From: Paenibacillus sp. FSL H8-0079
Lineage (GTDB): Bacteria > Bacillota > Bacilli > Paenibacillales > Paenibacillaceae
Assembly: GCF_037991315.1 (NCBI RefSeq)
Contig: NZ_CP150300.1
Coordinates: forward strand, 6,262,001-6,326,000
Reading direction: 5' to 3'
Length of the DNA: 64,000 bases
The notes under the pieces are model-generated. The model did no database searches, had not been told where the DNA came from, and saw only the letters and a list, made by a program, of their open reading frames with translations. Positions 1 to 64,000 of the stretch are shown here, one piece after another. The stretch's first letter is position 1. Each line of letters opens with the position of its first letter. The translations under genes were made by a program, and so were the position numbers.

Positions 1-763
1 GTTCCGGCGTCCAATCCCACACGCCTGCATCCGTGTAGAACTGTAGCCCTGCGCCGCCCTCTCCGTCTGGCAACAGGCATGTATTGGCGATACTGGCAAT
101 CGCTCCACTTTCCAGCTTAAGCGTCACATTCGCCACATCGGCAACGGTGACATGCTCATGCTTCTCATGCATACTGCGCTGAGCTGCTACGGCATATACC
201 TCCGTAACTTCTCCTGCACAATACCGAAGCAAGTCTACAATATGTGTAGTCTGCTCCACGAATTGTCCTCCTGAACCATCCTGACGCCGCCACCAGGCAA
301 CCCCTGGCATTCCACCCATCCAGCGGCCAAGAGCCATGCCGACCGTCTGTTCTTTCATTGCTTGTTGTAGTACCTGAGCAGCCTCCTGATAACGGAAATG
401 ATATCCGACAGAGGTTAACAATCCGCTCTTCTGTACCTGATCCAACACCTGACGCGGTACGTCCATTCCAGTACTCAGCGGTTTCTCCACCAGGAATGGA
501 ATTCCGCGACGATTCAATTCGGATTCAATCGATCCGTGAGACATCGGAGGCACACAGATATACACCGCATCCAGTTTTTCACCATCCAGCATATGTTCAA
601 GTTCACCGTAACCAACAGCATCATAGACGGAGGCCATAGCCTCTGCCTTTTCCAACGTTGTTCCACAGACACTCGCAACACGAACACCTTCCATTCGTGC
701 GAGAATATCCGCATGTACCTTACTGAACCAGCCTGTTCCAATGATTCCGATCTGTAATGTCAT
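1..763 (-). CDS. Gfo/Idh/MocA-family NAD(P)-dependent oxidoreductase, C-terminus outside window
   Basis: This is the first ~254 residues of a sugar or inositol dehydrogenase-like enzyme; the 3' end lies beyond base 1. The N-terminus has the Rossmann dinucleotide-binding motif GIIGTGWFSK, and a VEKPLST segment near residue 110 supplies the EKP lysine typical of the family. Further on, GGQFVEQTTHIVDLLR carries the conserved histidine region of the GFO_IDH_MocA C-terminal domain. The ATG at 763 is preceded by AGAGGGG at good spacing. It follows glpD on the same strand with 68 bp between and no clear terminator. The substrate cannot be told from this fragment. Confidence 0.85.
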   Translation of the reverse strand, partial: MTLQIGIIGTGWFSKVHADILARMEGVRVASVCGTTLEKAEAMASVYDAVGYGELEHMLDGEKLDAVYICVPPMSHGSIESELNRRGIPFLVEKPLSTGMDVPRQVLDQVQKSGLLTSVGYHFRYQEAAQVLQQAMKEQTVGMALGRWMGGMPGVAWWRRQDGSGGQFVEQTTHIVDLLRYCAGEVTEVYAVAAQRSMHEKHEHVTVADVANVTLKLESGAIASIANTCLLPDGEGGAGLQFYTDAGVWDWTPE

Positions 764-831
764 GGATGTAATCCCCTCTCTGTGTTACACGCTTACATGT
801 TCCATTCGACTCTTAGCCTTGAAATCCTGCC

Positions 832-2490
832 TCAGATTTTGCCGGATGCTTCCAACAATAGCTGATCCAGTTCCTGTTCATGCATGACCGCTTGCTCTTC
901 AGACCAGTTCAAACGCCCGGCCATATAGGAGTTAACCGCTGCCTTATAACGACGGACTTCATCAATACGGAAAAATAAATCTCCTGTTCTTCGGACCAAA
1001 AAATCTGACGGGGTTACTGCCATCTCTTCTTCGATCGCGTAACATAGCATCAACAGCAGCTCTTGTGGCATGCCATGAAGCTCGGCCTTCGTCCGCGGAT
1101 CAGGCATTCGCTCATACAGTGCCTTCACATTGGAACCATACGTGCGAGCAAGCCTCTCTGCAGCAGATCGAGCAAGTCCCAGAGCGACACCATCCTTAAT
1201 CTTGCGCTCCGCATACGATACGAATCCAGCCGATCCCCCTACGTCACCGCCGGAGATGGGCATCTTCTTCGTTACACAAGGGCCTATGGAATGTCCGTGT
1301 TCCTGCTCCATATGACGCGCGACCAGATCAACAACCATCTCCGCCATTTTGCGGTATCCGGTTAATTTGCCCCCGGCAATCGTAATCAGATTGGAATCAG
1401 AGACCCAGACTTCATCTTTACGTGAAATTTCGGAAGGATTCTTGCCTTCCTCATGAATAAGTGGACGTACACCCGCCCATCCAGATTCCACATCCTCGAT
1501 ACTAATCTGAACATCCGGAAACATGCCATTGACTGCATTAATGACATAATCACGGTCGGAGTCGGAGATTCGGGGATGTGCAGGATCGTCCTGATATACG
1601 GTGTCTGTCGTTCCTACATAGGTTTTGCCATCACGTGGGACAGCAAACACCATTCGACCATCGAGTGTATCAAAATAGACCGCCTGTCTTAACGGGAATC
1701 GTTCACCGTCAAAGACCAAGTGAATGCCTTTGGTCATCTGTAGCGTTTTCCCCTGGCGCGAACCATCCAATCCCCGCAGCCCATCCACCCAGGGGCCGGA
1801 AGCGTTGATCACCTTACTTGCTTTCAGGGTATAGGTCTGGCCACCGATCTGATCCATGGCTTCAATACCTGTAATTTTACCATTCTCCTTCAGGAAACCT
1901 GTCGCCTTCACATAGTTCACTGCCTGTGCCCCACGTTTGACAGCTTCTTTCATGACTTCAATGGTAAGCCTGGCATCGTCTGTCCGGTACTCCACATAGA
2001 GCCCACCACCCAACAGTCCCTGCTTGCGTAGTAAAGGTTCACTATCTGACACCGCTCCGGCATTCAACATTTGGCGCCGTTCACTGCGCTTCACCCCGGC
2101 GAGCCGATCATATACCATCAGTCCAATGGATGTGCTGAAGCGGCCGAACGTACCTGCCGTATAGATCGGTAGCAACATCGGTTCTGGTGTGGTCACATGT
2201 GGCCCATTCTCGTAGACTACAGCCCGCTCCCGTCCTACCTCAGCAACCATCTTCACTTCATATTGCTTCAAATAACGCAATCCGCCATGGACAAGCTTGG
2301 TCGAACGACTGGATGTACCTGCTGCAAAATCCTGCATTTCTACAAGCGCTGTCTTCAATCCACGGGAAGCCGCATCCAATGCAATCCCTGCGCCTGTAAT
2401 CCCACCGCCAATAATCAATACGTCAAAATGTGCATTCGCCATGCTTTGCAAATATTCGGTCCGGTGTGCTGACGAGAACGTTTCTGCCAT
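832..2490 (-). CDS. glpD: Aerobic glycerol-3-phosphate dehydrogenase GlpD
   Basis: The enzyme oxidises sn-glycerol 3-phosphate to dihydroxyacetone phosphate at the membrane, using FAD and passing electrons to menaquinone. The 552-aa product has the FAD dinucleotide fold LIIGGGITGAG near residues 26-36, the following ARG-type segment with SSRSTKLVHGGLRYL, and a C-terminal DAO_C domain; the length matches Bacillus GlpD (about 555 aa). An upstream in-frame ATG exists at 2505, but the ATG at 2490 has GGGAGG at 7-nt spacing and is preferred. It lies downstream of glpK and behind a hairpin leader (2527-2586) of the kind controlled by GlpP. Confidence 0.95.
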   Translation of the reverse strand: MAETFSSAHRTEYLQSMANAHFDVLIIGGGITGAGIALDAASRGLKTALVEMQDFAAGTSSRSTKLVHGGLRYLKQYEVKMVAEVGRERAVVYENGPHVTTPEPMLLPIYTAGTFGRFSTSIGLMVYDRLAGVKRSERRQMLNAGAVSDSEPLLRKQGLLGGGLYVEYRTDDARLTIEVMKEAVKRGAQAVNYVKATGFLKENGKITGIEAMDQIGGQTYTLKASKVINASGPWVDGLRGLDGSRQGKTLQMTKGIHLVFDGERFPLRQAVYFDTLDGRMVFAVPRDGKTYVGTTDTVYQDDPAHPRISDSDRDYVINAVNGMFPDVQISIEDVESGWAGVRPLIHEEGKNPSEISRKDEVWVSDSNLITIAGGKLTGYRKMAEMVVDLVARHMEQEHGHSIGPCVTKKMPISGGDVGGSAGFVSYAERKIKDGVALGLARSAAERLARTYGSNVKALYERMPDPRTKAELHGMPQELLLMLCYAIEEEMAVTPSDFLVRRTGDLFFRIDEVRRYKAAVNSYMAGRLNWSEEQAVMHEQELDQLLLEASGKI

Positions 2491-2526
2491 CCTTGAACCT
2501 CCCATTGATTCCCTTTATGTTTCCGC

Positions 2527-2586
2527 AAAAAAAACAAAAAAAGGACCACGTCATTCGCTCAGCAATTGCTGAGCGGCACGTGGTCC
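2527..2586 (-). promoter_or_regulatory. glpD leader terminator, probable GlpP antitermination target
   Basis: On the minus strand, GGACCACGT (2578-2586) pairs with ACGTGGTCC (2543-2551). Inside sits a perfect 18-nt palindrome, GCTCAGCAATTGCTGAGC (2557-2574), and a run of T follows (2527-2542). This is an intrinsic terminator placed about 40 nt before the glpD start codon, so it would abort glpD transcription unless overridden. In Bacillus, GlpP with glycerol 3-phosphate relieves a comparable glpD leader terminator, and glpP is encoded two genes upstream here. The hairpin is seen directly; the control is inferred. Confidence 0.8.
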
Positions 2587-2625
2587 CTCCCGATCTCCAG
2601 ACATCATTTTTTAACTTGTGCCTTT

Positions 2626-2654
2626 ATCCTATCACAGATTTTTGACGGCGTGAA
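2626..2654 (-). promoter_or_regulatory. glpD: Candidate glpD promoter
   Basis: TTCACG (2649-2654) and TAGGAT (2626-2631) are separated by 17 bp, each matching the SigA consensus at four of six bases. The predicted transcript would start just before the leader hairpin. Both boxes are imperfect, so the call is tentative. Confidence 0.4.
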
Positions 2655-2907
2655 GTCCTGAAATGACACATTATTCAAAAAATATTCAAAAAGTTGTTCT
2701 GCCAAAGGATGGAATTTCAAATGAATCCACTAACCTCAACTTTTTCCTTATAGTGGGAATATAGTTTTGCTTCTACAGGAAGAATAACCCTGTAAATTGT
2801 GCATCATTTTCCACTAGTAAATATCATTTATAACATAAGTTTAGCGAAAAAGTACAAATACCCACATCGTGAGGATTGAAGTTCAATTTCATTTCTTTTA
2901 TTTTCTT

Positions 2908-4993
<2,086 letters not shown>

Positions 4994-5025
4994 CTTGGTT
5001 CCTCCCGCATTCATCAGATGCCTAT

Positions 5026-5055
5026 ATTGTATAATCCGTACTGTACGAACGGCAA
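5026..5055 (-). promoter_or_regulatory. Candidate glpPK promoter
   Basis: TTGCCG (5050-5055) and TACAAT (5026-5031) are separated by 18 bp, just upstream of the glpP GTG start. The element lies downstream of the ribA terminator, which supports glpP-glpK being an independent transcription unit. Confidence 0.5.
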
Positions 5056-5102
5056 GCCTTCCGTGAATCAGGAAAATCGAAGCGCTACGCTATTATCCAT
5101 GC

Positions 5103-5150
5103 AAAAAAGCCGCTGCATACTTCTCCATAGCGGAGAGTACAACAACGGCT
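5103..5150 (-). terminator. Terminator after ribA
   Basis: On the minus strand AGCCG...CGGCT encloses TCTCC...GGAGA and is followed by six T. It lies between the ribA stop and the candidate glpP promoter. It could instead be part of a leader if transcription of glpP began inside ribA. Confidence 0.65.
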
Positions 5151-5182
5151 AATCAGCTAATCGTAACGTTTATAAATAATGA

Positions 5183-5950
5183 TTAAGCCTGCGCATGCGG
5201 AAGCAGCGTCTCTGCCCCAGCCCAGCCATCACTTTCCGTCAAGTGACCAGAACGGTTCACTTTCGTTTGCAGATATTTCTCGTTGAAAGCAGAGCGATCT
5301 CCCCACAGTGGGACACGTCCGCCCACATTCAAACCCGCTTCCTGCAAAGCAGCCAGCTTCCGTGGGTTGTTCGTGATCAATGTAACCGGTGCGGAGCGAA
5401 GTGCACGTAACACTGCAATCGCATCGTCATAATTGCGGGCATCGTCCGTGAATCCGAGTTGCAAGTTTGCATCTACTGTATCCAGACCTTCTTCTTGCAA
5501 AATGTACGCCATGGCTTTGCTGAACAGACCAATGCCACGTCCTTCATGGTTGGCAAGGTAGAACAGTGCGCCCGCTCCGTGAGCGGCGATCATTTTCATG
5601 GATTGCTCCAATTGGAAGCCGCAATCACAGCGTTTGCTGCCAAAGATGTCGCCTGTATGACAGATACTGTGCATGCGAATAAGGGCATCCTGTGCTTCAG
5701 CAAAGTCACCATACACCAGGACACTGGATTGCTGGCGCTCTGCCAACTCAGCAGCAGCAAGAGATTCAATTAACTCGCCGCTCTCCATTGCTTTGTCTGA
5801 CTTCATCCAGCTATACCACTGGAATGTCTTGGTCTCCCCATCAAGGTTTACCGGGAGCTTAATCGGTCCCACGAGGTATATGAACTCTTTTCCACTCGGA
5901 AAAGTCTGAATTTTGGGGGCAAGCAGTTGAATAATATGTGAATTGATCAT
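5183..5950 (-). CDS. ribA: GTP cyclohydrolase II, monofunctional
   Basis: Opens the imidazole ring of GTP to give 2,5-diamino-6-ribosylamino-4(3H)-pyrimidinone 5'-phosphate, formate and pyrophosphate, the first step of riboflavin synthesis. The 255-aa product shows the zinc-binding cysteines C97, C108 and C110 in HSICHTGDIFGSKRCDCG, the HEGRGIGL loop and the conserved NNPRK segment. There is no DHBP synthase (RibB) domain, unlike the fused Bacillus RibBA. No FMN riboswitch motif is visible upstream, so this may be a second, stand-alone copy outside the main rib operon. The ATG has AGGAGG in front. Confidence 0.92.
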   Translation of the reverse strand: MINSHIIQLLAPKIQTFPSGKEFIYLVGPIKLPVNLDGETKTFQWYSWMKSDKAMESGELIESLAAAELAERQQSSVLVYGDFAEAQDALIRMHSICHTGDIFGSKRCDCGFQLEQSMKMIAAHGAGALFYLANHEGRGIGLFSKAMAYILQEEGLDTVDANLQLGFTDDARNYDDAIAVLRALRSAPVTLITNNPRKLAALQEAGLNVGGRVPLWGDRSAFNEKYLQTKVNRSGHLTESDGWAGAETLLPHAQA

Positions 5951-6273
5951 TGTCGTTCCTCCTGTTTAGGCCAACTTGTATGTTGATTGATTCGCATCCA
6001 AAGCGAAAATGGATCACTTGGACGTTATATAGTACGTATCTATATTATTCTCATCATCATTAGTTACTTTATGTAAGTTAGTTTAGAATAAAAATTATAA
6101 TGTGTCAAGTAACTTTTATTTTTAAAGTAACTACCCAATTTATGTTACGCAATGGTCACAAATATGTGTTTCATTTCAGGAATATTGGGTATGAGTTTAT
6201 AAACTGCTCATACACTAATGTTGTAGTCCAAAGCACTTCATGCCTCGAACTTAATGATGAGGGGGTAATGCAC
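5951..6273. other. Divergent intergenic region between ribA and the sugar ABC operon
   Basis: AT-rich and without a supported gene. A TATAAT lies at 6096-6101 on the plus strand but lacks a good -35 box. An inverted repeat GTATGAG/CTCATAC (6189-6195 and 6207-6213) encloses TTTATAAA and could be an operator for the sugar operon. No riboswitch was recognised. Confidence 0.4.
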
Positions 6274-7548
6274 ATGATCCGCCGGAAAAGAACTTGCTGG
6301 ACAGCCATACTGATGGTCTGCGTCCTGCTCATAAGCGGATGCTCCATCTGGCCCGGACAGGACGATTCAGCGAACAACAAAAAGGTAACGCTTACATTGT
6401 GGTACTGGAACCGTTCCATCGATGATAAGTTGATTGCCAGGGCTAAGGAAAAGTTCCCCAACATTGAACTGACAGCTCAGAAAATCGGCGGTGATTTCAA
6501 GGCAAAGCTCAAAACTACACTCGCTGCACGCTCAGGTGAACCAGACATTGTGGCATTGAACGACTGGATCATGGAGCTATTCCCCAGTGAGGACCGTTTC
6601 TATAATCTGTATGATCTCGGTGCTGGAGATATTGAAGACCAGTATCTGCCGTGGAAATGGAAGCAAGGCGTTACGCCAAGCGGACAGATGATCGGGTTCC
6701 CGATGGATACGGGACCGACAGCTCTCTTCTATCGTGAAGATCTCTTCAAGGAAGCCGGTTTGCCATCTGATCCCGAGGACGTTACACGTCAGATTAACAG
6801 CTGGGATGCATATGCCGCTGCCGGAGAACAGATCAAGGAGAAATTCGGAGGCAAGGTATTTCTGACCGATAACATTGGAAGCGTTTACAATCAAGTGCTA
6901 TCCCAAGGAGCTGAACGTTATTTCCGTCCAGATGGTTCATTCATCGGCATGGATTCTGCTCTGGTGCGAACAAGCTGGGATACATCCATAGCTTTCAAAG
7001 AGAAGGGACTACTTGCCAATGCAGACGGCTGGACTCCAGGCTGGAACGCAGCTATGAATAATGGCGAGATTGCCTCTTTCGTGGGCGCTGTTTGGATGAA
7101 ACAAGTGCTTCAGGAAGCCGCTCCGGATACATCAGGGAAATGGCGAGTTGCTCGTGCACCAGGGGGAGATGGCAATAACGGAGGATCATTCCTGTCCATC
7201 CTGAAGTCGAGTGAGCATCCTCAGGAAGCCTTTGAACTGGTTCGCTGGCTACAAAGTCCCGAGAATCAGTTGGAGCAATATCAGACACTGAACCTGTTCC
7301 CTTCTGCACCAGGTGTATTTGATGACCCTGCCATGAAAAAAGAAGAACCTTTCTTCGGCGGACAGGCGACAGGGCCTGTATTTGCCGAATCGGCACAGCA
7401 AGTGCCGGATGCTTTTTTTGGCGAAAGATACCCATCCGTACACAACATTATCACCCGGCGGCTGAATGATGTGGCGAAACAAAATGCCGATCCACAGCAG
7501 GTCTGGACAGATACGGTACACCGCGTCGAGCGGGAATTGCAGCGTTAA
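6274..7548 (+). CDS. Sugar ABC transporter substrate-binding lipoprotein (CUT1 type)
   Basis: Captures a sugar or oligosaccharide at the outer face of the membrane for the permeases encoded next. The 424-aa product starts with a lipoprotein signal (basic MIRRKR, hydrophobic core, lipobox LISGC), then the SBP_bac_1 pattern VTLTLWYWNRSID and EPDIVALNDW. Translation could begin at 6100 or 6268, but only the ATG at 6274 has GAGGGGG at 8-nt spacing and gives a clean signal peptide. It heads a four-gene plus-strand run ending with a sugar kinase; the ligand is not evident. Confidence 0.9.
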   Translation: MIRRKRTCWTAILMVCVLLISGCSIWPGQDDSANNKKVTLTLWYWNRSIDDKLIARAKEKFPNIELTAQKIGGDFKAKLKTTLAARSGEPDIVALNDWIMELFPSEDRFYNLYDLGAGDIEDQYLPWKWKQGVTPSGQMIGFPMDTGPTALFYREDLFKEAGLPSDPEDVTRQINSWDAYAAAGEQIKEKFGGKVFLTDNIGSVYNQVLSQGAERYFRPDGSFIGMDSALVRTSWDTSIAFKEKGLLANADGWTPGWNAAMNNGEIASFVGAVWMKQVLQEAAPDTSGKWRVARAPGGDGNNGGSFLSILKSSEHPQEAFELVRWLQSPENQLEQYQTLNLFPSAPGVFDDPAMKKEEPFFGGQATGPVFAESAQQVPDAFFGERYPSVHNIITRRLNDVAKQNADPQQVWTDTVHRVERELQR

Positions 7549-7592
7549 CCTGAAGAACGTGTGGTTTCGTTATCCGCAAAGGAGGAATTCAT

Positions 7593-8543
7593 ATGGCTGT
7601 AACTGAACCTCGTCTTACTCCCGATCCCGGAAATGCAAGACCTGATCTGGATCGGCAGAAGTCACTGTGGGCCAGAATGTGGGAGAACCGTGCACTCTAT
7701 GTTGCGATATCACCGTTTTATATTCTGTTTGCGGTATTTGGCCTGTTCCCGATCGGGTTCTCACTTTATCTGGCTTTTCATAAGTGGGATGGTATTGGTG
7801 TCATGACGTACAACGGGCTTAACAATTTCAAATACCTGCTGACCGATGCCGAGTTCTGGCAAGCTGTGGGTAACACATTCATGATCTGGATCTATTCGAC
7901 GATTCCGATGCTCTTCTTCGCCCTGATTATTGCCTTTCTGCTGCATGCACCATTTGTGAAGTTCCGCACCCTATTCCGGGTCGGTTATTTCCTGCCGAAC
8001 GTCACATCCATTGTGGCGGTAGCCATTATCTTCGGTGCTTTATTTGCCAACAATTATGGCTTTCTCAATTATCTGTTGCAGTCGGTCGGGCTACCGGTTG
8101 TGGAATGGCTTAATGCACCATGGGGCATTAAAGTCGCAATCTCCTCCATGGTAGTCTGGCGCTGGACCGGATATAACGCCGTCATCTACTTGGCCGGGCT
8201 TCAGAGTATCCCGCAGACGTTATACGAAGCGGCCAAGATTGACGGCGCATCAGCGATACAGTCCTTTTTCCGAATTACAATTCCGATGCTGCGTCCTGTG
8301 ATCCTGTTTACGGTCATTACATCAACGATCGGCGGTATGCAGCTGTTCACCGAGCCTCAAGTATTGGTAGGTAATGATGGTGGCGCTGGTGCAGCAGGCA
8401 TGACGATTGTATTGTACCTCTACCGTGAATCCTTCATTAACAATTACTTCGGATATGGCGCTGCCGTTGGTTGGGGCATGTTCCTCATTATCGCCCTGTT
8501 CTCGATTGTGAACTGGAAGCTTGTTCAAGGCAAATCATCCTGA
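7593..8543 (+). CDS. Sugar ABC transporter permease, MalF/UgpA type
   Basis: Inner-membrane subunit of a CUT1 carbohydrate importer, 316 aa with about six hydrophobic segments. The cytoplasmic EAA loop reads YEAAKIDGASAIQSFFRITIPMLRP, the docking site for the ATPase. AGGAGG precedes the ATG. No ATPase gene is nearby, so the importer probably uses a shared MsmX-like ATPase encoded elsewhere. Confidence 0.92.
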   Translation: MAVTEPRLTPDPGNARPDLDRQKSLWARMWENRALYVAISPFYILFAVFGLFPIGFSLYLAFHKWDGIGVMTYNGLNNFKYLLTDAEFWQAVGNTFMIWIYSTIPMLFFALIIAFLLHAPFVKFRTLFRVGYFLPNVTSIVAVAIIFGALFANNYGFLNYLLQSVGLPVVEWLNAPWGIKVAISSMVVWRWTGYNAVIYLAGLQSIPQTLYEAAKIDGASAIQSFFRITIPMLRPVILFTVITSTIGGMQLFTEPQVLVGNDGGAGAAGMTIVLYLYRESFINNYFGYGAAVGWGMFLIIALFSIVNWKLVQGKSS

Positions 8544-8563
8544 TGTGATAAGGGGGAGCGCAC

Positions 8564-9391
8564 ATGGCGACCAAACACCTCAAATCGCTGGTGTTGTATA
8601 CCGGTCTTATCGGGGGCATGCTCATATCCATGTTCCCGTTCTATTGGCTGATTGTAATGTCCACCCGGACAACGTCCGATATCTACAAGTTCCCACCCCA
8701 GCTCTGGTTCGGCGGTGAACTGTGGAATAATATCACGCGGGTGTTGCAGCAGATTGATTTCTGGGGCGCCTTTCTGAATACGTTGTTTGTGTCGGGCTTA
8801 GTCACGATCCTGGTGCTGTTTTTTGACTCACTGGCGGGGTTTGCGTTTGCGAAGTTTGAATTTCCCGGCAAAAAGTGGCTCTTCATCCTGCTGCTCGCCA
8901 CCATGATGGTACCTTCCCAGCTGTCGCTAGTGCCTTCCTTCGTACTCATGGCTACGTTCGGTTGGGTCGGTTCCTTCAAAGCTCTCATTATTCCGGGCAT
9001 GGTGAACGCCTTCGGCATCTTCTGGATTCGCCAGTATGCAACAGAGTCCATTCCCAACGATCTGCTGGATGCGGGCCGCATCGACGGCTGTAATTTCTTC
9101 CGACTCTATTGGAACGTGGCGCTGCCAATTCTGCGACCTGCCTTTGCTTTCCTCGGCGCGTTCACCTTTATCGGCGTATGGAATGATTATCTGTGGCCTT
9201 TGATCGTCCTGACGGATGAACGCAAATACACGTTGCAGATTGCGTTATCTCAATTGAACGGATTGTATAACACAGACTATGCAATGGTCATCGCAGGTAC
9301 GTTGCTTGCCGTCATTCCGCTCATCGTGATGTTCCTGTTCATCAGCCGTCAGTTCATCTCGGATATTGCCGCAGGGGCGGTGAAGGATTAA
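8564..9391 (+). CDS. Sugar ABC transporter permease, MalG type
   Basis: Second membrane subunit of the importer, 275 aa. Its EAA-type loop is DAGRIDGCNFFRLYWNVALP, followed by WNDYLWPL, which is typical of MalG-like proteins. It starts 20 bp after the first permease, with AGGGGGAG before the ATG, so the two are translated from one message and presumably form a heterodimeric channel. Confidence 0.92.
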   Translation: MATKHLKSLVLYTGLIGGMLISMFPFYWLIVMSTRTTSDIYKFPPQLWFGGELWNNITRVLQQIDFWGAFLNTLFVSGLVTILVLFFDSLAGFAFAKFEFPGKKWLFILLLATMMVPSQLSLVPSFVLMATFGWVGSFKALIIPGMVNAFGIFWIRQYATESIPNDLLDAGRIDGCNFFRLYWNVALPILRPAFAFLGAFTFIGVWNDYLWPLIVLTDERKYTLQIALSQLNGLYNTDYAMVIAGTLLAVIPLIVMFLFISRQFISDIAAGAVKD

Positions 9392-9457
9392 GATTCTGGC
9401 ATTTTGATCCATCCCTCAAGTCTGATATTCTTATCTATAGATGAAATAACAGATGCC

Positions 9458-9489
9458 ATATAAGTTGGATGAATAGCACCACCTTATAT
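9458..9489. promoter_or_regulatory. Inverted repeat upstream of the FGGY kinase
   Basis: ATATAAGTTGG (9458-9468) and CCACCTTATAT (9479-9489) are complementary at 10 of 11 positions across a 10-nt spacer. It sits 24 bp before the kinase ATG, with no T-run after it. It could be a repressor operator or a hairpin affecting kinase expression. Confidence 0.4.
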
Positions 9490-9512
9490 ATTCAAGAAAG
9501 AGGGATGACAAA

Positions 9513-11063
9513 ATGGCTTCTTCACCCTATATGATCGGCGTAGATATCGGCACGACCTCCACCAAGGCCGTCTTGTTCGAACAGAACGGAACCATTGTGG
9601 CACAAGGCAGTGCCGATTATCCGCTGCACACCCCCACACCTGCGATTGCGGAGCAGGATGCGGAAGATATTTTCAAAGCAGTCATCGAATCCGTTAAACA
9701 GGCCACTTCCAAAGCGGGAGTGAAGCCAGATGATATCCTGTTTGTATCCTTCAGTTCGGCCATGCACAGCATTCTACCAGTCGATCAACACGGCAAACCG
9801 CTGATGCGGGCCATGACATGGGCAGATAATCGCAGTGCCGAGTGGACCGAAGCACTCAAATCCGAGATGAATGGTCACGAAATCTATCTGAGAACAGGTA
9901 CACCGATCCATCCGATGTCCCCACTCACCAAGATCATGTGGCTCACCCGGGATCAACCGGAACTGTTCCAACAGACGCACAAATTCATATCCATGAAAGA
10001 ATATGTTTTCTATAAATTATTCTCTGAATACGTCATCGACCACTCGATGGCCTCAGCCACCGGACTTATGAATCTGGAAAAACTCGACTGGGATGCAGAA
10101 GCACTCCATGTAGCGGGCATTACCCCGGAACACCTATCCCGATTGGTACCGACGACACATGTGCTGAAACAGGGATTGCACCCGGAGTACGCCAAGGAGA
10201 TGGGCATTGCGGTCACCACACCGTTTGTCATCGGGGCCAGTGATGGCGTGCTCTCCAATCTGGGCGTTAACGCCATTGATCCAGGCGTCGTCGCCGTGAC
10301 CATTGGTACCAGTGGAGCGATTCGTACGGTGGTGGACAAACCAGTGACCGATCCAAAAGGACGCTTCTTCTGTTATGCGCTCACGGAGGATGCCTGGGTC
10401 ATTGGCGGACCAGTGAACAATGGTGGTGTTATTTTCCGCTGGATTCGGGACGAGTTTGCGGCTTCCGAGGTGGAAACGGCTAAGCGACTTGGCATCGATC
10501 CATATGAAGTGCTGACTCGTGTCGCCGAAAATGTACCTCCGGGTTCGGAAGGCCTTTTGTTCCATCCGTACATGACGGGTGAGCGGGCCCCGCTCTGGAA
10601 TCCCAATGCACGCGGTTCGTTCTTCGGCCTGACGCTACATCATAAGAAGGAACATATGATTCGCGCTGCGCTCGAAGGTGTATTGTTCAACCTGTACACG
10701 GTCATGCTCGCGATTGAAGAAAAGATCGGTCGGCCGAAAAAAATCCAAGCCACAGGCGGCTTCGCCCGATCGGAGTTGTGGCGACAGATGATGGCCGATA
10801 TTTTCGATCAGGATGTCATCATCCCCGAAAGCATTGAAAGCTCCTGTCTCGGCGCAGCCGTACTGGGCTTGTACGCTCTGGGCCGCATCGATTCCCTGAG
10901 TGCCGTCTCCGGCATGATTGGATCAACACATCGGCACCAGCCTGATCCAGAAAGTGTCCGCGTCTACCGGGAGCTACTGCCGATCTTCATCCGCATCTCC
11001 CGCAAATTCGAAGAAGAGTATGCGGATATCGCCGCTTTTCAGAACAAGACGATGCAAGGATAG
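9513..11063 (+). CDS. gntK: FGGY-family carbohydrate kinase, gluconokinase-like
   Basis: Likely phosphorylates gluconate or a related sugar acid to its 6-phosphate. The 516-aa product carries the FGGY signatures IGVDIGTTSTKAVLF (residues ~8-22), MTWADNR, GASDGVLSNLG, VTIGTSGAIR and TGGFARSELWRQM; the length is close to Bacillus GntK (513 aa). GAGGG precedes the ATG. It follows the ABC importer by 121 bp in the same direction, which suggests it acts on the imported compound. That context is unusual for GntK, which normally partners the GntP permease, so the true substrate may differ. Confidence 0.8.
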   Translation: MASSPYMIGVDIGTTSTKAVLFEQNGTIVAQGSADYPLHTPTPAIAEQDAEDIFKAVIESVKQATSKAGVKPDDILFVSFSSAMHSILPVDQHGKPLMRAMTWADNRSAEWTEALKSEMNGHEIYLRTGTPIHPMSPLTKIMWLTRDQPELFQQTHKFISMKEYVFYKLFSEYVIDHSMASATGLMNLEKLDWDAEALHVAGITPEHLSRLVPTTHVLKQGLHPEYAKEMGIAVTTPFVIGASDGVLSNLGVNAIDPGVVAVTIGTSGAIRTVVDKPVTDPKGRFFCYALTEDAWVIGGPVNNGGVIFRWIRDEFAASEVETAKRLGIDPYEVLTRVAENVPPGSEGLLFHPYMTGERAPLWNPNARGSFFGLTLHHKKEHMIRAALEGVLFNLYTVMLAIEEKIGRPKKIQATGGFARSELWRQMMADIFDQDVIIPESIESSCLGAAVLGLYALGRIDSLSAVSGMIGSTHRHQPDPESVRVYRELLPIFIRISRKFEEEYADIAAFQNKTMQG

Positions 11064-11128
11064 GGATGCGATGGGATAGCTAACGAATCGTAGACGTCTT
11101 ATTTGAGGTTTATAGCATGTTTCCAAAA

Positions 11129-11272
11129 TCTAACGAACCTGAGACACCGTATATCCGATTTTAGCGTTGAAAAACTGCCTGAAAGTGAGAATGAACGGAA
11201 AACAACGTCGCTACGGTTCGTTAGAATTTGACTTATGCCGACTTTCGTCCAATAGCGCGTCTCAGGTTCGTT
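11129..11272. repeat. Intergenic element bounded by 17-bp inverted repeats
   Basis: TCTAACGAACCTGAGAC near 11129-11145 is mirrored by GTCTCAGGTTCGTTAGA near 11255-11271, with an additional internal CGGTTCGTTAGAA close to 11215 and a partial CTAACGAATCGTAGAC near 11082. It looks like a short mobile or extragenic repeat sequence with no coding capacity. The rest of the 11064-11379 gap holds nothing recognised. Confidence 0.6.
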
Positions 11273-11379
11273 AGAATTGACAGACCATCTTTACCATGCA
11301 GCAAGTCACCATCTCCTAAGCTGCGTCCCGTTTAGAATAACATTCAAGTCTAACGACTAGTTTTATGCACGTTCACGAG

Positions 11380-11420
11380 GACCTTCCCGCCATGTTTTGG
11401 ACATGCGGGAGGGTCTTTTT
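11380..11420 (+). terminator. Terminator after the sugar ABC/kinase operon
   Basis: GACCTTCCCGC pairs with GCGGGAGGGTC (one G-U pair) and is followed by TTTTT. It lies about 320 bp past the kinase stop, beyond the inverted-repeat element. Confidence 0.7.
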
Positions 11421-11539
11421 CATTTACAGATCAGATTTTCACATACTGTTTTGTGTACCAATTATCTTGAGGAAACTGCGCTATTCGATAAATGAAGCCC
11501 TCGTCCTCATCAGCGCCTTTCAAATTAGCTAAATATTAC

Positions 11540-11574
11540 AAAAAAAGCCCCACAGCTTGAAAGACTGTGGAGCT
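11540..11574 (-). terminator. Terminator after the SnoaL-like gene
   Basis: On the minus strand GCTCCACAGTC pairs with GCTGTGGGGC and is followed by seven T. It lies 45 bp past the stop codon of the gene at 11618-12007. Confidence 0.8.
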
Positions 11575-11617
11575 TCGTTTCCTAACCATTTCATTATTAC
11601 TTATTTACACTGCGCTA

Positions 11618-12007
11618 TTACTGATTATACTTGCTGAACGCATTTTGGTCGGCCTGCACGTTCTCCAGGTACACAATCTGCCCTGCATCATTCACACGAG
11701 CGATATCAATGCCTGCTTTGGCATATACCGTTCCGTCTGCCGCTTGTCCACATACCGCCCAGTTAGTTTGGTAGCTGCCGTCAGGCTGTTGCACCCACGC
11801 ATCCCACATATGTTTTACATCTTTATTGTACTCGTAGAAAGCCTTCATGAAACCGTCGAATCCTGTTCGGCTTGTGCCGTTAAGTACAATTTCTGCGTCC
11901 GGTGTAAACAGGGACAATAAGTCCTGCATGGCGCGCTCATCTGTACGTGAAGCATCAAATAAACGGAAATAGTTGTTCAACAGTGTAGTGGTATTTGTAG
12001 TACTCAT
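11618..12007 (-). CDS. SnoaL/NTF2-like fold protein
   Basis: A 129-aa protein with the pattern of the SnoaL-like cone-shaped alpha+beta barrel: an N-terminal helix NNYFRLFDASRTDERAMQDL, then LFTPDAEIVLNGTSRTGFDGF, and a late beta-strand region. Such proteins can be small isomerases or hydratases, or simply bind a ligand; no specific reaction can be assigned. AGGAGG precedes the ATG by 7 nt. A perfect palindrome lies 43 bp upstream of the start and matches one in front of the ArsR-type gene 390 bp away, so that regulator probably controls it. Confidence 0.75.
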   Translation of the reverse strand: MSTTNTTTLLNNYFRLFDASRTDERAMQDLLSLFTPDAEIVLNGTSRTGFDGFMKAFYEYNKDVKHMWDAWVQQPDGSYQTNWAVCGQAADGTVYAKAGIDIARVNDAGQIVYLENVQADQNAFSKYNQ

Positions 12008-12049
12008 TCATATTCCTCCTAGAATAAAAAATCCGATTTCCAATCTTTC

Positions 12050-12069
12050 AGTTCGAATATTTTCGAACT
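12050..12069. promoter_or_regulatory. Perfect palindromic operator upstream of the SnoaL-like gene
   Basis: AGTTCGAATATTTTCGAACT is a perfect 8-4-8 inverted repeat in the promoter region of the SnoaL-like gene. A related half-conserved copy lies at 12345-12364 next to the ArsR-type regulator. The shared sequence suggests one dimeric winged-helix repressor binding both. Confidence 0.7.
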
Positions 12070-12134
12070 AATTAAAAAGAAATGTAACATACTTCTTATA
12101 CCGCCCGCAAGAAATATATAAGTTGAGACCGACT

Positions 12135-12323
12135 TTTACACTAAAACGGAGAGTCCAGAACCAATCTGAAGAAGCGAAGCATGCGCTTGAAAGCTTTCTG
12201 AAAGAAAGCTACATCGGAAGCATACGCTATCACCGGATTTTTCCCTTGGACCAAGGGAATAAAGAAAATCTGGGGATAAGAGCGATCGAAAGATGGTACT
12301 GCAATCGGAGTAACCATGTGTAA
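12135..12323 (+). repeat. Modular intergenic element, copy A
   Basis: One of five related elements in this window. It starts TTTTACACTAAAACGGAGAG and ends TGGTACTGCAATCGGAG...GTGTAA. The outer ~30 bp are imperfect inverted repeats (TGCAGAACCA-like against TGGTACTGCA; TTTACAC against GTGTAA). It carries both internal modules: the AGCTTTCT...AGAAAGCT hairpin, and the CGGATTTTTCCCTT...AAGGG...AATCTGGGG hairpin. It points toward the ArsR-type gene. Confidence 0.75.
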
Positions 12324-12344
12324 TAGTTGTAGTTCAACTTATAT

Positions 12345-12364
12345 AGTTCGAAATTTTTCAAACA
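12345..12364. promoter_or_regulatory. Imperfect operator upstream of the ArsR-type gene
   Basis: AGTTCGAAATTTTTCAAACA keeps the left half of the 12050-12069 palindrome exactly and six of eight bases of the right half. This suggests autoregulation of the ArsR-type repressor with weaker affinity. Confidence 0.55.
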
Positions 12365-12400
12365 TTGAAAGAGAAAGCCGAATATGCTAACGTCATAGAT

Positions 12401-12739
12401 ATGAGAACTCCAACGATACCTATGGCTTCGGAATTGAAACTGACTACGGTCTGCAATGCATTGGGTGATCCGATCCGCATGAAAATTGCACACTGCCTGG
12501 CCAGCTCTGGCGAGAAAAATTGTTCCGCCTTCGAAGTAGACCATATTTCTAAATCCACGTTGTCCCATCACATCAAAATTTTACGTGAAGCTGGCGTGAT
12601 CCAGCCGCGCATTGAAGGTAAACAGCACTTTTATTCCCTACGAAAGGAAGAATTAGACGTACGTTTTCCAGGTCTCGTCGAGATGATTCTGAATACAACC
12701 GAGGAATACGTAACACAGGCCCCAGATAAATTGAACTAA
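12401..12739 (+). CDS. ArsR-family winged-helix transcriptional regulator
   Basis: A small DNA-binding repressor of about 112 aa. The winged-helix domain runs from LTTVCNALGDPIRMKIAHCLA through the recognition segment SKSTLSHHIKILREAGVIQPR to the wing EGKQHFYSLR. The usual ArsR metal site (CVC) is absent, so it probably senses something else or acts by promoter competition. The start is uncertain: TTG 12365, ATG 12401 and ATG 12422 are possible and none has a strong Shine-Dalgarno. ATG 12401 is used because TTG 12365 abuts the operator. It probably controls itself and the SnoaL-like gene. Confidence 0.8.
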   Translation: MRTPTIPMASELKLTTVCNALGDPIRMKIAHCLASSGEKNCSAFEVDHISKSTLSHHIKILREAGVIQPRIEGKQHFYSLRKEELDVRFPGLVEMILNTTEEYVTQAPDKLN

Positions 12740-12742
12740 CCC

Positions 12743-12967
12743 TTTAAACAAGAACGTAGAGGGCAGAAATAACCTGAAGAAGCGGAGCTAAAAGCTTTCT
12801 GGAAGAAAGCTACTTCGAAAGCATAAGCTTCGCCTAAAAGCTTTCTGCAAGAAAGCTGCATCGTAAGCATACGCTATCACCAGAATTTCACCTTTTAAAA
12901 GTGAATCGAAAATTCGGGGGATAACAGCGATCGGAAGGTTGTTCTGTCATCGAAGTGGTAAGGCTAA
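12743..12967 (+). repeat. Modular intergenic element, copy B (longest, diverged)
   Basis: It resembles copy A, but the AGCTTTCT...AGAAAGCT...CGNAAGCATA module is present twice in tandem before the second module (AGAATTTCACC...GGGGGATAACAGCGATCGGAAG). The outer ends are more diverged. It lies between the ArsR-type gene and the unrecognised gene at 13045 and points toward the latter. Confidence 0.65.
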
Positions 12968-13044
12968 TTGCTCTTTAGTTCAATCTTATAGATAGAAGCA
13001 TCACAATGATCATAATCGCAATTCCCATAAAGGAGGCTAACCAC

Positions 13045-13858
13045 ATGGACAAAAAGGCGGCAAAGATACTGCTGAGCACCTTCTGGGGAGGTGGTGGCTG
13101 GAAAACAACCTCTGTACCCTTCTCTGGAGATGAATTTGAATATGCCAAAAGCAAAGGCGTTATGTTCGATCCACTCACGATCACGCATGACGAGATTGTC
13201 CAGCGTCTGTACGACATGCATCAGGATGACTCGTTCAAGGAACGGGTGATTTCGGCATTTCTACACAGTCTGTCCACCAAAAAAGTCTATCTGCGCAGCG
13301 CATTATCCAGCTGGGCTTTAACGTCGAAGATGCCTTTGCATACCTATGCGGAACGCCCTGCCCTTCACCCTAATACCAGTGCTTGTGGGGATTGTAACTT
13401 CCTGTGTTTGCAGTCAGACAAGGAATATTCCAACGTCGACTTAAACGTCCTGAACTTTGAACGGATCAAGTGGGGCGGCGTGCGTCATGGCTGGTTGCTC
13501 TACTGCCTGATGGATCTGGAATTACTGCTTCAGGACAACGATGCAAACTATGAAGTAACTCCTGAAGACCAAGCTATCCTGGTCAACCTGCTTGAAGCAG
13601 CTCAGACGGAAGACCCCAAAGACAGTGCACGTTCACTGGAGAAAAAGTGGAAGGATCTCTTCCCTTCCAGCAAACAGGAGCGGGATGCCCTGCTGGAAAT
13701 CTGGGCGGCAGCCGGAATATTGATTCCTGGAGATAAACCGAGAAAAGGTAAAGGTGGTTCCAGCGATTTCATCTTTGCGGCGACTTGGCAAGGTGATGAT
13801 GGATATCATGCGGAAGCCGCAAATCATTATTTCAGCTCCTATCTTCCTCAAAAGCAAT
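13045..13858 (+). CDS. Unrecognised protein with a CxxCxxxC segment
   Basis: A 271-aa cytoplasmic protein with no signal peptide or membrane segment that I do not recognise. The N-terminus has WGGGGWKTTSVPFSGDEFEYA; the middle contains ACGDCNFLCLQ, three cysteines that could bind metal; the C-terminus is charged and ends in an aromatic segment, NHYFSSYLPQKQ. The start ATG at 13045 has AAAGGAGG at 8-nt spacing, excluding the longer reading from 13006. It lies between copy B of the repeat and tagO, with its own direction and no operon partners, so context says little about its role. Confidence 0.7.
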
Positions 13859-13909
13859 AAAACCTGATATGCTGCTCACCTTGACGTGCTTCTGGTTACA
13901 ATAATGACA

Positions 13910-13939
13910 TCGACAGATTTCCTGTTTAACTCGTATAAT
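13910..13939 (+). promoter_or_regulatory. Candidate tagO promoter
   Basis: TCGACA (13910-13915) and a perfect TATAAT (13934-13939) with an 18-bp spacer, 39 bp upstream of the chosen tagO ATG. Confidence 0.6.
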
Positions 13940-13978
13940 AAGGGGAAATTGGTAGATGGGAGTGAAACAAGCGAGTTT

Positions 13979-14938
13979 ATGGTATACATACTGGCTTTTA
14001 TAGTGTCTTTTGCTGTCGTGGTTCTGCTTATTCCGCCGCTTGGTCGACTGGCTCACCGGCTCGATTTTGTGGACAAGCCTCGGGAAGATGTGGAGCGTAA
14101 GCTGCACAGGCAACCTATCCCGCTCACGGCGAGTTACGCGATATTTACTGGATTTTTCCTGACATACATTGCTCTTACGAAAGAAATCACATGGGAAACG
14201 GCGGCTCTGGTCGCTGGTGGTATGCTTCTGCTAACGATTGGTACCGTCGACGACTGGTACAAAACGAAAGGCAAAGATTTTCCTGCCCTGCCCAAAATGC
14301 TCGTACAGGTCTCTGCGGCAGTGCTCGTATTTGCTTCGGGTATTGCGTTCACCGGATTCGTGAATCCCTTCAACGCGGAATATGTCATGCTTCCGATCTG
14401 GCTGCAATTCATTCTCACGATCCTCTGGATCTTCGGGGTGACAACCGTCATCAACTTTTCGGACGGCATGGACGGACTGGCTGGCGGATTATCGGCCATC
14501 TCGGCGATCACCCTGTTCATCGTGGCTCTTGCCAAAGGTCAAACGGATTCCGCACTCATGTCGATCATTCTGGTCGGTGTGACCATCGGGTATCTGAAGT
14601 ACAACAAAGCTCCTGCCAAAGTGTTCATGGGCGATGCAGGCGCTACGTTCCTTGGCTTCATTCTGGCGGTTATCGCTCTGGATGGTGCATTCAAACAAGC
14701 GACCATGTTGTCCATCTTCATTCCGATTTTGGCGCTGGGTGTACCAATCTTCGACAACATCTTTGTCGTTATCAAACGTTTCATTCAAGGTAAAGCGATC
14801 TACCAGGCTGATGCGAGTCAAGCTCATTATCGACTGCTGCGTGCCGGATTGAATCACAAACAGGTTGTTGCTGTGCTCTATCTCGTCAGCACTTGTCTGT
14901 GCCTTTCCTCCATTATTTTGATGTTGGTAGAGATGTAA
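13979..14938 (+). CDS. tagO: Undecaprenyl-phosphate GlcNAc-1-phosphate transferase (TagO/WecA/MraY family)
   Basis: Transfers GlcNAc-1-phosphate from UDP-GlcNAc to undecaprenyl phosphate at the inner face of the membrane, starting wall teichoic acid or related polymer synthesis. The 319-aa polytopic protein has the catalytic aspartates D91-D92 in TVDDWYKTKGK, the NFSDGMDGLAGG loop (N159, D162, D165), and MGDAGATFLG. The open frame reaches back to 13886; ATG 13979 is chosen because it lies after the candidate promoter and opens directly into the first membrane helix. Its Shine-Dalgarno is weak, so TTG 13949 remains possible. It forms a single-gene unit. Confidence 0.9.
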   Translation: MVYILAFIVSFAVVVLLIPPLGRLAHRLDFVDKPREDVERKLHRQPIPLTASYAIFTGFFLTYIALTKEITWETAALVAGGMLLLTIGTVDDWYKTKGKDFPALPKMLVQVSAAVLVFASGIAFTGFVNPFNAEYVMLPIWLQFILTILWIFGVTTVINFSDGMDGLAGGLSAISAITLFIVALAKGQTDSALMSIILVGVTIGYLKYNKAPAKVFMGDAGATFLGFILAVIALDGAFKQATMLSIFIPILALGVPIFDNIFVVIKRFIQGKAIYQADASQAHYRLLRAGLNHKQVVAVLYLVSTCLCLSSIILMLVEM

Positions 14939-14972
14939 ATATCCGCAACGAAAGCGGTCATATCGGAATGTA

Positions 14973-15010
14973 AAAAGAGACGAGTCCAAGATTTCTTGGC
15001 TCGTCTCTTT
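14973..15010. terminator. Bidirectional terminator between tagO and cydC
   Basis: AAAGAGACGAG-CCAAG pairs with CTTGG-CTCGTCTCTTT, with A-rich and T-rich flanks. It serves the two convergent genes. Confidence 0.8.
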
Positions 15011-15047
15011 GTTATGTTTTTATGGTTCGGTGCTCACAGGCTCACAC

Positions 15048-16985
15048 TTATCTCGAAGCTACAGGAGGCAACGGTTGTTCTTGTTGCTGCTGATCTATCC
15101 ACCCCGGCCGATCGAGTTCGATGAGACGGCGGTATCGCTCTTCCCCAGCCAGCAATTGTTCGTGAGAACCTTGCATGGCAATCTGTCCATTTTCCATAAA
15201 AATAAGTTCGTCCATCTGTTCCGCACCAATCAGGTGATGGGTCACCCAGATCATGGTCTTGCCTTGCAAGCTATCCAGAATGGTGCGCATCAGTTCTCGT
15301 TCCGTCACAGGATCAAGCCCCACGGTCGGTTCATCGAATATCACAACGGGTGTCTCCCGGAGCAGTACCCGGGCCAGGGCGATCCGTTGCCTTTCCCCAC
15401 CTGAGAAACGCAGCCCCGTCTCCAACATCGGTGTATCATATCCCTGCGGCAAGGATTCGATCAGACCAGATAAACCTACTTGCGCGGCTACCTGACGAAT
15501 CTCCTCATCCGTTGCATGCGGACGTCCAATCCGCAAATTATTCGCTACCGTGGTGTCGAACAGGTGAGGACTCTGATTCAGCACCGCGATGACATCAGTG
15601 ACACTCTCACCCAGGGTCTGCACAGGCATATTATTAATTAGAACTTTCCCCGCAGACGGAAGCAAAGCCCCCTGAATCAGCTTCAACAATGTCGATTTGC
15701 CACCGCCGCTTCGTCCAAGAATAGCTAATCGTTTGCCTTGTGGCAGATGAAGGGATATGTCCTGTACGGCGTAGGAATCATCCGCTGCATAACGGTAACT
15801 AACGCGATTGATCTCGATGTCTGCTCTTAGTTTGGGCGGAATACGAAGACGAATTCGTCTGTCCGGGATATCATTCGCAGCTGGCACGGACTCCGATGGC
15901 TTTCCAGCCAATCCATTGCCGTTTTTTACTACAGAGATTGATTCGCCCGTTCCGTCAACATCATCCGCTCCATTCTGCCCCGGAAGTTGCTCTTTCCCTT
16001 CCAGCTGTTTCAAGCGGTCCAGCGATTCCCGGTATTGTGGAAGATGCTCCACCGCATCCCCTACAGGCAGAAGTGTTTCCGTGAGCGGAAATAACACCAG
16101 CACAAAAGCAGCAATCATCACAGCAGGCAATTGTCCGATAGATGCAGCATTTCCGGCCCATAACGTAACCGATACCACCAACAGGCCAATGACACACTGA
16201 ACTATCAGATCACGCCAGCGTGTCCAGCGCCGCAATTTGCGACGAACTGCGTCGACCTGTTCTTCCGCTTCCTCATGCTGCTGAACAAATTCCGCGGCTC
16301 GTCCACTTGCAAGCCAATCTCCTAACCCAAGCACACCGTCGGTCAGACGGGTATACAACGTGCTGTTTTCCTTTTTCAGCCGTACACGCCATTTCCACGT
16401 CACTTTCAGCGAGATTGCAGGTAGCCCAGCAACGAGAAATAACATATACAAACCCATCCACAACGCAAATCCCAGATCAACACTGCCAAAGGCGACCACA
16501 GCTGCACCGTACATCACGAGCGCCGTAACCGCTGGGAAGACTGTCCGCAGATAAATATCCTGCAACCGCTCCACATCATCGGCGAGTGCTCCAAGCACAT
16601 CTCCGGTCTGCATGCGAGAGCGCAAGAACAGGGCCTGCGGCTCCAGAATGCGATATAGCTTCACCCGCTGATCGGCCAACACCCGCAGTACGGCATCATG
16701 TCCTGCCAATCGCTCGATATATCGAAAGACAGCGCGGAATATCCCAAATGCACGTACACCTACAATAGGTACATACACCATCAGAATATTTTCAGGACGC
16801 AGCGCAGACTTGGAGATCAGAAATCCGGAGGTGAACAGCAGCAGTACCGCACACAAGGCAGCGCATGTACCCAGCGCAATGACTGCAATGAATCTCCACC
16901 GGTACTGTGTCACATACGGAGCAATCCAGCTATTTTTTTCTTTTCCGTTACGGACGGTCTCCATATGTTCATATCCGGACTTCAT
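15048..16985 (-). CDS. cydC: Heterodimeric cysteine/glutathione ABC exporter subunit CydC
   Basis: Half of the CydDC exporter needed to assemble cytochrome bd. The 645-aa fusion has an N-terminal six-helix membrane domain and a C-terminal nucleotide-binding domain with Walker A ILGRSGGGKSTLLK near residue 420, signature LRFSGGERQRIALAR and Walker B PVVIFDEPT. A low-complexity linker of about 60 residues separates the domains. GGAGG precedes the ATG, and it starts 2 bp after the cydD stop. It is the last gene of the cydABDC operon in transcription order. Confidence 0.92.
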   Translation of the reverse strand: MKSGYEHMETVRNGKEKNSWIAPYVTQYRWRFIAVIALGTCAALCAVLLLFTSGFLISKSALRPENILMVYVPIVGVRAFGIFRAVFRYIERLAGHDAVLRVLADQRVKLYRILEPQALFLRSRMQTGDVLGALADDVERLQDIYLRTVFPAVTALVMYGAAVVAFGSVDLGFALWMGLYMLFLVAGLPAISLKVTWKWRVRLKKENSTLYTRLTDGVLGLGDWLASGRAAEFVQQHEEAEEQVDAVRRKLRRWTRWRDLIVQCVIGLLVVSVTLWAGNAASIGQLPAVMIAAFVLVLFPLTETLLPVGDAVEHLPQYRESLDRLKQLEGKEQLPGQNGADDVDGTGESISVVKNGNGLAGKPSESVPAANDIPDRRIRLRIPPKLRADIEINRVSYRYAADDSYAVQDISLHLPQGKRLAILGRSGGGKSTLLKLIQGALLPSAGKVLINNMPVQTLGESVTDVIAVLNQSPHLFDTTVANNLRIGRPHATDEEIRQVAAQVGLSGLIESLPQGYDTPMLETGLRFSGGERQRIALARVLLRETPVVIFDEPTVGLDPVTERELMRTILDSLQGKTMIWVTHHLIGAEQMDELIFMENGQIAMQGSHEQLLAGEERYRRLIELDRPGWIDQQQQEQPLPPVASR

Positions 16986-16986
16986 T

Positions 16987-18903
16987 TTATATCGCCTCCA
17001 TCTGGGCCTGAATCATCTGATAATATACGCCTTGTCGTGCCAGCAATTCCTGATGTGTTCCCGTCTCTGCCACTGTGCCGCCGTCCATGACAATAATTCG
17101 ATCCATATGCGGCATCCAGTGCAGACGATGGGTAGCCAAAAATACAAGTTTTCCTTCAAACAGCGGCAGCATCGTCTGTTTCAGTTCATACTCTGTTTCC
17201 ACATCCAGATGTGCTGTCGGTTCATCAAGCAGCAGAATGTTCCGTTGACTAAGCAAGGCTCTCGCCAGTGCCACCCGTTGCTCCTGTCCACCACTGAGCT
17301 GTCTGCCGCCAGCCCCAATGAGCTCATGCAGCCCACCGGATAATGAGGTCAGAAGTTTGGTTAATCCAGCTGCGCTAATGGCCTTCGCCACTTCCGCATC
17401 CGATGCCTCCGGCATGTAGAAACGAACGTTATCCGCCAGACTTCCGCTGAAGATATACGGATGCTGCGGGATAGCTGCCGTCTGTCTTCGCCAGGATTCG
17501 AGCATATCCGGTGTAATCGGCTGTCCGTTAGCCAGTACTTGACCCGATGTAGGCAACTGGAAACCAGCCAATACATCTATCAACGTGGACTTGCCCGCTC
17601 CGCTGGCGCCAATAATACCGATTTTGCCGAGACCTGTAATCTGAAATGTAACATCCTTTAGCGAAGAAGGACCTTCATCATCATGCCGTACCTGTACATC
17701 CGTTAGAGCCAATCTGCTATTCTCATTCCAAGAGAACACTGAGGAAGAGGAAGAAACAAGCTCAGGAGTAGTAGAAACAGAAGAAGGATCAGGAGCAAGA
17801 TGCCCCGCAGCCGTTTTATCATTCAATACGACGCGTATGGTCGAAATGCCGGCTTTCCTTTTACCCGAAGATAATAAAGATGAAGATTCAGCTTCGTCCT
17901 CTGCCGTGACTGCCTGCACAACAACACTTGCATAGGCTTCTTTTTGTTTCTGTTCAGCAACTTTCCCCCGTTCAATCATCTGATTAATGGCCGCTCCAGC
18001 TTCCTTACCGTCCAAAGTGGCATGATAATCAGCGCCGAGCATACGTACAGGCAGGAAATATTCGGGTGCCAGAATCAGTACCGTCAACGCAGGGCCAAGC
18101 AGCATATGTCCTTCCGTCAGACGTAATCCCAGACCAACCGCCACAGAAGCAACGGACAGCATCGTGAAGAAGTCGAGTGCAAACGAAGAAAGAAAGGCCA
18201 TGCGCAGGGTGGACATCGTCGCCTTCCGATACCGCTGACTGACCCGCAGAATGGACCCTTCGTGTGTTTTGCTCTGTCCCAACGTTTTCAGCGTCTCCAG
18301 CCCACGCAAGGTATCAACAAAATGGTTAGCAAGTGCTTTGTAGGATCTAAATTGCCCGTCTATCTTCCGCTGCGCTGCGAGGCCAATCAGAATCATGAAC
18401 ACGATCAGGATTGGTAGTGTCAGCATTAGAATAACTCCGGACATCAGATCCAGCTTGAACACATACAGCAAAATGACGATGGGGGTGAACCCCATGCCCA
18501 GCATGCGAGGAATAAATAGTTCCAAATACGTCTTGTATTGAGCTGTCCCCTCACGTGCCAGTGTGACCAGATGGCCTGTGCCCTCTGTCTTAGCATAACG
18601 CGGCCCGAGCCTGAACCACTGCTCCACCATCTGTCTGCGCAGATCGGTCCCTGTTCTCTCCGCATATCGTGAAGTCACGAGTTGTAACCAGAAGGATAGG
18701 GCGTAGCGGGCGGCAAAAGCAGCCAGGAACAGCAGCAGTACAGGATACTGCTCCGTTACGGATGAACCTTCAAACAATGCCGTGATGGCCTGTGCCAGCC
18801 ATTTGGCTTGCATAATGATCGTCATCGCCTGTAGCAGCACCAGCGCTGAGGCCAGCGCAAGTACCGGCCGGATGCCCGGCAGCTTCATCAGCCCCCGTCC
18901 CAT
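16987..18903 (-). CDS. cydD: Heterodimeric cysteine/glutathione ABC exporter subunit CydD
   Basis: Partner of CydC, 638 aa. The membrane domain is followed by a nucleotide-binding domain with Walker A GIIGASGAGKSTLID near residue 433, signature GGRQLSGGQEQRVALAR, Walker B ILLLDEPTAHLD and the H-loop ATHR. A long Ser/Glu-rich linker (about residues 325-395), absent from typical homologues, separates the two halves. The start ATG lies next to the cydB stop with GGAG in front, indicating translational coupling. Confidence 0.92.
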   Translation of the reverse strand: MGRGLMKLPGIRPVLALASALVLLQAMTIIMQAKWLAQAITALFEGSSVTEQYPVLLLFLAAFAARYALSFWLQLVTSRYAERTGTDLRRQMVEQWFRLGPRYAKTEGTGHLVTLAREGTAQYKTYLELFIPRMLGMGFTPIVILLYVFKLDLMSGVILMLTLPILIVFMILIGLAAQRKIDGQFRSYKALANHFVDTLRGLETLKTLGQSKTHEGSILRVSQRYRKATMSTLRMAFLSSFALDFFTMLSVASVAVGLGLRLTEGHMLLGPALTVLILAPEYFLPVRMLGADYHATLDGKEAGAAINQMIERGKVAEQKQKEAYASVVVQAVTAEDEAESSSLLSSGKRKAGISTIRVVLNDKTAAGHLAPDPSSVSTTPELVSSSSSVFSWNENSRLALTDVQVRHDDEGPSSLKDVTFQITGLGKIGIIGASGAGKSTLIDVLAGFQLPTSGQVLANGQPITPDMLESWRRQTAAIPQHPYIFSGSLADNVRFYMPEASDAEVAKAISAAGLTKLLTSLSGGLHELIGAGGRQLSGGQEQRVALARALLSQRNILLLDEPTAHLDVETEYELKQTMLPLFEGKLVFLATHRLHWMPHMDRIIVMDGGTVAETGTHQELLARQGVYYQMIQAQMEAI

Positions 18904-18904
18904 A

Positions 18905-19918
18905 TCAGTACTCCAGGTGGTGTTGCTCGTTCAGACGTTTGCGGAAGATATAATAACTCCAGATCTGATAACCAAGAACAAACGGCAGCAGTGTGCAAGC
19001 TACAATTGTCATGACTTTCAATGAATAAGCACCGGATGCCGCATTGTATACAGTCAGGTCATATGCCGCTCCAAAAGAACTCACCATCACTCTTGGGAAT
19101 AGTCCGATAAATACCGAGGCAAAGGCAATTGCAATCACTGCCCCTGTCATACCGAAAGCCCAGCCTTCACGCTTCTGACGAACGAAGTAGGCCGCAAGTG
19201 CAAGCGAGACTGCACCAAGTACAACCATAATCCAGAGGGCCCAACCGCGTACGGTGAACACATCGGTCATGAAATACGTCATTAACGCGTAAACGGCGAG
19301 CAGTGCAGCCAGCGGCAGCATCAATTTTTGCGCTGTATTCAAGGCACGCTCTCTGAGTTCGCCTACTGTTCGTAGTGATGCAAACAGCAATCCATGAACC
19401 AGACATAGCAGCGTTACGCTCAAGCCACCAATGACGGTGTACGGATTAACGATATCGAAGAATCCTGCGCGCAACTGCATCTCCCCATCAATGGGCAGAC
19501 CCTTCATCAACGTGGCAAAGACCACCCCGAACAGGAAAGGTAACAGCGCACTGGAAACAACAATGATGATGTCCCACGTTTTGCGCCAGCGCTGCTGTTT
19601 CATTTTACTGCGGAATTCGAAAGCAACCCCGCGACCAATCAAGGCGAGTAACACCACTACGAGTGGCAGGTAAAAACCACTGAACAACGTGGCATACCAG
19701 TGCGGGAAGGCAGCAAACATCGCGCCCCCTGCTGTAATCAGCCATACTTCGTTGCCATCCCAGAACGGACCGATCGAGTTGATCAGGGTCCGGCGTTCAC
19801 GGTCTGTTTTGGCGATAATACCTGTAGACATCCCCACACCAAAATCAAAACCTTCCAAAAAGAAGAACCCGACAAACAATACGGCAATCAGCAAAAACCA
19901 CAACTCACTTAGTGACAA
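18905..19918 (-). CDS. cydB: Cytochrome bd quinol oxidase subunit II
   Basis: Membrane subunit of the high-affinity terminal oxidase. The hydrophobic protein begins LSELWFLLIAVLFVGFFFLEGFDFGVG and has FWDGNEVWLITAGGAMFAAFP, both diagnostic of CydB. A TTG at 19918 has GGAGG at 8-nt spacing and gives 337 aa, matching Bacillus CydB. The upstream ATG at 19933 lacks a good site, so TTG is chosen. The gene overlaps the 3' end of cydA by 14 bp, implying coupled translation. Confidence 0.92.
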   Translation of the reverse strand: MSLSELWFLLIAVLFVGFFFLEGFDFGVGMSTGIIAKTDRERRTLINSIGPFWDGNEVWLITAGGAMFAAFPHWYATLFSGFYLPLVVVLLALIGRGVAFEFRSKMKQQRWRKTWDIIIVVSSALLPFLFGVVFATLMKGLPIDGEMQLRAGFFDIVNPYTVIGGLSVTLLCLVHGLLFASLRTVGELRERALNTAQKLMLPLAALLAVYALMTYFMTDVFTVRGWALWIMVVLGAVSLALAAYFVRQKREGWAFGMTGAVIAIAFASVFIGLFPRVMVSSFGAAYDLTVYNAASGAYSLKVMTIVACTLLPFVLGYQIWSYYIFRKRLNEQHHLEY

Positions 19919-21320
19919 CGGAATAACCTCCATCCACGCCGAACGGATCGGCCGATTCATCGTGATCTTCCGGCTTCTCGACCGCAAATGGGCCTGCTTT
20001 GATCTCACGTACGAACAGGTATACCATCACGATTCCGAGAACCGTATACGCAGCGGTAAAAGCGATGGTCGAGAACAGGATCATTCCTGCGGATACATTC
20101 GGTGAGACCCCGGCTTCAGTGGTCATATAGCCAAATACTGTCCATGGCTGCCTTCCAACCTCGGTCATAATCCAACCTGATGTATTGGCGATAAACGGCA
20201 GGGAGATGGCGAACACCATCAGACGCATAAACCACTTTCCAGCGACCTCCAGCTTCTTACGCATGGCCAGAAACGTACCGTATAGCGCCAGTGCAATCAT
20301 CAATCCACCCGCAGCAATCATGATGCGGAAACTCCAGAACGTTGTCCGTACTGGCGGGATATAGTCCCCCGGTCCATACGTCTGTTCATACTCAGCTTGA
20401 AGCTCCTTCATGCCTTTGACACTACCGGAGAACTTGCTGTAAGACAGGTAACTGAGCAATCCGGGGATTTTGATCTCACCCGTGTTCTCCTGTTTATCCG
20501 GATCGATAAAGGCGACCACCGTCCATGGTGCCGGATCTTCCGTCGTCGTCCATGTGCCCTCACTGGCTGCCATCTTCATCGGCTGTGTCTCCACCAGATA
20601 TTGCGCCTGGAAGTGCCCCGAGAAAGCGACGCCGATTGAGGAAACAAGAGCGATAATGATCGCAATATTAAACGATTTGCGGAAGATCTCCACATCCTGC
20701 TTCTTCATTAATTTGTAGGCACTGATACCCGTTACGACGAAAGCCCCTGTCATCAATGCTCCAAAGATTGTATGTGGGAACTCGACGAGAAGCTGACCAT
20801 TCGTGATGAGTGCAAAGAAATCATTCATCTCAGCTCGGCCGTTGTTAATCTCAAACCCGACGGGATGCTGCATAAATGAATTGGCTGCCAGAATCCACAG
20901 CGCGGACAGGAATGTGCCAACGAACACCAGCCAGATACAGGCCAGATGCACTTTTTTAGACAAACGATCCCACCCAAATATCCACAATCCAATAAATGTA
21001 GACTCCATAAAAAACGCCAATAGGGCTTCAATAGCCAGTGGCGCACCGAACACATCCCCGACAAATCGGGAGTACTCTGACCAGTTCATACCGAACTGGA
21101 ATTCCTGCAGAATACCTGTGACAACCCCGACGGCGAAGTTAATCAGGAACAGTTTGCCCCAGAACTTGGCCATCGTTTTGTAGATCTCCTTACCCTTAAC
21201 AACGTACAACGTCTCCATAATCGCAACCAACAGTACAAGACCAATGGATAGCGGCACAAAAAAGAAATGGAAAATCGTTGTAAGTGCATATTGGATACGC
21301 GATAACATAATCGGATCCAT
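19905..21320 (-). CDS. cydA: Cytochrome bd quinol oxidase subunit I
   Basis: Heme-bearing subunit that oxidises quinol and reduces oxygen at low tension. The 471-aa polytopic protein starts with LSRIQYALTTIFHFFFVPLSIGL, whose histidine is a conserved heme ligand, and includes the GRQPW motif near residue 380 and a short Q-loop form typical of Firmicutes. AAGGGG precedes the ATG. The operon order cydA-cydB-cydD-cydC includes the assembly exporter. A Rex-like operator lies 120 bp upstream. Confidence 0.95.
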   Translation of the reverse strand: MDPIMLSRIQYALTTIFHFFFVPLSIGLVLLVAIMETLYVVKGKEIYKTMAKFWGKLFLINFAVGVVTGILQEFQFGMNWSEYSRFVGDVFGAPLAIEALLAFFMESTFIGLWIFGWDRLSKKVHLACIWLVFVGTFLSALWILAANSFMQHPVGFEINNGRAEMNDFFALITNGQLLVEFPHTIFGALMTGAFVVTGISAYKLMKKQDVEIFRKSFNIAIIIALVSSIGVAFSGHFQAQYLVETQPMKMAASEGTWTTTEDPAPWTVVAFIDPDKQENTGEIKIPGLLSYLSYSKFSGSVKGMKELQAEYEQTYGPGDYIPPVRTTFWSFRIMIAAGGLMIALALYGTFLAMRKKLEVAGKWFMRLMVFAISLPFIANTSGWIMTEVGRQPWTVFGYMTTEAGVSPNVSAGMILFSTIAFTAAYTVLGIVMVYLFVREIKAGPFAVEKPEDHDESADPFGVDGGYSVVTK

Positions 21321-21441
21321 ACCGTTACCCCTTCTTTCTGTTCACTTCGCAGTATGCGTATCTGGCATTGAAGCTGCACCTTCGCTGTCTGTCCACCAAA
21401 TACGTTGATGAACGTATTGTGCCAGATTACCTATTTTATAC

Positions 21442-21459
21442 ATGTGAGAATTATCACAA
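21442..21459. promoter_or_regulatory. Rex-like operator upstream of cydA
   Basis: ATGTGAGAATTATCACAA matches the Rex operator TTGTGA-N6-TCACAA at 11 of 12 fixed positions. On the minus strand it runs directly into TATAAA, a likely cydA -10 box, so binding would block transcription. Rex senses the NADH/NAD ratio and represses cyd genes in Bacillus. The half-sites also resemble a Crp/Fnr-type site. The remainder of the 21321-21703 gap shows no other recognised site. Confidence 0.65.
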
Positions 21460-21703
21460 TCTACGTGTTTAGAGCAAAAAAAAGTGATCCTGGTCACACA
21501 AAAGATAAAAATCAGCCTATTACCACAGCTTGCCAACTTCATGTATTCATGGAAGATACTCATGTTTGGGACGGAATGCCCATATGTTAGTCTCAGGCAT
21601 ATCATGCGAAGTGCCGTGAGGGCTTTACATATGAAGTGGAAGCATGAAGCACATGCAGAGAGAATGACGCACCATAATACAGTCAAGGTGAGGTGAAGCA
21701 TTC

Positions 21704-22996
21704 ATGAAAAATCCTGCGCCGTTACCGGATTCTGCTCCCGAAGTCAGCCCGAATGAGGTCAGTACAACACAGGCTCCTGTCCGGTATATTCTCTTTTCTC
21801 GCAAAGGAGGATGGTCATCCTTTCCCTATCCCGATATTGCTGCGCTGTTGTCGATCGAGGGAGAGGTCTATTATGTCAGCAGCCTGAAGCAGACAGAGGA
21901 TGTACCTGCGGCCATCACTGTCATCTCCCTCCCTGAAGCCGAACAACTACTGCTGGAACCTCGCACCGTAGCAGTGGTAACCCATCCTTACTGGCTCATG
22001 GCTACAGCTTCGCTGGAGCCAGAGCTATGTATCGTCCTGCTCCCTGAGCCAGCTGGAGATGAAGCAGCCTCTCCTTTATGGGAAAGCAGTATCTACAAAC
22101 TGGTCGGCATCGCCGATCTGGTGGGTACCTCCTCCGAAACACGATATATGAAGCTGCTTTTCCAAGGTGTACGCGCTATCTGGCTAGGAGGCGAAGACCC
22201 TACACCTGCGGGTACGATGCAAAAGGATGATCTCGAAGTCCCTCTCCGGGACTACGAACTGTTCTTCCTGCATGCCCTGCGGCAGATCCTGTCAGGAACG
22301 CTGGATAGCGTCACCCTGCTTCAATGCAGTGTACGTGCCGACTTCTACCGGCAGCTCCGAGCCAAAGCAGGTGCACATGAGACCATATCCTTTTTGCTGG
22401 CAGCCTATGAGTACTTGCTTGAAGATCCTCGGGCTATCAATTCACTGCAAGAGGCCTTCACCCACGCGGTCTTGAATGGTCGCAGTGACTGTGTAGTCTC
22501 CCACTATAGATTCCTGTCCGCAATCCATGCCCGGGCCGGACAGTTGGAGGACGCCCTGCTGGTGTACGGTATCAGTGCAGCCGACGAACAGGAACGCCAT
22601 CATTATGAACAGCTCTGTCGCTGGCTTGAAGCGGGAGAAGATCAACTTGTACGAGCGGAATTGCTGCGTATTAACGATGATTACGGAAACGCCTTGCGTA
22701 TCCTGGACGAACTTGGCGGAGAAACCGCGAGACATTGGAAATTCCGCATCTATCAGGAGACAGGACGTGTGGAAGAGGCACTGGCTCTGGTGCATGCAGT
22801 CGATATTCAGGATGATGCCAGTCGCCGGGATTATCAGCAATTATCCGGAAGTGCGCTGGCTCTGCGAGGGGAACGACACGGGGCAGTCCGACATTTTCTC
22901 GAAACGGCACTGGAGGATGAAGATGCGCTCGCCAGGATTGTCGAGCTGGAGCTGTTGGATCATGCTGTACAGCAATTGCTTGGGGAGGTGCCATGA
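21704..22996 (+). CDS. Protein of unknown function in a glycosyltransferase operon, TPR-like C-terminus
   Basis: A 430-aa cytoplasmic protein. The first ~200 residues look like a degenerate Rossmann domain (YILFSRKGGWSSFPYPDIAALL, then VAVVTHPYW), as in glycosyltransferase N-domains but without catalytic motifs. The C-terminal half is built of helix pairs with A-rich spacing (ARAGQLEDALLVYGI, DDYGNALRILDEL, QETGRVEEALALV), suggesting tetratricopeptide-like repeats. It is the first of four genes overlapping at start and stop codons (the next begins inside ATGATG at its end). It may be a scaffold or specificity subunit for the glycosyltransferases; that is inference. Confidence 0.7.
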   Translation: MKNPAPLPDSAPEVSPNEVSTTQAPVRYILFSRKGGWSSFPYPDIAALLSIEGEVYYVSSLKQTEDVPAAITVISLPEAEQLLLEPRTVAVVTHPYWLMATASLEPELCIVLLPEPAGDEAASPLWESSIYKLVGIADLVGTSSETRYMKLLFQGVRAIWLGGEDPTPAGTMQKDDLEVPLRDYELFFLHALRQILSGTLDSVTLLQCSVRADFYRQLRAKAGAHETISFLLAAYEYLLEDPRAINSLQEAFTHAVLNGRSDCVVSHYRFLSAIHARAGQLEDALLVYGISAADEQERHHYEQLCRWLEAGEDQLVRAELLRINDDYGNALRILDELGGETARHWKFRIYQETGRVEEALALVHAVDIQDDASRRDYQQLSGSALALRGERHGAVRHFLETALEDEDALARIVELELLDHAVQQLLGEVP

Positions 22997-23988
22997 TGCT
23001 GGACCCGAAGAAGCGTAGACAACAGGTGAATGGGCCGATGGTGCACAGGGATATCCGAACCGAAACCACTTACACGCCAACGGAAACAGTCGATCGGACA
23101 CATACAGACGCATTGGGAAATGGCGATCACACGCCGGATCATGCACAACCAACGCCGAGCACTCGAAGCCAAATTCATCACTGGGGCGACGTACAAGATC
23201 AGGGAGAACAGGATGCTGCTGTATCACAAGAGGAAACAAATGTATTCGAAGAGCCCTTCTCCATTCGTCGGGTTCGCAAAAGCAAAGGCAACAAGCTGAC
23301 CGCCATGCTCCAGGTTCGCAATGAACGTGGCCGATACCTTGAAGAGGTACTGCATGATCTGAGTGAATTCGTGGATGAGATCGTCATTGTGGACGATGCC
23401 AGCACAGATGGAACCCCGGACATATGCAAGGCCTATCCGAAGGTGGTCCGGCTGGAGGTATTGGAGAAACCACTGTTCGCCGAGGAATGGCGGCTTCGCA
23501 ACACCTTATGGCAAGCGGCTGCGGGAACACGTCCCGACTGGTTGCTCTCAGTTGATGCGGATGAGCTATACAGCTCAGAGGCCAAGAAAGCCATACGCAC
23601 TCTGATTAATCAGGAGTATGCGGACTGGTTTGCATTTCGTTTCTACGATATGTGGGGTGGCCGGACCCACTACCGGGAAGATGATCTCTGGTCTCTTCAC
23701 AAGCGGCATACGGCTTCACTTGTACGGTATATGCCTGGATATCCTTATTTTTATCCACAACAGAATCATCATGTTCCCCGTCTTCCCTTGTCCTGCACCG
23801 TATTGCCCGGGGTCAGCACGGAGCTGAAGGTTCAACATCTCGGTTGGGCCGGCAGCCTGGAGGACCGGGTTCGTAAATATTTGCGCTACAAACGTATTGA
23901 TCCTAGTGGTGAATGGGGCAATCTTGCACACTACGAGTCGATTCTCGATCCTGAACCTCGGCTGGTTCCTTGGAAGGAGGGACAGTGA
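22993..23988 (+). CDS. Family 2 glycosyltransferase
   Basis: Inverting GT-A enzyme that would transfer a sugar from a nucleotide-sugar donor. Of 331 aa, the first ~98 are polar and non-conserved; the GT2 domain starts at NKLTAMLQVRNERGRYLEEVL and has VIVDDASTDGT (133-141) and the metal-binding DADE at 188-191. The C-terminal half is rich in aromatic residues (YPYFYPQQNHH). Such Glyco_tranf_2-like proteins with LQVRNE starts are common in Paenibacillus surface glycosylation clusters. Its ATG overlaps the previous stop, so the pair is translationally coupled. Confidence 0.85.
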   Translation: MMLDPKKRRQQVNGPMVHRDIRTETTYTPTETVDRTHTDALGNGDHTPDHAQPTPSTRSQIHHWGDVQDQGEQDAAVSQEETNVFEEPFSIRRVRKSKGNKLTAMLQVRNERGRYLEEVLHDLSEFVDEIVIVDDASTDGTPDICKAYPKVVRLEVLEKPLFAEEWRLRNTLWQAAAGTRPDWLLSVDADELYSSEAKKAIRTLINQEYADWFAFRFYDMWGGRTHYREDDLWSLHKRHTASLVRYMPGYPYFYPQQNHHVPRLPLSCTVLPGVSTELKVQHLGWAGSLEDRVRKYLRYKRIDPSGEWGNLAHYESILDPEPRLVPWKEGQ

Positions 23989-23989
23989 A

Positions 23990-25459
23990 ATGGGCGTGGT
24001 GAGTATTCTGACGCATAGCTTTACCGATGGTTACAATCGGGAATTTGGCCGGGTATTTGGCGGTGGACTGGAGCGCTACATTTTGGATCTGTGCAGTGTC
24101 ATCCGTGGGCTCGGGCATATTCCCGAGGTTCATCAGCTCTCTTATTTTGAAGCGTTTCAGACGCGGACGGAGCAGATTGATGTATTTGGCTATGCGTATG
24201 ACATGAATGATGTGCCCGAAGCCTTTGACCGGATGGCAGCCGCGGCGCGCGGCCCCGTGATCTATGCCAGCTGTCTGTGGCAGCCCATCACCTACAAACC
24301 CGGCAGTCTTGGCATCTGTCATGGCATTAACTGGGATCGTCCCGGACTGCCACTGGATACCAAACAACAAGTAGCAGAACACATTCAGCTGGCTCTGGAT
24401 GGACTTGTGCGTATCGTGTCTGTGGATTCCCATTTCCAGACCTTTTGCCGGGCCGCGTGCACCTATACCGACCCAAGACAGGTTGTCCTGATTCCCAATG
24501 CAGTGGATACGTCCTATTTCACACCAGCCCCACCAACGCGGACCTTAGAGCAGGAACAGGAAGACGAATGGCTTGCTGCATGGAAGACTGATCTGGCGAG
24601 TCATGAGGAGAATCTTGGAGCGGTTATATCAGGCGTGAAAACTTTAAAAGGCAAGACTGGAACGAGTGGTGATGGAGAGGTGGATCCCCATTTCAATGTA
24701 TCGAAAATGGAAGAAATCGAGGTAGATGGCGAATCGTATAGGGTTGCTCGCAGCCACCGCAATTCAACGGATTGGGCTAACGATATTGTAATAGAAGCAG
24801 ATGCTCAATGTCAGGTTAATGGTCCAATTCAGGGACAGGTTGAAAAGAAAGCTGTGGATGCCCCTGCGTCCTCTCCCCGCCCAATTCGCATTATATATCC
24901 ACGCCGTATCAGCATGGAACGGGGCATTATTCCGATGATGCTGGCAGCAGATAAGCTATTGGGGGCCTTTCCGGATCTGGAGATTGAATTTGCCGGGGAA
25001 CTGGTCGAAGGCAGTACGGTGGGGAGAGCCTTTCGTTATTGGCATCGTACTCATCCACATGCAGCGAGAATTAACCAGCGCACGTATGATTTCCGGGATA
25101 TTCGGGAGGCGTACCATCAGGCAGATATCGCCGTAATTCCAACCGTGTTCTCAGAGGGTACCTCCTATGCCTGTCTGGAAGCGATGAGTTGTGGTCTTCC
25201 GGTGATTGCCTCCAATGTTGGCGGATTGAATGATCTGATTCAGGACGGGTTTAATGGGCTGCTCGTACCTCCTGGCGAGCAGGAACTCACCGCCGCACTG
25301 GTACGTCTCGTTCAGGACCGGGCCGAGCGAGAACGACTGGGAATCTATGCGCGCGAGACTGCACTGTCCTATGATCTTGCCAGGTGGCGGAGCCGGTGGA
25401 GCACGGTGTTGGAATCTTTTTTGGCAGAGACAGGATTGAAGGAGGGAATTCGGGGATGA
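23990..25459 (+). CDS. Family 4 glycosyltransferase with a central insertion
   Basis: Retaining GT-B glycosyltransferase, 489 aa. The N-domain begins VSILTHSFTDGYNREFGRVFGGGLERYI, where GGG marks the acceptor loop; the C-domain has IRIIYPRRISMERG (donor binding) and the EX7E motif SEGTSYACLEAM followed by GLPVIASNVGGL. About 115 residues between the domains (roughly 183-300) are low-complexity and charged, longer than in typical GT4 enzymes. The ATG at 23990 has GGAGGG; the longer reading from 23897 overlaps the preceding GT2 gene. Confidence 0.88.
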   Translation: MGVVSILTHSFTDGYNREFGRVFGGGLERYILDLCSVIRGLGHIPEVHQLSYFEAFQTRTEQIDVFGYAYDMNDVPEAFDRMAAAARGPVIYASCLWQPITYKPGSLGICHGINWDRPGLPLDTKQQVAEHIQLALDGLVRIVSVDSHFQTFCRAACTYTDPRQVVLIPNAVDTSYFTPAPPTRTLEQEQEDEWLAAWKTDLASHEENLGAVISGVKTLKGKTGTSGDGEVDPHFNVSKMEEIEVDGESYRVARSHRNSTDWANDIVIEADAQCQVNGPIQGQVEKKAVDAPASSPRPIRIIYPRRISMERGIIPMMLAADKLLGAFPDLEIEFAGELVEGSTVGRAFRYWHRTHPHAARINQRTYDFRDIREAYHQADIAVIPTVFSEGTSYACLEAMSCGLPVIASNVGGLNDLIQDGFNGLLVPPGEQELTAALVRLVQDRAERERLGIYARETALSYDLARWRSRWSTVLESFLAETGLKEGIRG

Positions 25460-26127
25460 TGGATACGCCCAAGACAACGGAATTCATGGAATCAAGATAC
25501 ATTCGGCAAAGTGACCCTAAAACGGACACACTGGTCTTCCCCCTGCATCCGGCATGGTGGAGCCGTCCATATGAATATGAATGGGCCCGGCGGTTTGCAC
25601 GTCCGGACGATGTGGTCCTTGATGCAGCCTGCGGCATCTCCCATCCGTTCAAATTCTGGCTTGCAGAGAACTGCCGCGAGGTTCACGCCTGCGACTGGGA
25701 TGAACGCATTTTGTCTGAAGAGGCGATCCGGCTGGATATTGTTTCTGACTTTGGCGAGCAAGCCGCCCAGGATCTGCCGGATTCGAGTCTCGTCCGATTG
25801 CACCGTGCACAGGCTAATCTGGCCCAACTTCCGTATGAGTCCGGCAAGTTCGACCGGGTGTTCTGTATCTCCGTATTGGAACATCTGGATACAGGCACAA
25901 TGCTGCGGGCTTTTCGTGAATTCGCCCGAGTGCTAAAGCCCAACGGACAGTTGATCGCTACCTTCGATGTGCCCGAGATGCGGCCGGATCTGCTAGAGAC
26001 GATCATGGCTGTCACCGGATTAACCATTGAAGATAAGCTGAATGTGGAAGAGCCGGATGATGCCATCTGGTCTGATATGTATGGCACGCCGATTCGCTGT
26101 TTTCGCGCAGTGATATGCAAAGGTTGA
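25456..26127 (+). CDS. Class I SAM-dependent methyltransferase
   Basis: A 223-aa methyltransferase with motif I VVLDAACGISHPFKFW, motif II VHACDWDERIL, an LAQLPYESGKFDRVFCISVLEHL motif and post-motif REFARVLKPNGQLIATFD. The start overlaps the GT4 stop in ATGA form with GGAGGG upstream, so it completes the four-gene operon. It may methylate a sugar residue to cap or modify the glycan made by the neighbouring enzymes, as SAM methyltransferases often do in glycan clusters; the acceptor is not shown by the sequence. Confidence 0.85.
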   Translation: MMDTPKTTEFMESRYIRQSDPKTDTLVFPLHPAWWSRPYEYEWARRFARPDDVVLDAACGISHPFKFWLAENCREVHACDWDERILSEEAIRLDIVSDFGEQAAQDLPDSSLVRLHRAQANLAQLPYESGKFDRVFCISVLEHLDTGTMLRAFREFARVLKPNGQLIATFDVPEMRPDLLETIMAVTGLTIEDKLNVEEPDDAIWSDMYGTPIRCFRAVICKG

Positions 26128-26142
26128 GGGATCGAGCTATTG

Positions 26143-26202
26143 GCAACGGAACCATGCACGGCTCGGGAAATAATCCGATTACCGGCTGCTCCGTTGCTTT
26201 TG
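26143..26202 (+). terminator. Branched terminator after the methyltransferase gene
   Basis: GCAACGGA (26143-26150) pairs with TCCGTTGC (26190-26197), with an inner CGGCTCGG/CCGATTACCG stem, followed by TTTTGC. It probably ends the plus-strand glycosyltransferase operon. Confidence 0.55.
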
Positions 26203-26251
26203 CACTTTCAATCGGAGATCAATTGAGAAACAGATCGGGATTGGGGGTTGG

Positions 26252-26322
26252 GGACTAGAGACTAAAAATCAGAGGTTAGAGACTAGAGATTAAAGATTAA
26301 AGATTAAAGATTAAAGATTAAA
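26252..26322. repeat. Heptamer tandem repeat
   Basis: Five perfect copies of GATTAAA (26288-26322) preceded by degenerate copies (GACTAGA, GACTAAA, GGTTAGA, GACTAGA). It lies in the short gap between two convergent glycosyltransferase operons, 7 bp from the end of the minus-strand gene. Confidence 0.85.
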
Positions 26323-26328
26323 GAAAAA

Positions 26329-28371
26329 TTATAGGTGTACCAGTAACATGTTGCACTGGTTGGTGTACTCTTTGGCAGTGGCTGCGCCGGGTGCTGTCAG
26401 GCGCAGCAGGGTTTGCAGGCCCGGCGAGATTGCAGTCGCCGGGCGACCTGAGGCGGCAGGTTGCCGCGCAGTGAGTTGGGCCGATTCGGCCCATTCACGC
26501 GCCAGGTTCTGCCGCCCGGCGAGCAACGCGAGCGTGCCCGCAAGGAGCGCGTGAGCGGTGCGCTCCGGGGCGGGCACTTCGTCCGCGAGGGGCTGCTGCG
26601 CGCCGTCAGGCGTGCCGCATAGCGCCAGCAGCCCTTCGCGGACGCTCGCGGGTGCGCGCAGCAACCCGCAGCGTGCCGCAGGCGGAAGCGCTGCGAGCAA
26701 CGCCAGCGCGCCGCGGGGCGGCAGGGCTTGCAGCAGGCGCAGCCATGCGGCCCAGGCGCCTACGCCGGCAAGCGCTTGCGCAGCGGCGAGCAGGCCAGGC
26801 GAAGACGCGGCCAGGACGCCGGGCGTTGCTCCGCGGGGCGGGCTGCCGCTGCTGCGCGCCGAGGCGTTGCTGCGGGCCGGGGCCCCGCGCTGAAGCAACG
26901 CCTCGGCGGCGTGGGCCGCGGCGGGCAGCGCTGCCGCATGGCGAGCCGCCGGGCGGGCGTTGCGCCCGCCCGGCGGCTTGCGGCCCAGCGCCCACAGCGC
27001 CAGCGCCGCCTCTGGCCCGTGCTGCGCATGCGCCGCCCAGGGCTGCAAAGCCGCCCGAGCCGCGGCGTCTTCGCCCAGCTGGGCCAGCGCAAGCCCGGCG
27101 CCCAGCGGCTGTGCCCGCAGTGGGGCAACAAGTGCTGCCGCATGGCGTAGCAGCCACTCCGGCCGATGCGCAGCCAACGCAGCCGCGATCAGCGCTTGCC
27201 ATGCCGCAGGCGGCAAGCTTCCCCGGGCGGCTGCGCTGGCGATGGCTTGCGGCCGCCCGGTGGTTGCGGCTAGCAACAACAGCCGCTGCCATGCAGGCAA
27301 GCTGCTTGGTTGCATGCCCAGTGCCGCCGTGTACGCGGCTTCTGCCTCCGCCCAGCGGCCAGCTCGCTCATGTGCCATGCCTTCCAGTGTCAGGCTGCGA
27401 TAGGTTCCAGCACCAGAGACCGACGTATATCGGTTGGCTGTGGAAGCAGCGGATCTAGCCCGTTTTAACCAGTCCAAAGCCACATCCTCGCTCCCTTGAT
27501 CCAGCTCCAGTACAGCACCAAGCTCCAACAAATCCGGAAAATCCTCATACACGGGCGCCCATGCTTCCACCACAGCAAGCGCCCGTTCTGGACTGCCAAT
27601 TTCTCGCCAGGCGTAAGCCGCTTTCAGCACCAGATCCGAGTGATATCCACACTCCGGCATAAGTTGTGCCAATAATGGCTGCAACAACCGGAGTGCTTCA
27701 TCATACTTCGCTTGCTGAAACCACTCGGCAGCCAGAGCATATAACAACTCCGGTTGGTCGCCCTCCTGATTCAACGCGGAGCGAATCAATTGCATATTCC
27801 GTGCACCTTTATTTTTGTCGACGATTGTCTGCTCCAGATATCCATAATGAATGACCTCAAGTCCAGAATGAAGCACACCTTGCGAAGCCAGTGCCATAAT
27901 GGATGAAGCGATCTCTTCATGAATTCTGCCCTGAAAGGCAATTCGAGGATCATTTCGGAACAAACGACACACCGCATCTGTCACACGCTCTTCACCAGAC
28001 ACACCCAGCAGACTCGTGACCTGTATCCAGTAACCCCACACATCATCCCTGCTCTCAGCTAACAAATGCATAAGCTCTGCCTTCATCTGTGGGGTCTGTA
28101 CCCATACTTCATCCGCATCGAGCACCAGAATCCACGGATTCGTAGCAGCAGCCAGTGACAGATTACGGGCTTCACTGAAGTCTCCGTTCCATTCTGTGCG
28201 AATTACAATGGCACCATGGCGGCGGGCTATTTCAATTGTATCGTCTTCCGATCCTGTATCCACGATGATGATCTCATCTACGATATCCCTGACTGCATTC
28301 AGGCACCGCTGGAGTGGCCCGGCTTCATCCTTCACGATCATGCACAAGCTAATCCCTGTGCTCACATTCAT
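26329..28371 (-). CDS. GT2 glycosyltransferase with helical-repeat C-terminus; GC-rich insert
   Basis: A 680-aa protein. Residues 1-~200 are a GT2 domain of the SPBc2/SunS-like kind: ISLCMIVKDEAGPLQRCL, IIIVDTGSEDDT, EWNGDFSEARNLSL, and the DXD motif VLDADEVW. Helical TPR-like repeats follow (ALLQPLLA, ERALAVVEAWA). From about residue 336 to 664 the protein becomes extremely Ala/Arg/Pro-rich, encoded by DNA of roughly 75-87% GC, before returning to normal for the last ~15 residues. The ATG at 28371 has AAGGGTGG in front; GTG 28377 or 28365 are alternatives. It belongs to a run of three related minus-strand genes. Confidence 0.82.
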   Translation of the reverse strand: MNVSTGISLCMIVKDEAGPLQRCLNAVRDIVDEIIIVDTGSEDDTIEIARRHGAIVIRTEWNGDFSEARNLSLAAATNPWILVLDADEVWVQTPQMKAELMHLLAESRDDVWGYWIQVTSLLGVSGEERVTDAVCRLFRNDPRIAFQGRIHEEIASSIMALASQGVLHSGLEVIHYGYLEQTIVDKNKGARNMQLIRSALNQEGDQPELLYALAAEWFQQAKYDEALRLLQPLLAQLMPECGYHSDLVLKAAYAWREIGSPERALAVVEAWAPVYEDFPDLLELGAVLELDQGSEDVALDWLKRARSAASTANRYTSVSGAGTYRSLTLEGMAHERAGRWAEAEAAYTAALGMQPSSLPAWQRLLLLAATTGRPQAIASAAARGSLPPAAWQALIAAALAAHRPEWLLRHAAALVAPLRAQPLGAGLALAQLGEDAAARAALQPWAAHAQHGPEAALALWALGRKPPGGRNARPAARHAAALPAAAHAAEALLQRGAPARSNASARSSGSPPRGATPGVLAASSPGLLAAAQALAGVGAWAAWLRLLQALPPRGALALLAALPPAARCGLLRAPASVREGLLALCGTPDGAQQPLADEVPAPERTAHALLAGTLALLAGRQNLAREWAESAQLTARQPAASGRPATAISPGLQTLLRLTAPGAATAKEYTNQCNMLLVHL
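26380..27365 (-). other. Block of very high GC inside a glycosyltransferase gene
   Basis: Hand counts give 49 of 60 G+C for 26881-26940 and 52 of 60 for 26941-27000, against 33 of 60 for 28141-28200 in the same gene. The block stays open in the gene's frame throughout and is Ala-rich. Its edges are sharp on both sides, and codon use inside (GCG, GCC, GGC, CGC) differs from all other genes in the window. Confidence 0.85.
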
Positions 28372-28464
28372 CACCACCCTTAACCAACGGAGTTCAGTCC
28401 CATCCAGTACGCATCTGTATTACCTTTAGCTCCTGCACCTACCTTATACCACTTAGCTCTCGAA

Positions 28465-30417
28465 TTAGTTCTCGAACCCATCCGCCCCTGGCAGTTCAAG
28501 CCGAATATGCTGAACGACAGGCCAACAACGGTGTCGATTTCCATTCGTATGTTGGGCGAACACCTCCAGATGATGATCCGCAGCACTAACCAATCCCTTC
28601 ACCAGCCAACTAGTTCCCGCGAGGGAATCCGAAGCCCCAGGGAATGACTCCATTCCATTCTCATTCAAGTTCTCTTTCTCTCCCACTCGAACGCTCTCCC
28701 CAACAGATAAATCATCTCCAGCTAATTGCTGTCGACACATCTGAATCAAGCTATGCAGCTCCTTCCAACGTCCTGACTGCACACATCCTTCCATCATCAG
28801 TCCGAGCGCCTGCCAGCCATCATACTCTGCTCCTGCAACCGTTCCGTCCATGCTAGCGTCCGTGTCCTTCTTTGTTGTCGCTCGCAGACCAACCGTTCGC
28901 CATGTCTGCACAGCAGATTCCTCATCATTGGTTACTACTGCACTTACCTGAGAACTACGCTTCAACCACAACGTCAAAGGATCGTCTCCGCTGACTTCCT
29001 TCCCTTCGAGCCATTCCAACCGTTCGAGCCATCGTGCAGACGAGATCGCGAGCAGCCTTTTTTTCCGCTGCACAGGTTCCAATTTCAGACGCGCCTTATT
29101 CCATCTCCCCTGTTGGATTTGGAGCATCGCCTCCGCCACAGATAAACGCTCCCTCATCTCTCCGGAAGGCTGTGAGGAAATCTCCGGTAACAATTGCAGA
29201 GCCGCTTCATAACAACGACTTTGCTCCAGAATGCCCAATACTTTGTGTGTAGCCTCTTCTGATCCGAGCGCAAAACGCTCCGTCACCAGCTCTGGAATCT
29301 GATGTTCCTGCCCGGAGACTCGCATCATCCGGAATATCCGATAGAGCGGAGGTAACAGACTGGATTTGGCACGCACCGCTTCCACGTAAGCATCCACCGC
29401 ACCCTCCAGATCGGCCCTTCCTTCCAGCAATCGCCCTAGCGTATACCACGTCTGATAGGTGCCGATGCCTTCTTCCGTATGATATATGGGTGGAGGTGGC
29501 CCCATGCGAACCGCTTCACGCAGTGACAATTCTGCCCGATCTGCATCGCCCAATGCATCTGCACATACTCCGCGATGATGCATCAGATCCGTGTACTCTG
29601 GAAAGAGTTCAAGCGCAGCATCGATTCGATCCAATGCCTCCTGCCAGCGATTCAGTTGCTGTAGACAACGAACTTCATATTTGAACAGCAAATGTGCGTA
29701 ACTGGTCACCGCTGGATCGATCCCCATCCGAGCCACAGCAAACGTCTCCAAGGCCCGCTCTGCTTCCCCCACACGCAGATATTCTACGCCCAGATTATAG
29801 TGATGGAATGGCTGACCCGGTTCTTCCTCCACTGCCTGTTGCAGCAGGCGGACATTGCGGTTCACCTTATCTTTGCGCTCCACAATCGCCGTCTGATATC
29901 CATAATGATGGATGACCATGTCCGTCACATGAAAAGCAGCCTCTGGATTCCCACGACAGATCGCCGCCGCAATCTGCTCATGAATTCGCCCTTCAAATCG
30001 ATGCTCCGGGGCATTACGAAAGAGACGCAAAACCGGATTCACGGTAACCCCCTGCTGACCCGTACCTGTATAGTTATGAATGTTTAAAAACAATCCGTCA
30101 CATCCGCTGACCGCCGTCCAGCTCCTGATCTGCTCCCTCGCAGCCCTATCGAGCGCCTCGTCCGCATCAAGAAAGAGAATCCAGTCGCCGGAAGCACGCT
30201 CCAGGCCAGCATTCCGTGCTGCGGCAAAATCATCGCACCACTCAAACGCCACAACCACCGCGCCATATTGCTGCGCAATCTCCGCGCTGCGGTCCGACGA
30301 ACCGGTGTCCACGACAATTACCTCGTCCACCGCTCCCTGGACACTGGCAAGACAATGGGGCAGTAACTCTTCCTCATCCTTCACGATCATGCATAGGGAA
30401 ATTCGTTCCGCTCGCAA
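28465..30417 (-). CDS. GT2 glycosyltransferase with TPR-like repeats
   Basis: A 650-aa paralogue of the flanking genes. The GT2 domain comprises ISLCMIVKDEEELLPHCL, VIVVDTGSSDRS, EWCDDFAAARNAGLE and LFLDADEALD, followed by a recognisable PVLRLFRNAPEHRFEGRIHEQI segment and a TPR region with PFHHYNLGVEYLRVGEAERALETF. A TTG at 30417 has AGGAGG at 7-nt spacing and is preferred to the ATG at 30441, which lacks a site. Its start lies inside the end of the upstream paralogue, so the two are coupled. It likely adds a sugar to a protein or carrier in the cytoplasm. Confidence 0.85.
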   Translation of the reverse strand: MRAERISLCMIVKDEEELLPHCLASVQGAVDEVIVVDTGSSDRSAEIAQQYGAVVVAFEWCDDFAAARNAGLERASGDWILFLDADEALDRAAREQIRSWTAVSGCDGLFLNIHNYTGTGQQGVTVNPVLRLFRNAPEHRFEGRIHEQIAAAICRGNPEAAFHVTDMVIHHYGYQTAIVERKDKVNRNVRLLQQAVEEEPGQPFHHYNLGVEYLRVGEAERALETFAVARMGIDPAVTSYAHLLFKYEVRCLQQLNRWQEALDRIDAALELFPEYTDLMHHRGVCADALGDADRAELSLREAVRMGPPPPIYHTEEGIGTYQTWYTLGRLLEGRADLEGAVDAYVEAVRAKSSLLPPLYRIFRMMRVSGQEHQIPELVTERFALGSEEATHKVLGILEQSRCYEAALQLLPEISSQPSGEMRERLSVAEAMLQIQQGRWNKARLKLEPVQRKKRLLAISSARWLERLEWLEGKEVSGDDPLTLWLKRSSQVSAVVTNDEESAVQTWRTVGLRATTKKDTDASMDGTVAGAEYDGWQALGLMMEGCVQSGRWKELHSLIQMCRQQLAGDDLSVGESVRVGEKENLNENGMESFPGASDSLAGTSWLVKGLVSAADHHLEVFAQHTNGNRHRCWPVVQHIRLELPGADGFEN

Positions 30418-32656
30418 GCTGATTCCTCCTTTCCTTCGCATGGAAAATCGTGCGCCATGGGATACCTTCGGCCGTCCGCAGCCTTTGTTCCAGTGCAGCA
30501 TGTTGTGCCGCGAGTGCCCCTGCCGACGGGGAGCGAACCAACTCCTGTCGAAGTGCCTCCATTGCTATCCGCAAGTAACATACTGCTGCACCAGCTCTGG
30601 CCTGTTGCAGATCAGGTTCCCGCTCCAGAGCCTGCTCGAACAGAGACAGCGCCTGATCATAATATCCTTTGGCAGACAGCGTTTCACCCAGCCAGAATAA
30701 CCCTTCGGCATCCAGATCACTCTCGGTCATGCACTGAATCAGGATGTTCGCGGCTACCATGGTATACCCGTGACGATACAGCAGACTTGCAAACTCCCGC
30801 CGGACCGTGACTGCCTTTCCCCGATGCTCACGCATCATGATTGCCCGCAGTTCATGCAGGTGCTCAGCAAGCGTAAGATGTCCAGTCTTTACGGCCTGCT
30901 GTACAACCTTTTCTGCCACCATCTGTGCCTGCGGACCCCACTCCATAAGCTTCTGCTCTTCTGACGCAGGTTCCATGCTTCGCGGCTCTTTGGTCAACTG
31001 GTCCAGCAGACGATCCATGACCTTCCAAACCGTCTTTTCTTGTGGATGGGTAGATGCGAGGAATATATCGGTTAATCGTAATCCATTAGCCCAATAAGCC
31101 AGTGCCCAATCCATTCTGTGCTCAGTTGGCAGATTGGCTTCATGTACACACCCAACGTTCCAGTGTTCTTCTGCCAGTTGTAATGCCTCCGAAACCTTAT
31201 TCGCACACAACATCCAATGTATTCGATCCGCTACATGGATACGGGTAATACGAGCATCTGTATCCAGCATTTTCAATGCCTGCCCATATGCTCCGCAGCC
31301 TGCGAGAACATGAATGACTTGTGCAAAATGATCCTCATTCTTCACGGCGTATGGATGGGGTGTTTCACCATGAATCGTGTCGCCGTGATCTGACTCTTCG
31401 ATCCCTCTGCATCTGGCGAGCAATGTTTCTGCTATGTTCTCATCTGTTTCTCCGGATTGTTGCAGTACATCCGCTAACCCCACCCATGCCGGAGCATATG
31501 CAAACATGCTGTCCAATGCCAGCCCGTACAGATGTGCGGACTCATTCAGGAATCCACGTTTCTGGGCAAGTCTTGCCATCGCGGTATAGACTCTGTAACT
31601 GTCAGAACCGGCTTCCGTTACATATGGCGAATCTAACGTGCTACCACCATCACTTTGTCCATCACTGTCTGGCACCCCCAGGCACTCGGTCGCTCGGGCA
31701 TAGGATTGATATGCACGCTCCTCCAAACCTTGCTGCTCCAACGTCTCCCCATACAATAGGTGCAGATCAGCATAAGATGGGTAACGATGCCTTTCCACAG
31801 CCAGAAGTGCATGCGCCTCTTCATATCGTTCCAATCCCACAAGGATCTTCGCATAATCTCTAACCAGTGTAGGACGATAAGGCGCGCGCAACTCTGTCAG
31901 GCGCAATGATACACTAAACGCTTCAGTTGCCTGTTCAATCTGACCAAGTTGGCAATAGGTCACTCCGAGATTGTACAGATGAAACGGCTGTGCAGGATTA
32001 TCTGCGAGTTCCCGTTCAATCAACTTCAAATTACGTCTTGGTTTATGTTCCTTCACAATCGTGGAGGCCAGATACCCATCATGAATGAGACATAGTGGAG
32101 CCAGCGGTTCAGTCTCGATCAATACGTTTTCTTCGTCTGTATAGTTCTCGTTCTTATCCCTATCAGCAGGCTCAATCAAGACAAGCTTGCTCGGGCCGCT
32201 ACGAACCAACTGCTCATGGATGCGTCCCACATATCGATATCCTTGATTAGCACGGAACAGTCTCACCGGTTGGGAGATCATCTTCTCTTCGGCCCCTTCA
32301 CCGTATCGATTCTCTATAGTAATGCGTAATCTTGAAATGCTTTTATGGACTTTAGGCAAATAGTTCAGTAGTTCTTCCAACCCCTGTGTGACGTACTCAT
32401 CCGCATCCAGACATAGGACCCATTCGGTGCCAGCCAAAGGCAAACTGATATTCCGCGCATGGGCAAAATCATCCTCCCAGCGGGCATGCAACACCGTTGC
32501 TCCGTATGTTCTTGCAATCTCGGTTGTGCGGTCAGACGAGCCCGTATCGGTGATAAAGCACTCCGTGCCGATATGCATCAAGCTGTCGAGACAGCGGGGC
32601 AGATGATGTTCTTCATTTTGCACAATCATATGGATTCCAAGTAAACGGTTCTGCAA
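30374..32656 (-). CDS. GT2 glycosyltransferase with long TPR-like region
   Basis: A 760-aa paralogue and first gene of the minus-strand glycosyltransferase run. The GT2 domain has LLGIHMIVQNEEHHLPRC, CFITDTGSSDRT, RWEDDFAHARNISL and CLDADEYV, and the FRANQGYRYVGRIHEQL segment. TPR-like units follow, including PFHLYNLGVTYCQLGQIEQATEAF and GYYDQALSLFEQALEREP. The frame is open to 32785, but the TTG at 32656 has GGAGG at 9-nt spacing and yields the homologue N-terminus. A terminator hairpin 30 bp upstream separates it from the repeat-protein gene, so expression may depend on readthrough. Confidence 0.85.
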   Translation of the reverse strand: MQNRLLGIHMIVQNEEHHLPRCLDSLMHIGTECFITDTGSSDRTTEIARTYGATVLHARWEDDFAHARNISLPLAGTEWVLCLDADEYVTQGLEELLNYLPKVHKSISRLRITIENRYGEGAEEKMISQPVRLFRANQGYRYVGRIHEQLVRSGPSKLVLIEPADRDKNENYTDEENVLIETEPLAPLCLIHDGYLASTIVKEHKPRRNLKLIERELADNPAQPFHLYNLGVTYCQLGQIEQATEAFSVSLRLTELRAPYRPTLVRDYAKILVGLERYEEAHALLAVERHRYPSYADLHLLYGETLEQQGLEERAYQSYARATECLGVPDSDGQSDGGSTLDSPYVTEAGSDSYRVYTAMARLAQKRGFLNESAHLYGLALDSMFAYAPAWVGLADVLQQSGETDENIAETLLARCRGIEESDHGDTIHGETPHPYAVKNEDHFAQVIHVLAGCGAYGQALKMLDTDARITRIHVADRIHWMLCANKVSEALQLAEEHWNVGCVHEANLPTEHRMDWALAYWANGLRLTDIFLASTHPQEKTVWKVMDRLLDQLTKEPRSMEPASEEQKLMEWGPQAQMVAEKVVQQAVKTGHLTLAEHLHELRAIMMREHRGKAVTVRREFASLLYRHGYTMVAANILIQCMTESDLDAEGLFWLGETLSAKGYYDQALSLFEQALEREPDLQQARAGAAVCYLRIAMEALRQELVRSPSAGALAAQHAALEQRLRTAEGIPWRTIFHAKERRNQLASGTNFPMHDREG

Positions 32657-32675
32657 ACATAACCACCTCCAATAC

Positions 32676-32715
32676 AAAAAAAGTACATGAAGTCCACCAA
32701 AGGAACTCCATGTAC
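32676..32715 (-). terminator. Terminator or attenuator between the repeat protein and glycosyltransferases
   Basis: On the minus strand GTACATGGAGTTCC pairs with GGACTTCATGTAC and is followed by seven T. It ends about 10 nt before the Shine-Dalgarno of the next gene, so partial readthrough could set the ratio of glycosyltransferase to structural protein. Confidence 0.75.
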
Positions 32716-32735
32716 CTATATGACAAATGAATGGG

Positions 32736-34244
32736 TTATGTGCCTTGTCCATTGAAGAACACATCAATCGTACTTGGTGCACCAACTAGGCTGGAGCGGT
32801 AGGATAGACGTGTATATTTGAGAAAACGCTGCGGAACCAATACATCCACTGACCCGGACAAAATGCCTGTTACTGTCGTCACATCCGTGTACCAGTTCGA
32901 ACCGTTTGCACTGATCTCAACACGAGCATCTACCCGGTTTACACCAGGTCCCCTGTTATATACAAAGAAAGAATACGTACCAAATACACTGGTTGTCACT
33001 GCTGGAAGCGGTGTAAAGGTGTTAGCCGTCGGGGTGCTAATGAGTTGGTTTTCCTGAAAACTCTTCTGTGATATGGACGTCACGCTGCTAAGCGTTCCCG
33101 CCGTAATTGTAGCGCCGAGCACACTGGTGATTGTCCCGTTCAACAGGTTCGTCAGGGTGCCGGCTGTGATCGTTGCTCCAAGCACACTCGTGATCGTACC
33201 ATTCAGCAGGTTTGTCAGCGTCCCCGCTGTCACCGTTGCGCCGAGCACGCTGGTGATCGTTCCGTTTAATAAGTTCGTTAGGGTTCCGGCTGTAATCGTT
33301 GCTCCAAGTACACTCGTAATCGTACCATTCAGCAAATTCGTCAACGTACCCGCTGTTACCGTTGCACCGAGCACACTGGTGATCGTTCCGTTTAATAAGT
33401 TCGTCAGGGTGCCTGCGGTGATGGTTGCTCCTAGTACGCTCGTGATCGTACCTGCGGTAATCGTTGCTCCGAGTATACCTGTGATGGTCCCCGCTGTGAT
33501 GGTCGCTCCAAGTACGCTGGTGATGGTTCCGGCCGTGATTGTTGCTCCCAATACACTTGTGATCGTACCATTCAGCAAGTTCGTCAGTGTCCCCGCCGTT
33601 ACTGTAGCTCCGAGCACACTAGTGATGGTTCCAGCTGTGATCGTTGCTCCCAATACACTCGTAATCGTACCATTCAGCAAGTTGGTCAGCGTTCCCGCCG
33701 TTACCGTAGCTCCGAGCACACTGGTAATCGTTCCGGCTGTAATCGTCGCCCCAAGTACACTTGTGATCGTACCATTCAGTAAGTTCGTCAATGTTCCTGC
33801 AGTCACCGTGGCTCCAAGCACACTCGTGATGGTACCATTCAGCAAGTTCGTGAGTGTTCCTGCTGTTACCGTTGCCCCGAGTACACTTGTAATCGTTCCG
33901 GCCGTGATCGTCGCACCCAATACACTTGTGATCGTACCATTCAGCAAGTTCGTCAAGGTACCTGCGGTAACGGTGGCTCCAAGCACACTGTTGATCGTAC
34001 CTGCCGTGATGGTCGCTCCAAGTACACTTGTAATTGTGCCGTTCAGAATGTTCGTAATGGTTCCGGCATTAATCGTAACGGTGGTCAGACCAGAGATGTT
34101 ACTGATGGTTCCGTCCAAAATGATGCCAACCACGTTCCCGCTCGTATCGGTTCTGACGGGCTGGGCTGTGCCTGTACTATCCTGGCCGAAAATCAATGTC
34201 CTCAGATTATCCGGATTCGTATTAAACGTTGTAAAGTTAGGCAT
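32736..34244 (-). CDS. Thr-rich tandem-repeat structural protein
   Basis: A 502-aa protein in three parts. Residues 1-60 form a head (MPNFTTFNTNPDNLRTLIFG); 61-~385 carry about 18 copies of a TSVLGATITA-type unit and 11 of a GTLTNLLN-type unit, alternating as 13- or 21-residue periods; the last ~110 residues form a beta-rich domain (TYSFFVYNRGPGVNRVDARVEIS, VPQRFLKYTRLSYRS) also found in the neighbouring gene. There is no signal peptide, TM segment or LPXTG. The hydrophobic and Thr spacing suggests a beta-solenoid with surface threonines suited to O-glycosylation. GGGAGG precedes the ATG. It is probably a surface or spore-coat filament; that is inference. Confidence 0.75.
   Translation of the reverse strand: MPNFTTFNTNPDNLRTLIFGQDSTGTAQPVRTDTSGNVVGIILDGTISNISGLTTVTINAGTITNILNGTITSVLGATITAGTINSVLGATVTAGTLTNLLNGTITSVLGATITAGTITSVLGATVTAGTLTNLLNGTITSVLGATVTAGTLTNLLNGTITSVLGATITAGTITSVLGATVTAGTLTNLLNGTITSVLGATITAGTITSVLGATVTAGTLTNLLNGTITSVLGATITAGTITSVLGATITAGTITGILGATITAGTITSVLGATITAGTLTNLLNGTITSVLGATVTAGTLTNLLNGTITSVLGATITAGTLTNLLNGTITSVLGATVTAGTLTNLLNGTITSVLGATITAGTLTNLLNGTITSVLGATITAGTLSSVTSISQKSFQENQLISTPTANTFTPLPAVTTSVFGTYSFFVYNRGPGVNRVDARVEISANGSNWYTDVTTVTGILSGSVDVLVPQRFLKYTRLSYRSSLVGAPSTIDVFFNGQGT
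33095..34064 (-). repeat. In-frame tandem repeat array coding for the Thr-rich rod
   Basis: Repeats of about 39 and 63 nt, imperfect at the DNA level (third positions vary) but nearly invariant in protein. The region is prone to slippage and to assembly collapse. It is coding repeat, not a CRISPR array: there are no unique spacers. Confidence 0.85.
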
Positions 34245-34289
34245 GTGCCTCGTCCTCCTCCCTGGTCAAATCTGTGAAATTTTACTCCC

Positions 34290-34787
34290 TTACGGCATAC
34301 GCTGCGCCTGAAAGTAAACATCAAGCCGGGTCGGCTGATCCGGTTCAACAGATCGAATTGCAAGCCGGGTATAATGCAAAAATCGCAAGGGTACCAGCGC
34401 TTTGGTCTGACCTCCCGCGACCACCTCCTGGCTGTCCACAGCATAGTCCACGGCATTGGGACTGATCTGGATCTGTACAAGAGCCGGATGTTTGCCCCGA
34501 TTCACAACGCCATAGGTATACATGCTGAGTGATGAGGTGTCTTGTGCCGGGAGTGAGTGTATGCTGCTACTGGTCTCGGCTCCGACATACGTATGCTCTG
34601 TAAAACAATGAATAGCACCAGGGAGTTTCGTACGTGAGGAAGCACCCTGCTTGAACCGGGGACGAGTGATCCGGGAACAAGGGGGTTTCAGCAATTTAGC
34701 GCGGCAGGAATGACGGGAGCGACGACGGCTAACATATTTAGTTGGTTGCTTCGTTCTCTTCTTGCTTCGCTTCGCTGTTCGACTCAT
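34290..34787 (-). CDS. Small protein with basic N-terminus and the C-terminal domain of the repeat protein
   Basis: A 165-aa protein. The first ~60 residues are strongly basic (KRSKKRTKQPTKYVSRRRSR) with three cysteines; residues ~75-165 align with the last ~100 residues of the adjacent repeat protein (VNRGKHPALVQIQISPNAVDY against VYNRGPGVNRVDARVEISANG; VPLRFLHYTRLAIRS against VPQRFLKYTRLSYRS). AAGGGG precedes the ATG at 8 nt. It sits 45 bp upstream of the repeat gene, in the same operon. It may be an assembly or anchoring partner sharing a multimerisation domain. No function is assigned. Confidence 0.7.
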   Translation of the reverse strand: MSRTAKRSKKRTKQPTKYVSRRRSRHSCRAKLLKPPCSRITRPRFKQGASSRTKLPGAIHCFTEHTYVGAETSSSIHSLPAQDTSSLSMYTYGVVNRGKHPALVQIQISPNAVDYAVDSQEVVAGGQTKALVPLRFLHYTRLAIRSVEPDQPTRLDVYFQAQRMP

Positions 34788-34908
34788 CTCGATTTCCCCT
34801 TAAAAAATGTGCTTACGCATCGTATGCCCGGATTGGAAATACGGGCACGGCAACCGCCTTTATTTCCAGATATACGGCTCAGTTCCCAATCCATTTTTCT
34901 TCTTTTCA

Positions 34909-34916
34909 CATACACT
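34909..34916 (+). promoter_or_regulatory. SigE-like -10 element
   Basis: CATACACT matches the mother-cell SigE -10 consensus CATACANT exactly, 71 bp upstream of the gene at 34987. The -35 region (around AATCCATT, 14 nt upstream) is a poor match. On the opposite strand, CATACGAT lies ahead of the 34787 gene. Suggestive only. Confidence 0.25.
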
Positions 34917-34986
34917 GCAAGTACAATGACATGCGAATTAACCGGAGTGTTGCTCTAAAAGAACTGGTCTACGGGAGGTGGATGCG

Positions 34987-35520
34987 ATGACGAACTACAA
35001 TGTATTTAATCAATCCAATGGTCCCCTGTTTACTCAACTGACCAATACCTTCTCGGCACCTGGAATTGAAGCTTCACCAGACAGCGGTGCTGCTGCTGCC
35101 GGAAGTTTCTTTGCCCTAACGACGAACAATACCGCAATTCCTGCCAGCCAAAATCTTCTTCTACAGATCCTGAATGGAGCCGGTAGTGGCAGAACTTTAC
35201 GCATATCCAGCCTCACTGGAGGCACAACAGCAGCAGCTACGCTTGTCATCTATTCTGGAGGAACGGTGACTGGTGGCAGCTCGCCTGTACCCGTCAATAC
35301 GCTACTTGGAAATACCAACGTCAGTGTAGTCACAACGAGGCAAAGCACGGGTACTCTTGGGGGAACCTTCACGAGCATCGCAAGTATTCCGCTTACCGCA
35401 GGTATGTATTCACTGAATTTGAACGGCTCGATTATTGTTCCACCGGGACAAACTTTATCCATTAGTGTAGGTACAGGGAGTCAGACGGGAGCCATTAACC
35501 TGTTCTGGTGGGAATTCTGA
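34987..35520 (+). CDS. Small beta-rich structural protein, NVFN...WWEF paralogue 1
   Basis: A 177-aa protein that I do not recognise by name. It starts MTNYNVFNQSNGPLFTQLTNTFSAPGIE, is rich in Ser, Thr, Gly and Asn, and ends GAINLFWWEF. There is no signal peptide, membrane segment or cysteine. The pattern of short strands and turns (GAGSGRTLRISSLTGGTT; VPPGQTLSISVGTG) suggests a jelly-roll or coat-type fold. GGGAGG lies 8 nt before ATG 34987; the earlier GTG is too close. The next gene is a paralogue. It is transcribed divergently from the repeat-protein operon. Confidence 0.7.
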   Translation: MTNYNVFNQSNGPLFTQLTNTFSAPGIEASPDSGAAAAGSFFALTTNNTAIPASQNLLLQILNGAGSGRTLRISSLTGGTTAAATLVIYSGGTVTGGSSPVPVNTLLGNTNVSVVTTRQSTGTLGGTFTSIASIPLTAGMYSLNLNGSIIVPPGQTLSISVGTGSQTGAINLFWWEF

Positions 35521-35550
35521 GTTGGATCATAGTAGAAGAAGGTGGTGTAT

Positions 35551-36135
35551 ACAGTGCCAAACAATAATGTATTCAACCCGTTAAGCCAGCCCGTCTATAC
35601 GTCAAATACCAACACATATACCTCTCCCGGCATTGTTGCCCCACCGGAGAACGATGCCGGCAACACAGGCAATCTGTACAATGCAGGTTCCACCAACTCC
35701 ACAACACTGGGATTGCTGGGAGGAACGGTAATCGCCACCGTACAATTGGCCAATCCAGCGGGGAGTGGAAAAACCCTATACGTATCACGGATCTCTGGCG
35801 GAATTACAGTCTCACTCAACCTTTTATCTTCCTTCAGCGGTTCCATGAGTCTGACCGCAAATGGAACGCTGTCCTCTCCCAGTACACTTACGCCGGTGAA
35901 CAGCAATCTTTCCAGCAGCAATACCAGTGTAGCCGTAGTACGATTCTCTGCTGCCGTGCCTTCGGGTGCGACTTCATTGATGGCGATGCCCCTTCAAGCA
36001 GGGCCCTTTCTATCCAATGAATTCGGCCGTTATGTGGTTCCTGCGGGTCAGGCCATTAACCTGTCTGTCGGCGGATCACTCTCGGTTGGTGGACTGATGG
36101 CCTCCACTGCCTATTTCGCCTGGTGGGAAGTGTGA
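35551..36135 (+). CDS. Small beta-rich structural protein, NVFN...WWEV paralogue 2
   Basis: A 194-aa paralogue of the preceding gene. The two share the head (PNNNVFNPLSQPVYTSNTNT with SPGI), the GSGKTLYVSRISGG strand region, a VPAGQAINLSVGG strand near the end, and the terminal AWWEV. The start is a GTG at 35551 with AAGGTGG 8 nt upstream, chosen over GTG 35542. It lies 30 bp after paralogue 1 and is likely co-expressed. The ending with paired tryptophans is the most constant feature. Probably a self-assembling surface protein; no function is demonstrated. Confidence 0.7.
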   Translation, partial: TVPNNNVFNPLSQPVYTSNTNTYTSPGIVAPPENDAGNTGNLYNAGSTNSTTLGLLGGTVIATVQLANPAGSGKTLYVSRISGGITVSLNLLSSFSGSMSLTANGTLSSPSTLTPVNSNLSSSNTSVAVVRFSAAVPSGATSLMAMPLQAGPFLSNEFGRYVVPAGQAINLSVGGSLSVGGLMASTAYFAWWEV

Positions 36136-36159
36136 TGTTTCATACATCGCAACGTGCAA

Positions 36160-36203
36160 ACAGCCGCCTTCGGATGAATACCGGAAGCGGCTGTTCGTTT
36201 TAT
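36160..36203 (+). terminator. Terminator after the paralogue pair
   Basis: ACAGCCGC...CCGG-type stem (ACAGCCGC with GCGGCTGT, plus TTCGG/CCGGAA) followed by TCGTTTT. It lies 25 bp past the stop, between genes that converge with the MFS gene. Confidence 0.7.
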
Positions 36204-36247
36204 TGTAGATGTAATGATGATTAAATATGTTGTCCGGGCAAAGACTG

Positions 36248-37594
36248 TCAGGCCGATTCCTGCGGAATGATCTTTTTTGCTTCATTCACGTGAGGCTGCT
36301 TTCCCTCCCACAAGATACGCTGTAGCAAAATGCCGGCAAGACCAATTACCAGCGTAGCGAGACCAATATATTGAAAGGTGGAACTCGGACCTGCGGCTCG
36401 AATGAGCGCCCCACCTGCAAGTGGAGCTACGACCAGTACAACACTGGATAGTGAATTTTGGATACCGAAGACACGCCCTACATAGGCAGGAGGGGTTTCT
36501 TTTTGCAGCAAATAATTCAGTGTTACCATAAAGAGTCCATTGCCTATCCCGATGCAGAGGCCCCAGATAATGACCCAAATTTCCGGTGTTTGTGGGCCGA
36601 TCCACCCCAATGCAGCGATTCCGGCACCCACGAACAGATATCCTCCACCTAGTCCCCATCCATACCCAATCCTCGGCAGCCGATTTAACAACAAAATGAT
36701 AATTACTGCCCCCGCTCCTGCAGATGAACCCAACCAGCCGAGCAGTGATTCGTTACCTGGCTTGATCTCCCGAAACAGAGTCGTAAACTGATAATCAATC
36801 ATTAGAATAGCCATGAGTCCAAAACAGCCAAACAGAATCGTGCTCAGCACAGTGCGGCTGCGACGTATAAAATGCCAGCCTTGCTGCCACTGTGTGAACA
36901 AGGATTCCGAGCCATCCTTTGCGTCAGAATCACTTCCGTCTGGTTCAACAGGCTCCGATTGCTCCACCAACCGCCGTAAAGGCCACAACACTGCCCCCGA
37001 CAACAGGCGGGTACAGGCATTAATAACAATACAGATCTGTGGTGAGAAAAAGGCCAAAATGACTGCTCCCAGAAGTGGTCCTGCCACTTTCGAGCACTGG
37101 CTCACAAAACCGTTCAAGGAAGATGCCTGGAACAGATGCTCCTCTGCCACCACCTGGCGGGTTAACGCCTGCTGGGCTGGAACATGGAACACCCCCATCA
37201 TGGCCCGCAGAGCAAGAAGTGGCAGCAACCATGCCGGGCTTGGTGCGAATAAAATAGCAACGGTTAAACCCACGGTGATCACATCACACAAGATCATGAT
37301 CTTTACTTTGTGCAGTCGATCAGCCAGGGCACCTGCAACGGAGCCAAGCAGTATACCCGGGACAGCCATACATACAGGAATAAGTGCAATGATCAGTGGG
37401 TCAGCACCCCAGCGGTAAGCCACCATCACCTGGATCGCAAGTGCATCGAACCAATCTCCAAACGTAGCCAGTGAGTATGCGATAAACATGCGGACAAACT
37501 GGAGGTTAGTCCATAAGCTTTTGGAAGATTCCGCAGATGAGGCAGTTAATTCGGTGGATTCATTGGATGTGGGTTCATTTGAAATGACGGTCAT
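36248..37594 (-). CDS. MFS transporter, MFS_3/EntS-type exporter
   Basis: A 448-aa membrane protein with about 12 hydrophobic segments. It has features of the drug or siderophore exporter branch (MFS_3): a DWFDALAIQVMVAYRW segment in helix 1-2, the loop-2 motif GALADRLHKVKIMI and a central cytoplasmic loop rich in Asp/Ser/Glu. GGGAGG precedes the ATG at about 9-10 nt. It is encoded downstream of a winged-helix regulator on the same strand, with an 11-bp perfect inverted repeat in between. The substrate is unknown. Confidence 0.82.
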   Translation of the reverse strand: MTVISNEPTSNESTELTASSAESSKSLWTNLQFVRMFIAYSLATFGDWFDALAIQVMVAYRWGADPLIIALIPVCMAVPGILLGSVAGALADRLHKVKIMILCDVITVGLTVAILFAPSPAWLLPLLALRAMMGVFHVPAQQALTRQVVAEEHLFQASSLNGFVSQCSKVAGPLLGAVILAFFSPQICIVINACTRLLSGAVLWPLRRLVEQSEPVEPDGSDSDAKDGSESLFTQWQQGWHFIRRSRTVLSTILFGCFGLMAILMIDYQFTTLFREIKPGNESLLGWLGSSAGAGAVIIILLLNRLPRIGYGWGLGGGYLFVGAGIAALGWIGPQTPEIWVIIWGLCIGIGNGLFMVTLNYLLQKETPPAYVGRVFGIQNSLSSVVLVVAPLAGGALIRAAGPSSTFQYIGLATLVIGLAGILLQRILWEGKQPHVNEAKKIIPQESA

Positions 37595-37611
37595 ACATGT
37601 ACTCCCTCCCT

Positions 37612-37655
37612 TGATTACAGCCGTTTACGGTCTGCATGTTCCTTGGCTGTAATCA
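37612..37655. promoter_or_regulatory. Perfect inverted repeat upstream of the MFS gene
   Basis: TGATTACAGCC (37612-37622) and GGCTGTAATCA (37645-37655) are perfectly complementary across 22 nt. No U-run follows on the minus strand, so it is less likely a terminator than an operator or leader hairpin. It begins 18 bp upstream of the MFS ATG. Confidence 0.55.
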
Positions 37656-37663
37656 TAAGGGCG

Positions 37664-38842
37664 TTATATCAGAGGAAGATCAGAGGATGGGGCGATAGGG
37701 GATAAAAAGTTGCGTACTTCATCCACAATTTGCTGTCCATATATGGGAACACCGTAGCTTTTGCCGATCTCTGCATACACTTGACGATATTTACTGCGAA
37801 GTCTGCCTTCAATTCGATGATGACCCATGAACTGGAGAATCTGATATGCCGCATTCAGATATAACGGTGCGTTCAGCGACATCTTCAATACGTCCAGACC
37901 ATCATCCATTCTAAGTTCCGCTTCACGAACTCGTCCCTGCCGAAGCAACCATAACCCTTCCATCACCTGAAAACGTCCGATCTCCCGCAGATACGGAGCA
38001 TTCTTTAATCCTGCTCGCAGGACTGCTATCTGAGCCTCAACCGCTTCACCGCTGCCACCCCACAGTTCCACATACAACGCTGCAAGTGCTACAGGCAGTT
38101 TGAAATTAACAAGCTCGTCTGTCTTAATCACACGATACGTCTCCTCCAGCTGCATCCTAGCCCGTTCAATCTGTCCAATCTCAGCATAGACTTCAACGAT
38201 GTTCAGAATCCGAAGCTCCCGAAGCTGATCTGCAGACAATGCCGATGAATTCAGAGCCTGCTCATACAGCTGTATACTATTGGCTGGCTCAATTAGGGGG
38301 TGCACGAAAATCAGTAGCCAGTATAGACGCTCCTCAAAGGGAATTTCCTTTGTTGTAATCAGCCACTCCAGATCTCCCTGTATAAAACGGATATACAACT
38401 GATAATACGGGACAATCTGAATGCCAAGTGCTTCCTGCTGTTGAACCAGAGTCTGTATGGCGTTTCCCTGCCCAAACAAGTGATATTTACGAAGTAATCC
38501 GTGAATGGATTCCTGCATCTCTGGGTCTTGAGCAGAAGGGGTAGCGGGTAGAGCGGACTTATTCTCATGTACAGCAAGCCGATATCCGTAGCCCCGTACC
38601 GTATCCAGACTGATCTCATCCCAGCGTTTCAGCTTCTTGCGCAGACGATAGATATGATCATCCACGGTACGTTCAACCGGATATTCCAAGGGCCATACCC
38701 GGTCCAGCAGTTGGCTGCGGGTGAAGGATTTTTCCTTGTTTTCATACAGAAAATGCAGCAGTGCAAATTCCTTGGCGAGTAGACGAATGGATTCCGTTCG
38801 CCGTGTTACCGTATATTTCCCTTCATCCAATTGCAAAGACAT
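37664..38842 (-). CDS. Winged-helix (OmpR/PhoB-type) regulator fused to helical repeats
   Basis: A 392-aa protein. Residues 1-~92 are an OmpR/PhoB DNA-binding domain: LLAKEFALLHFLYENKEKSFTRSQLLDRVW, ERTVDDHIYRLRKKL and VRGYGYRL. The rest is a helical region without a phosphoacceptor domain, resembling the TPR-like sensing domains of SARP/BTAD-type activators. AGGAGG precedes the ATG. The MFS gene follows 69 bp later and is its likely target. It could sense a ligand or a partner protein through the helical repeats. Confidence 0.8.
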   Translation of the reverse strand: MSLQLDEGKYTVTRRTESIRLLAKEFALLHFLYENKEKSFTRSQLLDRVWPLEYPVERTVDDHIYRLRKKLKRWDEISLDTVRGYGYRLAVHENKSALPATPSAQDPEMQESIHGLLRKYHLFGQGNAIQTLVQQQEALGIQIVPYYQLYIRFIQGDLEWLITTKEIPFEERLYWLLIFVHPLIEPANSIQLYEQALNSSALSADQLRELRILNIVEVYAEIGQIERARMQLEETYRVIKTDELVNFKLPVALAALYVELWGGSGEAVEAQIAVLRAGLKNAPYLREIGRFQVMEGLWLLRQGRVREAELRMDDGLDVLKMSLNAPLYLNAAYQILQFMGHHRIEGRLRSKYRQVYAEIGKSYGVPIYGQQIVDEVRNFLSPIAPSSDLPLI

Positions 38843-38931
38843 GCCTGTTTCCTCCTACTATGTATAATTCGCTAATCCGAAATCGTATAGATTCATTCCA
38901 TTTTTTCTCTTCATGGTGTTCAACATACCAC

Positions 38932-38960
38932 AAAAACCCTTTGCGAGAACGCAAAAGGTT
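38932..38960 (-). terminator. Terminator after the ABC importer operon
   Basis: On the minus strand AACCTTTTGCG pairs with CGCAAAGGGTT, then TTTTTG. It lies 42 bp past the ATPase stop. Confidence 0.75.
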
Positions 38961-39001
38961 TCTGTCGTGGAGCTATTCTTCGAACGAGTTATTCCCTTGC
39001 C

Positions 39002-39796
39002 TTAACCAAGCACGACTCGGTCATCCGCCATTTTTTTGCCGCTAATACGCTCGAATTCACCCAGCAACTCAGGTACCGTCAACGTACGCTTGCGCTCTTC
39101 GCTGACATCCAAAATAATTCGGCCTTTGTCCATCATAATCAAACGGTTACCCAGACGAATCGCCTGTTCCATATTGTGCGTTACCATCAATGTAGTAAGT
39201 CTCATCTCACGCACAAGTGTCTCCGTCAGTTCCGTGATCAGTTCGGCACGTGAAGGATCAAGGGCAGCCGTATGCTCATCCAGCAGCAGAATCTGCGGTT
39301 GAGTAAAGGTCGCCATCAACAGACTGAGTGCCTGTCGCTCTCCGCCCGACAAGAGGCCGACTTTCGCGTTAAGCCGCTTCTCCAATCCAATACCCAGCTT
39401 CTCCAGTTGTGTATTGAAAATCTCACGTCTGGCACGGGTTACTCCGAAGCCTAGTCCGCGTCCTTTGCCACGTTTGTATGCCATCGCCATGTTTTCTTCA
39501 ATGGACATATGTGGTGCTGTTCCTGCCATCGGGTCTTGGAACACCCGGCCAATCCAGCTACTGCGTTTATGCTCCGGCAGGTTTTTAATGGAACGGTCAT
39601 TGATCAGAACATCGCCCATATCCGGCTTCATCACACCCGAAATGATGTTCATCAGCGTGGATTTCCCCGCTCCGTTACTGCCAATCACCGTTACAAAATC
39701 TCCCGGATTCATCGTCAGATTCACACCAACCAGCGCGGTCTTCTCATCCGTTGTGCCTGGGTTGAACAGCTTGGTTACTTGCGTAATCTCCAGCAT
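39002..39796 (-). CDS. ABC transporter ATP-binding protein, TrpZ-like
   Basis: A 264-aa ATPase subunit with Walker A IGSNGAGKSTLMN near residue 40, Q-loop GRVFQDP, signature LLSGGERQALSLLMA, Walker B ILLLDEHTAALD and H-loop VTHNMEQA. The Walker B segment reads DEHTAALDP, with H in place of the usual P; this is typical of the branch that partners ABC_sub_bind importers. GGGAGG lies 9 nt before the ATG at 39796, which overlaps the permease stop. Last gene of a three-gene operon. Confidence 0.88.
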   Translation of the reverse strand: MLEITQVTKLFNPGTTDEKTALVGVNLTMNPGDFVTVIGSNGAGKSTLMNIISGVMKPDMGDVLINDRSIKNLPEHKRSSWIGRVFQDPMAGTAPHMSIEENMAMAYKRGKGRGLGFGVTRARREIFNTQLEKLGIGLEKRLNAKVGLLSGGERQALSLLMATFTQPQILLLDEHTAALDPSRAELITELTETLVREMRLTTLMVTHNMEQAIRLGNRLIMMDKGRIILDVSEERKRTLTVPELLGEFERISGKKMADDRVVLG

Positions 39797-39798
39797 GA

Positions 39799-40719
39799 TC
39801 ACATACCTCCCTTCGTCTGCTGACCCCCGGATCGCATCAACTCTTCCGTTCGTTTGCGAGCCAGACTACGCTGCTTCATGGAGCGCTGCATCGTTGGGAA
39901 TACCAGGGCGATAATGACGATCACTGCGGTGATCAACTTCAGATCAGATGTATCAAACCACTCAACCTGAAGGGCAAGCGCGACCACAATCCGGTAAATG
40001 ATTGAACCAACAATTGCTGCGAGTGTAGCCCAGAATACCGTTCTTGCACCGAGAATAGCTTCACCGATAATTACCGAAGCCAGTCCAATGACAATCATAC
40101 CAATGCCCATCGTAATGTCCGCAAAGCCTGATTGCTGGGCAATAAATGCACCAGACAGGGCAACCAATCCATTGGATAAACTGACACCTACAATCGTAGT
40201 CACATCCGTATTCGCACCAAAGCTGCGAATCATGCGTTTGTTATCACCTGTGGCGCGGAGCGCCAGTCCAATATCTGTTTTCATGAACAGATCCAGCATG
40301 ATTTTAAACACCAGTACTACGATGATGATCAGAACCATGACATGCTCACCCGAGAATGGATTATCCATGCCCATAATGGATTTATTCGGTGCGCCAAGAA
40401 TCCGCATATTAATGGAGTAGAGTGCAATCATCATCAAAATCCCGGATAACAATCCGTTGATTTTGCCTTTGGTATGAAGCAGACCTGTACAAGCACCAGC
40501 CACCATGCCGCCAGCCATTGCCGCCAAACAGGCGAGCCAAGGAGAGAAGTCATTGGAGATCATCACCGCCGCGATTGCGCCTCCTGTTGTAAAACTTCCG
40601 TCTACGGTAAGGTCAGGAAAATCGAGTATGCGGAACGTAATATACACACCAAGTGCCATCAGTGCATATAAAAGCCCCAGCTCGATCGCTCCTTCAATTG
40701 AATTCCAGCTTATACTCAC
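39799..40719 (-). CDS. ABC transporter permease, BPD_transp_2 family
   Basis: A 306-aa polytopic permease of the branched-chain amino acid/ribose type, opening GAIELGLLYALMALGVYITFRILDFPDLTVDGSF. A C-terminal basic tail follows the last helix. The frame opens at 40767, but a GTG at 40719 with GGGAGG 7 nt upstream is the probable start. It lies between the solute-binding lipoprotein and the ATPase. Members of this arrangement import aromatic amino acids (TrpXYZ) or similar small molecules. Confidence 0.88.
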   Translation of the reverse strand: MSISWNSIEGAIELGLLYALMALGVYITFRILDFPDLTVDGSFTTGGAIAAVMISNDFSPWLACLAAMAGGMVAGACTGLLHTKGKINGLLSGILMMIALYSINMRILGAPNKSIMGMDNPFSGEHVMVLIIIVVLVFKIMLDLFMKTDIGLALRATGDNKRMIRSFGANTDVTTIVGVSLSNGLVALSGAFIAQQSGFADITMGIGMIVIGLASVIIGEAILGARTVFWATLAAIVGSIIYRIVVALALQVEWFDTSDLKLITAVIVIIALVFPTMQRSMKQRSLARKRTEELMRSGGQQTKGGM

Positions 40720-40844
40720 GCTACTTCCTCCCTGTCTATCGAAAAGAATGAGGCGAACCCGTTGCACGTCCGCCTCGCATCCATCCTGCCGGATTATTCT
40801 CCGGTCAGATTATTGAATCAATCTCGTAACTTATTAGATTGATT

Positions 40845-41894
40845 CTATTGAATAATGTTGTTGTCCTGGTCTTGCACTGCCGCCTTCATCTCATCCGTAA
40901 CCGTGATGCCTTGAGCTTCAGCCGCTTTCAGGTTCAGGATCAGATCCAGCTTGTCTGGAACGGTGACTTTCATATCACCAGGTTTCGTACCGTTTTTCAG
41001 AATGTCCGCAGCCATCTCCCCTACCTGATATCCATGGTCATAATATTTGAAGCCAACGGTTGCGAAAGCTCCTTTTTCAACGGTATCCCGATCACTGGAG
41101 AAGAATGGAATTTTGTTGTTGTTCGCCGTTTGAATAATCGTATCAACCGCACTCACGACAGAGTTATCAAGCGTAATGTAAAAGGCGTCTACTTTGCCAA
41201 CGAGGGAATCCGTTGCCTGTTTTACTTCAGATGTATTCGTAACTGGTGCTTTCACCAGCTTGATATTATGTGTTGCTAGTGCCTTTTCAGCGTTATCTGC
41301 CATAACCACCGCATTCGGTTCGCCTTCGTTAATCACCAGACCTACCGTTTTCACATCCGGCAGATTTTTGGCGATAAAGTCAGCCAATTGTACGATCGCC
41401 TCCGGGTTCGTGTCCGATGCACCTGTAACGTTGCCGCCCGGCTTGTCCATATCGCTCACCAGTTTCGCACCCAGCGGGTCTGTTACCGCTGCGAACAACA
41501 ATGGCTTGTCCTTCACTTGTTGAGCCAGAGCCAGCGCAGATGGTGTTGCGATGCCGAGTACGAGGTCGTTTTTGGAATCACCCGAGATTTTCTGTGCAAT
41601 GGACAGGTTATTCGTCGAATCACCTTGCGCATTATTGTAATCAATTTTGAGGTTCTTGTTCTCTTCAATGCCCGCTTCCTTCAGGGCTGCAATAAATCCT
41701 TCGCGTGTAGCATCCAGGGATGGATGTTCAACAATCTGCGAGATGGCAATCTGGTATGATTTTTCCTCGCTGCCTCCACCTGTTGTACTTCCCGATCCTT
41801 CGGATTCCGAGCTTGTACCGCTGTTATTTCCGCAACCTGCCGCAACGATCATTGAAGCAACCATCATCAGTGACATCCAGAATTTCTTTTTCAT
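40845..41894 (-). CDS. ABC transporter substrate-binding lipoprotein, TrpX-like (ABC_sub_bind)
   Basis: A 349-aa lipoprotein: signal MKKKFWMSLMMVASMIVAAGC with lipobox VAAGC, then a Ser/Gly-rich linker and the ABC_sub_bind pattern YQIAISQIVEHPSLDATREGF, PLLFAAVTDPLGAKLV, FSSDRDTVEKGAFATVGFKYYDHGYQ. These proteins have a periplasmic-binding-protein-like fold; in Streptococcus the family binds tryptophan. GAGAGGGG precedes the ATG. A 340-bp leader lies upstream, but no T-box or known riboswitch was found there. Confidence 0.88.
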   Translation of the reverse strand: MKKKFWMSLMMVASMIVAAGCGNNSGTSSESEGSGSTTGGGSEEKSYQIAISQIVEHPSLDATREGFIAALKEAGIEENKNLKIDYNNAQGDSTNNLSIAQKISGDSKNDLVLGIATPSALALAQQVKDKPLLFAAVTDPLGAKLVSDMDKPGGNVTGASDTNPEAIVQLADFIAKNLPDVKTVGLVINEGEPNAVVMADNAEKALATHNIKLVKAPVTNTSEVKQATDSLVGKVDAFYITLDNSVVSAVDTIIQTANNNKIPFFSSDRDTVEKGAFATVGFKYYDHGYQVGEMAADILKNGTKPGDMKVTVPDKLDLILNLKAAEAQGITVTDEMKAAVQDQDNNIIQ

Positions 41895-42235
41895 GTGTGA
41901 GAACCCCTCTCCATCTTATAAAATGTGGTTACCCTTATCGCTATCCAAGTGACACGATAGGGCGGGACAAAACGAACGCTTCAACGCATTGTTGCTTTGA
42001 TCGACAAAAGCAGACAAATATAGACTTTTCTCATGCGACTGAAGTCCATGACCCGTGTTGGTGTTTTTGTGTTTCCCTAATATTAAGGGGCGTCCCGATT
42101 TACGTCAATGGTTGAACCGCTTCCAATTTACTTTCATTGTATGATGGTGATAGAAAACATTACATAAAGTAAAAAAAACACCCACAATGTTCCGTAGATG
42201 GTCGCCATTAGTACAGCTATAACGTAAGGTTCTAC
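41895..42235. other. Leader/intergenic region upstream of the ABC_sub_bind operon
   Basis: No gene supported. On the minus strand CCCTATCG and CGATAAGGG form an imperfect hairpin near 41933-41963, without a T-run. A TACAAT occurs far upstream without a good -35 box. The T-box signature and common riboswitch cores were looked for and not found. Confidence 0.35.
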
Positions 42236-42670
42236 TTATAAATAGGGAGTATGGAGTCTTTTTCTAATCTCGTCCATAAGCATTTTTTTCTCCACATCGG
42301 ATATGGCATCTGCAATCAGTTTGCGTGCTGCAACAGGCGCAATCGAGGATTCAACATCTGCATAACCAATACCGGACAACTTCTCATACTCCTCCATAAA
42401 GATGCGAATATTGGCCTCTCTGGTAGCATCGAGAACAACTGTCGCTTCATGTGGCAGATGCGGGGGCAGTATGGCGTATCGAATCATAATAATGTATTCG
42501 GCCAAGTCGGCTTCGGGATTTCCGGTAGAAGCATTGTTCCAGTCAATAATGATGGCATCATTGTCCCTGATCAGTATGTTACCTGGATTAGGATCACCGT
42601 GACATAGTTGCTGCTTCATCGGTAATCGATCCAATTGGGCAATCACAGCAGCTTTCTCCGCTTCAGACAA
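42236..42670 (-). pseudogene. Truncated aminoglycoside phosphotransferase-like gene
   Basis: Encodes only the C-terminal half of an APH/choline-kinase fold. It includes the catalytic loop LCHGDPNPGNILI (the HxDxxxxN motif) and the metal-binding IIDWNNASTGNPEADLA, then the C-terminal helices. The N-lobe with the nucleotide-binding loop is missing: upstream of the TTG at 42670 the frame runs into AT-rich sequence and the terminator of the Rpn gene. Normal family members are about 250-300 aa. This looks like a remnant cut by the arrival of the Rpn element or by a deletion. Confidence 0.7.
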
Positions 42671-42711
42671 GTATTGTGCTTCAACATGAGAATTTCATAT
42701 TTAAAATTTTT

Positions 42712-42758
42712 AAAAAAAGAGGCAACCTTCCCAATATACTTTGGGTAAAGGTCACCTT
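42712..42758 (-). terminator. Terminator after the Rpn-type gene
   Basis: On the minus strand AGGTGACCTT...CCC pairs with GGG...AAGGTTGCCT (with G-U pairs) and is followed by seven T, 30 bp past the stop. Confidence 0.75.
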
Positions 42759-42788
42759 CTAGCGATCAATGGATAGCTCCAGAGTGCT

Positions 42789-43697
42789 TTATTCCTTTTC
42801 TTTTTGCAGCTCTTCTAATTCAGATGGTGTTAGCCCGGTAGCTTTAATAATAGTAGCCTGATTAAGACCTAAAGTGAGCATATTCATTGCGATTTTCCGC
42901 TTGCTCTCAGCTTCACCCTCTTTGATGCCTTCTTCGATTCCTTTTTGAATTCCTTCCTCCATGCCTTTCTTGAGACCCTCTTCTCGTGCTCCCTCAATCA
43001 TGGAAGCTTCGTCCCATAGAAATTTCTGACGGTCGATATATCGTTGACGTGCTTGCTCATCCTGGCTCAGAAACTCTAATACACTCATGGCTTTTTTTAA
43101 AGCCGGTTCGGGTTCGTGCATCATTAACGCCTCCCAGCTTGATCTAGTCATTCCTTTCAGAAATAACAGCCAACGCACCAATCCATCTTTCATTTGAATA
43201 TTTTCATCATTCAGCTTTGGTATTTCCATAAAGTGAATCTCTATAACATCCGTCAACGGAATATCAGTATGGTCTTCTCTTAAATGAAATACGTTGTGAT
43301 ACTGGTCATTAGCGAGCATTTTGAAATTAACAATGTTGATCGCAACGCATTTTTTGAGTTGGCTATATCTCTGTCCTTCAAGTAATTGTCCGGAGTATTG
43401 TTTACCCCAATAGAACAAAGTCCTCTTCTCTAAATCATACTGATTAAACAACTGCATTTCAACATTAATTAGCTCACCTTGATCTGTTTTGGCCCGTATG
43501 TCCAGAATGGACTGTTTATCTCTCGGGGTATCTTTGTCCAGATAAGGGTTGATTAACACAATCTCGGTCAGTAAGGATTCACCTGCATTTTTGAAGGTGT
43601 GATTCAGAAAAGCCAGAAGAACATCCTTATTCTCTTCACTTCCAAAGATTCGTTTGAACACATAATCGTTCTTGGGATCAAGCAACTCTGTCATCAT
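42789..43697 (-). CDS. Rpn family recombination-promoting nuclease (PD-(D/E)XK transposase-like)
   Basis: A 302-aa protein of the PDDEXK_2/Rpn family. The N-terminus LLDPKNDYVFKRIFGSEENKDVLLAFLN and the segment SILDIRAKTDQGELINVEMQ carry the nuclease core, where the D and E-M-Q positions correspond to the PD-(D/E)XK active site. The C-terminus is coiled-coil repetitive (EEGLKKGMEEGIQKGIEEGIKEG) ending in a small helical domain (NMLTLGLNQATIIKATGLTPSELEEL). AGGAGT precedes the ATG pair. These genes spread and duplicate in genomes and are implicated in recombination and phage defence. Its neighbour is a truncated gene. Confidence 0.9.
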   Translation of the reverse strand: MMTELLDPKNDYVFKRIFGSEENKDVLLAFLNHTFKNAGESLLTEIVLINPYLDKDTPRDKQSILDIRAKTDQGELINVEMQLFNQYDLEKRTLFYWGKQYSGQLLEGQRYSQLKKCVAINIVNFKMLANDQYHNVFHLREDHTDIPLTDVIEIHFMEIPKLNDENIQMKDGLVRWLLFLKGMTRSSWEALMMHEPEPALKKAMSVLEFLSQDEQARQRYIDRQKFLWDEASMIEGAREEGLKKGMEEGIQKGIEEGIKEGEAESKRKIAMNMLTLGLNQATIIKATGLTPSELEELQKEKE

Positions 43698-43838
43698 TAT
43701 TCACTCCTACGCACAAAATGAACAGGATATATCTGCTGAAATTTCAGCAAACATAAGGATGCGAACATGCACTCGATGTTAGCTCTATTATATCACGCAT
43801 CGCCATACGAAAATAGCGTTTATACGTAATTCATTATC

Positions 43839-43876
43839 AAAAAAAGAGACTATCTCGACGAATCGAAACAATCTCT
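43839..43876 (-). terminator. Terminator after the Cys-rich regulator gene
   Basis: On the minus strand AGAGATTGTTTCGA pairs with TCGAGATAGTCTCT, followed by seven T. It lies 15 bp past the stop of the regulator. Confidence 0.75.
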
Positions 43877-43890
43877 TCTGTATAAACCAG

Positions 43891-44538
43891 TTAATTCCCC
43901 GACGCTTCGCGAATCTCATACTTGCACCTTTTGCCGCCATCAGCGTAACATTCGGTACGCTCTACCTCAGCTTGAAGCAGCGAGCGGAACAGATCGAGTT
44001 CACAGCGGCAAGCTTGCTTGTAGACACTCGCGACTTGTACAATTGGGCAGTTCATTTCCGTAATGACGTAGGTTCCATCTTCTTCTCTGGACGCATCCGC
44101 CATATATCCATTGGCATTCTGGATTCGCGCGAGTTCCTCCACCCGTCCGGCCAGATCCTGGCCCTCCATCTGTGGCAATCCGCTGCGAAGCAGCTTGTCC
44201 CGGCGACTCTCGAACAACGCATCTACCACACCGCTCCCGGCTGTGTCAGACAATTCTTCAAGCAGTTCCAACGTAAGGGACGAATATGATTTTGGAAAAA
44301 AGCTGTCCCCGCGTACCGTCAGTTGGTACACCGAGGACGGACGTCCGGCCGTAGCCCGGGCCTCCCGAACCTCGATCCAGCCATCCTGCTCCAGTGCCGT
44401 CAGATGACGGCGAATGGCCATGCCGGTCAGACCCAGATCAGCTGTCATTTCCCTCGCGGTCAATGTACCATTCTGCTTCAGCATGAACAAAATCCGTTCA
44501 CGCGTCGTTCGTTCCTCTTCGCGCTTCACGATCAGCAC
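43891..44538 (-). CDS. Winged-helix regulator with C-terminal cysteine cluster (DeoR/SufR-like)
   Basis: A 215-aa regulator. The N-terminal HTH (RERILFMLKQNGTLTAREMTADLGLTGMAIRRHLTALEQDGWIE) has the recognition helix GMAIRRHL and wing RATAGRPSSVYQL. The C-terminal region has CPIVQVASVYKQACRCELDLF and CYADGGKRCKYEI: five cysteines arranged as in SufR-type iron-sulfur or metal sensors. It is read as GTG 44538 with AGGAGA close by. It starts 13 bp after the stop of trhO on the same strand, so the two are probably co-transcribed. The ligand is not known. Confidence 0.82.
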   Translation of the reverse strand: MLIVKREEERTTRERILFMLKQNGTLTAREMTADLGLTGMAIRRHLTALEQDGWIEVREARATAGRPSSVYQLTVRGDSFFPKSYSSLTLELLEELSDTAGSGVVDALFESRRDKLLRSGLPQMEGQDLAGRVEELARIQNANGYMADASREEDGTYVITEMNCPIVQVASVYKQACRCELDLFRSLLQAEVERTECYADGGKRCKYEIREASGN

Positions 44539-44550
44539 CTGCTCTCCTGC

Positions 44551-45438
44551 TTATGCGTGTACCGGTGCTGCCTCCCGGCAGGCATCCGAGCAAAAGCGGT
44601 TATGCGTCTCTTCGCAATCCTCACAGCTTACATGCTGCAGGTTGCAGGTTGGACAATTAATATATCGGTCATGTGTCGTTCCGCAGTGATAACAGCTGGC
44701 AATGACGATATCCTCTTCTGTCCGGTTGATCGGTACAGAGATTCGCTCGTCAAACACGTAACATTTACCATCGAACAAATGGCCTTGTACTTCCGGATCT
44801 TTACCGTACGTGACAATACCGCCGTCCAATTGAGCCACGTCCTGGAATCCTTCATTGATCATGAACCCTGTCAGCTTCTCGCAGCGAATGCCGCCAGTGC
44901 AATAGGTAATAATCGTTTTGTCCTTCATGTCACCCAGGTTCTCGCGGATCCACTCCGGAAACTCACGGAACGACTCGACATCTGGACGGATGGCCCCGCG
45001 GAAATGACCAATTTCGTATTCATAATCATTGCGACCATCGATAACGATCACGTCATCACGTTGCAAATGCTCATGGAACTCTTTCGGTGAAAGGCGTTTG
45101 CCGCTAGTCACATTCGGATCAAGATCTTCGTCCACGCGGAACGTAACCAGCTCTGCTTTGTGACGAACAAAGATTTTTTTGAACGCATGCTCTTCCACAT
45201 CATCAATCTTGAACACCATGTCGCTGAATAGCGGATTAGCCAGCATGTCTTTCATGTACTGTTCCGTCTGTTCAGGCGTTCCGGATACCGTACCGTTAAT
45301 GCCTTCAGATGCGATCAGAATACGGCCTTTCACACCAAGATCCTTACAGTATTGCAGATGCTCTTGTGTAAACGTCTCAGGGTCTTCAATCTTCACGAAC
45401 TTATAATATAAAAGCACGCGGTACGCGCTGTTACACAT
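44551..45438 (-). CDS. trhO: tRNA uridine(34) hydroxylase, rhodanese-domain TrhO
   Basis: A 295-aa protein that hydroxylates U34 in tRNA anticodons using molecular oxygen. It has an N-terminal ferredoxin-like domain ([33 protein letters not shown]), a rhodanese domain with the active-site cysteine C180 in [15 protein letters not shown], and a C-terminal Cys-rich zinc-like extension ([34 protein letters not shown]). The ATG at 45438 follows AGGTGAT at 5 nt; the GTG at 45447 is too close to it. The next gene downstream is a cysteine-rich regulator, possibly redox-responsive. Confidence 0.9.
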
Positions 45439-45676
45439 GTATATCACCTGTTCCTATTCCATGTTGTTATTAGCCGGTCATCCGGCAAGACGACTACGTT
45501 GCACCCTTACTGTTAAAAAGAAAATAAACAGCCGTCCGAAACATCGTCTCGAACTGCTGCCTGACATTCGACTTTTATTCCTGCATTCTAGTTTATCGGA
45601 AGCGGAATAGCTTAGTCAATATAAATGTATAGAAAGGCATGAAAGATATGGAACATATCTGTCCGCAACAATCATC

Positions 45677-46783
45677 CTATTCCGAGATCGTGATGACTGA
45701 GGTTACAAAGTGATACGATTCATTCTCCAATATCGCCTGTGATAACAGGATTTTATTGCCTTCCGGGCTCCAGGCGAGTGGGTCAGAAGCGTTGTCCATA
45801 TCCGCCGAGATCTGGAACTGTTCTGCCGACTCCGTATTGGAGACGAACAGTCCTTTCTCATTATCATTTTCGGAATTAATCGTATACGCAATCTTGGAAT
45901 CATCGCCCGACCAGCTTGTGCCGAAGATCTGTGTGCCTCTGGCGAGTGTGGCCTTCTCATTGCCTTCCAGATCGGTGAGCACCAGCGCCCGTTTGGTATC
46001 CGCTGTTCTTTTCACAATCGCAAGCCTTGTTCCATCATTAGAAGGGATGACCCACTCCACACTTTTCAACACCTGTTTCACTTCACCCGTCTTCGCATCG
46101 TATGTATTCAGCTGGCCATCTTCGCCCGTAATATAATAGAGCGTTACGTTTGAAACCTCGATGCTCCGTACATTGAAATTACCTGTCTCTACTAGCACCT
46201 TTGTTGTTCCATCCACACTTGCCGAGATTAGATCACCCTTCATATTGGGAAAAACGACATGTTCATTATCCAGCCACGCGCCCTCTTGGATAAATCCATC
46301 CTCCTTACCAGCAGGGGTTGTCTCCCCATTATGCAGGTTCAGGAAGTAGCCTTTACCCGTATTTTCCTCCGGCTCCCGGTAGAACAGGTACTGACCATCC
46401 GGTGACACCAGCGGTGCGCCCAGACTGGCTTCACTTTCCTTGAGCGGCGTGTCTGTGCCTTTCGTCAGATCATACATATATAAATTATGCGGGTATCTTT
46501 CCTGGCCTTCAACGGTGACGGGTTTCAAGGACTTGTTCTCCTTGTCAGATACAATCAAGTCGTCACTAAGCCATGCAATCCCGCGCATATTCGGCAGTTT
46601 ATCAATTTTCTCCAGCTTGAAGCTCTGGTACACGGACGTGTTGGTATTATCTTTCACCGTAATATCGGTGCCCGTTTTCCCACCTTGTGCGTTGCCCCCC
46701 GGCTCTGTTGTTCCCCCGCATGCTGCTGTCGTTAACAGTGCAATGGCTCCGAACGTGCCCAAAGCTGCTTGTTTCCAGTTCAT
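45677..46783 (-). CDS. Beta-propeller lipoprotein (TolB/WD40-like)
   Basis: A 368-aa lipoprotein: signal peptide and a lipobox-like TTAAC, then a disordered Gly/Thr linker, then blades with the TolB/PD40 pattern (SPDGQYLFYREP, SGDDSKIAYTIN, SPEGNKILLSQ). It probably binds or senses something at the cell surface; there is no Tol-Pal system in Gram-positive cells. GGGGGG precedes the ATG. It follows the histidine kinase by 60 bp on the same strand and probably belongs to the same regulon, perhaps as an accessory sensor. Confidence 0.75.
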   Translation of the reverse strand: MNWKQAALGTFGAIALLTTAACGGTTEPGGNAQGGKTGTDITVKDNTNTSVYQSFKLEKIDKLPNMRGIAWLSDDLIVSDKENKSLKPVTVEGQERYPHNLYMYDLTKGTDTPLKESEASLGAPLVSPDGQYLFYREPEENTGKGYFLNLHNGETTPAGKEDGFIQEGAWLDNEHVVFPNMKGDLISASVDGTTKVLVETGNFNVRSIEVSNVTLYYITGEDGQLNTYDAKTGEVKQVLKSVEWVIPSNDGTRLAIVKRTADTKRALVLTDLEGNEKATLARGTQIFGTSWSGDDSKIAYTINSENDNEKGLFVSNTESAEQFQISADMDNASDPLAWSPEGNKILLSQAILENESYHFVTSVITISE

Positions 46784-46843
46784 GATGGTCCCCCCTGGTT
46801 TCTCTTGCTATAGACCAAGCATACACATCGCATACTTCCAAAG

Positions 46844-48349
46844 TTATTCGGACTTGTTTCGAACTTGTAAACTTGCATCAGACAAAGGAAACACGAGTTG
46901 GAACGTCACGCCTTCCCCATCCTCTAGATCGCCTGTCAGCAGGGTGATTGTACCGCCCTGTTTTTCAACAAACTGCTTCACGAGAGATAGTCCCAGTCCG
47001 GTTCCGCCGGTTTTTCTAGCTCTGTCTTTGTTCACGGTGTAAAAGGGTTCAAAAATCTTCTCCCGTGCCTCTGCCGGAATCGGCGTACCCGAGTTGTAGA
47101 TGCGAATGACCGCTTGGTGATCCTGCATCCGCAGTTCGTTCTTCACCCGAATCACACCATCCGGGACGTTATATTTGATGGCATTATCCAGCAAGTTGAT
47201 GAAAATATGCATAAGGCTTTCCCGATCACTGCGGATCACCGCCGGTTCAAGATCCAGTTCCATGTTCAGCGCAAACTTCTCCGCTTTCCCACGCATCCGG
47301 CCACAGGCATCTTCCAGCAGAGCACTAACCTCTACATCTTCGGCCTGATTCTCGAAGTCGTACTTCTCCAGAGCAGATAAATGTAAGACTTTCTCAACCA
47401 TCTCGTACAGCCGCTCGGTTTCTTTGCCAATGCTATTTGTGGCATCATCGAGCAATTGCGGATCATCCTTATACATGTCGAGCAGCTCCACATAGGCTTT
47501 GATCGACGTCAGCGGCGTCTTGAACTCATGGCTGATATTGCCGATATATTGTTTCTGCTGCTGTTCTAGCGCCTGAAGCTTCTCAATCGCCAGTTGCAGC
47601 TTCTGCTGCTCCGCATGCATGGCTGTGATATTTTGTTGGATCGATGTACTCATATAATAGATGCCCTGCCCTAGCTCGCCCAGTTCATCCTTGCGTCTCA
47701 CAGGAGACTCCGTAATGTAGTCCCCTTCGCGAATGGAATCTGCGGACTTCTTCAGTCGGGTAATCGCAACGGCAAACCGATTGTAGAACAGGTACCCCAG
47801 AATGAAGCTCAGCGCCACAACCGCAATCCCCGCCCACATGAACAGTTGGAGGATACGGGCATAAAATTCATGATAGCTTTGGACCGGATATTGCATCCAT
47901 ACAGCACCCATCTGTCCATCCGGACCATCCAGCGGTGCCGCATAAAGCAAGGTATCCCCTTGCTCATGGTAGGCAATTTTATTTTCCAATGCATAGTTGA
48001 GCGTATCCTGAACAATCGCACTCTCCCCGGAGCTAATCGATGAACCGACTTGCTGACCTTTCATGTCATAGAGCGCTATCGGCAATCCGGTAGAGTTCGC
48101 CAATTCCTGTGCCAGCCTGCGACCGTTCCGCTGTAAAAAAACGTCCTGTTCGAGATGCACGGACTCCGTATAGTAGGCCTGTCGCACATTCAAATTCACC
48201 AGACGTGTCTGCTGCGACAGAATGCCCTCGATCTGTGACTGCTGATTGCGTTCAATACCTCGCAGTACAAGTGAACTGAGCACCACCACGGTCAGGATAA
48301 GTAATGCCGCCAGAAAAACACTGAATTTCAGCTTGATGCTGACTCTCAT
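46844..48349 (-). CDS. Sensor histidine kinase
   Basis: A 501-aa membrane kinase. A TM helix at about 8-30 and another at 166-190 flank an extracellular sensing domain. A HAMP domain (~190-245) and coiled coil lead to the HisKA site H274 in NISHEFKTPLTSIK. The HATPase_c domain shows NLLDNAIKYN and GTGLGLSLVKQF. Its start overlaps the response-regulator stop by four bases (ATGA), so the two are coupled. The signal is unknown; a propeller lipoprotein follows it. Confidence 0.9.
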   Translation of the reverse strand: MRVSIKLKFSVFLAALLILTVVVLSSLVLRGIERNQQSQIEGILSQQTRLVNLNVRQAYYTESVHLEQDVFLQRNGRRLAQELANSTGLPIALYDMKGQQVGSSISSGESAIVQDTLNYALENKIAYHEQGDTLLYAAPLDGPDGQMGAVWMQYPVQSYHEFYARILQLFMWAGIAVVALSFILGYLFYNRFAVAITRLKKSADSIREGDYITESPVRRKDELGELGQGIYYMSTSIQQNITAMHAEQQKLQLAIEKLQALEQQQKQYIGNISHEFKTPLTSIKAYVELLDMYKDDPQLLDDATNSIGKETERLYEMVEKVLHLSALEKYDFENQAEDVEVSALLEDACGRMRGKAEKFALNMELDLEPAVIRSDRESLMHIFINLLDNAIKYNVPDGVIRVKNELRMQDHQAVIRIYNSGTPIPAEAREKIFEPFYTVNKDRARKTGGTGLGLSLVKQFVEKQGGTITLLTGDLEDGEGVTFQLVFPLSDASLQVRNKSE

Positions 48350-49056
48350 ACCGCCCCGCCCGTTTCAGGCGCAGCGGCTTTGTAGCCAATCCCGTATACC
48401 GTCTGCAATTTTTGCTGATCCGTATCTCCAATTTTTTTACGCAAACGCTGGATGTGAATGTCTACGGTTCGTGTGCCACCCGCATACTCCATGCCCCATA
48501 CCCGATCCAGCAGATCGTCTCGTGTGTACACCCGCTCGGGATTGGACATAAGAATCGTCAGTAGGTCAAACTCCTTCGGTGTCAGATCCAGCTTCTCTTC
48601 ATTCACGGTGACCGTGCGATGAGCGACATGGATACGCAGATCGCCATTTACAATGGCCTGATTCTTCGCATCGTCAGGTGGTGGACTGCTTTTCTCGACA
48701 CGGCGCATCAATGCTTTTACCCTTGCGAGCAGTTCGCGGATCTCGAATGGCTTGGTCATGTAATCATCGGCGCCCATTTCCAGGCCGACAATCTTGTCTA
48801 CGATATCGTTTTTGACGGTCAGCAAAATAATGCCGATATCCTCCCGGTCCTCCAGCCTGCGACATACGCCATATCCATCAAGCCTTGGCATCATGACGTC
48901 CAGAATCATGACCTGTGGGTGAAACGATGCAACCTTGACCAAGGCCTCTTCGCCGTCACTCGCAGTCTCTACTTCATATCCTTCGCGCCGCAACGCGTAA
49001 GCAATGGCACTGACGATGCTTGATTCGTCATCTACCACGAGTACTTTTTTATTCAT
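48346..49056 (-). CDS. Two-component response regulator, OmpR/PhoB family
   Basis: A 236-aa regulator. The receiver domain starts KKVLVVDDESS, with the phosphoacceptor D53 in MILDVMMPRLDG, the conserved LLTVK threonine and the K of MTKPFEIREL. The C-terminal winged helix reads LDLTPKEFDLLTILMSNPERVYTRDDLLDRVWG. The ATG at 49056 has AAAGGATG at 8 nt, preferred to the earlier ATG 49065. It is first in an operon with the kinase and the propeller lipoprotein, and has copy C of the intergenic element just upstream. Confidence 0.92.
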   Translation of the reverse strand: MNKKVLVVDDESSIVSAIAYALRREGYEVETASDGEEALVKVASFHPQVMILDVMMPRLDGYGVCRRLEDREDIGIILLTVKNDIVDKIVGLEMGADDYMTKPFEIRELLARVKALMRRVEKSSPPPDDAKNQAIVNGDLRIHVAHRTVTVNEEKLDLTPKEFDLLTILMSNPERVYTRDDLLDRVWGMEYAGGTRTVDIHIQRLRKKIGDTDQQKLQTVYGIGYKAAAPETGGAV

Positions 49057-49073
49057 GGAATTCATCCTTTACG

Positions 49074-49222
49074 TTACACGAGGTAACTTCGATTGCAGTA
49101 CCGTCTTCTGATCGCTGTTAGTTGATAAAGGGCGTAGCATATGCTTCCGAAGTAGCTTTCTGACAGAAAGCTTTGAACTTTGTTTCTTCAGACTGGTTCT
49201 GCACTCTTTGTTTTCGTGTAAA
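49074..49222 (-). repeat. Modular intergenic element, copy C
   Basis: In minus-strand reading it starts TTTACACGAAAACAAAGAG and GTGCAGAACCAGTCTGAAG, and ends TACCTCGTGTAA. It contains only the AGCTTTCT...AGAAAGCT module, not the CGGATTTT module. It points toward the response-regulator gene, 18 bp ahead of its start codon. The adjoining 49223-49353 stretch shows nothing else. Confidence 0.75.
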
Positions 49223-49353
49223 TATTCAGTTCTTTTTATTTATGTTAGCAAGGTCTATGTTAATTGGCTATGGATGAGTTATCAATTTGTATGAGAAGCT
49301 CATGTCCTCTCAGCTTGGACGTTGCTCTACTTTCTTTATACCCCAAAGGCAAC

Positions 49354-49385
49354 AAAAAGAGCCAACCCGTGATTGGATCAGCCCT
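49354..49385 (-). terminator. Terminator after the AraC-type gene
   Basis: On the minus strand AGGGCTGATCC pairs with GGGTTGGCTCT (several G-U pairs), followed by five T, 60 bp past the stop. Confidence 0.6.
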
Positions 49386-49446
49386 TGGTCTGTAGATTCC
49401 TAATTCATAATGCTATATTGGCAACCATTTTTGATCTCCTCTGCAT

Positions 49447-50406
49447 CTACTCCTCAAATGACAAATTCAACGGCTCGTCCGACATCTCATACTCTGTCTC
49501 CATGTGCGTCAGCGGTGTGTTCAGGTCAACTTCCTCGAAGCGGAAACTGTCGACCCACACTTTTCCTTTGCCATTTAAAATTACTCCGAACGAAATGACC
49601 GCGCTGCCCTCCGGCACATCAAGCACAATACTATACTGGTTCCATGGCTGCGTACCCGTAATAGGCCGATCATGCATGTTATCAAATTGAAGTACATCAT
49701 GCACGTTATTATCCACCCGCATCCATAATCCGCAGAACGCGTCCACACGCTCGGTCTTCACGAATCCCGATAACTTCATCCGCTTACCCACATACTTGTC
49801 CGCTCTGAACTGTTGCATCATCGTTGCGAACTCGTTAGGCTCCATTGGCGTAACGGCTTTCAAATATCCTGATGCTTTTCCCTGATGCACTTCAGCAGGA
49901 TCAATGCCCATCTCATAATTTTGCGGATGACTTCCGGTTAACATCCAACCTGTAATCGTTGACGATTGATTCATCTGTAATTCTCCTCCTCTGGTTCTTC
50001 CTTCGAATAATTTCAGATCGAACAGTTTGCGAAAACGTCCTGGTGGCATGCCATATAATTTGCGGAATGCGCGGGTGAAGGCTTCCTGACTCTCAAAACC
50101 ACATGCCAGGGCGATGTCCAAAATGCCTGCGTCCGTCGATCGCAAGGTCGTGGACGCCAGACTCATCCGTCGGTTCCGGATATAATCCACCACGGTCATG
50201 CCCACCTCATTACGGAAAATTCGGTGATAGTGATACGGCGATAATAATGCCTCAGATGCCACTTCTTCCAGCCCAATCTGCTCATGCAGATGAGTCTCAA
50301 TATAGAACAAACTTTGCTGAATCATTGCACGGTAACGGCTCAACTGAGGTAAAGCCCCCTTCCATATCCTTACTATACGTGAATGAGTTATCTCCGTTTT
50401 GATCAT
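49447..50406 (-). CDS. AraC-family regulator with a carbohydrate-binding-like C-terminal domain
   Basis: A protein of up to 319 aa. The AraC DNA-binding domain lies near the N-terminus (SLFYIETHLHEQIGLEEVASEALLSPYHYHRIFRNEVG then FESQEAFTRAFRKLYGMPPGRFR). A C-terminal domain of ~170 residues, rich in aromatic residues and beta strands (PWNQYSIVLDVPEGSAVISFGVILNGKGKVWVDSF), resembles galactose-binding or effector-binding modules. The start is uncertain: ATG 50406 lacks a good site; a TTG near 50343 preceded by AAGGGGG, or ATG 50325, are possible. It sits after a terminator and may be its own unit. Ligand and targets unknown. Confidence 0.75.
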   Translation of the reverse strand: MIKTEITHSRIVRIWKGALPQLSRYRAMIQQSLFYIETHLHEQIGLEEVASEALLSPYHYHRIFRNEVGMTVVDYIRNRRMSLASTTLRSTDAGILDIALACGFESQEAFTRAFRKLYGMPPGRFRKLFDLKLFEGRTRGGELQMNQSSTITGWMLTGSHPQNYEMGIDPAEVHQGKASGYLKAVTPMEPNEFATMMQQFRADKYVGKRMKLSGFVKTERVDAFCGLWMRVDNNVHDVLQFDNMHDRPITGTQPWNQYSIVLDVPEGSAVISFGVILNGKGKVWVDSFRFEEVDLNTPLTHMETEYEMSDEPLNLSFEE

Positions 50407-50414
50407 TTTTGCTA

Positions 50415-50456
50415 AAAAAAACCGATCAAGGGCTCGAACCCTTAATCGGTTTTTCG
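50415..50456. terminator. Bidirectional terminator after the MATE gene
   Basis: AAAAACCGAT-CAAGGG pairs with CCCTT-ATCGGTTTTT with a GAAC-type loop, with T-runs on both strands. It lies between the MATE stop (50474) and the AraC-type gene on the same strand. Confidence 0.75.
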
Positions 50457-50473
50457 TATCTTCACTATTTCAT

Positions 50474-51883
50474 TTATACCGCAGGCACAGGTTGCGCTAT
50501 ACCATGATCCTCTTCGTCATGATCCACAAGCGCATGTTTCTCCCAAGCCCGGCTCTTCCAGCGGAAGTACATGATGAAGGCACGCGTCCATTCATCCGCC
50601 GCAATGGCGAGCCAGATGCCCGCCAGCCCCATATTCAGCTGGAATACAAAGAGGTAGCCCAGTGGCAGACTCAGGCAGACCATGGAGATCAGCCCCATGT
50701 ACACCGGGAACTTGGCATCCCCCGCTGCACGCAGCGAGTTAATGATGACGATGTTAGTGGTGCGTCCGGTCTCCAATACAATGCTCAGCAGAATAACCTG
50801 TGCAGCAATGCGAATGACTTCCGGATTATCCGTGAACAGACTCACCAGTGGTACGCGGAATGCAATGACCACCAGATCGACGGCAATGGTTACGATCATG
50901 GCCCATTTCACACTTTTCCAGACCCGGTGATAGGCCGTTTCCTGCTGCTTCGCACCAACGAGACGTCCAACCATAATTGCCGTTCCCATCCCAATTGCGA
51001 GACTGAACAGATAGATGTAGGATGAGATGTTGGTTGCGTACTGGCGAGAAGCCAGCGCTTCAGCGCCCAGGAATGTAGCATAGAAGAAAAAGACGAGCTG
51101 GCATGAGTGGTACATAATTTGTTCCACTGCGGATGGTACACCAATCTTCAGAATCTTCATGACATAATTTTTCGTAAATTGCAGATAGAATTTGAGTTCT
51201 ACTCGCACTTCCGTCACGCGATACATCAGCCAGAAGAAGATTAACAGGCAGACAAAACGACTTACAATCGTCGAGATTGCTGCACCCTCTACACCCAGAG
51301 CTGGCATGCCGAAGTGACCAAAGATCAAAATGTAGTTTAAACCAACGTGAAGCACGTTCATAAATACGGAGACGTACATCGTCTCTTTTGTGAATCCATG
51401 CGTACGAATGATCGCAGCCAGTGAGTTGATTAGCGCTTGAAGGAAGATGGCTCCACCAACGATGTGCATATACGATTTGGCATAGACGAGGATTTCGCCC
51501 TGCACATTCATTTTCTCCAATAAAAATCCGCCAAACACCAGGAATGCTCCACTGAGCAATAGTCCCACCACAAGGTTGAGCGTAATCGCCATACCTGTGA
51601 TTTTGGCTGCTTCATACAGCTTCTTCGATCCGATATATTGGGCGACCACAATCGCTGCCCCATTACCAACGACCTCCAACAGCAGTATGGCAATTGAAAT
51701 AATCTGATTCGACGCCCCGATTCCCGCCACGGCATTGTCTGATACGGAACTGATCATCAACGTATCGACTGTACCCATCAACATAAATAGAAATACTTCC
51801 AGAAAAATCGGCCAGGTCAGTGTGAACAGATTAAGCTGTTTGCCCTGTTGTTGTGTCCCGGTCTCTGTAACGGCTGCACTCAT
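50474..51883 (-). CDS. MATE-family efflux transporter
   Basis: A 469-aa membrane protein with about 12 hydrophobic helices; the N-terminal half and C-terminal half are similar, as in MATE proteins. Marks include LFTLTWPIFLEVFLFMLMGTVDTLMIS and SDNAVAGIGASNQI, with IGVPSAVEQIMYHSCQ in the second half. It exports cationic compounds in exchange for H+ or Na+. GAGGTGACATC precedes the ATG. It appears to be a single-gene unit; no regulator is adjacent apart from the AraC-type gene downstream. Confidence 0.9.
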   Translation of the reverse strand: MSAAVTETGTQQQGKQLNLFTLTWPIFLEVFLFMLMGTVDTLMISSVSDNAVAGIGASNQIISIAILLLEVVGNGAAIVVAQYIGSKKLYEAAKITGMAITLNLVVGLLLSGAFLVFGGFLLEKMNVQGEILVYAKSYMHIVGGAIFLQALINSLAAIIRTHGFTKETMYVSVFMNVLHVGLNYILIFGHFGMPALGVEGAAISTIVSRFVCLLIFFWLMYRVTEVRVELKFYLQFTKNYVMKILKIGVPSAVEQIMYHSCQLVFFFYATFLGAEALASRQYATNISSYIYLFSLAIGMGTAIMVGRLVGAKQQETAYHRVWKSVKWAMIVTIAVDLVVIAFRVPLVSLFTDNPEVIRIAAQVILLSIVLETGRTTNIVIINSLRAAGDAKFPVYMGLISMVCLSLPLGYLFVFQLNMGLAGIWLAIAADEWTRAFIMYFRWKSRAWEKHALVDHDEEDHGIAQPVPAV

Positions 51884-52061
51884 GATGTCACCTCTTTAAA
51901 CTCCGTAAAATGGATATTGCTCTATGATTTCCGACATCGTAACTAATTGTTTCAAAATGTAAACAAAGGGTATAGTAGCACAGTCTTTCTGAAAAAGCAT
52001 CTGCTTTTACGAAAATATTTTTATTTTTTTCAAAAATATTGAAAATGATTGGAAAAGCATG

Positions 52062-52092
52062 AAAAAGCCTGGACGATATTCGCCCAGACTTC
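52062..52092 (-). terminator. Terminator after the second sugar ABC operon
   Basis: On the minus strand AGTCTGGGCG pairs with CGTCCAGGCT, followed by TTTTTC; about 60 bp past the MalG-type stop. Confidence 0.7.
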
Positions 52093-52152
52093 GGTTTGGA
52101 GTTAATTCATGGATGGATTTCATGATGAATGTTCAGCCATGCTTGCTCTATT

Positions 52153-52980
52153 TTATTTTACAGACCCTTGGGTAACCCCGTTGATGATCCACTTCTGTGC
52201 AAACAGATAGATGATAATCATCGGTAGCAACGCGAGCAGGTAGGATGCAAACGCAAGGTTAAATTCAGTATTGAACTGCCCTTGGAATACATACTGTACC
52301 AGCGGCAGCGTGTATTGTCCCGGATCACTGATAATAATGAGTGGCAGCAAGAAGTCGTTGTACGTGGACAGACAAGTCAGAATACCAACCGTGGCACTGA
52401 TCGGTGCCATGAGCGGGAAAATGATTTTCCAGAATGTGCCCCAGGTTGTCGCCCCATCCACAAACGCCGCTTCCTCCAGCGCCACCGGAATGGACCGGAT
52501 GTATCCAACGTACACAAATACGTTAAATGCCAGACCATATACCGTGTGAAGCAGGATCAGACCTACCAGATTCGTCATCTCCAGAGATGCGGTCAGCTTA
52601 ACAATCGGCAGCATGATGATCGGGAACGGAATGAACATCGCGCTGACGAAGTAATAATACAATCCTTTGAAAAACTTGCGTTTCTGCATATTCCGCGCAA
52701 TCGCATAGGCTACCATCGAGTTACTGAGCAACGTCAAAAGCACGGTGGATGCGGTAACGATCGCACTGTTACGGAAGGATTGGAAGAAGTTCGTCATGTC
52801 GATAGCCCTCGCGAAATTCTCCCAGTGAAGCGTTGTCGGAATGGCAAAGACCGATTGGGCCATCTGTTCCGGATTTTTCAAAGCAATCGTAACGGTCATA
52901 TACAATGGGAACAGGATAAACAGGGTACCCAGCACAACGAGCAGCATAACGAGCCAATTGATTCGTGTACGGCTTCTCAT
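52153..52980 (-). CDS. Sugar ABC transporter permease, MalG type
   Basis: A 275-aa CUT1 permease with about six membrane helices. The EAA loop reads EEAAFVDGATTWGTFWKIIFPLMAP, followed by TYNDFLLPLIII. Its ATG overlaps the stop of the preceding MalF-type gene (TAATG), so translation is coupled. No ATPase gene lies nearby; a shared MsmX-like ATPase is presumed. Confidence 0.92.
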   Translation of the reverse strand: MRSRTRINWLVMLLVVLGTLFILFPLYMTVTIALKNPEQMAQSVFAIPTTLHWENFARAIDMTNFFQSFRNSAIVTASTVLLTLLSNSMVAYAIARNMQKRKFFKGLYYYFVSAMFIPFPIIMLPIVKLTASLEMTNLVGLILLHTVYGLAFNVFVYVGYIRSIPVALEEAAFVDGATTWGTFWKIIFPLMAPISATVGILTCLSTYNDFLLPLIIISDPGQYTLPLVQYVFQGQFNTEFNLAFASYLLALLPMIIIYLFAQKWIINGVTQGSVK

Positions 52981-53846
52981 TACAGATCCATCTCCCTTCT
53001 TTGCAGGAACCGGATTTGCAGAATTGAAATCACCGCAATAACGATGAAGTAAATAACCGAGTTCGCAGATTGATATGCATATTCGCCGCCTTCAAATCCG
53101 CCGGTGTAGATCAGATGAGAGATGGACTGCGTCGCCCGTCCGGGACCACCGTTGGTCAAGGCTACGATTTGGTCGAAGACCATAAGTGAATTTTTCATCG
53201 CCAGCACCATATTAATGGTGAAGAAAGGTGCAATCAGCGGGAAAGTAATGCTCCAGAATTCACGCCATTTGCCTGCACCGTCTAGATTGGATGCCTCGTA
53301 CAGTGTCGTTGGTATCGTTTGCAGACCAGCCAAATACAGAATCGTATTCAGGGCCACCGATTGCCATACTGCAACAATGACGATACCGATCCAAGCCAGA
53401 CTCTCGCTGCCGAGAATGTTGGTGGATAGCGCGTTGATACCCAGATTTTGTCCCCAGATCGGGAATACGTTGGAGAACAGGTAGTTAAATATGTAACCTA
53501 CGATCAGCACACTCAGAATATTGGGCAGGAAATAGATGCCGCGGAAAAAGTTACGGAACTTGATCTTGGCATTCAGCCCGAGTGCAATGAGCAGGCTCAG
53601 GATATTGGTCAGGATCGTCACAACGATCGCAAATTTGAACGTAAACCAGTAGGCGTTACCTACATTGTCATCCTGGAACAAGTTGAAATAGTTTTTGAAG
53701 CCAACAAAATCATACTCTTTCCCGAATCCGTTATAATTCGTAAATGAGTAATAGATGCCCTGGAGGGCCGGCAGTGTCATAAATACGAAGAACAATACTA
53801 CCGCCGGGACCGTCATCCAGTAATAGGGTGCGATACGCTTGTTCAT
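52980..53846 (-). CDS. Sugar ABC transporter permease, MalF type
   Basis: A 288-aa CUT1 permease. It begins APYYWMTVPAVVLFFVFMTLPALQGIYYSFTNYNG and has the EAA loop YEASNLDGAGKWREFWSITFPLIAP. AGGAGG precedes the ATG by a few bases. It pairs with the MalG-type subunit and lies 24 bp after the binding-protein gene. Confidence 0.92.
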   Translation of the reverse strand: MNKRIAPYYWMTVPAVVLFFVFMTLPALQGIYYSFTNYNGFGKEYDFVGFKNYFNLFQDDNVGNAYWFTFKFAIVVTILTNILSLLIALGLNAKIKFRNFFRGIYFLPNILSVLIVGYIFNYLFSNVFPIWGQNLGINALSTNILGSESLAWIGIVIVAVWQSVALNTILYLAGLQTIPTTLYEASNLDGAGKWREFWSITFPLIAPFFTINMVLAMKNSLMVFDQIVALTNGGPGRATQSISHLIYTGGFEGGEYAYQSANSVIYFIVIAVISILQIRFLQRREMDL

Positions 53847-53870
53847 ATTCCATCCTCCTTCAGACCAGGC

Positions 53871-55109
53871 CTAGCGCCGATTGGCAACCTTGTCCCATTC
53901 TTTGTCGAGTGTATCTAGATAGTTGTCGATGTTTTGGTTCTGCAAAAAGGACTGTACGATGGAATTCAGCTGCACCGCAGCCGGAATATAGTGATCGGCA
54001 AAGTCAATGACCTTACCCTGCTCAATATATGGCATCAATTCCTGTACAGCAGGATCATCCTGCTTCACACCTTCGACCGCAGAGAACAGCGTCTGCTCGT
54101 CAATGTATCTTCCGATATTTTCGGGCTCTAACAGAAACGCAATAAACGTCTCCGCCTGCTCGCGATTAGGCGTGTCCGCTGCAATGGTAAACAGGGAGTC
54201 GATCCCGTTCACCAGTTTGATCTCGCTTGCATCGTTGCCCGTAGGGAATGGGAAGAAACCGATGTCAACATTTGGGTTCGCTTTGCGAATCTCCGAGATG
54301 GCCCAGGTTCCCTGGATGTACATAAAGGCTTCACCATTTGCAAAAGCACGGTTACCATCCGAATAAGCTTTACCAAAGTTATCGCCGTGACCGTACTTCA
54401 TGAGTTCCAGCTGCTTCTCGGCTACCTCGCGGTACTTCTCCTTGAAGGTCACTTTGTCATCGCGCCGCTCTTGGTAGAAATCAATACCGACCAGATTGGA
54501 GCCAAGTGCATTGAAGGGCAGGCTCGTCTGCCAGTCATCCTTGTATGTGAAGTAAAATGGAACCTCACCTGCATCCTTGATCTTTTGGGCGGTCGTAATG
54601 AGTTCATCCCACGTCTTGGGCACGTCCAATCCCATTTCCTTAAACAACGTTTTGTTGTACATGATGCCGTTTGCATTAGTCGCGTAAGGAATACCTGTCA
54701 CTTCGTCCATGCCTGTGAGATCCTTCAGCATTTGTATGTAGTTCGGATCAATCGTCTGGAGTAATGAACTATCCGTCAGATCGGTGAAAATATCACTCTG
54801 GGCAAGAATAGAATAGGTGTCGGTTGCACCCATAGCCATAATATCCGGTATATCATTTTTGACGACACGTGTCTTTAATACCGTCTCCGCATCGGGTGGA
54901 TTCACCTGTGTCACCTGGATATCGTCATGCTCCGCGTTGAACGTCTTAATCAATTCATCAAAGGTTGTTTTGGCTTCAGGCTTGTTCTGGAAAAACTCAA
55001 TCTGCACTTTGCCATTCGCGCTATCCCCACTGGTACAGGAAGATAGAAGTACAGCCATCATTCCACACAGCAACATTGTCCCGAGAGCCTTGGTAAGCGT
55101 TGTTCTCAT
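53871..55109 (-). CDS. Sugar ABC transporter substrate-binding lipoprotein
   Basis: A 412-aa SBP_bac_1 lipoprotein: signal peptide with lipobox LLSSC near residue 25, then VQIEFFQNKPEAKTTFDELIKTFNAEHDDIQV and an ATNANGIMYNKTLFKEMG segment. Its PYATNANG...YNKTLF pattern is common to binding proteins for oligosaccharides in CUT1 systems. GGGAGG precedes the ATG. It is first in its three-gene operon, with copy D of the intergenic element about 40 bp upstream. Confidence 0.9.
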   Translation of the reverse strand: MRTTLTKALGTMLLCGMMAVLLSSCTSGDSANGKVQIEFFQNKPEAKTTFDELIKTFNAEHDDIQVTQVNPPDAETVLKTRVVKNDIPDIMAMGATDTYSILAQSDIFTDLTDSSLLQTIDPNYIQMLKDLTGMDEVTGIPYATNANGIMYNKTLFKEMGLDVPKTWDELITTAQKIKDAGEVPFYFTYKDDWQTSLPFNALGSNLVGIDFYQERRDDKVTFKEKYREVAEKQLELMKYGHGDNFGKAYSDGNRAFANGEAFMYIQGTWAISEIRKANPNVDIGFFPFPTGNDASEIKLVNGIDSLFTIAADTPNREQAETFIAFLLEPENIGRYIDEQTLFSAVEGVKQDDPAVQELMPYIEQGKVIDFADHYIPAAVQLNSIVQSFLQNQNIDNYLDTLDKEWDKVANRR

Positions 55110-55148
55110 GTTGTACCTCCCTCAGCTTTATAAATTGAACTAATGTGA

Positions 55149-55301
55149 TTTACACGGTGTCACTCCGATTGCAGTACCATCTTCCGATCGTTGTTATCCC
55201 CAGATTTTTTTTTGATTCCCTTCCTGAAAGGGAAAATCCGGTGATAAACACGCACACTACGCTTCTTCAGATTGGTTCTGCACTCTCCGTGTTCGTGTAT
55301 A
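55149..55301 (-). repeat. Modular intergenic element, copy D
   Basis: In minus-strand reading it starts TACACGAACACGGAGAGTGC with AGAACCAATCTGAAGAAGCG, carries only the ATCACCGGATTTTCCCTTTC...AAATCTGGGG module, and ends GACACCGTGTAAAT. It points toward the binding-protein gene. The remaining 55302-55479 stretch contains no recognised element apart from an AACGGTTTCGA sequence that only loosely resembles an operator. Confidence 0.75.
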
Positions 55302-55480
55302 TCTTAGTTTCACTTTATATACGTAAAGATTTACCCATTCAAATGGTGAAATAACCATTTGGTTAATCCTTCCAAACTAACTTCAATCTGAACGGATGAT
55401 AGAAGTCTTTATTATTTCTAAAACGGTTTCGATAAAAATGAATCAAGGCAGTTCTTCCCATGACCTGAATCAGGCATAAC

Positions 55481-55511
55481 AAAAAGGACACCGGATGATA
55501 TCCAATGTCCT
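55481..55511 (-). terminator. Terminator after lspA
   Basis: On the minus strand AGGACATTGGAT pairs with ATCCGGTGTCCT, followed by TTTTTG; 50 bp past the lspA stop. Confidence 0.75.
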
Positions 55512-55560
55512 ACATTTATTAAGCTTATATTCAGCCACTGTAACGCTTTTATCCAACCTA

Positions 55561-56052
55561 TTAAGAACGCTCAACCTTCGGCAAAGCATTACGTAAACGC
55601 TTGGCCCGATAACTCTGATATGCACGAATCAACATGCCGATGATGATCATGACCACACCGATGTTAATTGCGACATCAGCGAGATTCAAAATCCCGCGTC
55701 CTGACGGAAACACGAGAAAATCCGTGACCCGGGCATAGATAAATCGATCGAGTGCATTTCCTAAAGCTCCACCGACCATAAAGCCCGCGCCAGCTTGCAT
55801 CCAGAAACCGCGAATCTCACCTTTACTCCGGTAATACAGCATGCCTGCTATGAACAGAACAGCAATCACACCGAACAGACGCGCATTTCCCTGAAACATG
55901 CTGCCCGCCATTCCACTGTTCTCGTAATGCTGTAACTGCATGCCCGAGTTACCCAGTCTCATCACGTCGCCAACTTCCATATACATTCTCACTGCAATCT
56001 TGGTTCCCTGATCCACCAAGGTCACCAGCAGTGCTACAAAATAAAACAGCAT
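55561..56052 (-). CDS. lspA: Lipoprotein signal peptidase (signal peptidase II)
   Basis: A 163-aa aspartic protease with four membrane helices that cleaves the signal peptide of lipid-modified prolipoproteins. It has LVTLVDQGTKIAV at the N-terminus, the catalytic D102 in GGALGNALDRF, and D126 in ILNLADVAINIG. AGGAGG precedes the ATG. Here it stands alone, without the rluD-like gene often following lspA, so it may be a second copy. Several lipoproteins in the window would be its substrates. Confidence 0.9.
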   Translation of the reverse strand: MLFYFVALLVTLVDQGTKIAVRMYMEVGDVMRLGNSGMQLQHYENSGMAGSMFQGNARLFGVIAVLFIAGMLYYRSKGEIRGFWMQAGAGFMVGGALGNALDRFIYARVTDFLVFPSGRGILNLADVAINIGVVMIIIGMLIRAYQSYRAKRLRNALPKVERS

Positions 56053-56230
56053 CGTGCTTCTCCTCCTGCCTACTGAGCGATAACTTATTTTAACTTTAAG
56101 AGTTATGTTTATTAGGTTCCCTTCACTTTAACACAGCCGGTGTACGGTATCCAAATGAACGATCTTTAACCACGCAAATAACGTCCACTAACATCGTTCA
56201 GACTGCATCCAGAAGGGACTACACTCATTC

Positions 56231-56758
56231 ATGTCGAATGTAGACATCAATCATATATGTAAAGGGGCTGCCTGTAATTTGAACCTGACCACGACAGAGA
56301 AATTAAAGGAAATGCAGCAGGAAGAAAAGGACTTGATATTTGGCAAATTTGATTCTGAAACAGCACTCCAACTTGGCCTGCATCTGGTTGAAGAAGCGAA
56401 GCGTCGTTCCCAAGCCGTGACCATCGACATCACCCTGAAAGGACATCGTCTCTTTTTGCATGCGATGGAAGGCACTCATCCCGACAACGAAGACTGGATT
56501 CGCCGCAAGAACAACGTGGTGAATCATTTCTCATCCAGCTCATGGCATACGGCTCTGCGGTTAAGAAAAGAGGACCAAACGCTTGAGCAGGATTTCAATC
56601 TGCCTTCATCGGACTATGTCCTGGCTGGTGGCGCTTTCCCGCTGATTCTGAAAAATGAGGGACAAGTCGGCACCATTACGGTATCGGGTTTACCTGATGA
56701 GGAAGACCATGATCTGGTCACGACAGGCATCCGCTCTTTTTTGTTGAAGCAAGGTTAG
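56231..56758 (+). CDS. UPF0303/heme-degrading-domain (HbpS-like) protein
   Basis: A 175-aa protein of the UPF0303 branch of the DUF336/HbpS-like fold. It shows EKDLIFGKFDSETALQLGLHLVEEA, VTIDITLKGHRLFLHAMEGTHPDNEDWIRRKNNVV and GGAFPLILKNEGQVGTITVSGLPDEEDHDL, with the central GTHPDNEDW histidine-acid region. Family relatives are about 160 aa; the start at 56231 adds ~15 N-terminal residues, and ATG 56312 gives a shorter form. Its role (heme binding or degradation) is only suggested by family names. It faces lspA divergently. Confidence 0.8.
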   Translation: MSNVDINHICKGAACNLNLTTTEKLKEMQQEEKDLIFGKFDSETALQLGLHLVEEAKRRSQAVTIDITLKGHRLFLHAMEGTHPDNEDWIRRKNNVVNHFSSSSWHTALRLRKEDQTLEQDFNLPSSDYVLAGGAFPLILKNEGQVGTITVSGLPDEEDHDLVTTGIRSFLLKQG

Positions 56759-56770
56759 ATTAAATGGAGC

Positions 56771-56812
56771 AAAAAAAGCCCACCTGATCAATATAGATCA
56801 AGTGGGCTTTAC
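56771..56812. terminator. Bidirectional terminator
   Basis: AAAGCCCACCTGATC pairs with GATCAAGTGGGCTTT around a short ATATA loop, with A- and T-rich flanks. It lies between the convergent UPF0303 and HAAS-domain genes. Confidence 0.8.
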
Positions 56813-56827
56813 TAGCTAAAGCAGTAC

Positions 56828-57805
56828 TCAGGACGGATTTTTGCTTTTCATAATATGGTACACATTGCTAAAGCTGCCGGAGAGAATGCCTGTAATCGGG
56901 AATATGGCCCAATTGATATCCCACCGTTGATATACAAAGCCTGTGAACAAGAAGATGGCTGTCGCCAGCGGCCATACAATCGCTTCCACGGCTCTCACAA
57001 TTTTTACTTCTTGCTTCTTCTCTACCGTCAACTGGTGCTTCTCCAGCAAGTTCGTGTAAGCCCCCTGAATATTGCCGTAATATACAAACAGGAATGCTCC
57101 TACCCCAGCCATAACCATAAAGGCAGATACACCATAAGAGGCGTAGTTATCATTGATAGAGGAGGCTGCGAAAATAAACACAGGAGACAGAATGCACAGG
57201 CAGACACCCGTAATGATGGCTATACGATAAGTCAGCGCGAAGCTCTCCCGACTATGCTGAATACTCATTTTAAGTGTATAAGGAAGCTGGAAGCCCTTCT
57301 CCATATGACTGAAGCGTTCAAGCTTCATGCCACTGTGAATGAACATGCCTACCGCAATGGCAATCAGCACGAACATGCCGATCAGGCCCAGTACAGCCCC
57401 TGTTTCCACCGAACGGTTTGCAGCTGAAGTGGCATAGTTCTCAAATAAAGTATCCATGAAAATCAGAAACGCCACACCCGACGCGCACAATAAAACACCC
57501 AGCCCGATCCAAAATCCGGCATTTCTTTTTGCAGTGGTATATGCGTAGGCTTCTTCTTCCGTCAGCACAGGTACTGCCTCTTCCGCACTGACTGGTTGAA
57601 TACCGAGTTCTGCAGTTAGCTCCTCGATATTACCGAATTCTGAGATCACAATACCGATGGCTTCATTCTCCGACTTGCCTTCCCGCTTCAACTCCAGGTA
57701 CTTATCTTCCATCCCCGAAAGGAGTTCCTGCTTCAGATGCTCCACCTCGGGTGTCTTCGGTAGACCAGCAAACATGTTCTCCAGATACACCATAATTGTC
57801 TCCAT
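56828..57805 (-). CDS. HAAS/permease-prefix-domain membrane protein
   Basis: A 325-aa protein. The N-terminal ~90 residues form the HAAS domain (MVYLENMFAGLPKTPEVEHLKQELLSGMEDKY, ISEFGNIEELTAELG), found next to PadR regulators. Six or so hydrophobic segments follow, in two blocks. HAAS proteins often bind or signal to the partner regulator and have poorly defined transport or stress roles. The gene follows the PadR gene with 6 bp between, so they form a classical PadR-HAAS operon. No specific activity can be assigned. Confidence 0.8.
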   Translation of the reverse strand: METIMVYLENMFAGLPKTPEVEHLKQELLSGMEDKYLELKREGKSENEAIGIVISEFGNIEELTAELGIQPVSAEEAVPVLTEEEAYAYTTAKRNAGFWIGLGVLLCASGVAFLIFMDTLFENYATSAANRSVETGAVLGLIGMFVLIAIAVGMFIHSGMKLERFSHMEKGFQLPYTLKMSIQHSRESFALTYRIAIITGVCLCILSPVFIFAASSINDNYASYGVSAFMVMAGVGAFLFVYYGNIQGAYTNLLEKHQLTVEKKQEVKIVRAVEAIVWPLATAIFLFTGFVYQRWDINWAIFPITGILSGSFSNVYHIMKSKNPS

Positions 57806-57811
57806 GTTCCG

Positions 57812-58141
57812 TCACAACTCCCTGATAAATAGATTAACAACCTCCTGCGTAACCTTCCATTCCTCACACTTTTCTCTGTAATAGTCGAGGCCGGGCAGCG
57901 TAATCCGGTAATAGGTACGGCGCTTTCCCAAACTATTCTCATCCAGGTAAAACGATTCAATATAACCGTTCTTCTCCAATCGGGTGAAGGCCGAGTATAA
58001 TGTCGTCTCCTTCATGACGTACTTTTCCTCTGTCAGCTGCCTGATGTTCTTGGAAATCTCGTAGCCGTACGACTCCCCTTCGAGCAGCATGTAGAGGATC
58101 AGCGTATCATTGTAGCCACGTATAACGTCACTGCTGATCAC
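57812..58141 (-). CDS. PadR-family transcriptional repressor
   Basis: A 109-aa winged-helix repressor: LILYMLLEGESYGYEISKNIRQLTEEKYVMKETTLYSAFTRLEKNGYIESFYLDENSLGKRRTYYRITLPG covers the PadR HTH and wing, with a short C-terminal dimerisation helix. A GTG at 58141 with GAGGAGG upstream is the start. It is co-transcribed with the HAAS gene. Its own promoter is embedded in a long inverted repeat, the likely operator. Confidence 0.85.
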   Translation of the reverse strand: MISSDVIRGYNDTLILYMLLEGESYGYEISKNIRQLTEEKYVMKETTLYSAFTRLEKNGYIESFYLDENSLGKRRTYYRITLPGLDYYREKCEEWKVTQEVVNLFIREL

Positions 58142-58161
58142 AAAAGATACTCCTCCTCATT

Positions 58162-58216
58162 ACTTCATCTGTCGTAGTAGTTGAAGTATAGCACATTTTA
58201 CTACGACAGGTGAAGT
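58162..58216. promoter_or_regulatory. PadR-gene promoter within an 18-bp inverted repeat
   Basis: ACTTCATCTGTCGTAGTA (58162-58179) and TACTACGACAGGTGAAGT (58199-58216) are complementary at 17 of 18 positions across 19 bp. On the minus strand a TATACT -10 and a TTCACC -35 (18-bp spacing) lie within the repeat. It probably serves as operator for autorepression. Confidence 0.7.
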
Positions 58217-58238
58217 AGTTATGCCAAAAATGGGCAAT

Positions 58239-58272
58239 AAAAAATCCGTACCTGGGATAGGCACGGATTTTC
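58239..58272 (-). terminator. Terminator after the nucleoside hydrolase
   Basis: AAAATCCGTGCCT pairs with AGGTACGGATTTT around TATCCC, followed on the minus strand by TTTTTTATT. It lies 30 bp past the stop. Confidence 0.75.
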
Positions 58273-58300
58273 TTCTTTTTCCTGTAGTTAAATTCCTGCT

Positions 58301-59248
58301 TTATTGGATCGCTGAGAGAACGTCCAGCAGCATGGATTTGAACTTGGGCCGATCAATGGCTTCACATACACGTACATTCGGCTCTTTGCCAAAACGTCCG
58401 TTGATATCCACCACACTGTATCCGCGCGTCAGTTCTCCAGCCGCTTCCACATCCACATAATATTGACCCGACTTGGTCATGATGGATTCATCTGCCGCAA
58501 CAGCCATTAGCAACGTATCGGGATGAGTTGTGCCATTGAGTTTATGTACCGACTTGTTGAACTGCATAACCACTTTGTTGATTGCAGTGAAGAAATCGGC
58601 ACCCGATGTACCGAGAGCTGCAATCTCTGCATGATCATCGTCGTCCATCACTGAATATTGCGTACACATCTCCCAGCCAACCATCGTGATCGGAATGCCT
58701 GCATGCAGTACAATTTTCGCCGCTTCCGGGTCTACATAGAAGTTATACTCCGCTGCTGGTGTGATATTGCCGAGTGCATTATTCGTTCCGCCCATGATGT
58801 ACAGGTGAGCAATCTCCGGAATAATGGTTGGGTCCTTCTGGATCGCCATTGCAATGTTGGTCAAAGGGGCAATCGCCAACAGCTCAATTTCACCTGGATG
58901 TGCGTGCACCTTCTCAATGATGAAATCAACCGCATGCCCGCTCTCGGGACGTTGATCCGCCTTCGGGAAATGCGCGCCGCCCATGCCGTCATCGCCATGC
59001 ACGTCTTCCACTGTGCGGTGCTGAGCCTTACCGTAGGCCATTAGCGGACGCTCGCAACCTTTATATACAGGCACCTTGCCGCCATGTCCAGCAACCTGTA
59101 CCGTGTACAGGGCATTTTCAACCTCTTGGTCGAATTGTACGTTACCGCCCGTAATGGTGATGCCTTCCACCTGAAAGTGGTGCAATGCCGTCAGGATCGC
59201 AATCGTATCGTCTCCTGCTGTATCTGTATCGATGATGACTCTTCTCAT
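58301..59248 (-). CDS. Inosine/uridine-preferring nucleoside hydrolase family protein
   Basis: A 315-aa calcium-dependent N-ribohydrolase of the IU_nuc_hydro family: IIDTDTAGDDTIAILTAL holds the DxDxxxDD metal site (residues 6-14), with IMGGTNNALGNITPAAEYNFYVDPEAA and the NP-type metal aspartate following. It cleaves nucleosides to base and ribose. The longer reading from 59281 has no ribosome site; ATG 59248 has AAGGAG at about 10 nt. Copy E of the intergenic element lies 53 bp upstream. Substrate preference cannot be inferred. Confidence 0.88.
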   Translation of the reverse strand: MRRVIIDTDTAGDDTIAILTALHHFQVEGITITGGNVQFDQEVENALYTVQVAGHGGKVPVYKGCERPLMAYGKAQHRTVEDVHGDDGMGGAHFPKADQRPESGHAVDFIIEKVHAHPGEIELLAIAPLTNIAMAIQKDPTIIPEIAHLYIMGGTNNALGNITPAAEYNFYVDPEAAKIVLHAGIPITMVGWEMCTQYSVMDDDDHAEIAALGTSGADFFTAINKVVMQFNKSVHKLNGTTHPDTLLMAVAADESIMTKSGQYYVDVEAAGELTRGYSVVDINGRFGKEPNVRVCEAIDRPKFKSMLLDVLSAIQ

Positions 59249-59300
59249 GATGCCGCGCTCCTTCTTCCGTTTGATATTCATTTAGAACAAAAATACAACA

Positions 59301-59453
59301 TTACACTTAATAACTCTGCGTACAGAACAATCTTAAGATCGCTGTTACCCTCAGATTTTTTTGTATACCTTCTTTCAAAGGTAAAAATCCGATGATAAAG
59401 GCGAACGCTTCGCTTCTCCAGATTTTTTCTGTCCTCTTCGTTTTCGTGTAAAC
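59301..59453 (-). repeat. Modular intergenic element, copy E
   Basis: In minus-strand reading it starts TTTACACGAAAACGAAGAG, has GGACAGAAAAAATCTGGAGA, only the ATCGGATTTTTACCTTT...AAAATCTGAGGGTAACAGCGATC module, and ends AAGTGTAA. It points toward the nucleoside hydrolase. The ends are the best preserved part. Confidence 0.75.
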
Positions 59454-59494
59454 ACTATATTCATTCTAAATTATCGTTTATCTCTAGGCCTATT

Positions 59495-59899
59495 TTACAT
59501 CAAAAACGTACCAATGACGATGGAAACGCCGATGATAATCGAACGCAGCAGCTGGGCTACCGCCATATTGCCTCGTGCAATTTCGTCACACACCCGCATT
59601 TTTGGAATCAGGAAATCAAATATAATATAGACCAGGCACAACACAATAATTCCAAACGCCGACCACAGCAGCATATCCAACCACGAATGCGTCGAGAAAG
59701 ATACCATCCCCACAATAATACACAGTCCCAGCAATTTGCTGCCCATATACATACCTGCCGCCTCGTTACCTTTGGCGATTTCCTCACTATCGTTATACCG
59801 GGTCAATTTGCTAAAAGCGAAATATCCACATACCAATACCACCAGCAGAATGCCTACACCCACCGCGACATTCACGAGGTTCAATCCCAAGTTCTCCAT
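59495..59899 (-). CDS. DUF350-family membrane protein
   Basis: A 134-aa protein of four hydrophobic segments arranged as an internal duplication: KGNEAAGMYMGSKLLGLCII and RGNMAVAQLLRSIIIGVSIV are equivalent parts of the DUF350 repeat. Function unknown; the family occurs next to GspS-like ATP-grasp enzymes (E. coli yjfL beside yjfC). Its start overlaps the ATP-grasp stop by 19 bp, so translation is coupled. It is last in the four-gene cassette. Confidence 0.8.
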   Translation of the reverse strand: MENLGLNLVNVAVGVGILLVVLVCGYFAFSKLTRYNDSEEIAKGNEAAGMYMGSKLLGLCIIVGMVSFSTHSWLDMLLWSAFGIIVLCLVYIIFDFLIPKMRVCDEIARGNMAVAQLLRSIIIGVSIVIGTFLM

Positions 59900-61281
59900 T
59901 CCTTCTCCTCCTCATCATTCATCCGTTCACGAACCGTAGCCGCGCAATAATAGGCCATATCTCCGGTTACTTTCTCCCCGACCCGTGGTAGTATCCCAGC
60001 CAAACGCCCACCGATAACAAACACCCCTGTAAGCAGATAACCGCTGTACGCTCCATCTTTCGTCTCGATCACGGCCTGCTCCATTGGAACCAGCTGCTGA
60101 TAGATTTTGGGCTGATTTTCGTAATAAGCTGTAATCTCTTCATCCTCGTCTGTCGCTCCAGTTGCAAGATTCGATTCCAGTTTCTCGCTAAGGGAATACT
60201 CTATATCCTGCTTTCCAAAGGCATTGTCCGTTTCTCCATCCAGCAAAAGAGTTCCTCTGCCTTCGCGCCCCCAATAACTTTTGGCTACATATGGTATGGC
60301 GCTCAGCTCGAAAGGCTCAGCTGAAAAATAGGTGGGCAGCAGATATCGGGAAATCACGTCCATCTCTGCTTCATCAAAGAGGGTAAACCCGCAATATTCC
60401 GGGGTTTGCTCGTTCCGCTCGTAGAGCGACCAGATTGCCGCCATGAAGCCTTTGCTCTGCATCAGCACATGCTGAACGGGATTCATCAGGCCAAGTCGTC
60501 CCTCCCGTACAAGATCAAGCAGGGCTACGCCAATGTCCACTCCTGTCGTCTCATCCCGATCATCGATCAGATACTCCAGCGGATAGAGACGGTACAGCAG
60601 GTTAATCTCCCGACCCTGATGGTAAAGCGCCTCCCCCGGAACAATCTCCAGTTCATCCAGTGGAGCATAGAAGACATCGTATCCGGCTTCCTGACAACGT
60701 CTCATCAGGTATTCCGTATTTGTTCGATCTTCGACATGTTCGCCAAAAGAAGTGAATGTCACCGGACCCTGCAATCCTTGGTTTGCGTAGAATTCGAGCC
60801 ATATCCTAAAACACTCCCGAATACATACATCCATCTCGGCAGATGGTGCAGTTAGCGTAGCATCCTCAGCAAGACCGACCAGGATATCTTCCAATGCAGC
60901 AGCCTCCGGTATACCCGTAGGGGTGTCCGTATTATTTTCAATACACTTGGGCCCAGCCTCTCCAATAATCCAGTCCTGACGGGTAATGCCTCCAGTTACC
61001 AACTCCATACGTGCCGCTGGGATAAGCCCCGGATGTATACCCAACTGATACTCCAAAAAAGAATCCGGCATGTATTGCTGGATAAATCGCATCACTTTAC
61101 AGTAAATGCCGTCTACCGCCTCGGCTGCAATACGCAACTCCTCTACCTCCGAGAGAGAATAGACCGTTAATGCAGGCACACAATATTGCTTCCCGTACAT
61201 TCGATGGTATGGAATCTGTTGTCCCGCCTCACCCTGAAATACCTCTTCGTGACTTAACGGCAGTTGAACCACTTGCCTCAT
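59881..61281 (-). CDS. Glutathionylspermidine synthase-like ATP-grasp enzyme
   Basis: A 466-aa relative of the GspS synthetase domain (YjfC/YgiC branch). ENNTDTPTGIPEAAALEDI, FTSFGEHVEDRTNTEYL and NPVQHVLMQSKGFMAAIW provide the nucleotide- and metal-binding pattern, followed by YVAKSYWGREGRGTLLL in the ATP-grasp lysine/Gly loop. YjfC-type enzymes are proposed ligases that form an amide bond, but their natural substrate is unknown. GGGAGG at 8 nt supports the ATG at 61281; the longer open frame to 61470 covers the lipoprotein gene. Part of the 59495-62037 operon. Confidence 0.85.
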   Translation of the reverse strand: MRQVVQLPLSHEEVFQGEAGQQIPYHRMYGKQYCVPALTVYSLSEVEELRIAAEAVDGIYCKVMRFIQQYMPDSFLEYQLGIHPGLIPAARMELVTGGITRQDWIIGEAGPKCIENNTDTPTGIPEAAALEDILVGLAEDATLTAPSAEMDVCIRECFRIWLEFYANQGLQGPVTFTSFGEHVEDRTNTEYLMRRCQEAGYDVFYAPLDELEIVPGEALYHQGREINLLYRLYPLEYLIDDRDETTGVDIGVALLDLVREGRLGLMNPVQHVLMQSKGFMAAIWSLYERNEQTPEYCGFTLFDEAEMDVISRYLLPTYFSAEPFELSAIPYVAKSYWGREGRGTLLLDGETDNAFGKQDIEYSLSEKLESNLATGATDEDEEITAYYENQPKIYQQLVPMEQAVIETKDGAYSGYLLTGVFVIGGRLAGILPRVGEKVTGDMAYYCAATVRERMNDEEEKEWRTWD

Positions 61282-61285
61282 CCGT

Positions 61286-61570
61286 TTATCCTCCCGAGCT
61301 GCGGAAGAAGCTACCGAAGCCGCTTGATTTGGACTTGGATTTGCTATAGGAGCTGTTACTATCCTTGTTGCTTCGATACGACGACCCACCGTAGTAATAG
61401 TGCCCACTGCTGGAATCATATTCACATCCGGTATCATACTCCGGGTCACATTCATCATTGTTGCTGCCACAACCGGATAACACGGCAGGAACCGCCAGCA
61501 TCAGGGAGAAAGCAACCAGTTTCGCTTTTGACCCGGGTTTCGATGCTTGCCCCCGCTCTTGGTCACTCAT
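61286..61570 (-). CDS. Small Ser/Lys/Tyr-rich lipoprotein
   Basis: A 94-aa lipoprotein: basic start, hydrophobic core LVAFSLMLAVPAVLSGC with lipobox VLSGC, then NNDECDPEYDTGCEYDSSSGHYYYGG and a Ser/Lys tail ending SGFGSFFRSSGG. The tail and context recall the DUF1190-like lipoproteins YgiB/YjfM of E. coli, though similarity is only local. Two extra Cys in the mature part could form a disulfide. It overlaps the upstream stop (TGATG) and ends 4 bp before the ATP-grasp start. Confidence 0.75.
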   Translation of the reverse strand: MSDQERGQASKPGSKAKLVAFSLMLAVPAVLSGCGSNNDECDPEYDTGCEYDSSSGHYYYGGSSYRSNKDSNSSYSKSKSKSSGFGSFFRSSGG

Positions 61571-62037
61571 CACAGATCCACCTCTTTCATATAAAACAAC
61601 ACTTTCTTGCGATCCGCATCCAGCACGGAATACAGGAATTCATACGTCTTGCCAGCGCGAACCATGTAATGGTCCAGCAGTTGCTCGGCAAGTTCCATCG
61701 TATAGGTGGAGGAAGCTGTGAGTTCCAACTCCTGAAATGAACTTCCATTCCACAACATATACTCTGCACTGTACATGGAGGACATTTTGCACATTACCAG
61801 CGCAGCGTCCGCAATCGCCGCACCGTACACATCCGGCATCTGTTGCTCATACGCCGTTACATATACTGCATGTTCCCGCCCATCCTGGCATTCATTGGAC
61901 AGATGCGCCCAGAGTTTGTTTTTCACCAAGGTGGCATCCACCAGTTTGCGCATGAACAGTTCATCTCGTGTGACTGAAGTCTGTTCCAGCACCCCCGTCT
62001 CCGCCTGTCGATCATCCGACCAACTCCGATACGTCAA
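61570..62037 (-). CDS. Unrecognised protein, first gene of the ATP-grasp cassette
   Basis: A protein of up to 155 aa that I do not recognise. Helical stretches ELFMRKLVDATLVKNKLWAHL and YGAAIADAALVMCKMSSMYSAEYMLWNG are followed by TYTMELAEQLLDHYMVR and FYMKEVDL. There is no membrane segment or signal peptide. The open frame starts with a TTG at 62037; GGGAGG lies too far upstream (about 22 nt) for it, so the start may be wrong; ATG 61953 is an alternative. It sits upstream of the lipoprotein, sharing the overlap TGATG, so it is co-transcribed with the ATP-grasp cassette. Confidence 0.65.
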   Translation of the reverse strand: MTYRSWSDDRQAETGVLEQTSVTRDELFMRKLVDATLVKNKLWAHLSNECQDGREHAVYVTAYEQQMPDVYGAAIADAALVMCKMSSMYSAEYMLWNGSSFQELELTASSTYTMELAEQLLDHYMVRAGKTYEFLYSVLDADRKKVLFYMKEVDL

Positions 62038-62244
62038 TGAATAATAGATACCGATAACCTCCCTTTTTGTAAGCTCTTAGGTGAGCCGTTTCAATTCATA
62101 CAAACGTATTTAACGCATGGGGAGGTAAAAAGTTACACTATTCCCCATGACATGTAATAAAGAACATGTTGGCTACCTTCGTTCTCCGATTAACGAAGCA
62201 GGAAATAACATACTGTTTTCTGCGTTTGGTATGTAATTCAGTTC

Positions 62245-62271
62245 AAAAAGGCCGGAGAAGACTCTCCGACC
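62245..62271 (-). terminator. Terminator after the ABC-F gene
   Basis: On the minus strand GGTCGGAGA pairs with TTCTCCGGCC, followed by TTTTTG; about 36 bp past the stop. The rest of 62038-62306 contains no recognised feature. Confidence 0.75.
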
Positions 62272-62306
62272 GCACTTGTTTAATCTTATGATCATGCCAT
62301 TCGGAC

Positions 62307-64000
62307 TTATAACTCAGCCCATTGTGCCAATACATCATTATATTCAGTGGACAATTGCTCACGTTCATTCCAGATTTGTTCCAATTCAAGCGGATTGTTC
62401 TGCACAAATTCCAACTGTTGGTCCAGCACCTGAATCTGTGCCTCAAGACGAGCCAACGTCTGTTCCAGCTTCTCCGCAGACGGTTTGTTGCCATTGCCAC
62501 TTCTATGTTTCGATGCAGCTGCTGCCGAAGGGGTCAACGACTTGCTTGATTCAGTAGAAGCTTCATAATCACGACTTCCTTCGGTAGCCGCAACAGTGGA
62601 ACCGTTCATTGTCGAGTTTGTTTCTGGTTTCTTCCCTGATCTGGAAGTTCCGCCGGGCGCGGACGTTAAACCTGACTTCATCTCTGACTTGGCGTCCCCA
62701 CGAGAAGAAACTCCCGCTCCTGCCGTAGCCTGGCCTCTCGCCGCCGCACGAGCTTGCAAATCAAGCTTCTTCTCACGATACGCCTCATAGTCTCCCAGAT
62801 AAGCGGTCATCTGACCGTCCTCCAGTTCCCACACACGGGAAGCGAGGCGATTGACGAAGTACCGATCATGCGAGATGGCAAGTACGGTCCCTTCAAAATC
62901 AACCAGCGACTCTTCCAGCGCTTCTCTGGATGCGATATCCAGATGGTTGGTTGGCTCATCGAGCAGCAGTACATTGGGTTTGCGTTGCACCAGAAGAGCT
63001 AGCCGCAGACGCGTCCATTCCCCACCAGATAACTGTCCCACCGAGCGGGAGACATCCGCTCCATAGAACAGATATCGGGCCAGAATTCCGCGAGCCTCTC
63101 CCTCTTCAACGCCTGCTTCCAGACGGAAGTATTCAAGTACGTTCAGCTTTGGATTCGTAGGTTCCTCCTGTTGAGCCAGATATCCCACATCCACGCGAGC
63201 ACCCCACTCCAGCTTGCCCGCATTGGGTTGCTCTTCACCAAGCAACAGCTTGAACAGGGTCGTCTTACCGGAACCATTGCGGCCAATGAGTGCAATTTTA
63301 TCTCCATATTCCAGCAGACCCGAGATTCCGCGCAGGATTTCACGCTCACCATAGCTTTTCTCGACCTGTTCCAATACCGCTACCCGTTTACCCGTTCGAT
63401 CCGTAGGACGCACATCGAACTCGGCATTGCGGCGCTCCAGTAAAGGACGCTTCACCTGTTCCATCCGCTCCAGCGCCTTGCGCATGGAAGCGGCCCGCCG
63501 GAAGAACTTTTCATTGCCACCCACACGACCCCATTCCTCAAGTTGGCGAATCGTTTCTTTCATTTTCTTGATAACCTTCTGCTGCTCTTTAAACTCCTCG
63601 AATTGCTGCAACAGCCGTTGTTCCTTCACTTTCATATATTCCGTATAACCGCCAGCAGATGTTTCTGCTTCTCCATCCTCCAGCTCCAGTGTTCGATTCA
63701 CTACCCGATCCAGAAAATAACGATCATGCGAGATCAGGACAATGGTGCCGGGATATTCTCGTAAAAATCCTTCCAGCCACTCGACCCGCTCCAGATCAAG
63801 ATGATTCGTCGGCTCATCCAGCAATAACAGGTCGGGTCTTACGATTAGCTGTGAAGCCAGCACCACCCGAGTCTGCTCCCCACCGGACAGGGAACCAAAG
63901 CGCCAACCATAATGCGCCTTGGCGATATCCAAACCGTCCGCCACCTGATCGATCCGGGCATCCATTTCGTATCCACCCTCACGCTCGAACTGTTCTTGCA
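62307..64000 (-). CDS. ABC-F family ATPase, N-terminus outside window
   Basis: About 563 residues of a soluble duplicated ATPase are visible; the first Walker A lies beyond base 64000. The first domain shows GSLSGGEQTRVVLASQL and LLLLDEPTNHLD, the interdomain linker is charged (VKEQRLLQQFEEFKEQQKVIKKMKE), and the second domain has IGRNGSGKTTLFKLL, QLSGGEWTRLRLALL and VLLLDEPTNHLD. The C-terminal ~140 residues form a Ser/Lys/Gly-rich stretch then a coiled coil (KLEQTLARLEAQIQVLDQQLEF). There are no membrane helices. ABC-F proteins act on the ribosome E-site in translation rescue or antibiotic resistance (YdiF- or Uup-like). Which applies here cannot be told. Confidence 0.85.
   Translation of the reverse strand, partial: QEQFEREGGYEMDARIDQVADGLDIAKAHYGWRFGSLSGGEQTRVVLASQLIVRPDLLLLDEPTNHLDLERVEWLEGFLREYPGTIVLISHDRYFLDRVVNRTLELEDGEAETSAGGYTEYMKVKEQRLLQQFEEFKEQQKVIKKMKETIRQLEEWGRVGGNEKFFRRAASMRKALERMEQVKRPLLERRNAEFDVRPTDRTGKRVAVLEQVEKSYGEREILRGISGLLEYGDKIALIGRNGSGKTTLFKLLLGEEQPNAGKLEWGARVDVGYLAQQEEPTNPKLNVLEYFRLEAGVEEGEARGILARYLFYGADVSRSVGQLSGGEWTRLRLALLVQRKPNVLLLDEPTNHLDIASREALEESLVDFEGTVLAISHDRYFVNRLASRVWELEDGQMTAYLGDYEAYREKKLDLQARAAARGQATAGAGVSSRGDAKSEMKSGLTSAPGGTSRSGKKPETNSTMNGSTVAATEGSRDYEASTESSKSLTPSAAAASKHRSGNGNKPSAEKLEQTLARLEAQIQVLDQQLEFVQNNPLELEQIWNEREQLSTEYNDVLAQWAEL

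Follow-up and report, generated by a model that had tools for sequence, protein, structure and literature searches.

Eleven genes of Paenibacillus sp. FSL H8-0079 (A to K, Table 1), located in the 64-kb stretch of DNA that was analysed (the window), probably encode a mother-cell-expressed spore-surface glycoprotein system. The putative cytoplasmic glycosyltransferases E, F and G would O-glycosylate the threonines of the repetitive protein H, before or during assembly, and perhaps also the small proteins I, J and K. An initial annotation of the same DNA had described such structural proteins beside the enzymes; that observation holds, and the spore-surface glycoprotein reading, though unproven, gains support. 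The enzyme family, the promoter-like elements and, weakly, a tie to spore formers suggest that spore-surface proteins are glycosylated in the cytoplasm or the mother cell. To our knowledge, far less has been learnt about the spore coating of Paenibacillus than about that of the B. cereus group. If the reading is correct, it would suggest a role for DUF6385 (a domain on which the literature searched yielded no paper), make DUF6385 together with GT2-TPR enzymes a family-wide marker, provide a candidate leader for protein display on Paenibacillus spores, and offer a test case for the choice of solenoid substrates by TPR glycosyltransferases.

Gene content and transcription units

All of the genes named in the initial annotation were confirmed in place, and Pfam matches bear out the four GT2 glycosyltransferases, the GT4 glycosyltransferase and the SAM methyltransferase. 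The gene for the TPR-like protein A is present, with TPR matches only below the cut-off; the first ~170 residues of A look like a decayed GT-B half. What had been described as two convergent operons are three transcription units, the J-K pair being divergent from the repeat operon. The cluster had also been called an island, but in most of the stretches compared within the genus it lies between the same flanking genes, and for this reason the mobile-element reading was dropped. The likely starts of G (TTG 32656, preceded by a GGAGGTGG site), J (34987), K (GTG 35554) and D (ATG 25456) were read from the sequence. E contains a GC-rich stretch (75% GC at 26500-27450), and an Rfam scan of the 64-kb window gave nothing at gathering score.

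Table 1. Features of the cluster, with positions in the window
Feature	Position	Strand	Evidence or remark
CATANNNTR elements (two) upstream of A-D	CATATGTTA 21581-21589; CATATCATG 21598-21606	+	pattern scan
A: TPR-like protein	21704..22996	+	TPR_19 E 0.0017, under cut-off
B: GT2 glycosyltransferase	22993..23988	+	PF00535 E 5e-12; DAD motif
C: GT4 glycosyltransferase	23990..25459	+	PF00534 E 1e-22
D: SAM methyltransferase	25456..26127	+	Methyltransf_11 E 1e-14; likely ATG overlaps C stop
Heptamer repeat array between two convergent operons	26259..26324	.	
E: putative GT2-TPR glycosyltransferase	26329..28377	-	GmaR E 8e-35
F: putative GT2-TPR glycosyltransferase	28465..30501	-	GmaR E 4e-41
G: putative GT2-TPR glycosyltransferase	30374..32656	-	GmaR E 4e-21; listed ORF from 32785
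Terminator-like hairpin and T-run between H and G	32681..32717	-	conservation and shuffles
H: leader motif, Thr-rich repeat, DUF6385	32736..34244	-	
I: small DUF6385 protein, basic N-terminus	34290..34787	-	
CATACGATG element upstream of I-H-G-F-E	34818..34826	-	
CATACACTG element upstream of J-K	34909..34917	+	
J: beta1, jelly-roll model, conserved disordered N-terminus	34987..35520	+	
K: beta2, J paralogue	35554..36135	+	leader-bearing GTG start; listed ORF from 35542

Glycosyltransferases of a putative protein-modifying type

Each of the four GT2 proteins (B, E, F and G) carries a DAD (DxD) motif. The N-terminal GT2 domains of E, F and G (PF00535; E 1e-19, 8e-21 and 8e-16) are accompanied by C-terminal TPRs: F and G match TPR_2 clearly (E 2e-11 and 1e-11), and E matches TPR_3 less well (E 1e-4) but above the cut-off of that family. 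Among solved chains, their GT-A part is closest to GmaR of Listeria, followed by SunS-type peptide glycosyltransferases. The SunS equivalog TIGR04195 scored 78.8, 78.3 and 68.2 bits for the three enzymes, below its cut-off of 350, and the acceptor presumed here differs from that of SunS, being a repetitive protein. By their domain make-up, E, F and G are putative SgtA-like GT2-TPR protein O-glycosyltransferases.

According to the available part of one report, SgtA of C. difficile adds beta-O-GlcNAc to Thr of the BclA3 repeats (PMC7157674). SgtA, compared here by its description, likewise combines a glycosyltransferase with C-terminal TPRs, and its gene adjoins that of a repetitive spore-surface protein (PMC7157674). 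In contrast, the portion available describes a single 358-aa enzyme and a collagen-like protein, whereas the three Paenibacillus enzymes are 678, 682 and about 760 aa long and stand beside a non-collagen repeat with DUF6385; only the Paenibacillus cluster has the extra jelly-roll pair and the second operon of glycosyltransferase and methyltransferase genes. By analogy, the cluster would be a collagen-free counterpart of SgtA-BclA3.

Structural proteins with a common leader

The Thr-rich 18-repeat protein of the initial annotation is H, in which LGAT[IV]TAGT occurs 18 times and 121 of 502 residues are Thr (Ser+Thr 31%). Its repeat units (GTITSVL/GATITA/GTLTNLLN) differ from collagen-like GXY, the absence of which had already been noted, and no collagen family was matched in Pfam. 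The C-terminal domain that H has in common with the small protein I (165 aa) is DUF6385 (PF19912; 90.8 bits for H and 104.7 bits for I, with a gathering cut-off of 26.8), and these two are the only matches in the genome. The two small beta proteins J and K are paralogous as proposed (35% identical). In agreement with the reported lack of signal peptides, a hydropathy scan, which is not a trained predictor, found no hydrophobic N-terminal segment in the structural proteins. As for the sorting motif that had been said to be missing, LPxTG is indeed absent, but three of the structural proteins, H, J and K, begin with a common N-terminal motif, M-[PT]-N-x3-F-N.

A DNA pattern for this leader has three matches genome-wide, each at the beginning of one of the genes H, J and K, and its reversed control has none. 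Finding these three is circular, the pattern having been written from them; the real tests are the absence of further matches in the genome and the behaviour of the pattern in other genomes. Of 93 matches in 48 other DUF6385 genomes (hand tally), 53 are at the starts of homologues of H (21), J (25) and K (7, the only K starts that the strict pattern fits), two adjoin J in ORFs left unchecked, and 38 lie elsewhere, at 0.8 per genome, a rate equal to that of 22 genomes without DUF6385 (17 matches). The reversed control gave 28 matches in the same 48 genomes. The leader shared by H, J and K is a new observation, absent from the initial annotation.

The repeat of H was modelled as a beta-solenoid at low confidence (mean pLDDT 57.6), and the second-best fold match of the H model was a fragment of the hyper-glycosylated beta-helix of TibA (4q1q), which makes TibC-TibA a candidate parallel. 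TibA is glycosylated by a cytoplasmic enzyme; it is an autotransporter of Gram-negative cells, and its enzyme family is unrelated to GT2-TPR. Profile searches of solved chains gave nothing with H and only two chance cyclophilin matches with J. No NCBIfam was matched by H, I, J or K at E up to 0.1, J and K obtained no Pfam name over cut-off even at E 10 and no BclA family match at E up to 10, and two J homologues carry the source-given, unconfirmed name BclA C-terminal.

H would start with the leader, continue as a Thr-rich beta-solenoid stalk whose length varies, and end in a jelly-roll head formed by DUF6385, and J and K would be small jelly-roll proteins with the same leader, which may be an attachment or assembly signal that replaces a signal peptide, as does the BclA leader in Bacillus. 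A short N-terminal leader, a repeat stalk and a jelly-roll head are also features of the BclA/BxpB (ExsF) hairy nap of the Bacillus cereus group, as far as the accessible portions of the sources describe it (PMC4750369, PMC11952670, PMC10470788). Unlike BclA, the Paenibacillus cluster has no GXY collagen and no BclA C-terminal or exosporium-leader match, and its leader differs.

Co-occurrence of structural proteins and enzymes

Among 245 Paenibacillaceae genomes, DUF6385 and a J homologue were found together in 74, DUF6385 only in five, J only in none, and neither in 166. For a homologue of the glycosyltransferase G, the corresponding numbers were 78, 1, 16 and 150, which depend on the search threshold of E 1e-30; G110 has DUF6385 and no glycosyltransferase over this threshold. 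The check proposed in the initial annotation, co-occurrence of repeat and glycosyltransferase genes in relatives, comes out strongly positive for the right-hand block (GT2-TPR in 78 and the beta protein in 74 of 79 DUF6385 genomes). J/K and DUF6385 are on different contigs in the g6 genomes and 677 kb apart in G048, yet both are kept. Near named DUF6385 loci, of which 80 were kept out of 109 confirmed, a glycosyltransferase of the E/F/G type was present within 10 kb in all 80. Family stretches were fetched from 55 of the 79 DUF6385 genomes, plus five empty ones; one step of the analysis used loci L033-L092 and L150-L209, with duplicates removed and L130-L149 left out.

Loci with DUF6385 and glycosyltransferase genes also occur in Bacillus methanolicus, Thalassobacillus, Sediminibacillus, Fictibacillus, Alicyclobacillus and Hydrogenibacillus. 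In 20 genomes fetched from the 49 non-Paenibacillaceae genomes with DUF6385, a GT2-TPR gene was present in 14 of 20 DUF6385 stretches and absent from the other six, and 36 of 47 GT2-TPR matches (hand tally of matches, not genes, with at least two pairs in one long open frame) were inside 20-kb DUF6385 stretches. Apparent DUF6385 domains inside glycosyltransferase genes outside the family were an artefact, one of the reference fragments (L100) being itself a piece of a glycosyltransferase. On an evenly balanced judgement, DUF6385 may mark a class of spore-surface glycoproteins that is old, widespread and so far undescribed, in Bacilli and far beyond in the phylum. Such a protein would have a private leader that its jelly-roll partners also carry, a Thr-rich beta-solenoid stalk that can expand and takes the place of collagen, a jelly-roll head, and GT2-TPR O-glycosyltransferases of its own.

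The distribution of J bears on a doubtful alternative, an endospore appendage in which J/K, jelly-rolls with a conserved disordered N-terminal arm, would polymerise into an Ena-like fibre, with H, bearing its jelly-roll head, as an anchor or tip stalk, as F-Anchor/F-BclA are for F-ENA, and the sugars on the stalk. Ena chains are among the middling fold matches of both the J and H models, and the available part of PMC11952670 describes an N-terminal hook, a stalk and a beta head for F-ENA, F-Anchor and F-BclA, and in Bt places a putative glycosyltransferase gene close to that of F-BclA. However, the Ena alignments in the J fold search have rmsd >7 and stand among viral capsids, GOLD domains and toxins, all of which have this common fold, and no Ena family was matched in Pfam by H, I, J or K. 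DUF4183, a point of difference from F-ENA as is the lack of collagen in the cluster, has no match in J or K or anywhere in the genome; Cys is absent from H, J and K, in contrast to the 'disulfide-linked pili' in the title of the Ena1B entry. Moreover, J is absent from the five DUF6385 genomes counted above, and J/K from 31 of the 80 named loci, some of which are incomplete.

For the left operon, the 'dedicated machinery' of the initial annotation is not supported. Homologues of A are present in 68 of the 245 Paenibacillaceae genomes: 20 of the 79 DUF6385 genomes lack one, and 9 of the 166 other genomes have one. In five same-genus genomes the block E-K is absent with A-D intact. These five genomes sit apart in a tree of A and B (no support values shown); five separate losses would be the upper figure, and three lineages are clear by sequence identity. 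Because E-K can be absent with A-D kept, the right-hand enzymes track the structural proteins and the left operon A-D is separable; the likely role of A-D is to extend or methylate the glycan, although it would serve other substrates too. This block absence, and the presence of such loci far outside Paenibacillus, go beyond the initial annotation. They bear on a highly improbable alternative, that the glycosyltransferases build a spore or cell polysaccharide and leave their neighbours, merely co-regulated, unmodified. A-D, with its GT2, GT4 and methyltransferase genes, does resemble a small set for glycan synthesis and is retained where H-K is lacking. However, where H-K is missing, E, F and G are missing with it as a single block; these enzymes also contain TPR domains and are related to peptide or protein glycosyltransferases, and no polymerase or flippase was recognised among the eleven genes.

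Promoter-like elements and conserved hairpin

The three transcription units each begin with a CATANNNTR element resembling the -10 boxes of mother-cell sigma factors, a pattern whose letters were loosened from what we take to be the consensus. With the test restricted to loci in which the match began close to the start of the gene, the element was found upstream of J in 39 of 40 loci (about 4 expected), upstream of I in 17/17 same-genus loci and 3/7 others, and at least once upstream of A in 17/17 same-genus loci; these are close relatives and not 17 independent cases. Outside the genus the A element is not conserved (4 of 20 loci, 2.0 expected). Controls were near or below chance: K 2/40, an MFS gene 0/21, cydA 0/21 and a regulator 2/22. 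A -35-like MAC at a spacing of N15-18 accompanies the element in 22 of 40 J loci (0.5 expected), 0 of 24 I loci and 0 of 37 A loci; the J promoter of the window itself has ATCC at this position instead. The -10 element is common to sigma-E and sigma-K promoters in the available part of PMC517825, and in that of PMC4750369 the sequence CAC-N16-CATATGTTA is given for bclA of B. thuringiensis, a SigK-dependent gene. Mother-cell expression from a SigK promoter would be a further likeness to BclA/BxpB (ExsF), with a candidate promoter here (PMC4750369).

SpoIVA was found in 51 of 53 DUF6385 genomes and in 334 of 398 overall (p 0.008; absence in G476 was read from its non-listing among positives), which is weak evidence for a link to spore formers because 84% of the phylum sample is SpoIVA-positive. 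This modest association leaves some room for an improbable alternative, a vegetative surface-layer or secreted matrix protein that is glycosylated in the cytoplasm and exported leaderless, with no tie to sporulation. GmaR and SunS, the GT2-TPR relatives, act in vegetative cells, and the spore location of the proteins is one that we infer. Nevertheless, CATANNNTR heads each unit and not flanking or internal genes, the structural proteins lack a signal peptide, and no export gene was recognised among the eleven, all of which argues against this alternative.

As classes, neither sigma-70-like promoters (10, with 12.5 in shuffles) nor terminators (10, with 11.5) exceeded the shuffled number in the region. 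The hairpin between H and G is conserved in all 20 same-genus loci, with 2.2 in shuffles, but in only 11 of 34 outside the genus (1.2 in shuffles), while a comparison site after G had a hairpin in 0 of 20 same-genus loci and 4 of 35 others. Like the CATANNNTR elements, this conserved hairpin is new with respect to the initial annotation; it parts the structural genes from the enzyme genes, and as a terminator after H it would hold the enzymes below the level of the structural proteins.

Gene layout and conservation

Cut from a single-contig genome of 6.7 Mb (bases 6262001-6326000), the window holds eleven genes (A to K; see table) between cydABCD, so read by eye, and an MFS gene (PF07690). They probably constitute a spore-surface glycoprotein system, of which a nap and a fibre are both possible forms. 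The nearest named matches to DUF6385 (PF19912), the domain of H and I, are in Paenibacillus, including P. xylanexedens and P. amylolyticus.

Features of the cluster and its surroundings
Feature	Position	Strand	Description
Tandem units	12788-12875		two 46-bp units in tandem
Left operon		plus	A, TPR-like; B, GT2; C, GT4; D, SAM methyltransferase
Heptamer array	26259-26324		TTAAAGA heptamers separating the stop codons of the convergent operons
C-terminal part of E	26500-27450		75% GC (49.6% for the window); Ala-rich; long open frames on other strands
Right operon		minus	right to left: I, a small protein with DUF6385; H, combining the repeat with DUF6385; G, F and E, GT2-TPR enzymes
Start of I	34697-34787		strongly basic stretch, about 30 residues long, in contrast to the H/J/K leader
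J, K		plus	small beta proteins, divergent from I
MFS gene and Trans_reg_C regulator	36248-38842		adjoin the cluster in most same-genus stretches
E remnant	L053:5149-5319		57-codon piece left where the rest of E-K is absent

The pattern of gene presence, absence and order marks the right block (E-K) as a single functional module, with the left operon (A-D) as its separable partner. Among 245 genomes of the Paenibacillaceae, DUF6385 was over the cut-off in 79, and homologues of J, A and G (E 1e-30 threshold) occurred in 74, 68 and 94, respectively. Pairwise counts (both/first only/second only/neither) were 74/5/0/166 for DUF6385 and J, 78/1/16/150 for DUF6385 and G, and 59/20/9/157 for DUF6385 and A. 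The p-values of these comparisons overstate the case because related genomes are not independent. DUF6385 was present in 55 of the 60 fetched family stretches, several of which end at contig ends, and gene order was the same in most of the 55, down to 30-60% identity. The stretches of one genome group (g6) contain I-H-G-F-E only; these genomes still have J and K, either on contigs other than that of DUF6385 or, in G048, 677 kb away from it.

Five same-genus genomes (L053-L057) have kept A-D, E-K being gone, and searches of the whole genomes gave no match to DUF6385, J or G. The remnant of E in L053 is the trace of a deletion. These genomes fall at five separate places in a tree of A and B without support values. 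The MFS gene and regulator are also kept in four of the five stretches, the fifth having a piece of the regulator.

Structural proteins and their shared leader

J and K are paralogues and H differs from them in domain make-up, but all three open with a similar leader (MPNFTTFN in H, MTNYNVFN in J, MPNNNVFN in K). The leader DNA pattern matched the whole genome three times, at the starts of H, J and K, and its reverse not at all. Another 48 genomes with DUF6385 gave 93 matches (reversed control, 28). Of the 93, 53 fall where a homologue of H, J or K starts, and two lie next to J in ORFs left unchecked; the other 38 are at unrelated places, at the same rate as the background of 17 matches in 22 genomes lacking DUF6385. 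Counted over distinct N-termini, MxNxxx[FY][NQ] was found in 55 of 76 for H, 44 of 52 for J, 22 of 50 for K, 12 of 83 for I and 0 of 509 for A-G, several misses being near-variants or ORFs whose start was not reached. Residues 1-28 of J have pLDDT <50 in the predicted model, and N6, F10, N11, P16, N23 and P28 are invariant in an alignment of 19 sequences; conserved yet disordered, the start of J has the look expected of a docking peptide and would serve as one.

Of the 502 residues of H, 121 are Thr and none is Cys; LGAT[IV]TAGT recurs 18 times, and the 360-residue repeat zone has two charged residues. Its open frame varies from 339 to 556 aa within the genus, as expected for a repeat stalk.

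Glycosyltransferases and known systems

GmaR is the nearest solved chain to F (E 4e-41), E (8e-35) and G (4e-21), SunS-type glycosyltransferases coming next; all three fall below the SunS equivalog cut-off. Each has DAD motifs and TPRs, the latter weak in E. In domain plan they resemble SgtA of C. difficile, a GT domain with TPRs that adds beta-O-GlcNAc to Thr of the BclA3 collagen repeats and whose gene adjoins that of BclA3 (PMC7157674). By analogy, the cluster appears to work like SgtA-BclA3 and BclA/BxpB, although the collagen and family features of BclA, as tested, were not found in it. Searches of one literature library yielded no paper naming DUF6385 and, for spores and Paenibacillus, none recognised as describing this system.

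Regulation

A -10-like element, CATANNNTR, lies upstream of J at 39 of 40 loci (20 of 21 outside the genus), of I at 17 of 17 same-genus loci and 3 of 7 others, and of A at 17 of 17 and only 4 of 20. Control genes had it at 2/40 (K), 0/21 (MFS), 0/21 (cydA) and 2/22 (regulator) loci. The -35 is good at J only (MAC in 22 of 40 loci). The -10 is common to sigma-E and sigma-K promoters (PMC517825), and the element of A, CATATGTTA, is the same as the -10 of the SigK-dependent bclA promoter of B. thuringiensis, CAC-N16-CATATGTTA (PMC4750369).

A hairpin with a T-run follows H at all 20 same-genus loci, against 2.2 in shuffles, its stem sequences differing, and at 11 of 34 others (1.2 in shuffles). 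Downstream of the other genes the counts, for same-genus and other loci respectively, were 0/20 and 4/35 (after G), 0/20 and 1/35 (after F), and 3/20 and 5/35 (after I). The hairpin may keep the enzymes less abundant than H and I.

Distribution beyond the Paenibacillaceae

Of 398 genomes across the phylum, 53 have DUF6385; SpoIVA is present in 51 of the 53 versus 334 of the 398 (p 0.008), and the two exceptions are 75% and 80% complete. GT2-TPR genes were found in 14 of 20 DUF6385 stretches fetched outside the family, and those 20 genomes have 47 GT2-TPR matches, 36 of them within the DUF6385 stretches. A scan of named genomes for DUF6385 found 117 stretches, of which 109 were confirmed and 80 kept; E/F/G-type genes are at all 80 loci and J/K at 49, hosts including Bacillus methanolicus PB1, Thalassobacillus pellis, Fictibacillus phosphorivorans, Sediminibacillus massiliensis, Alicyclobacillus tolerans and Hydrogenibacillus schlegelii. 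Six stretches from outside the family (L113, L114, L115, L126, L128 and L129) have DUF6385 genes with no GT2-TPR gene nearby, and in some of them a second DUF6385 gene adjoins the first.
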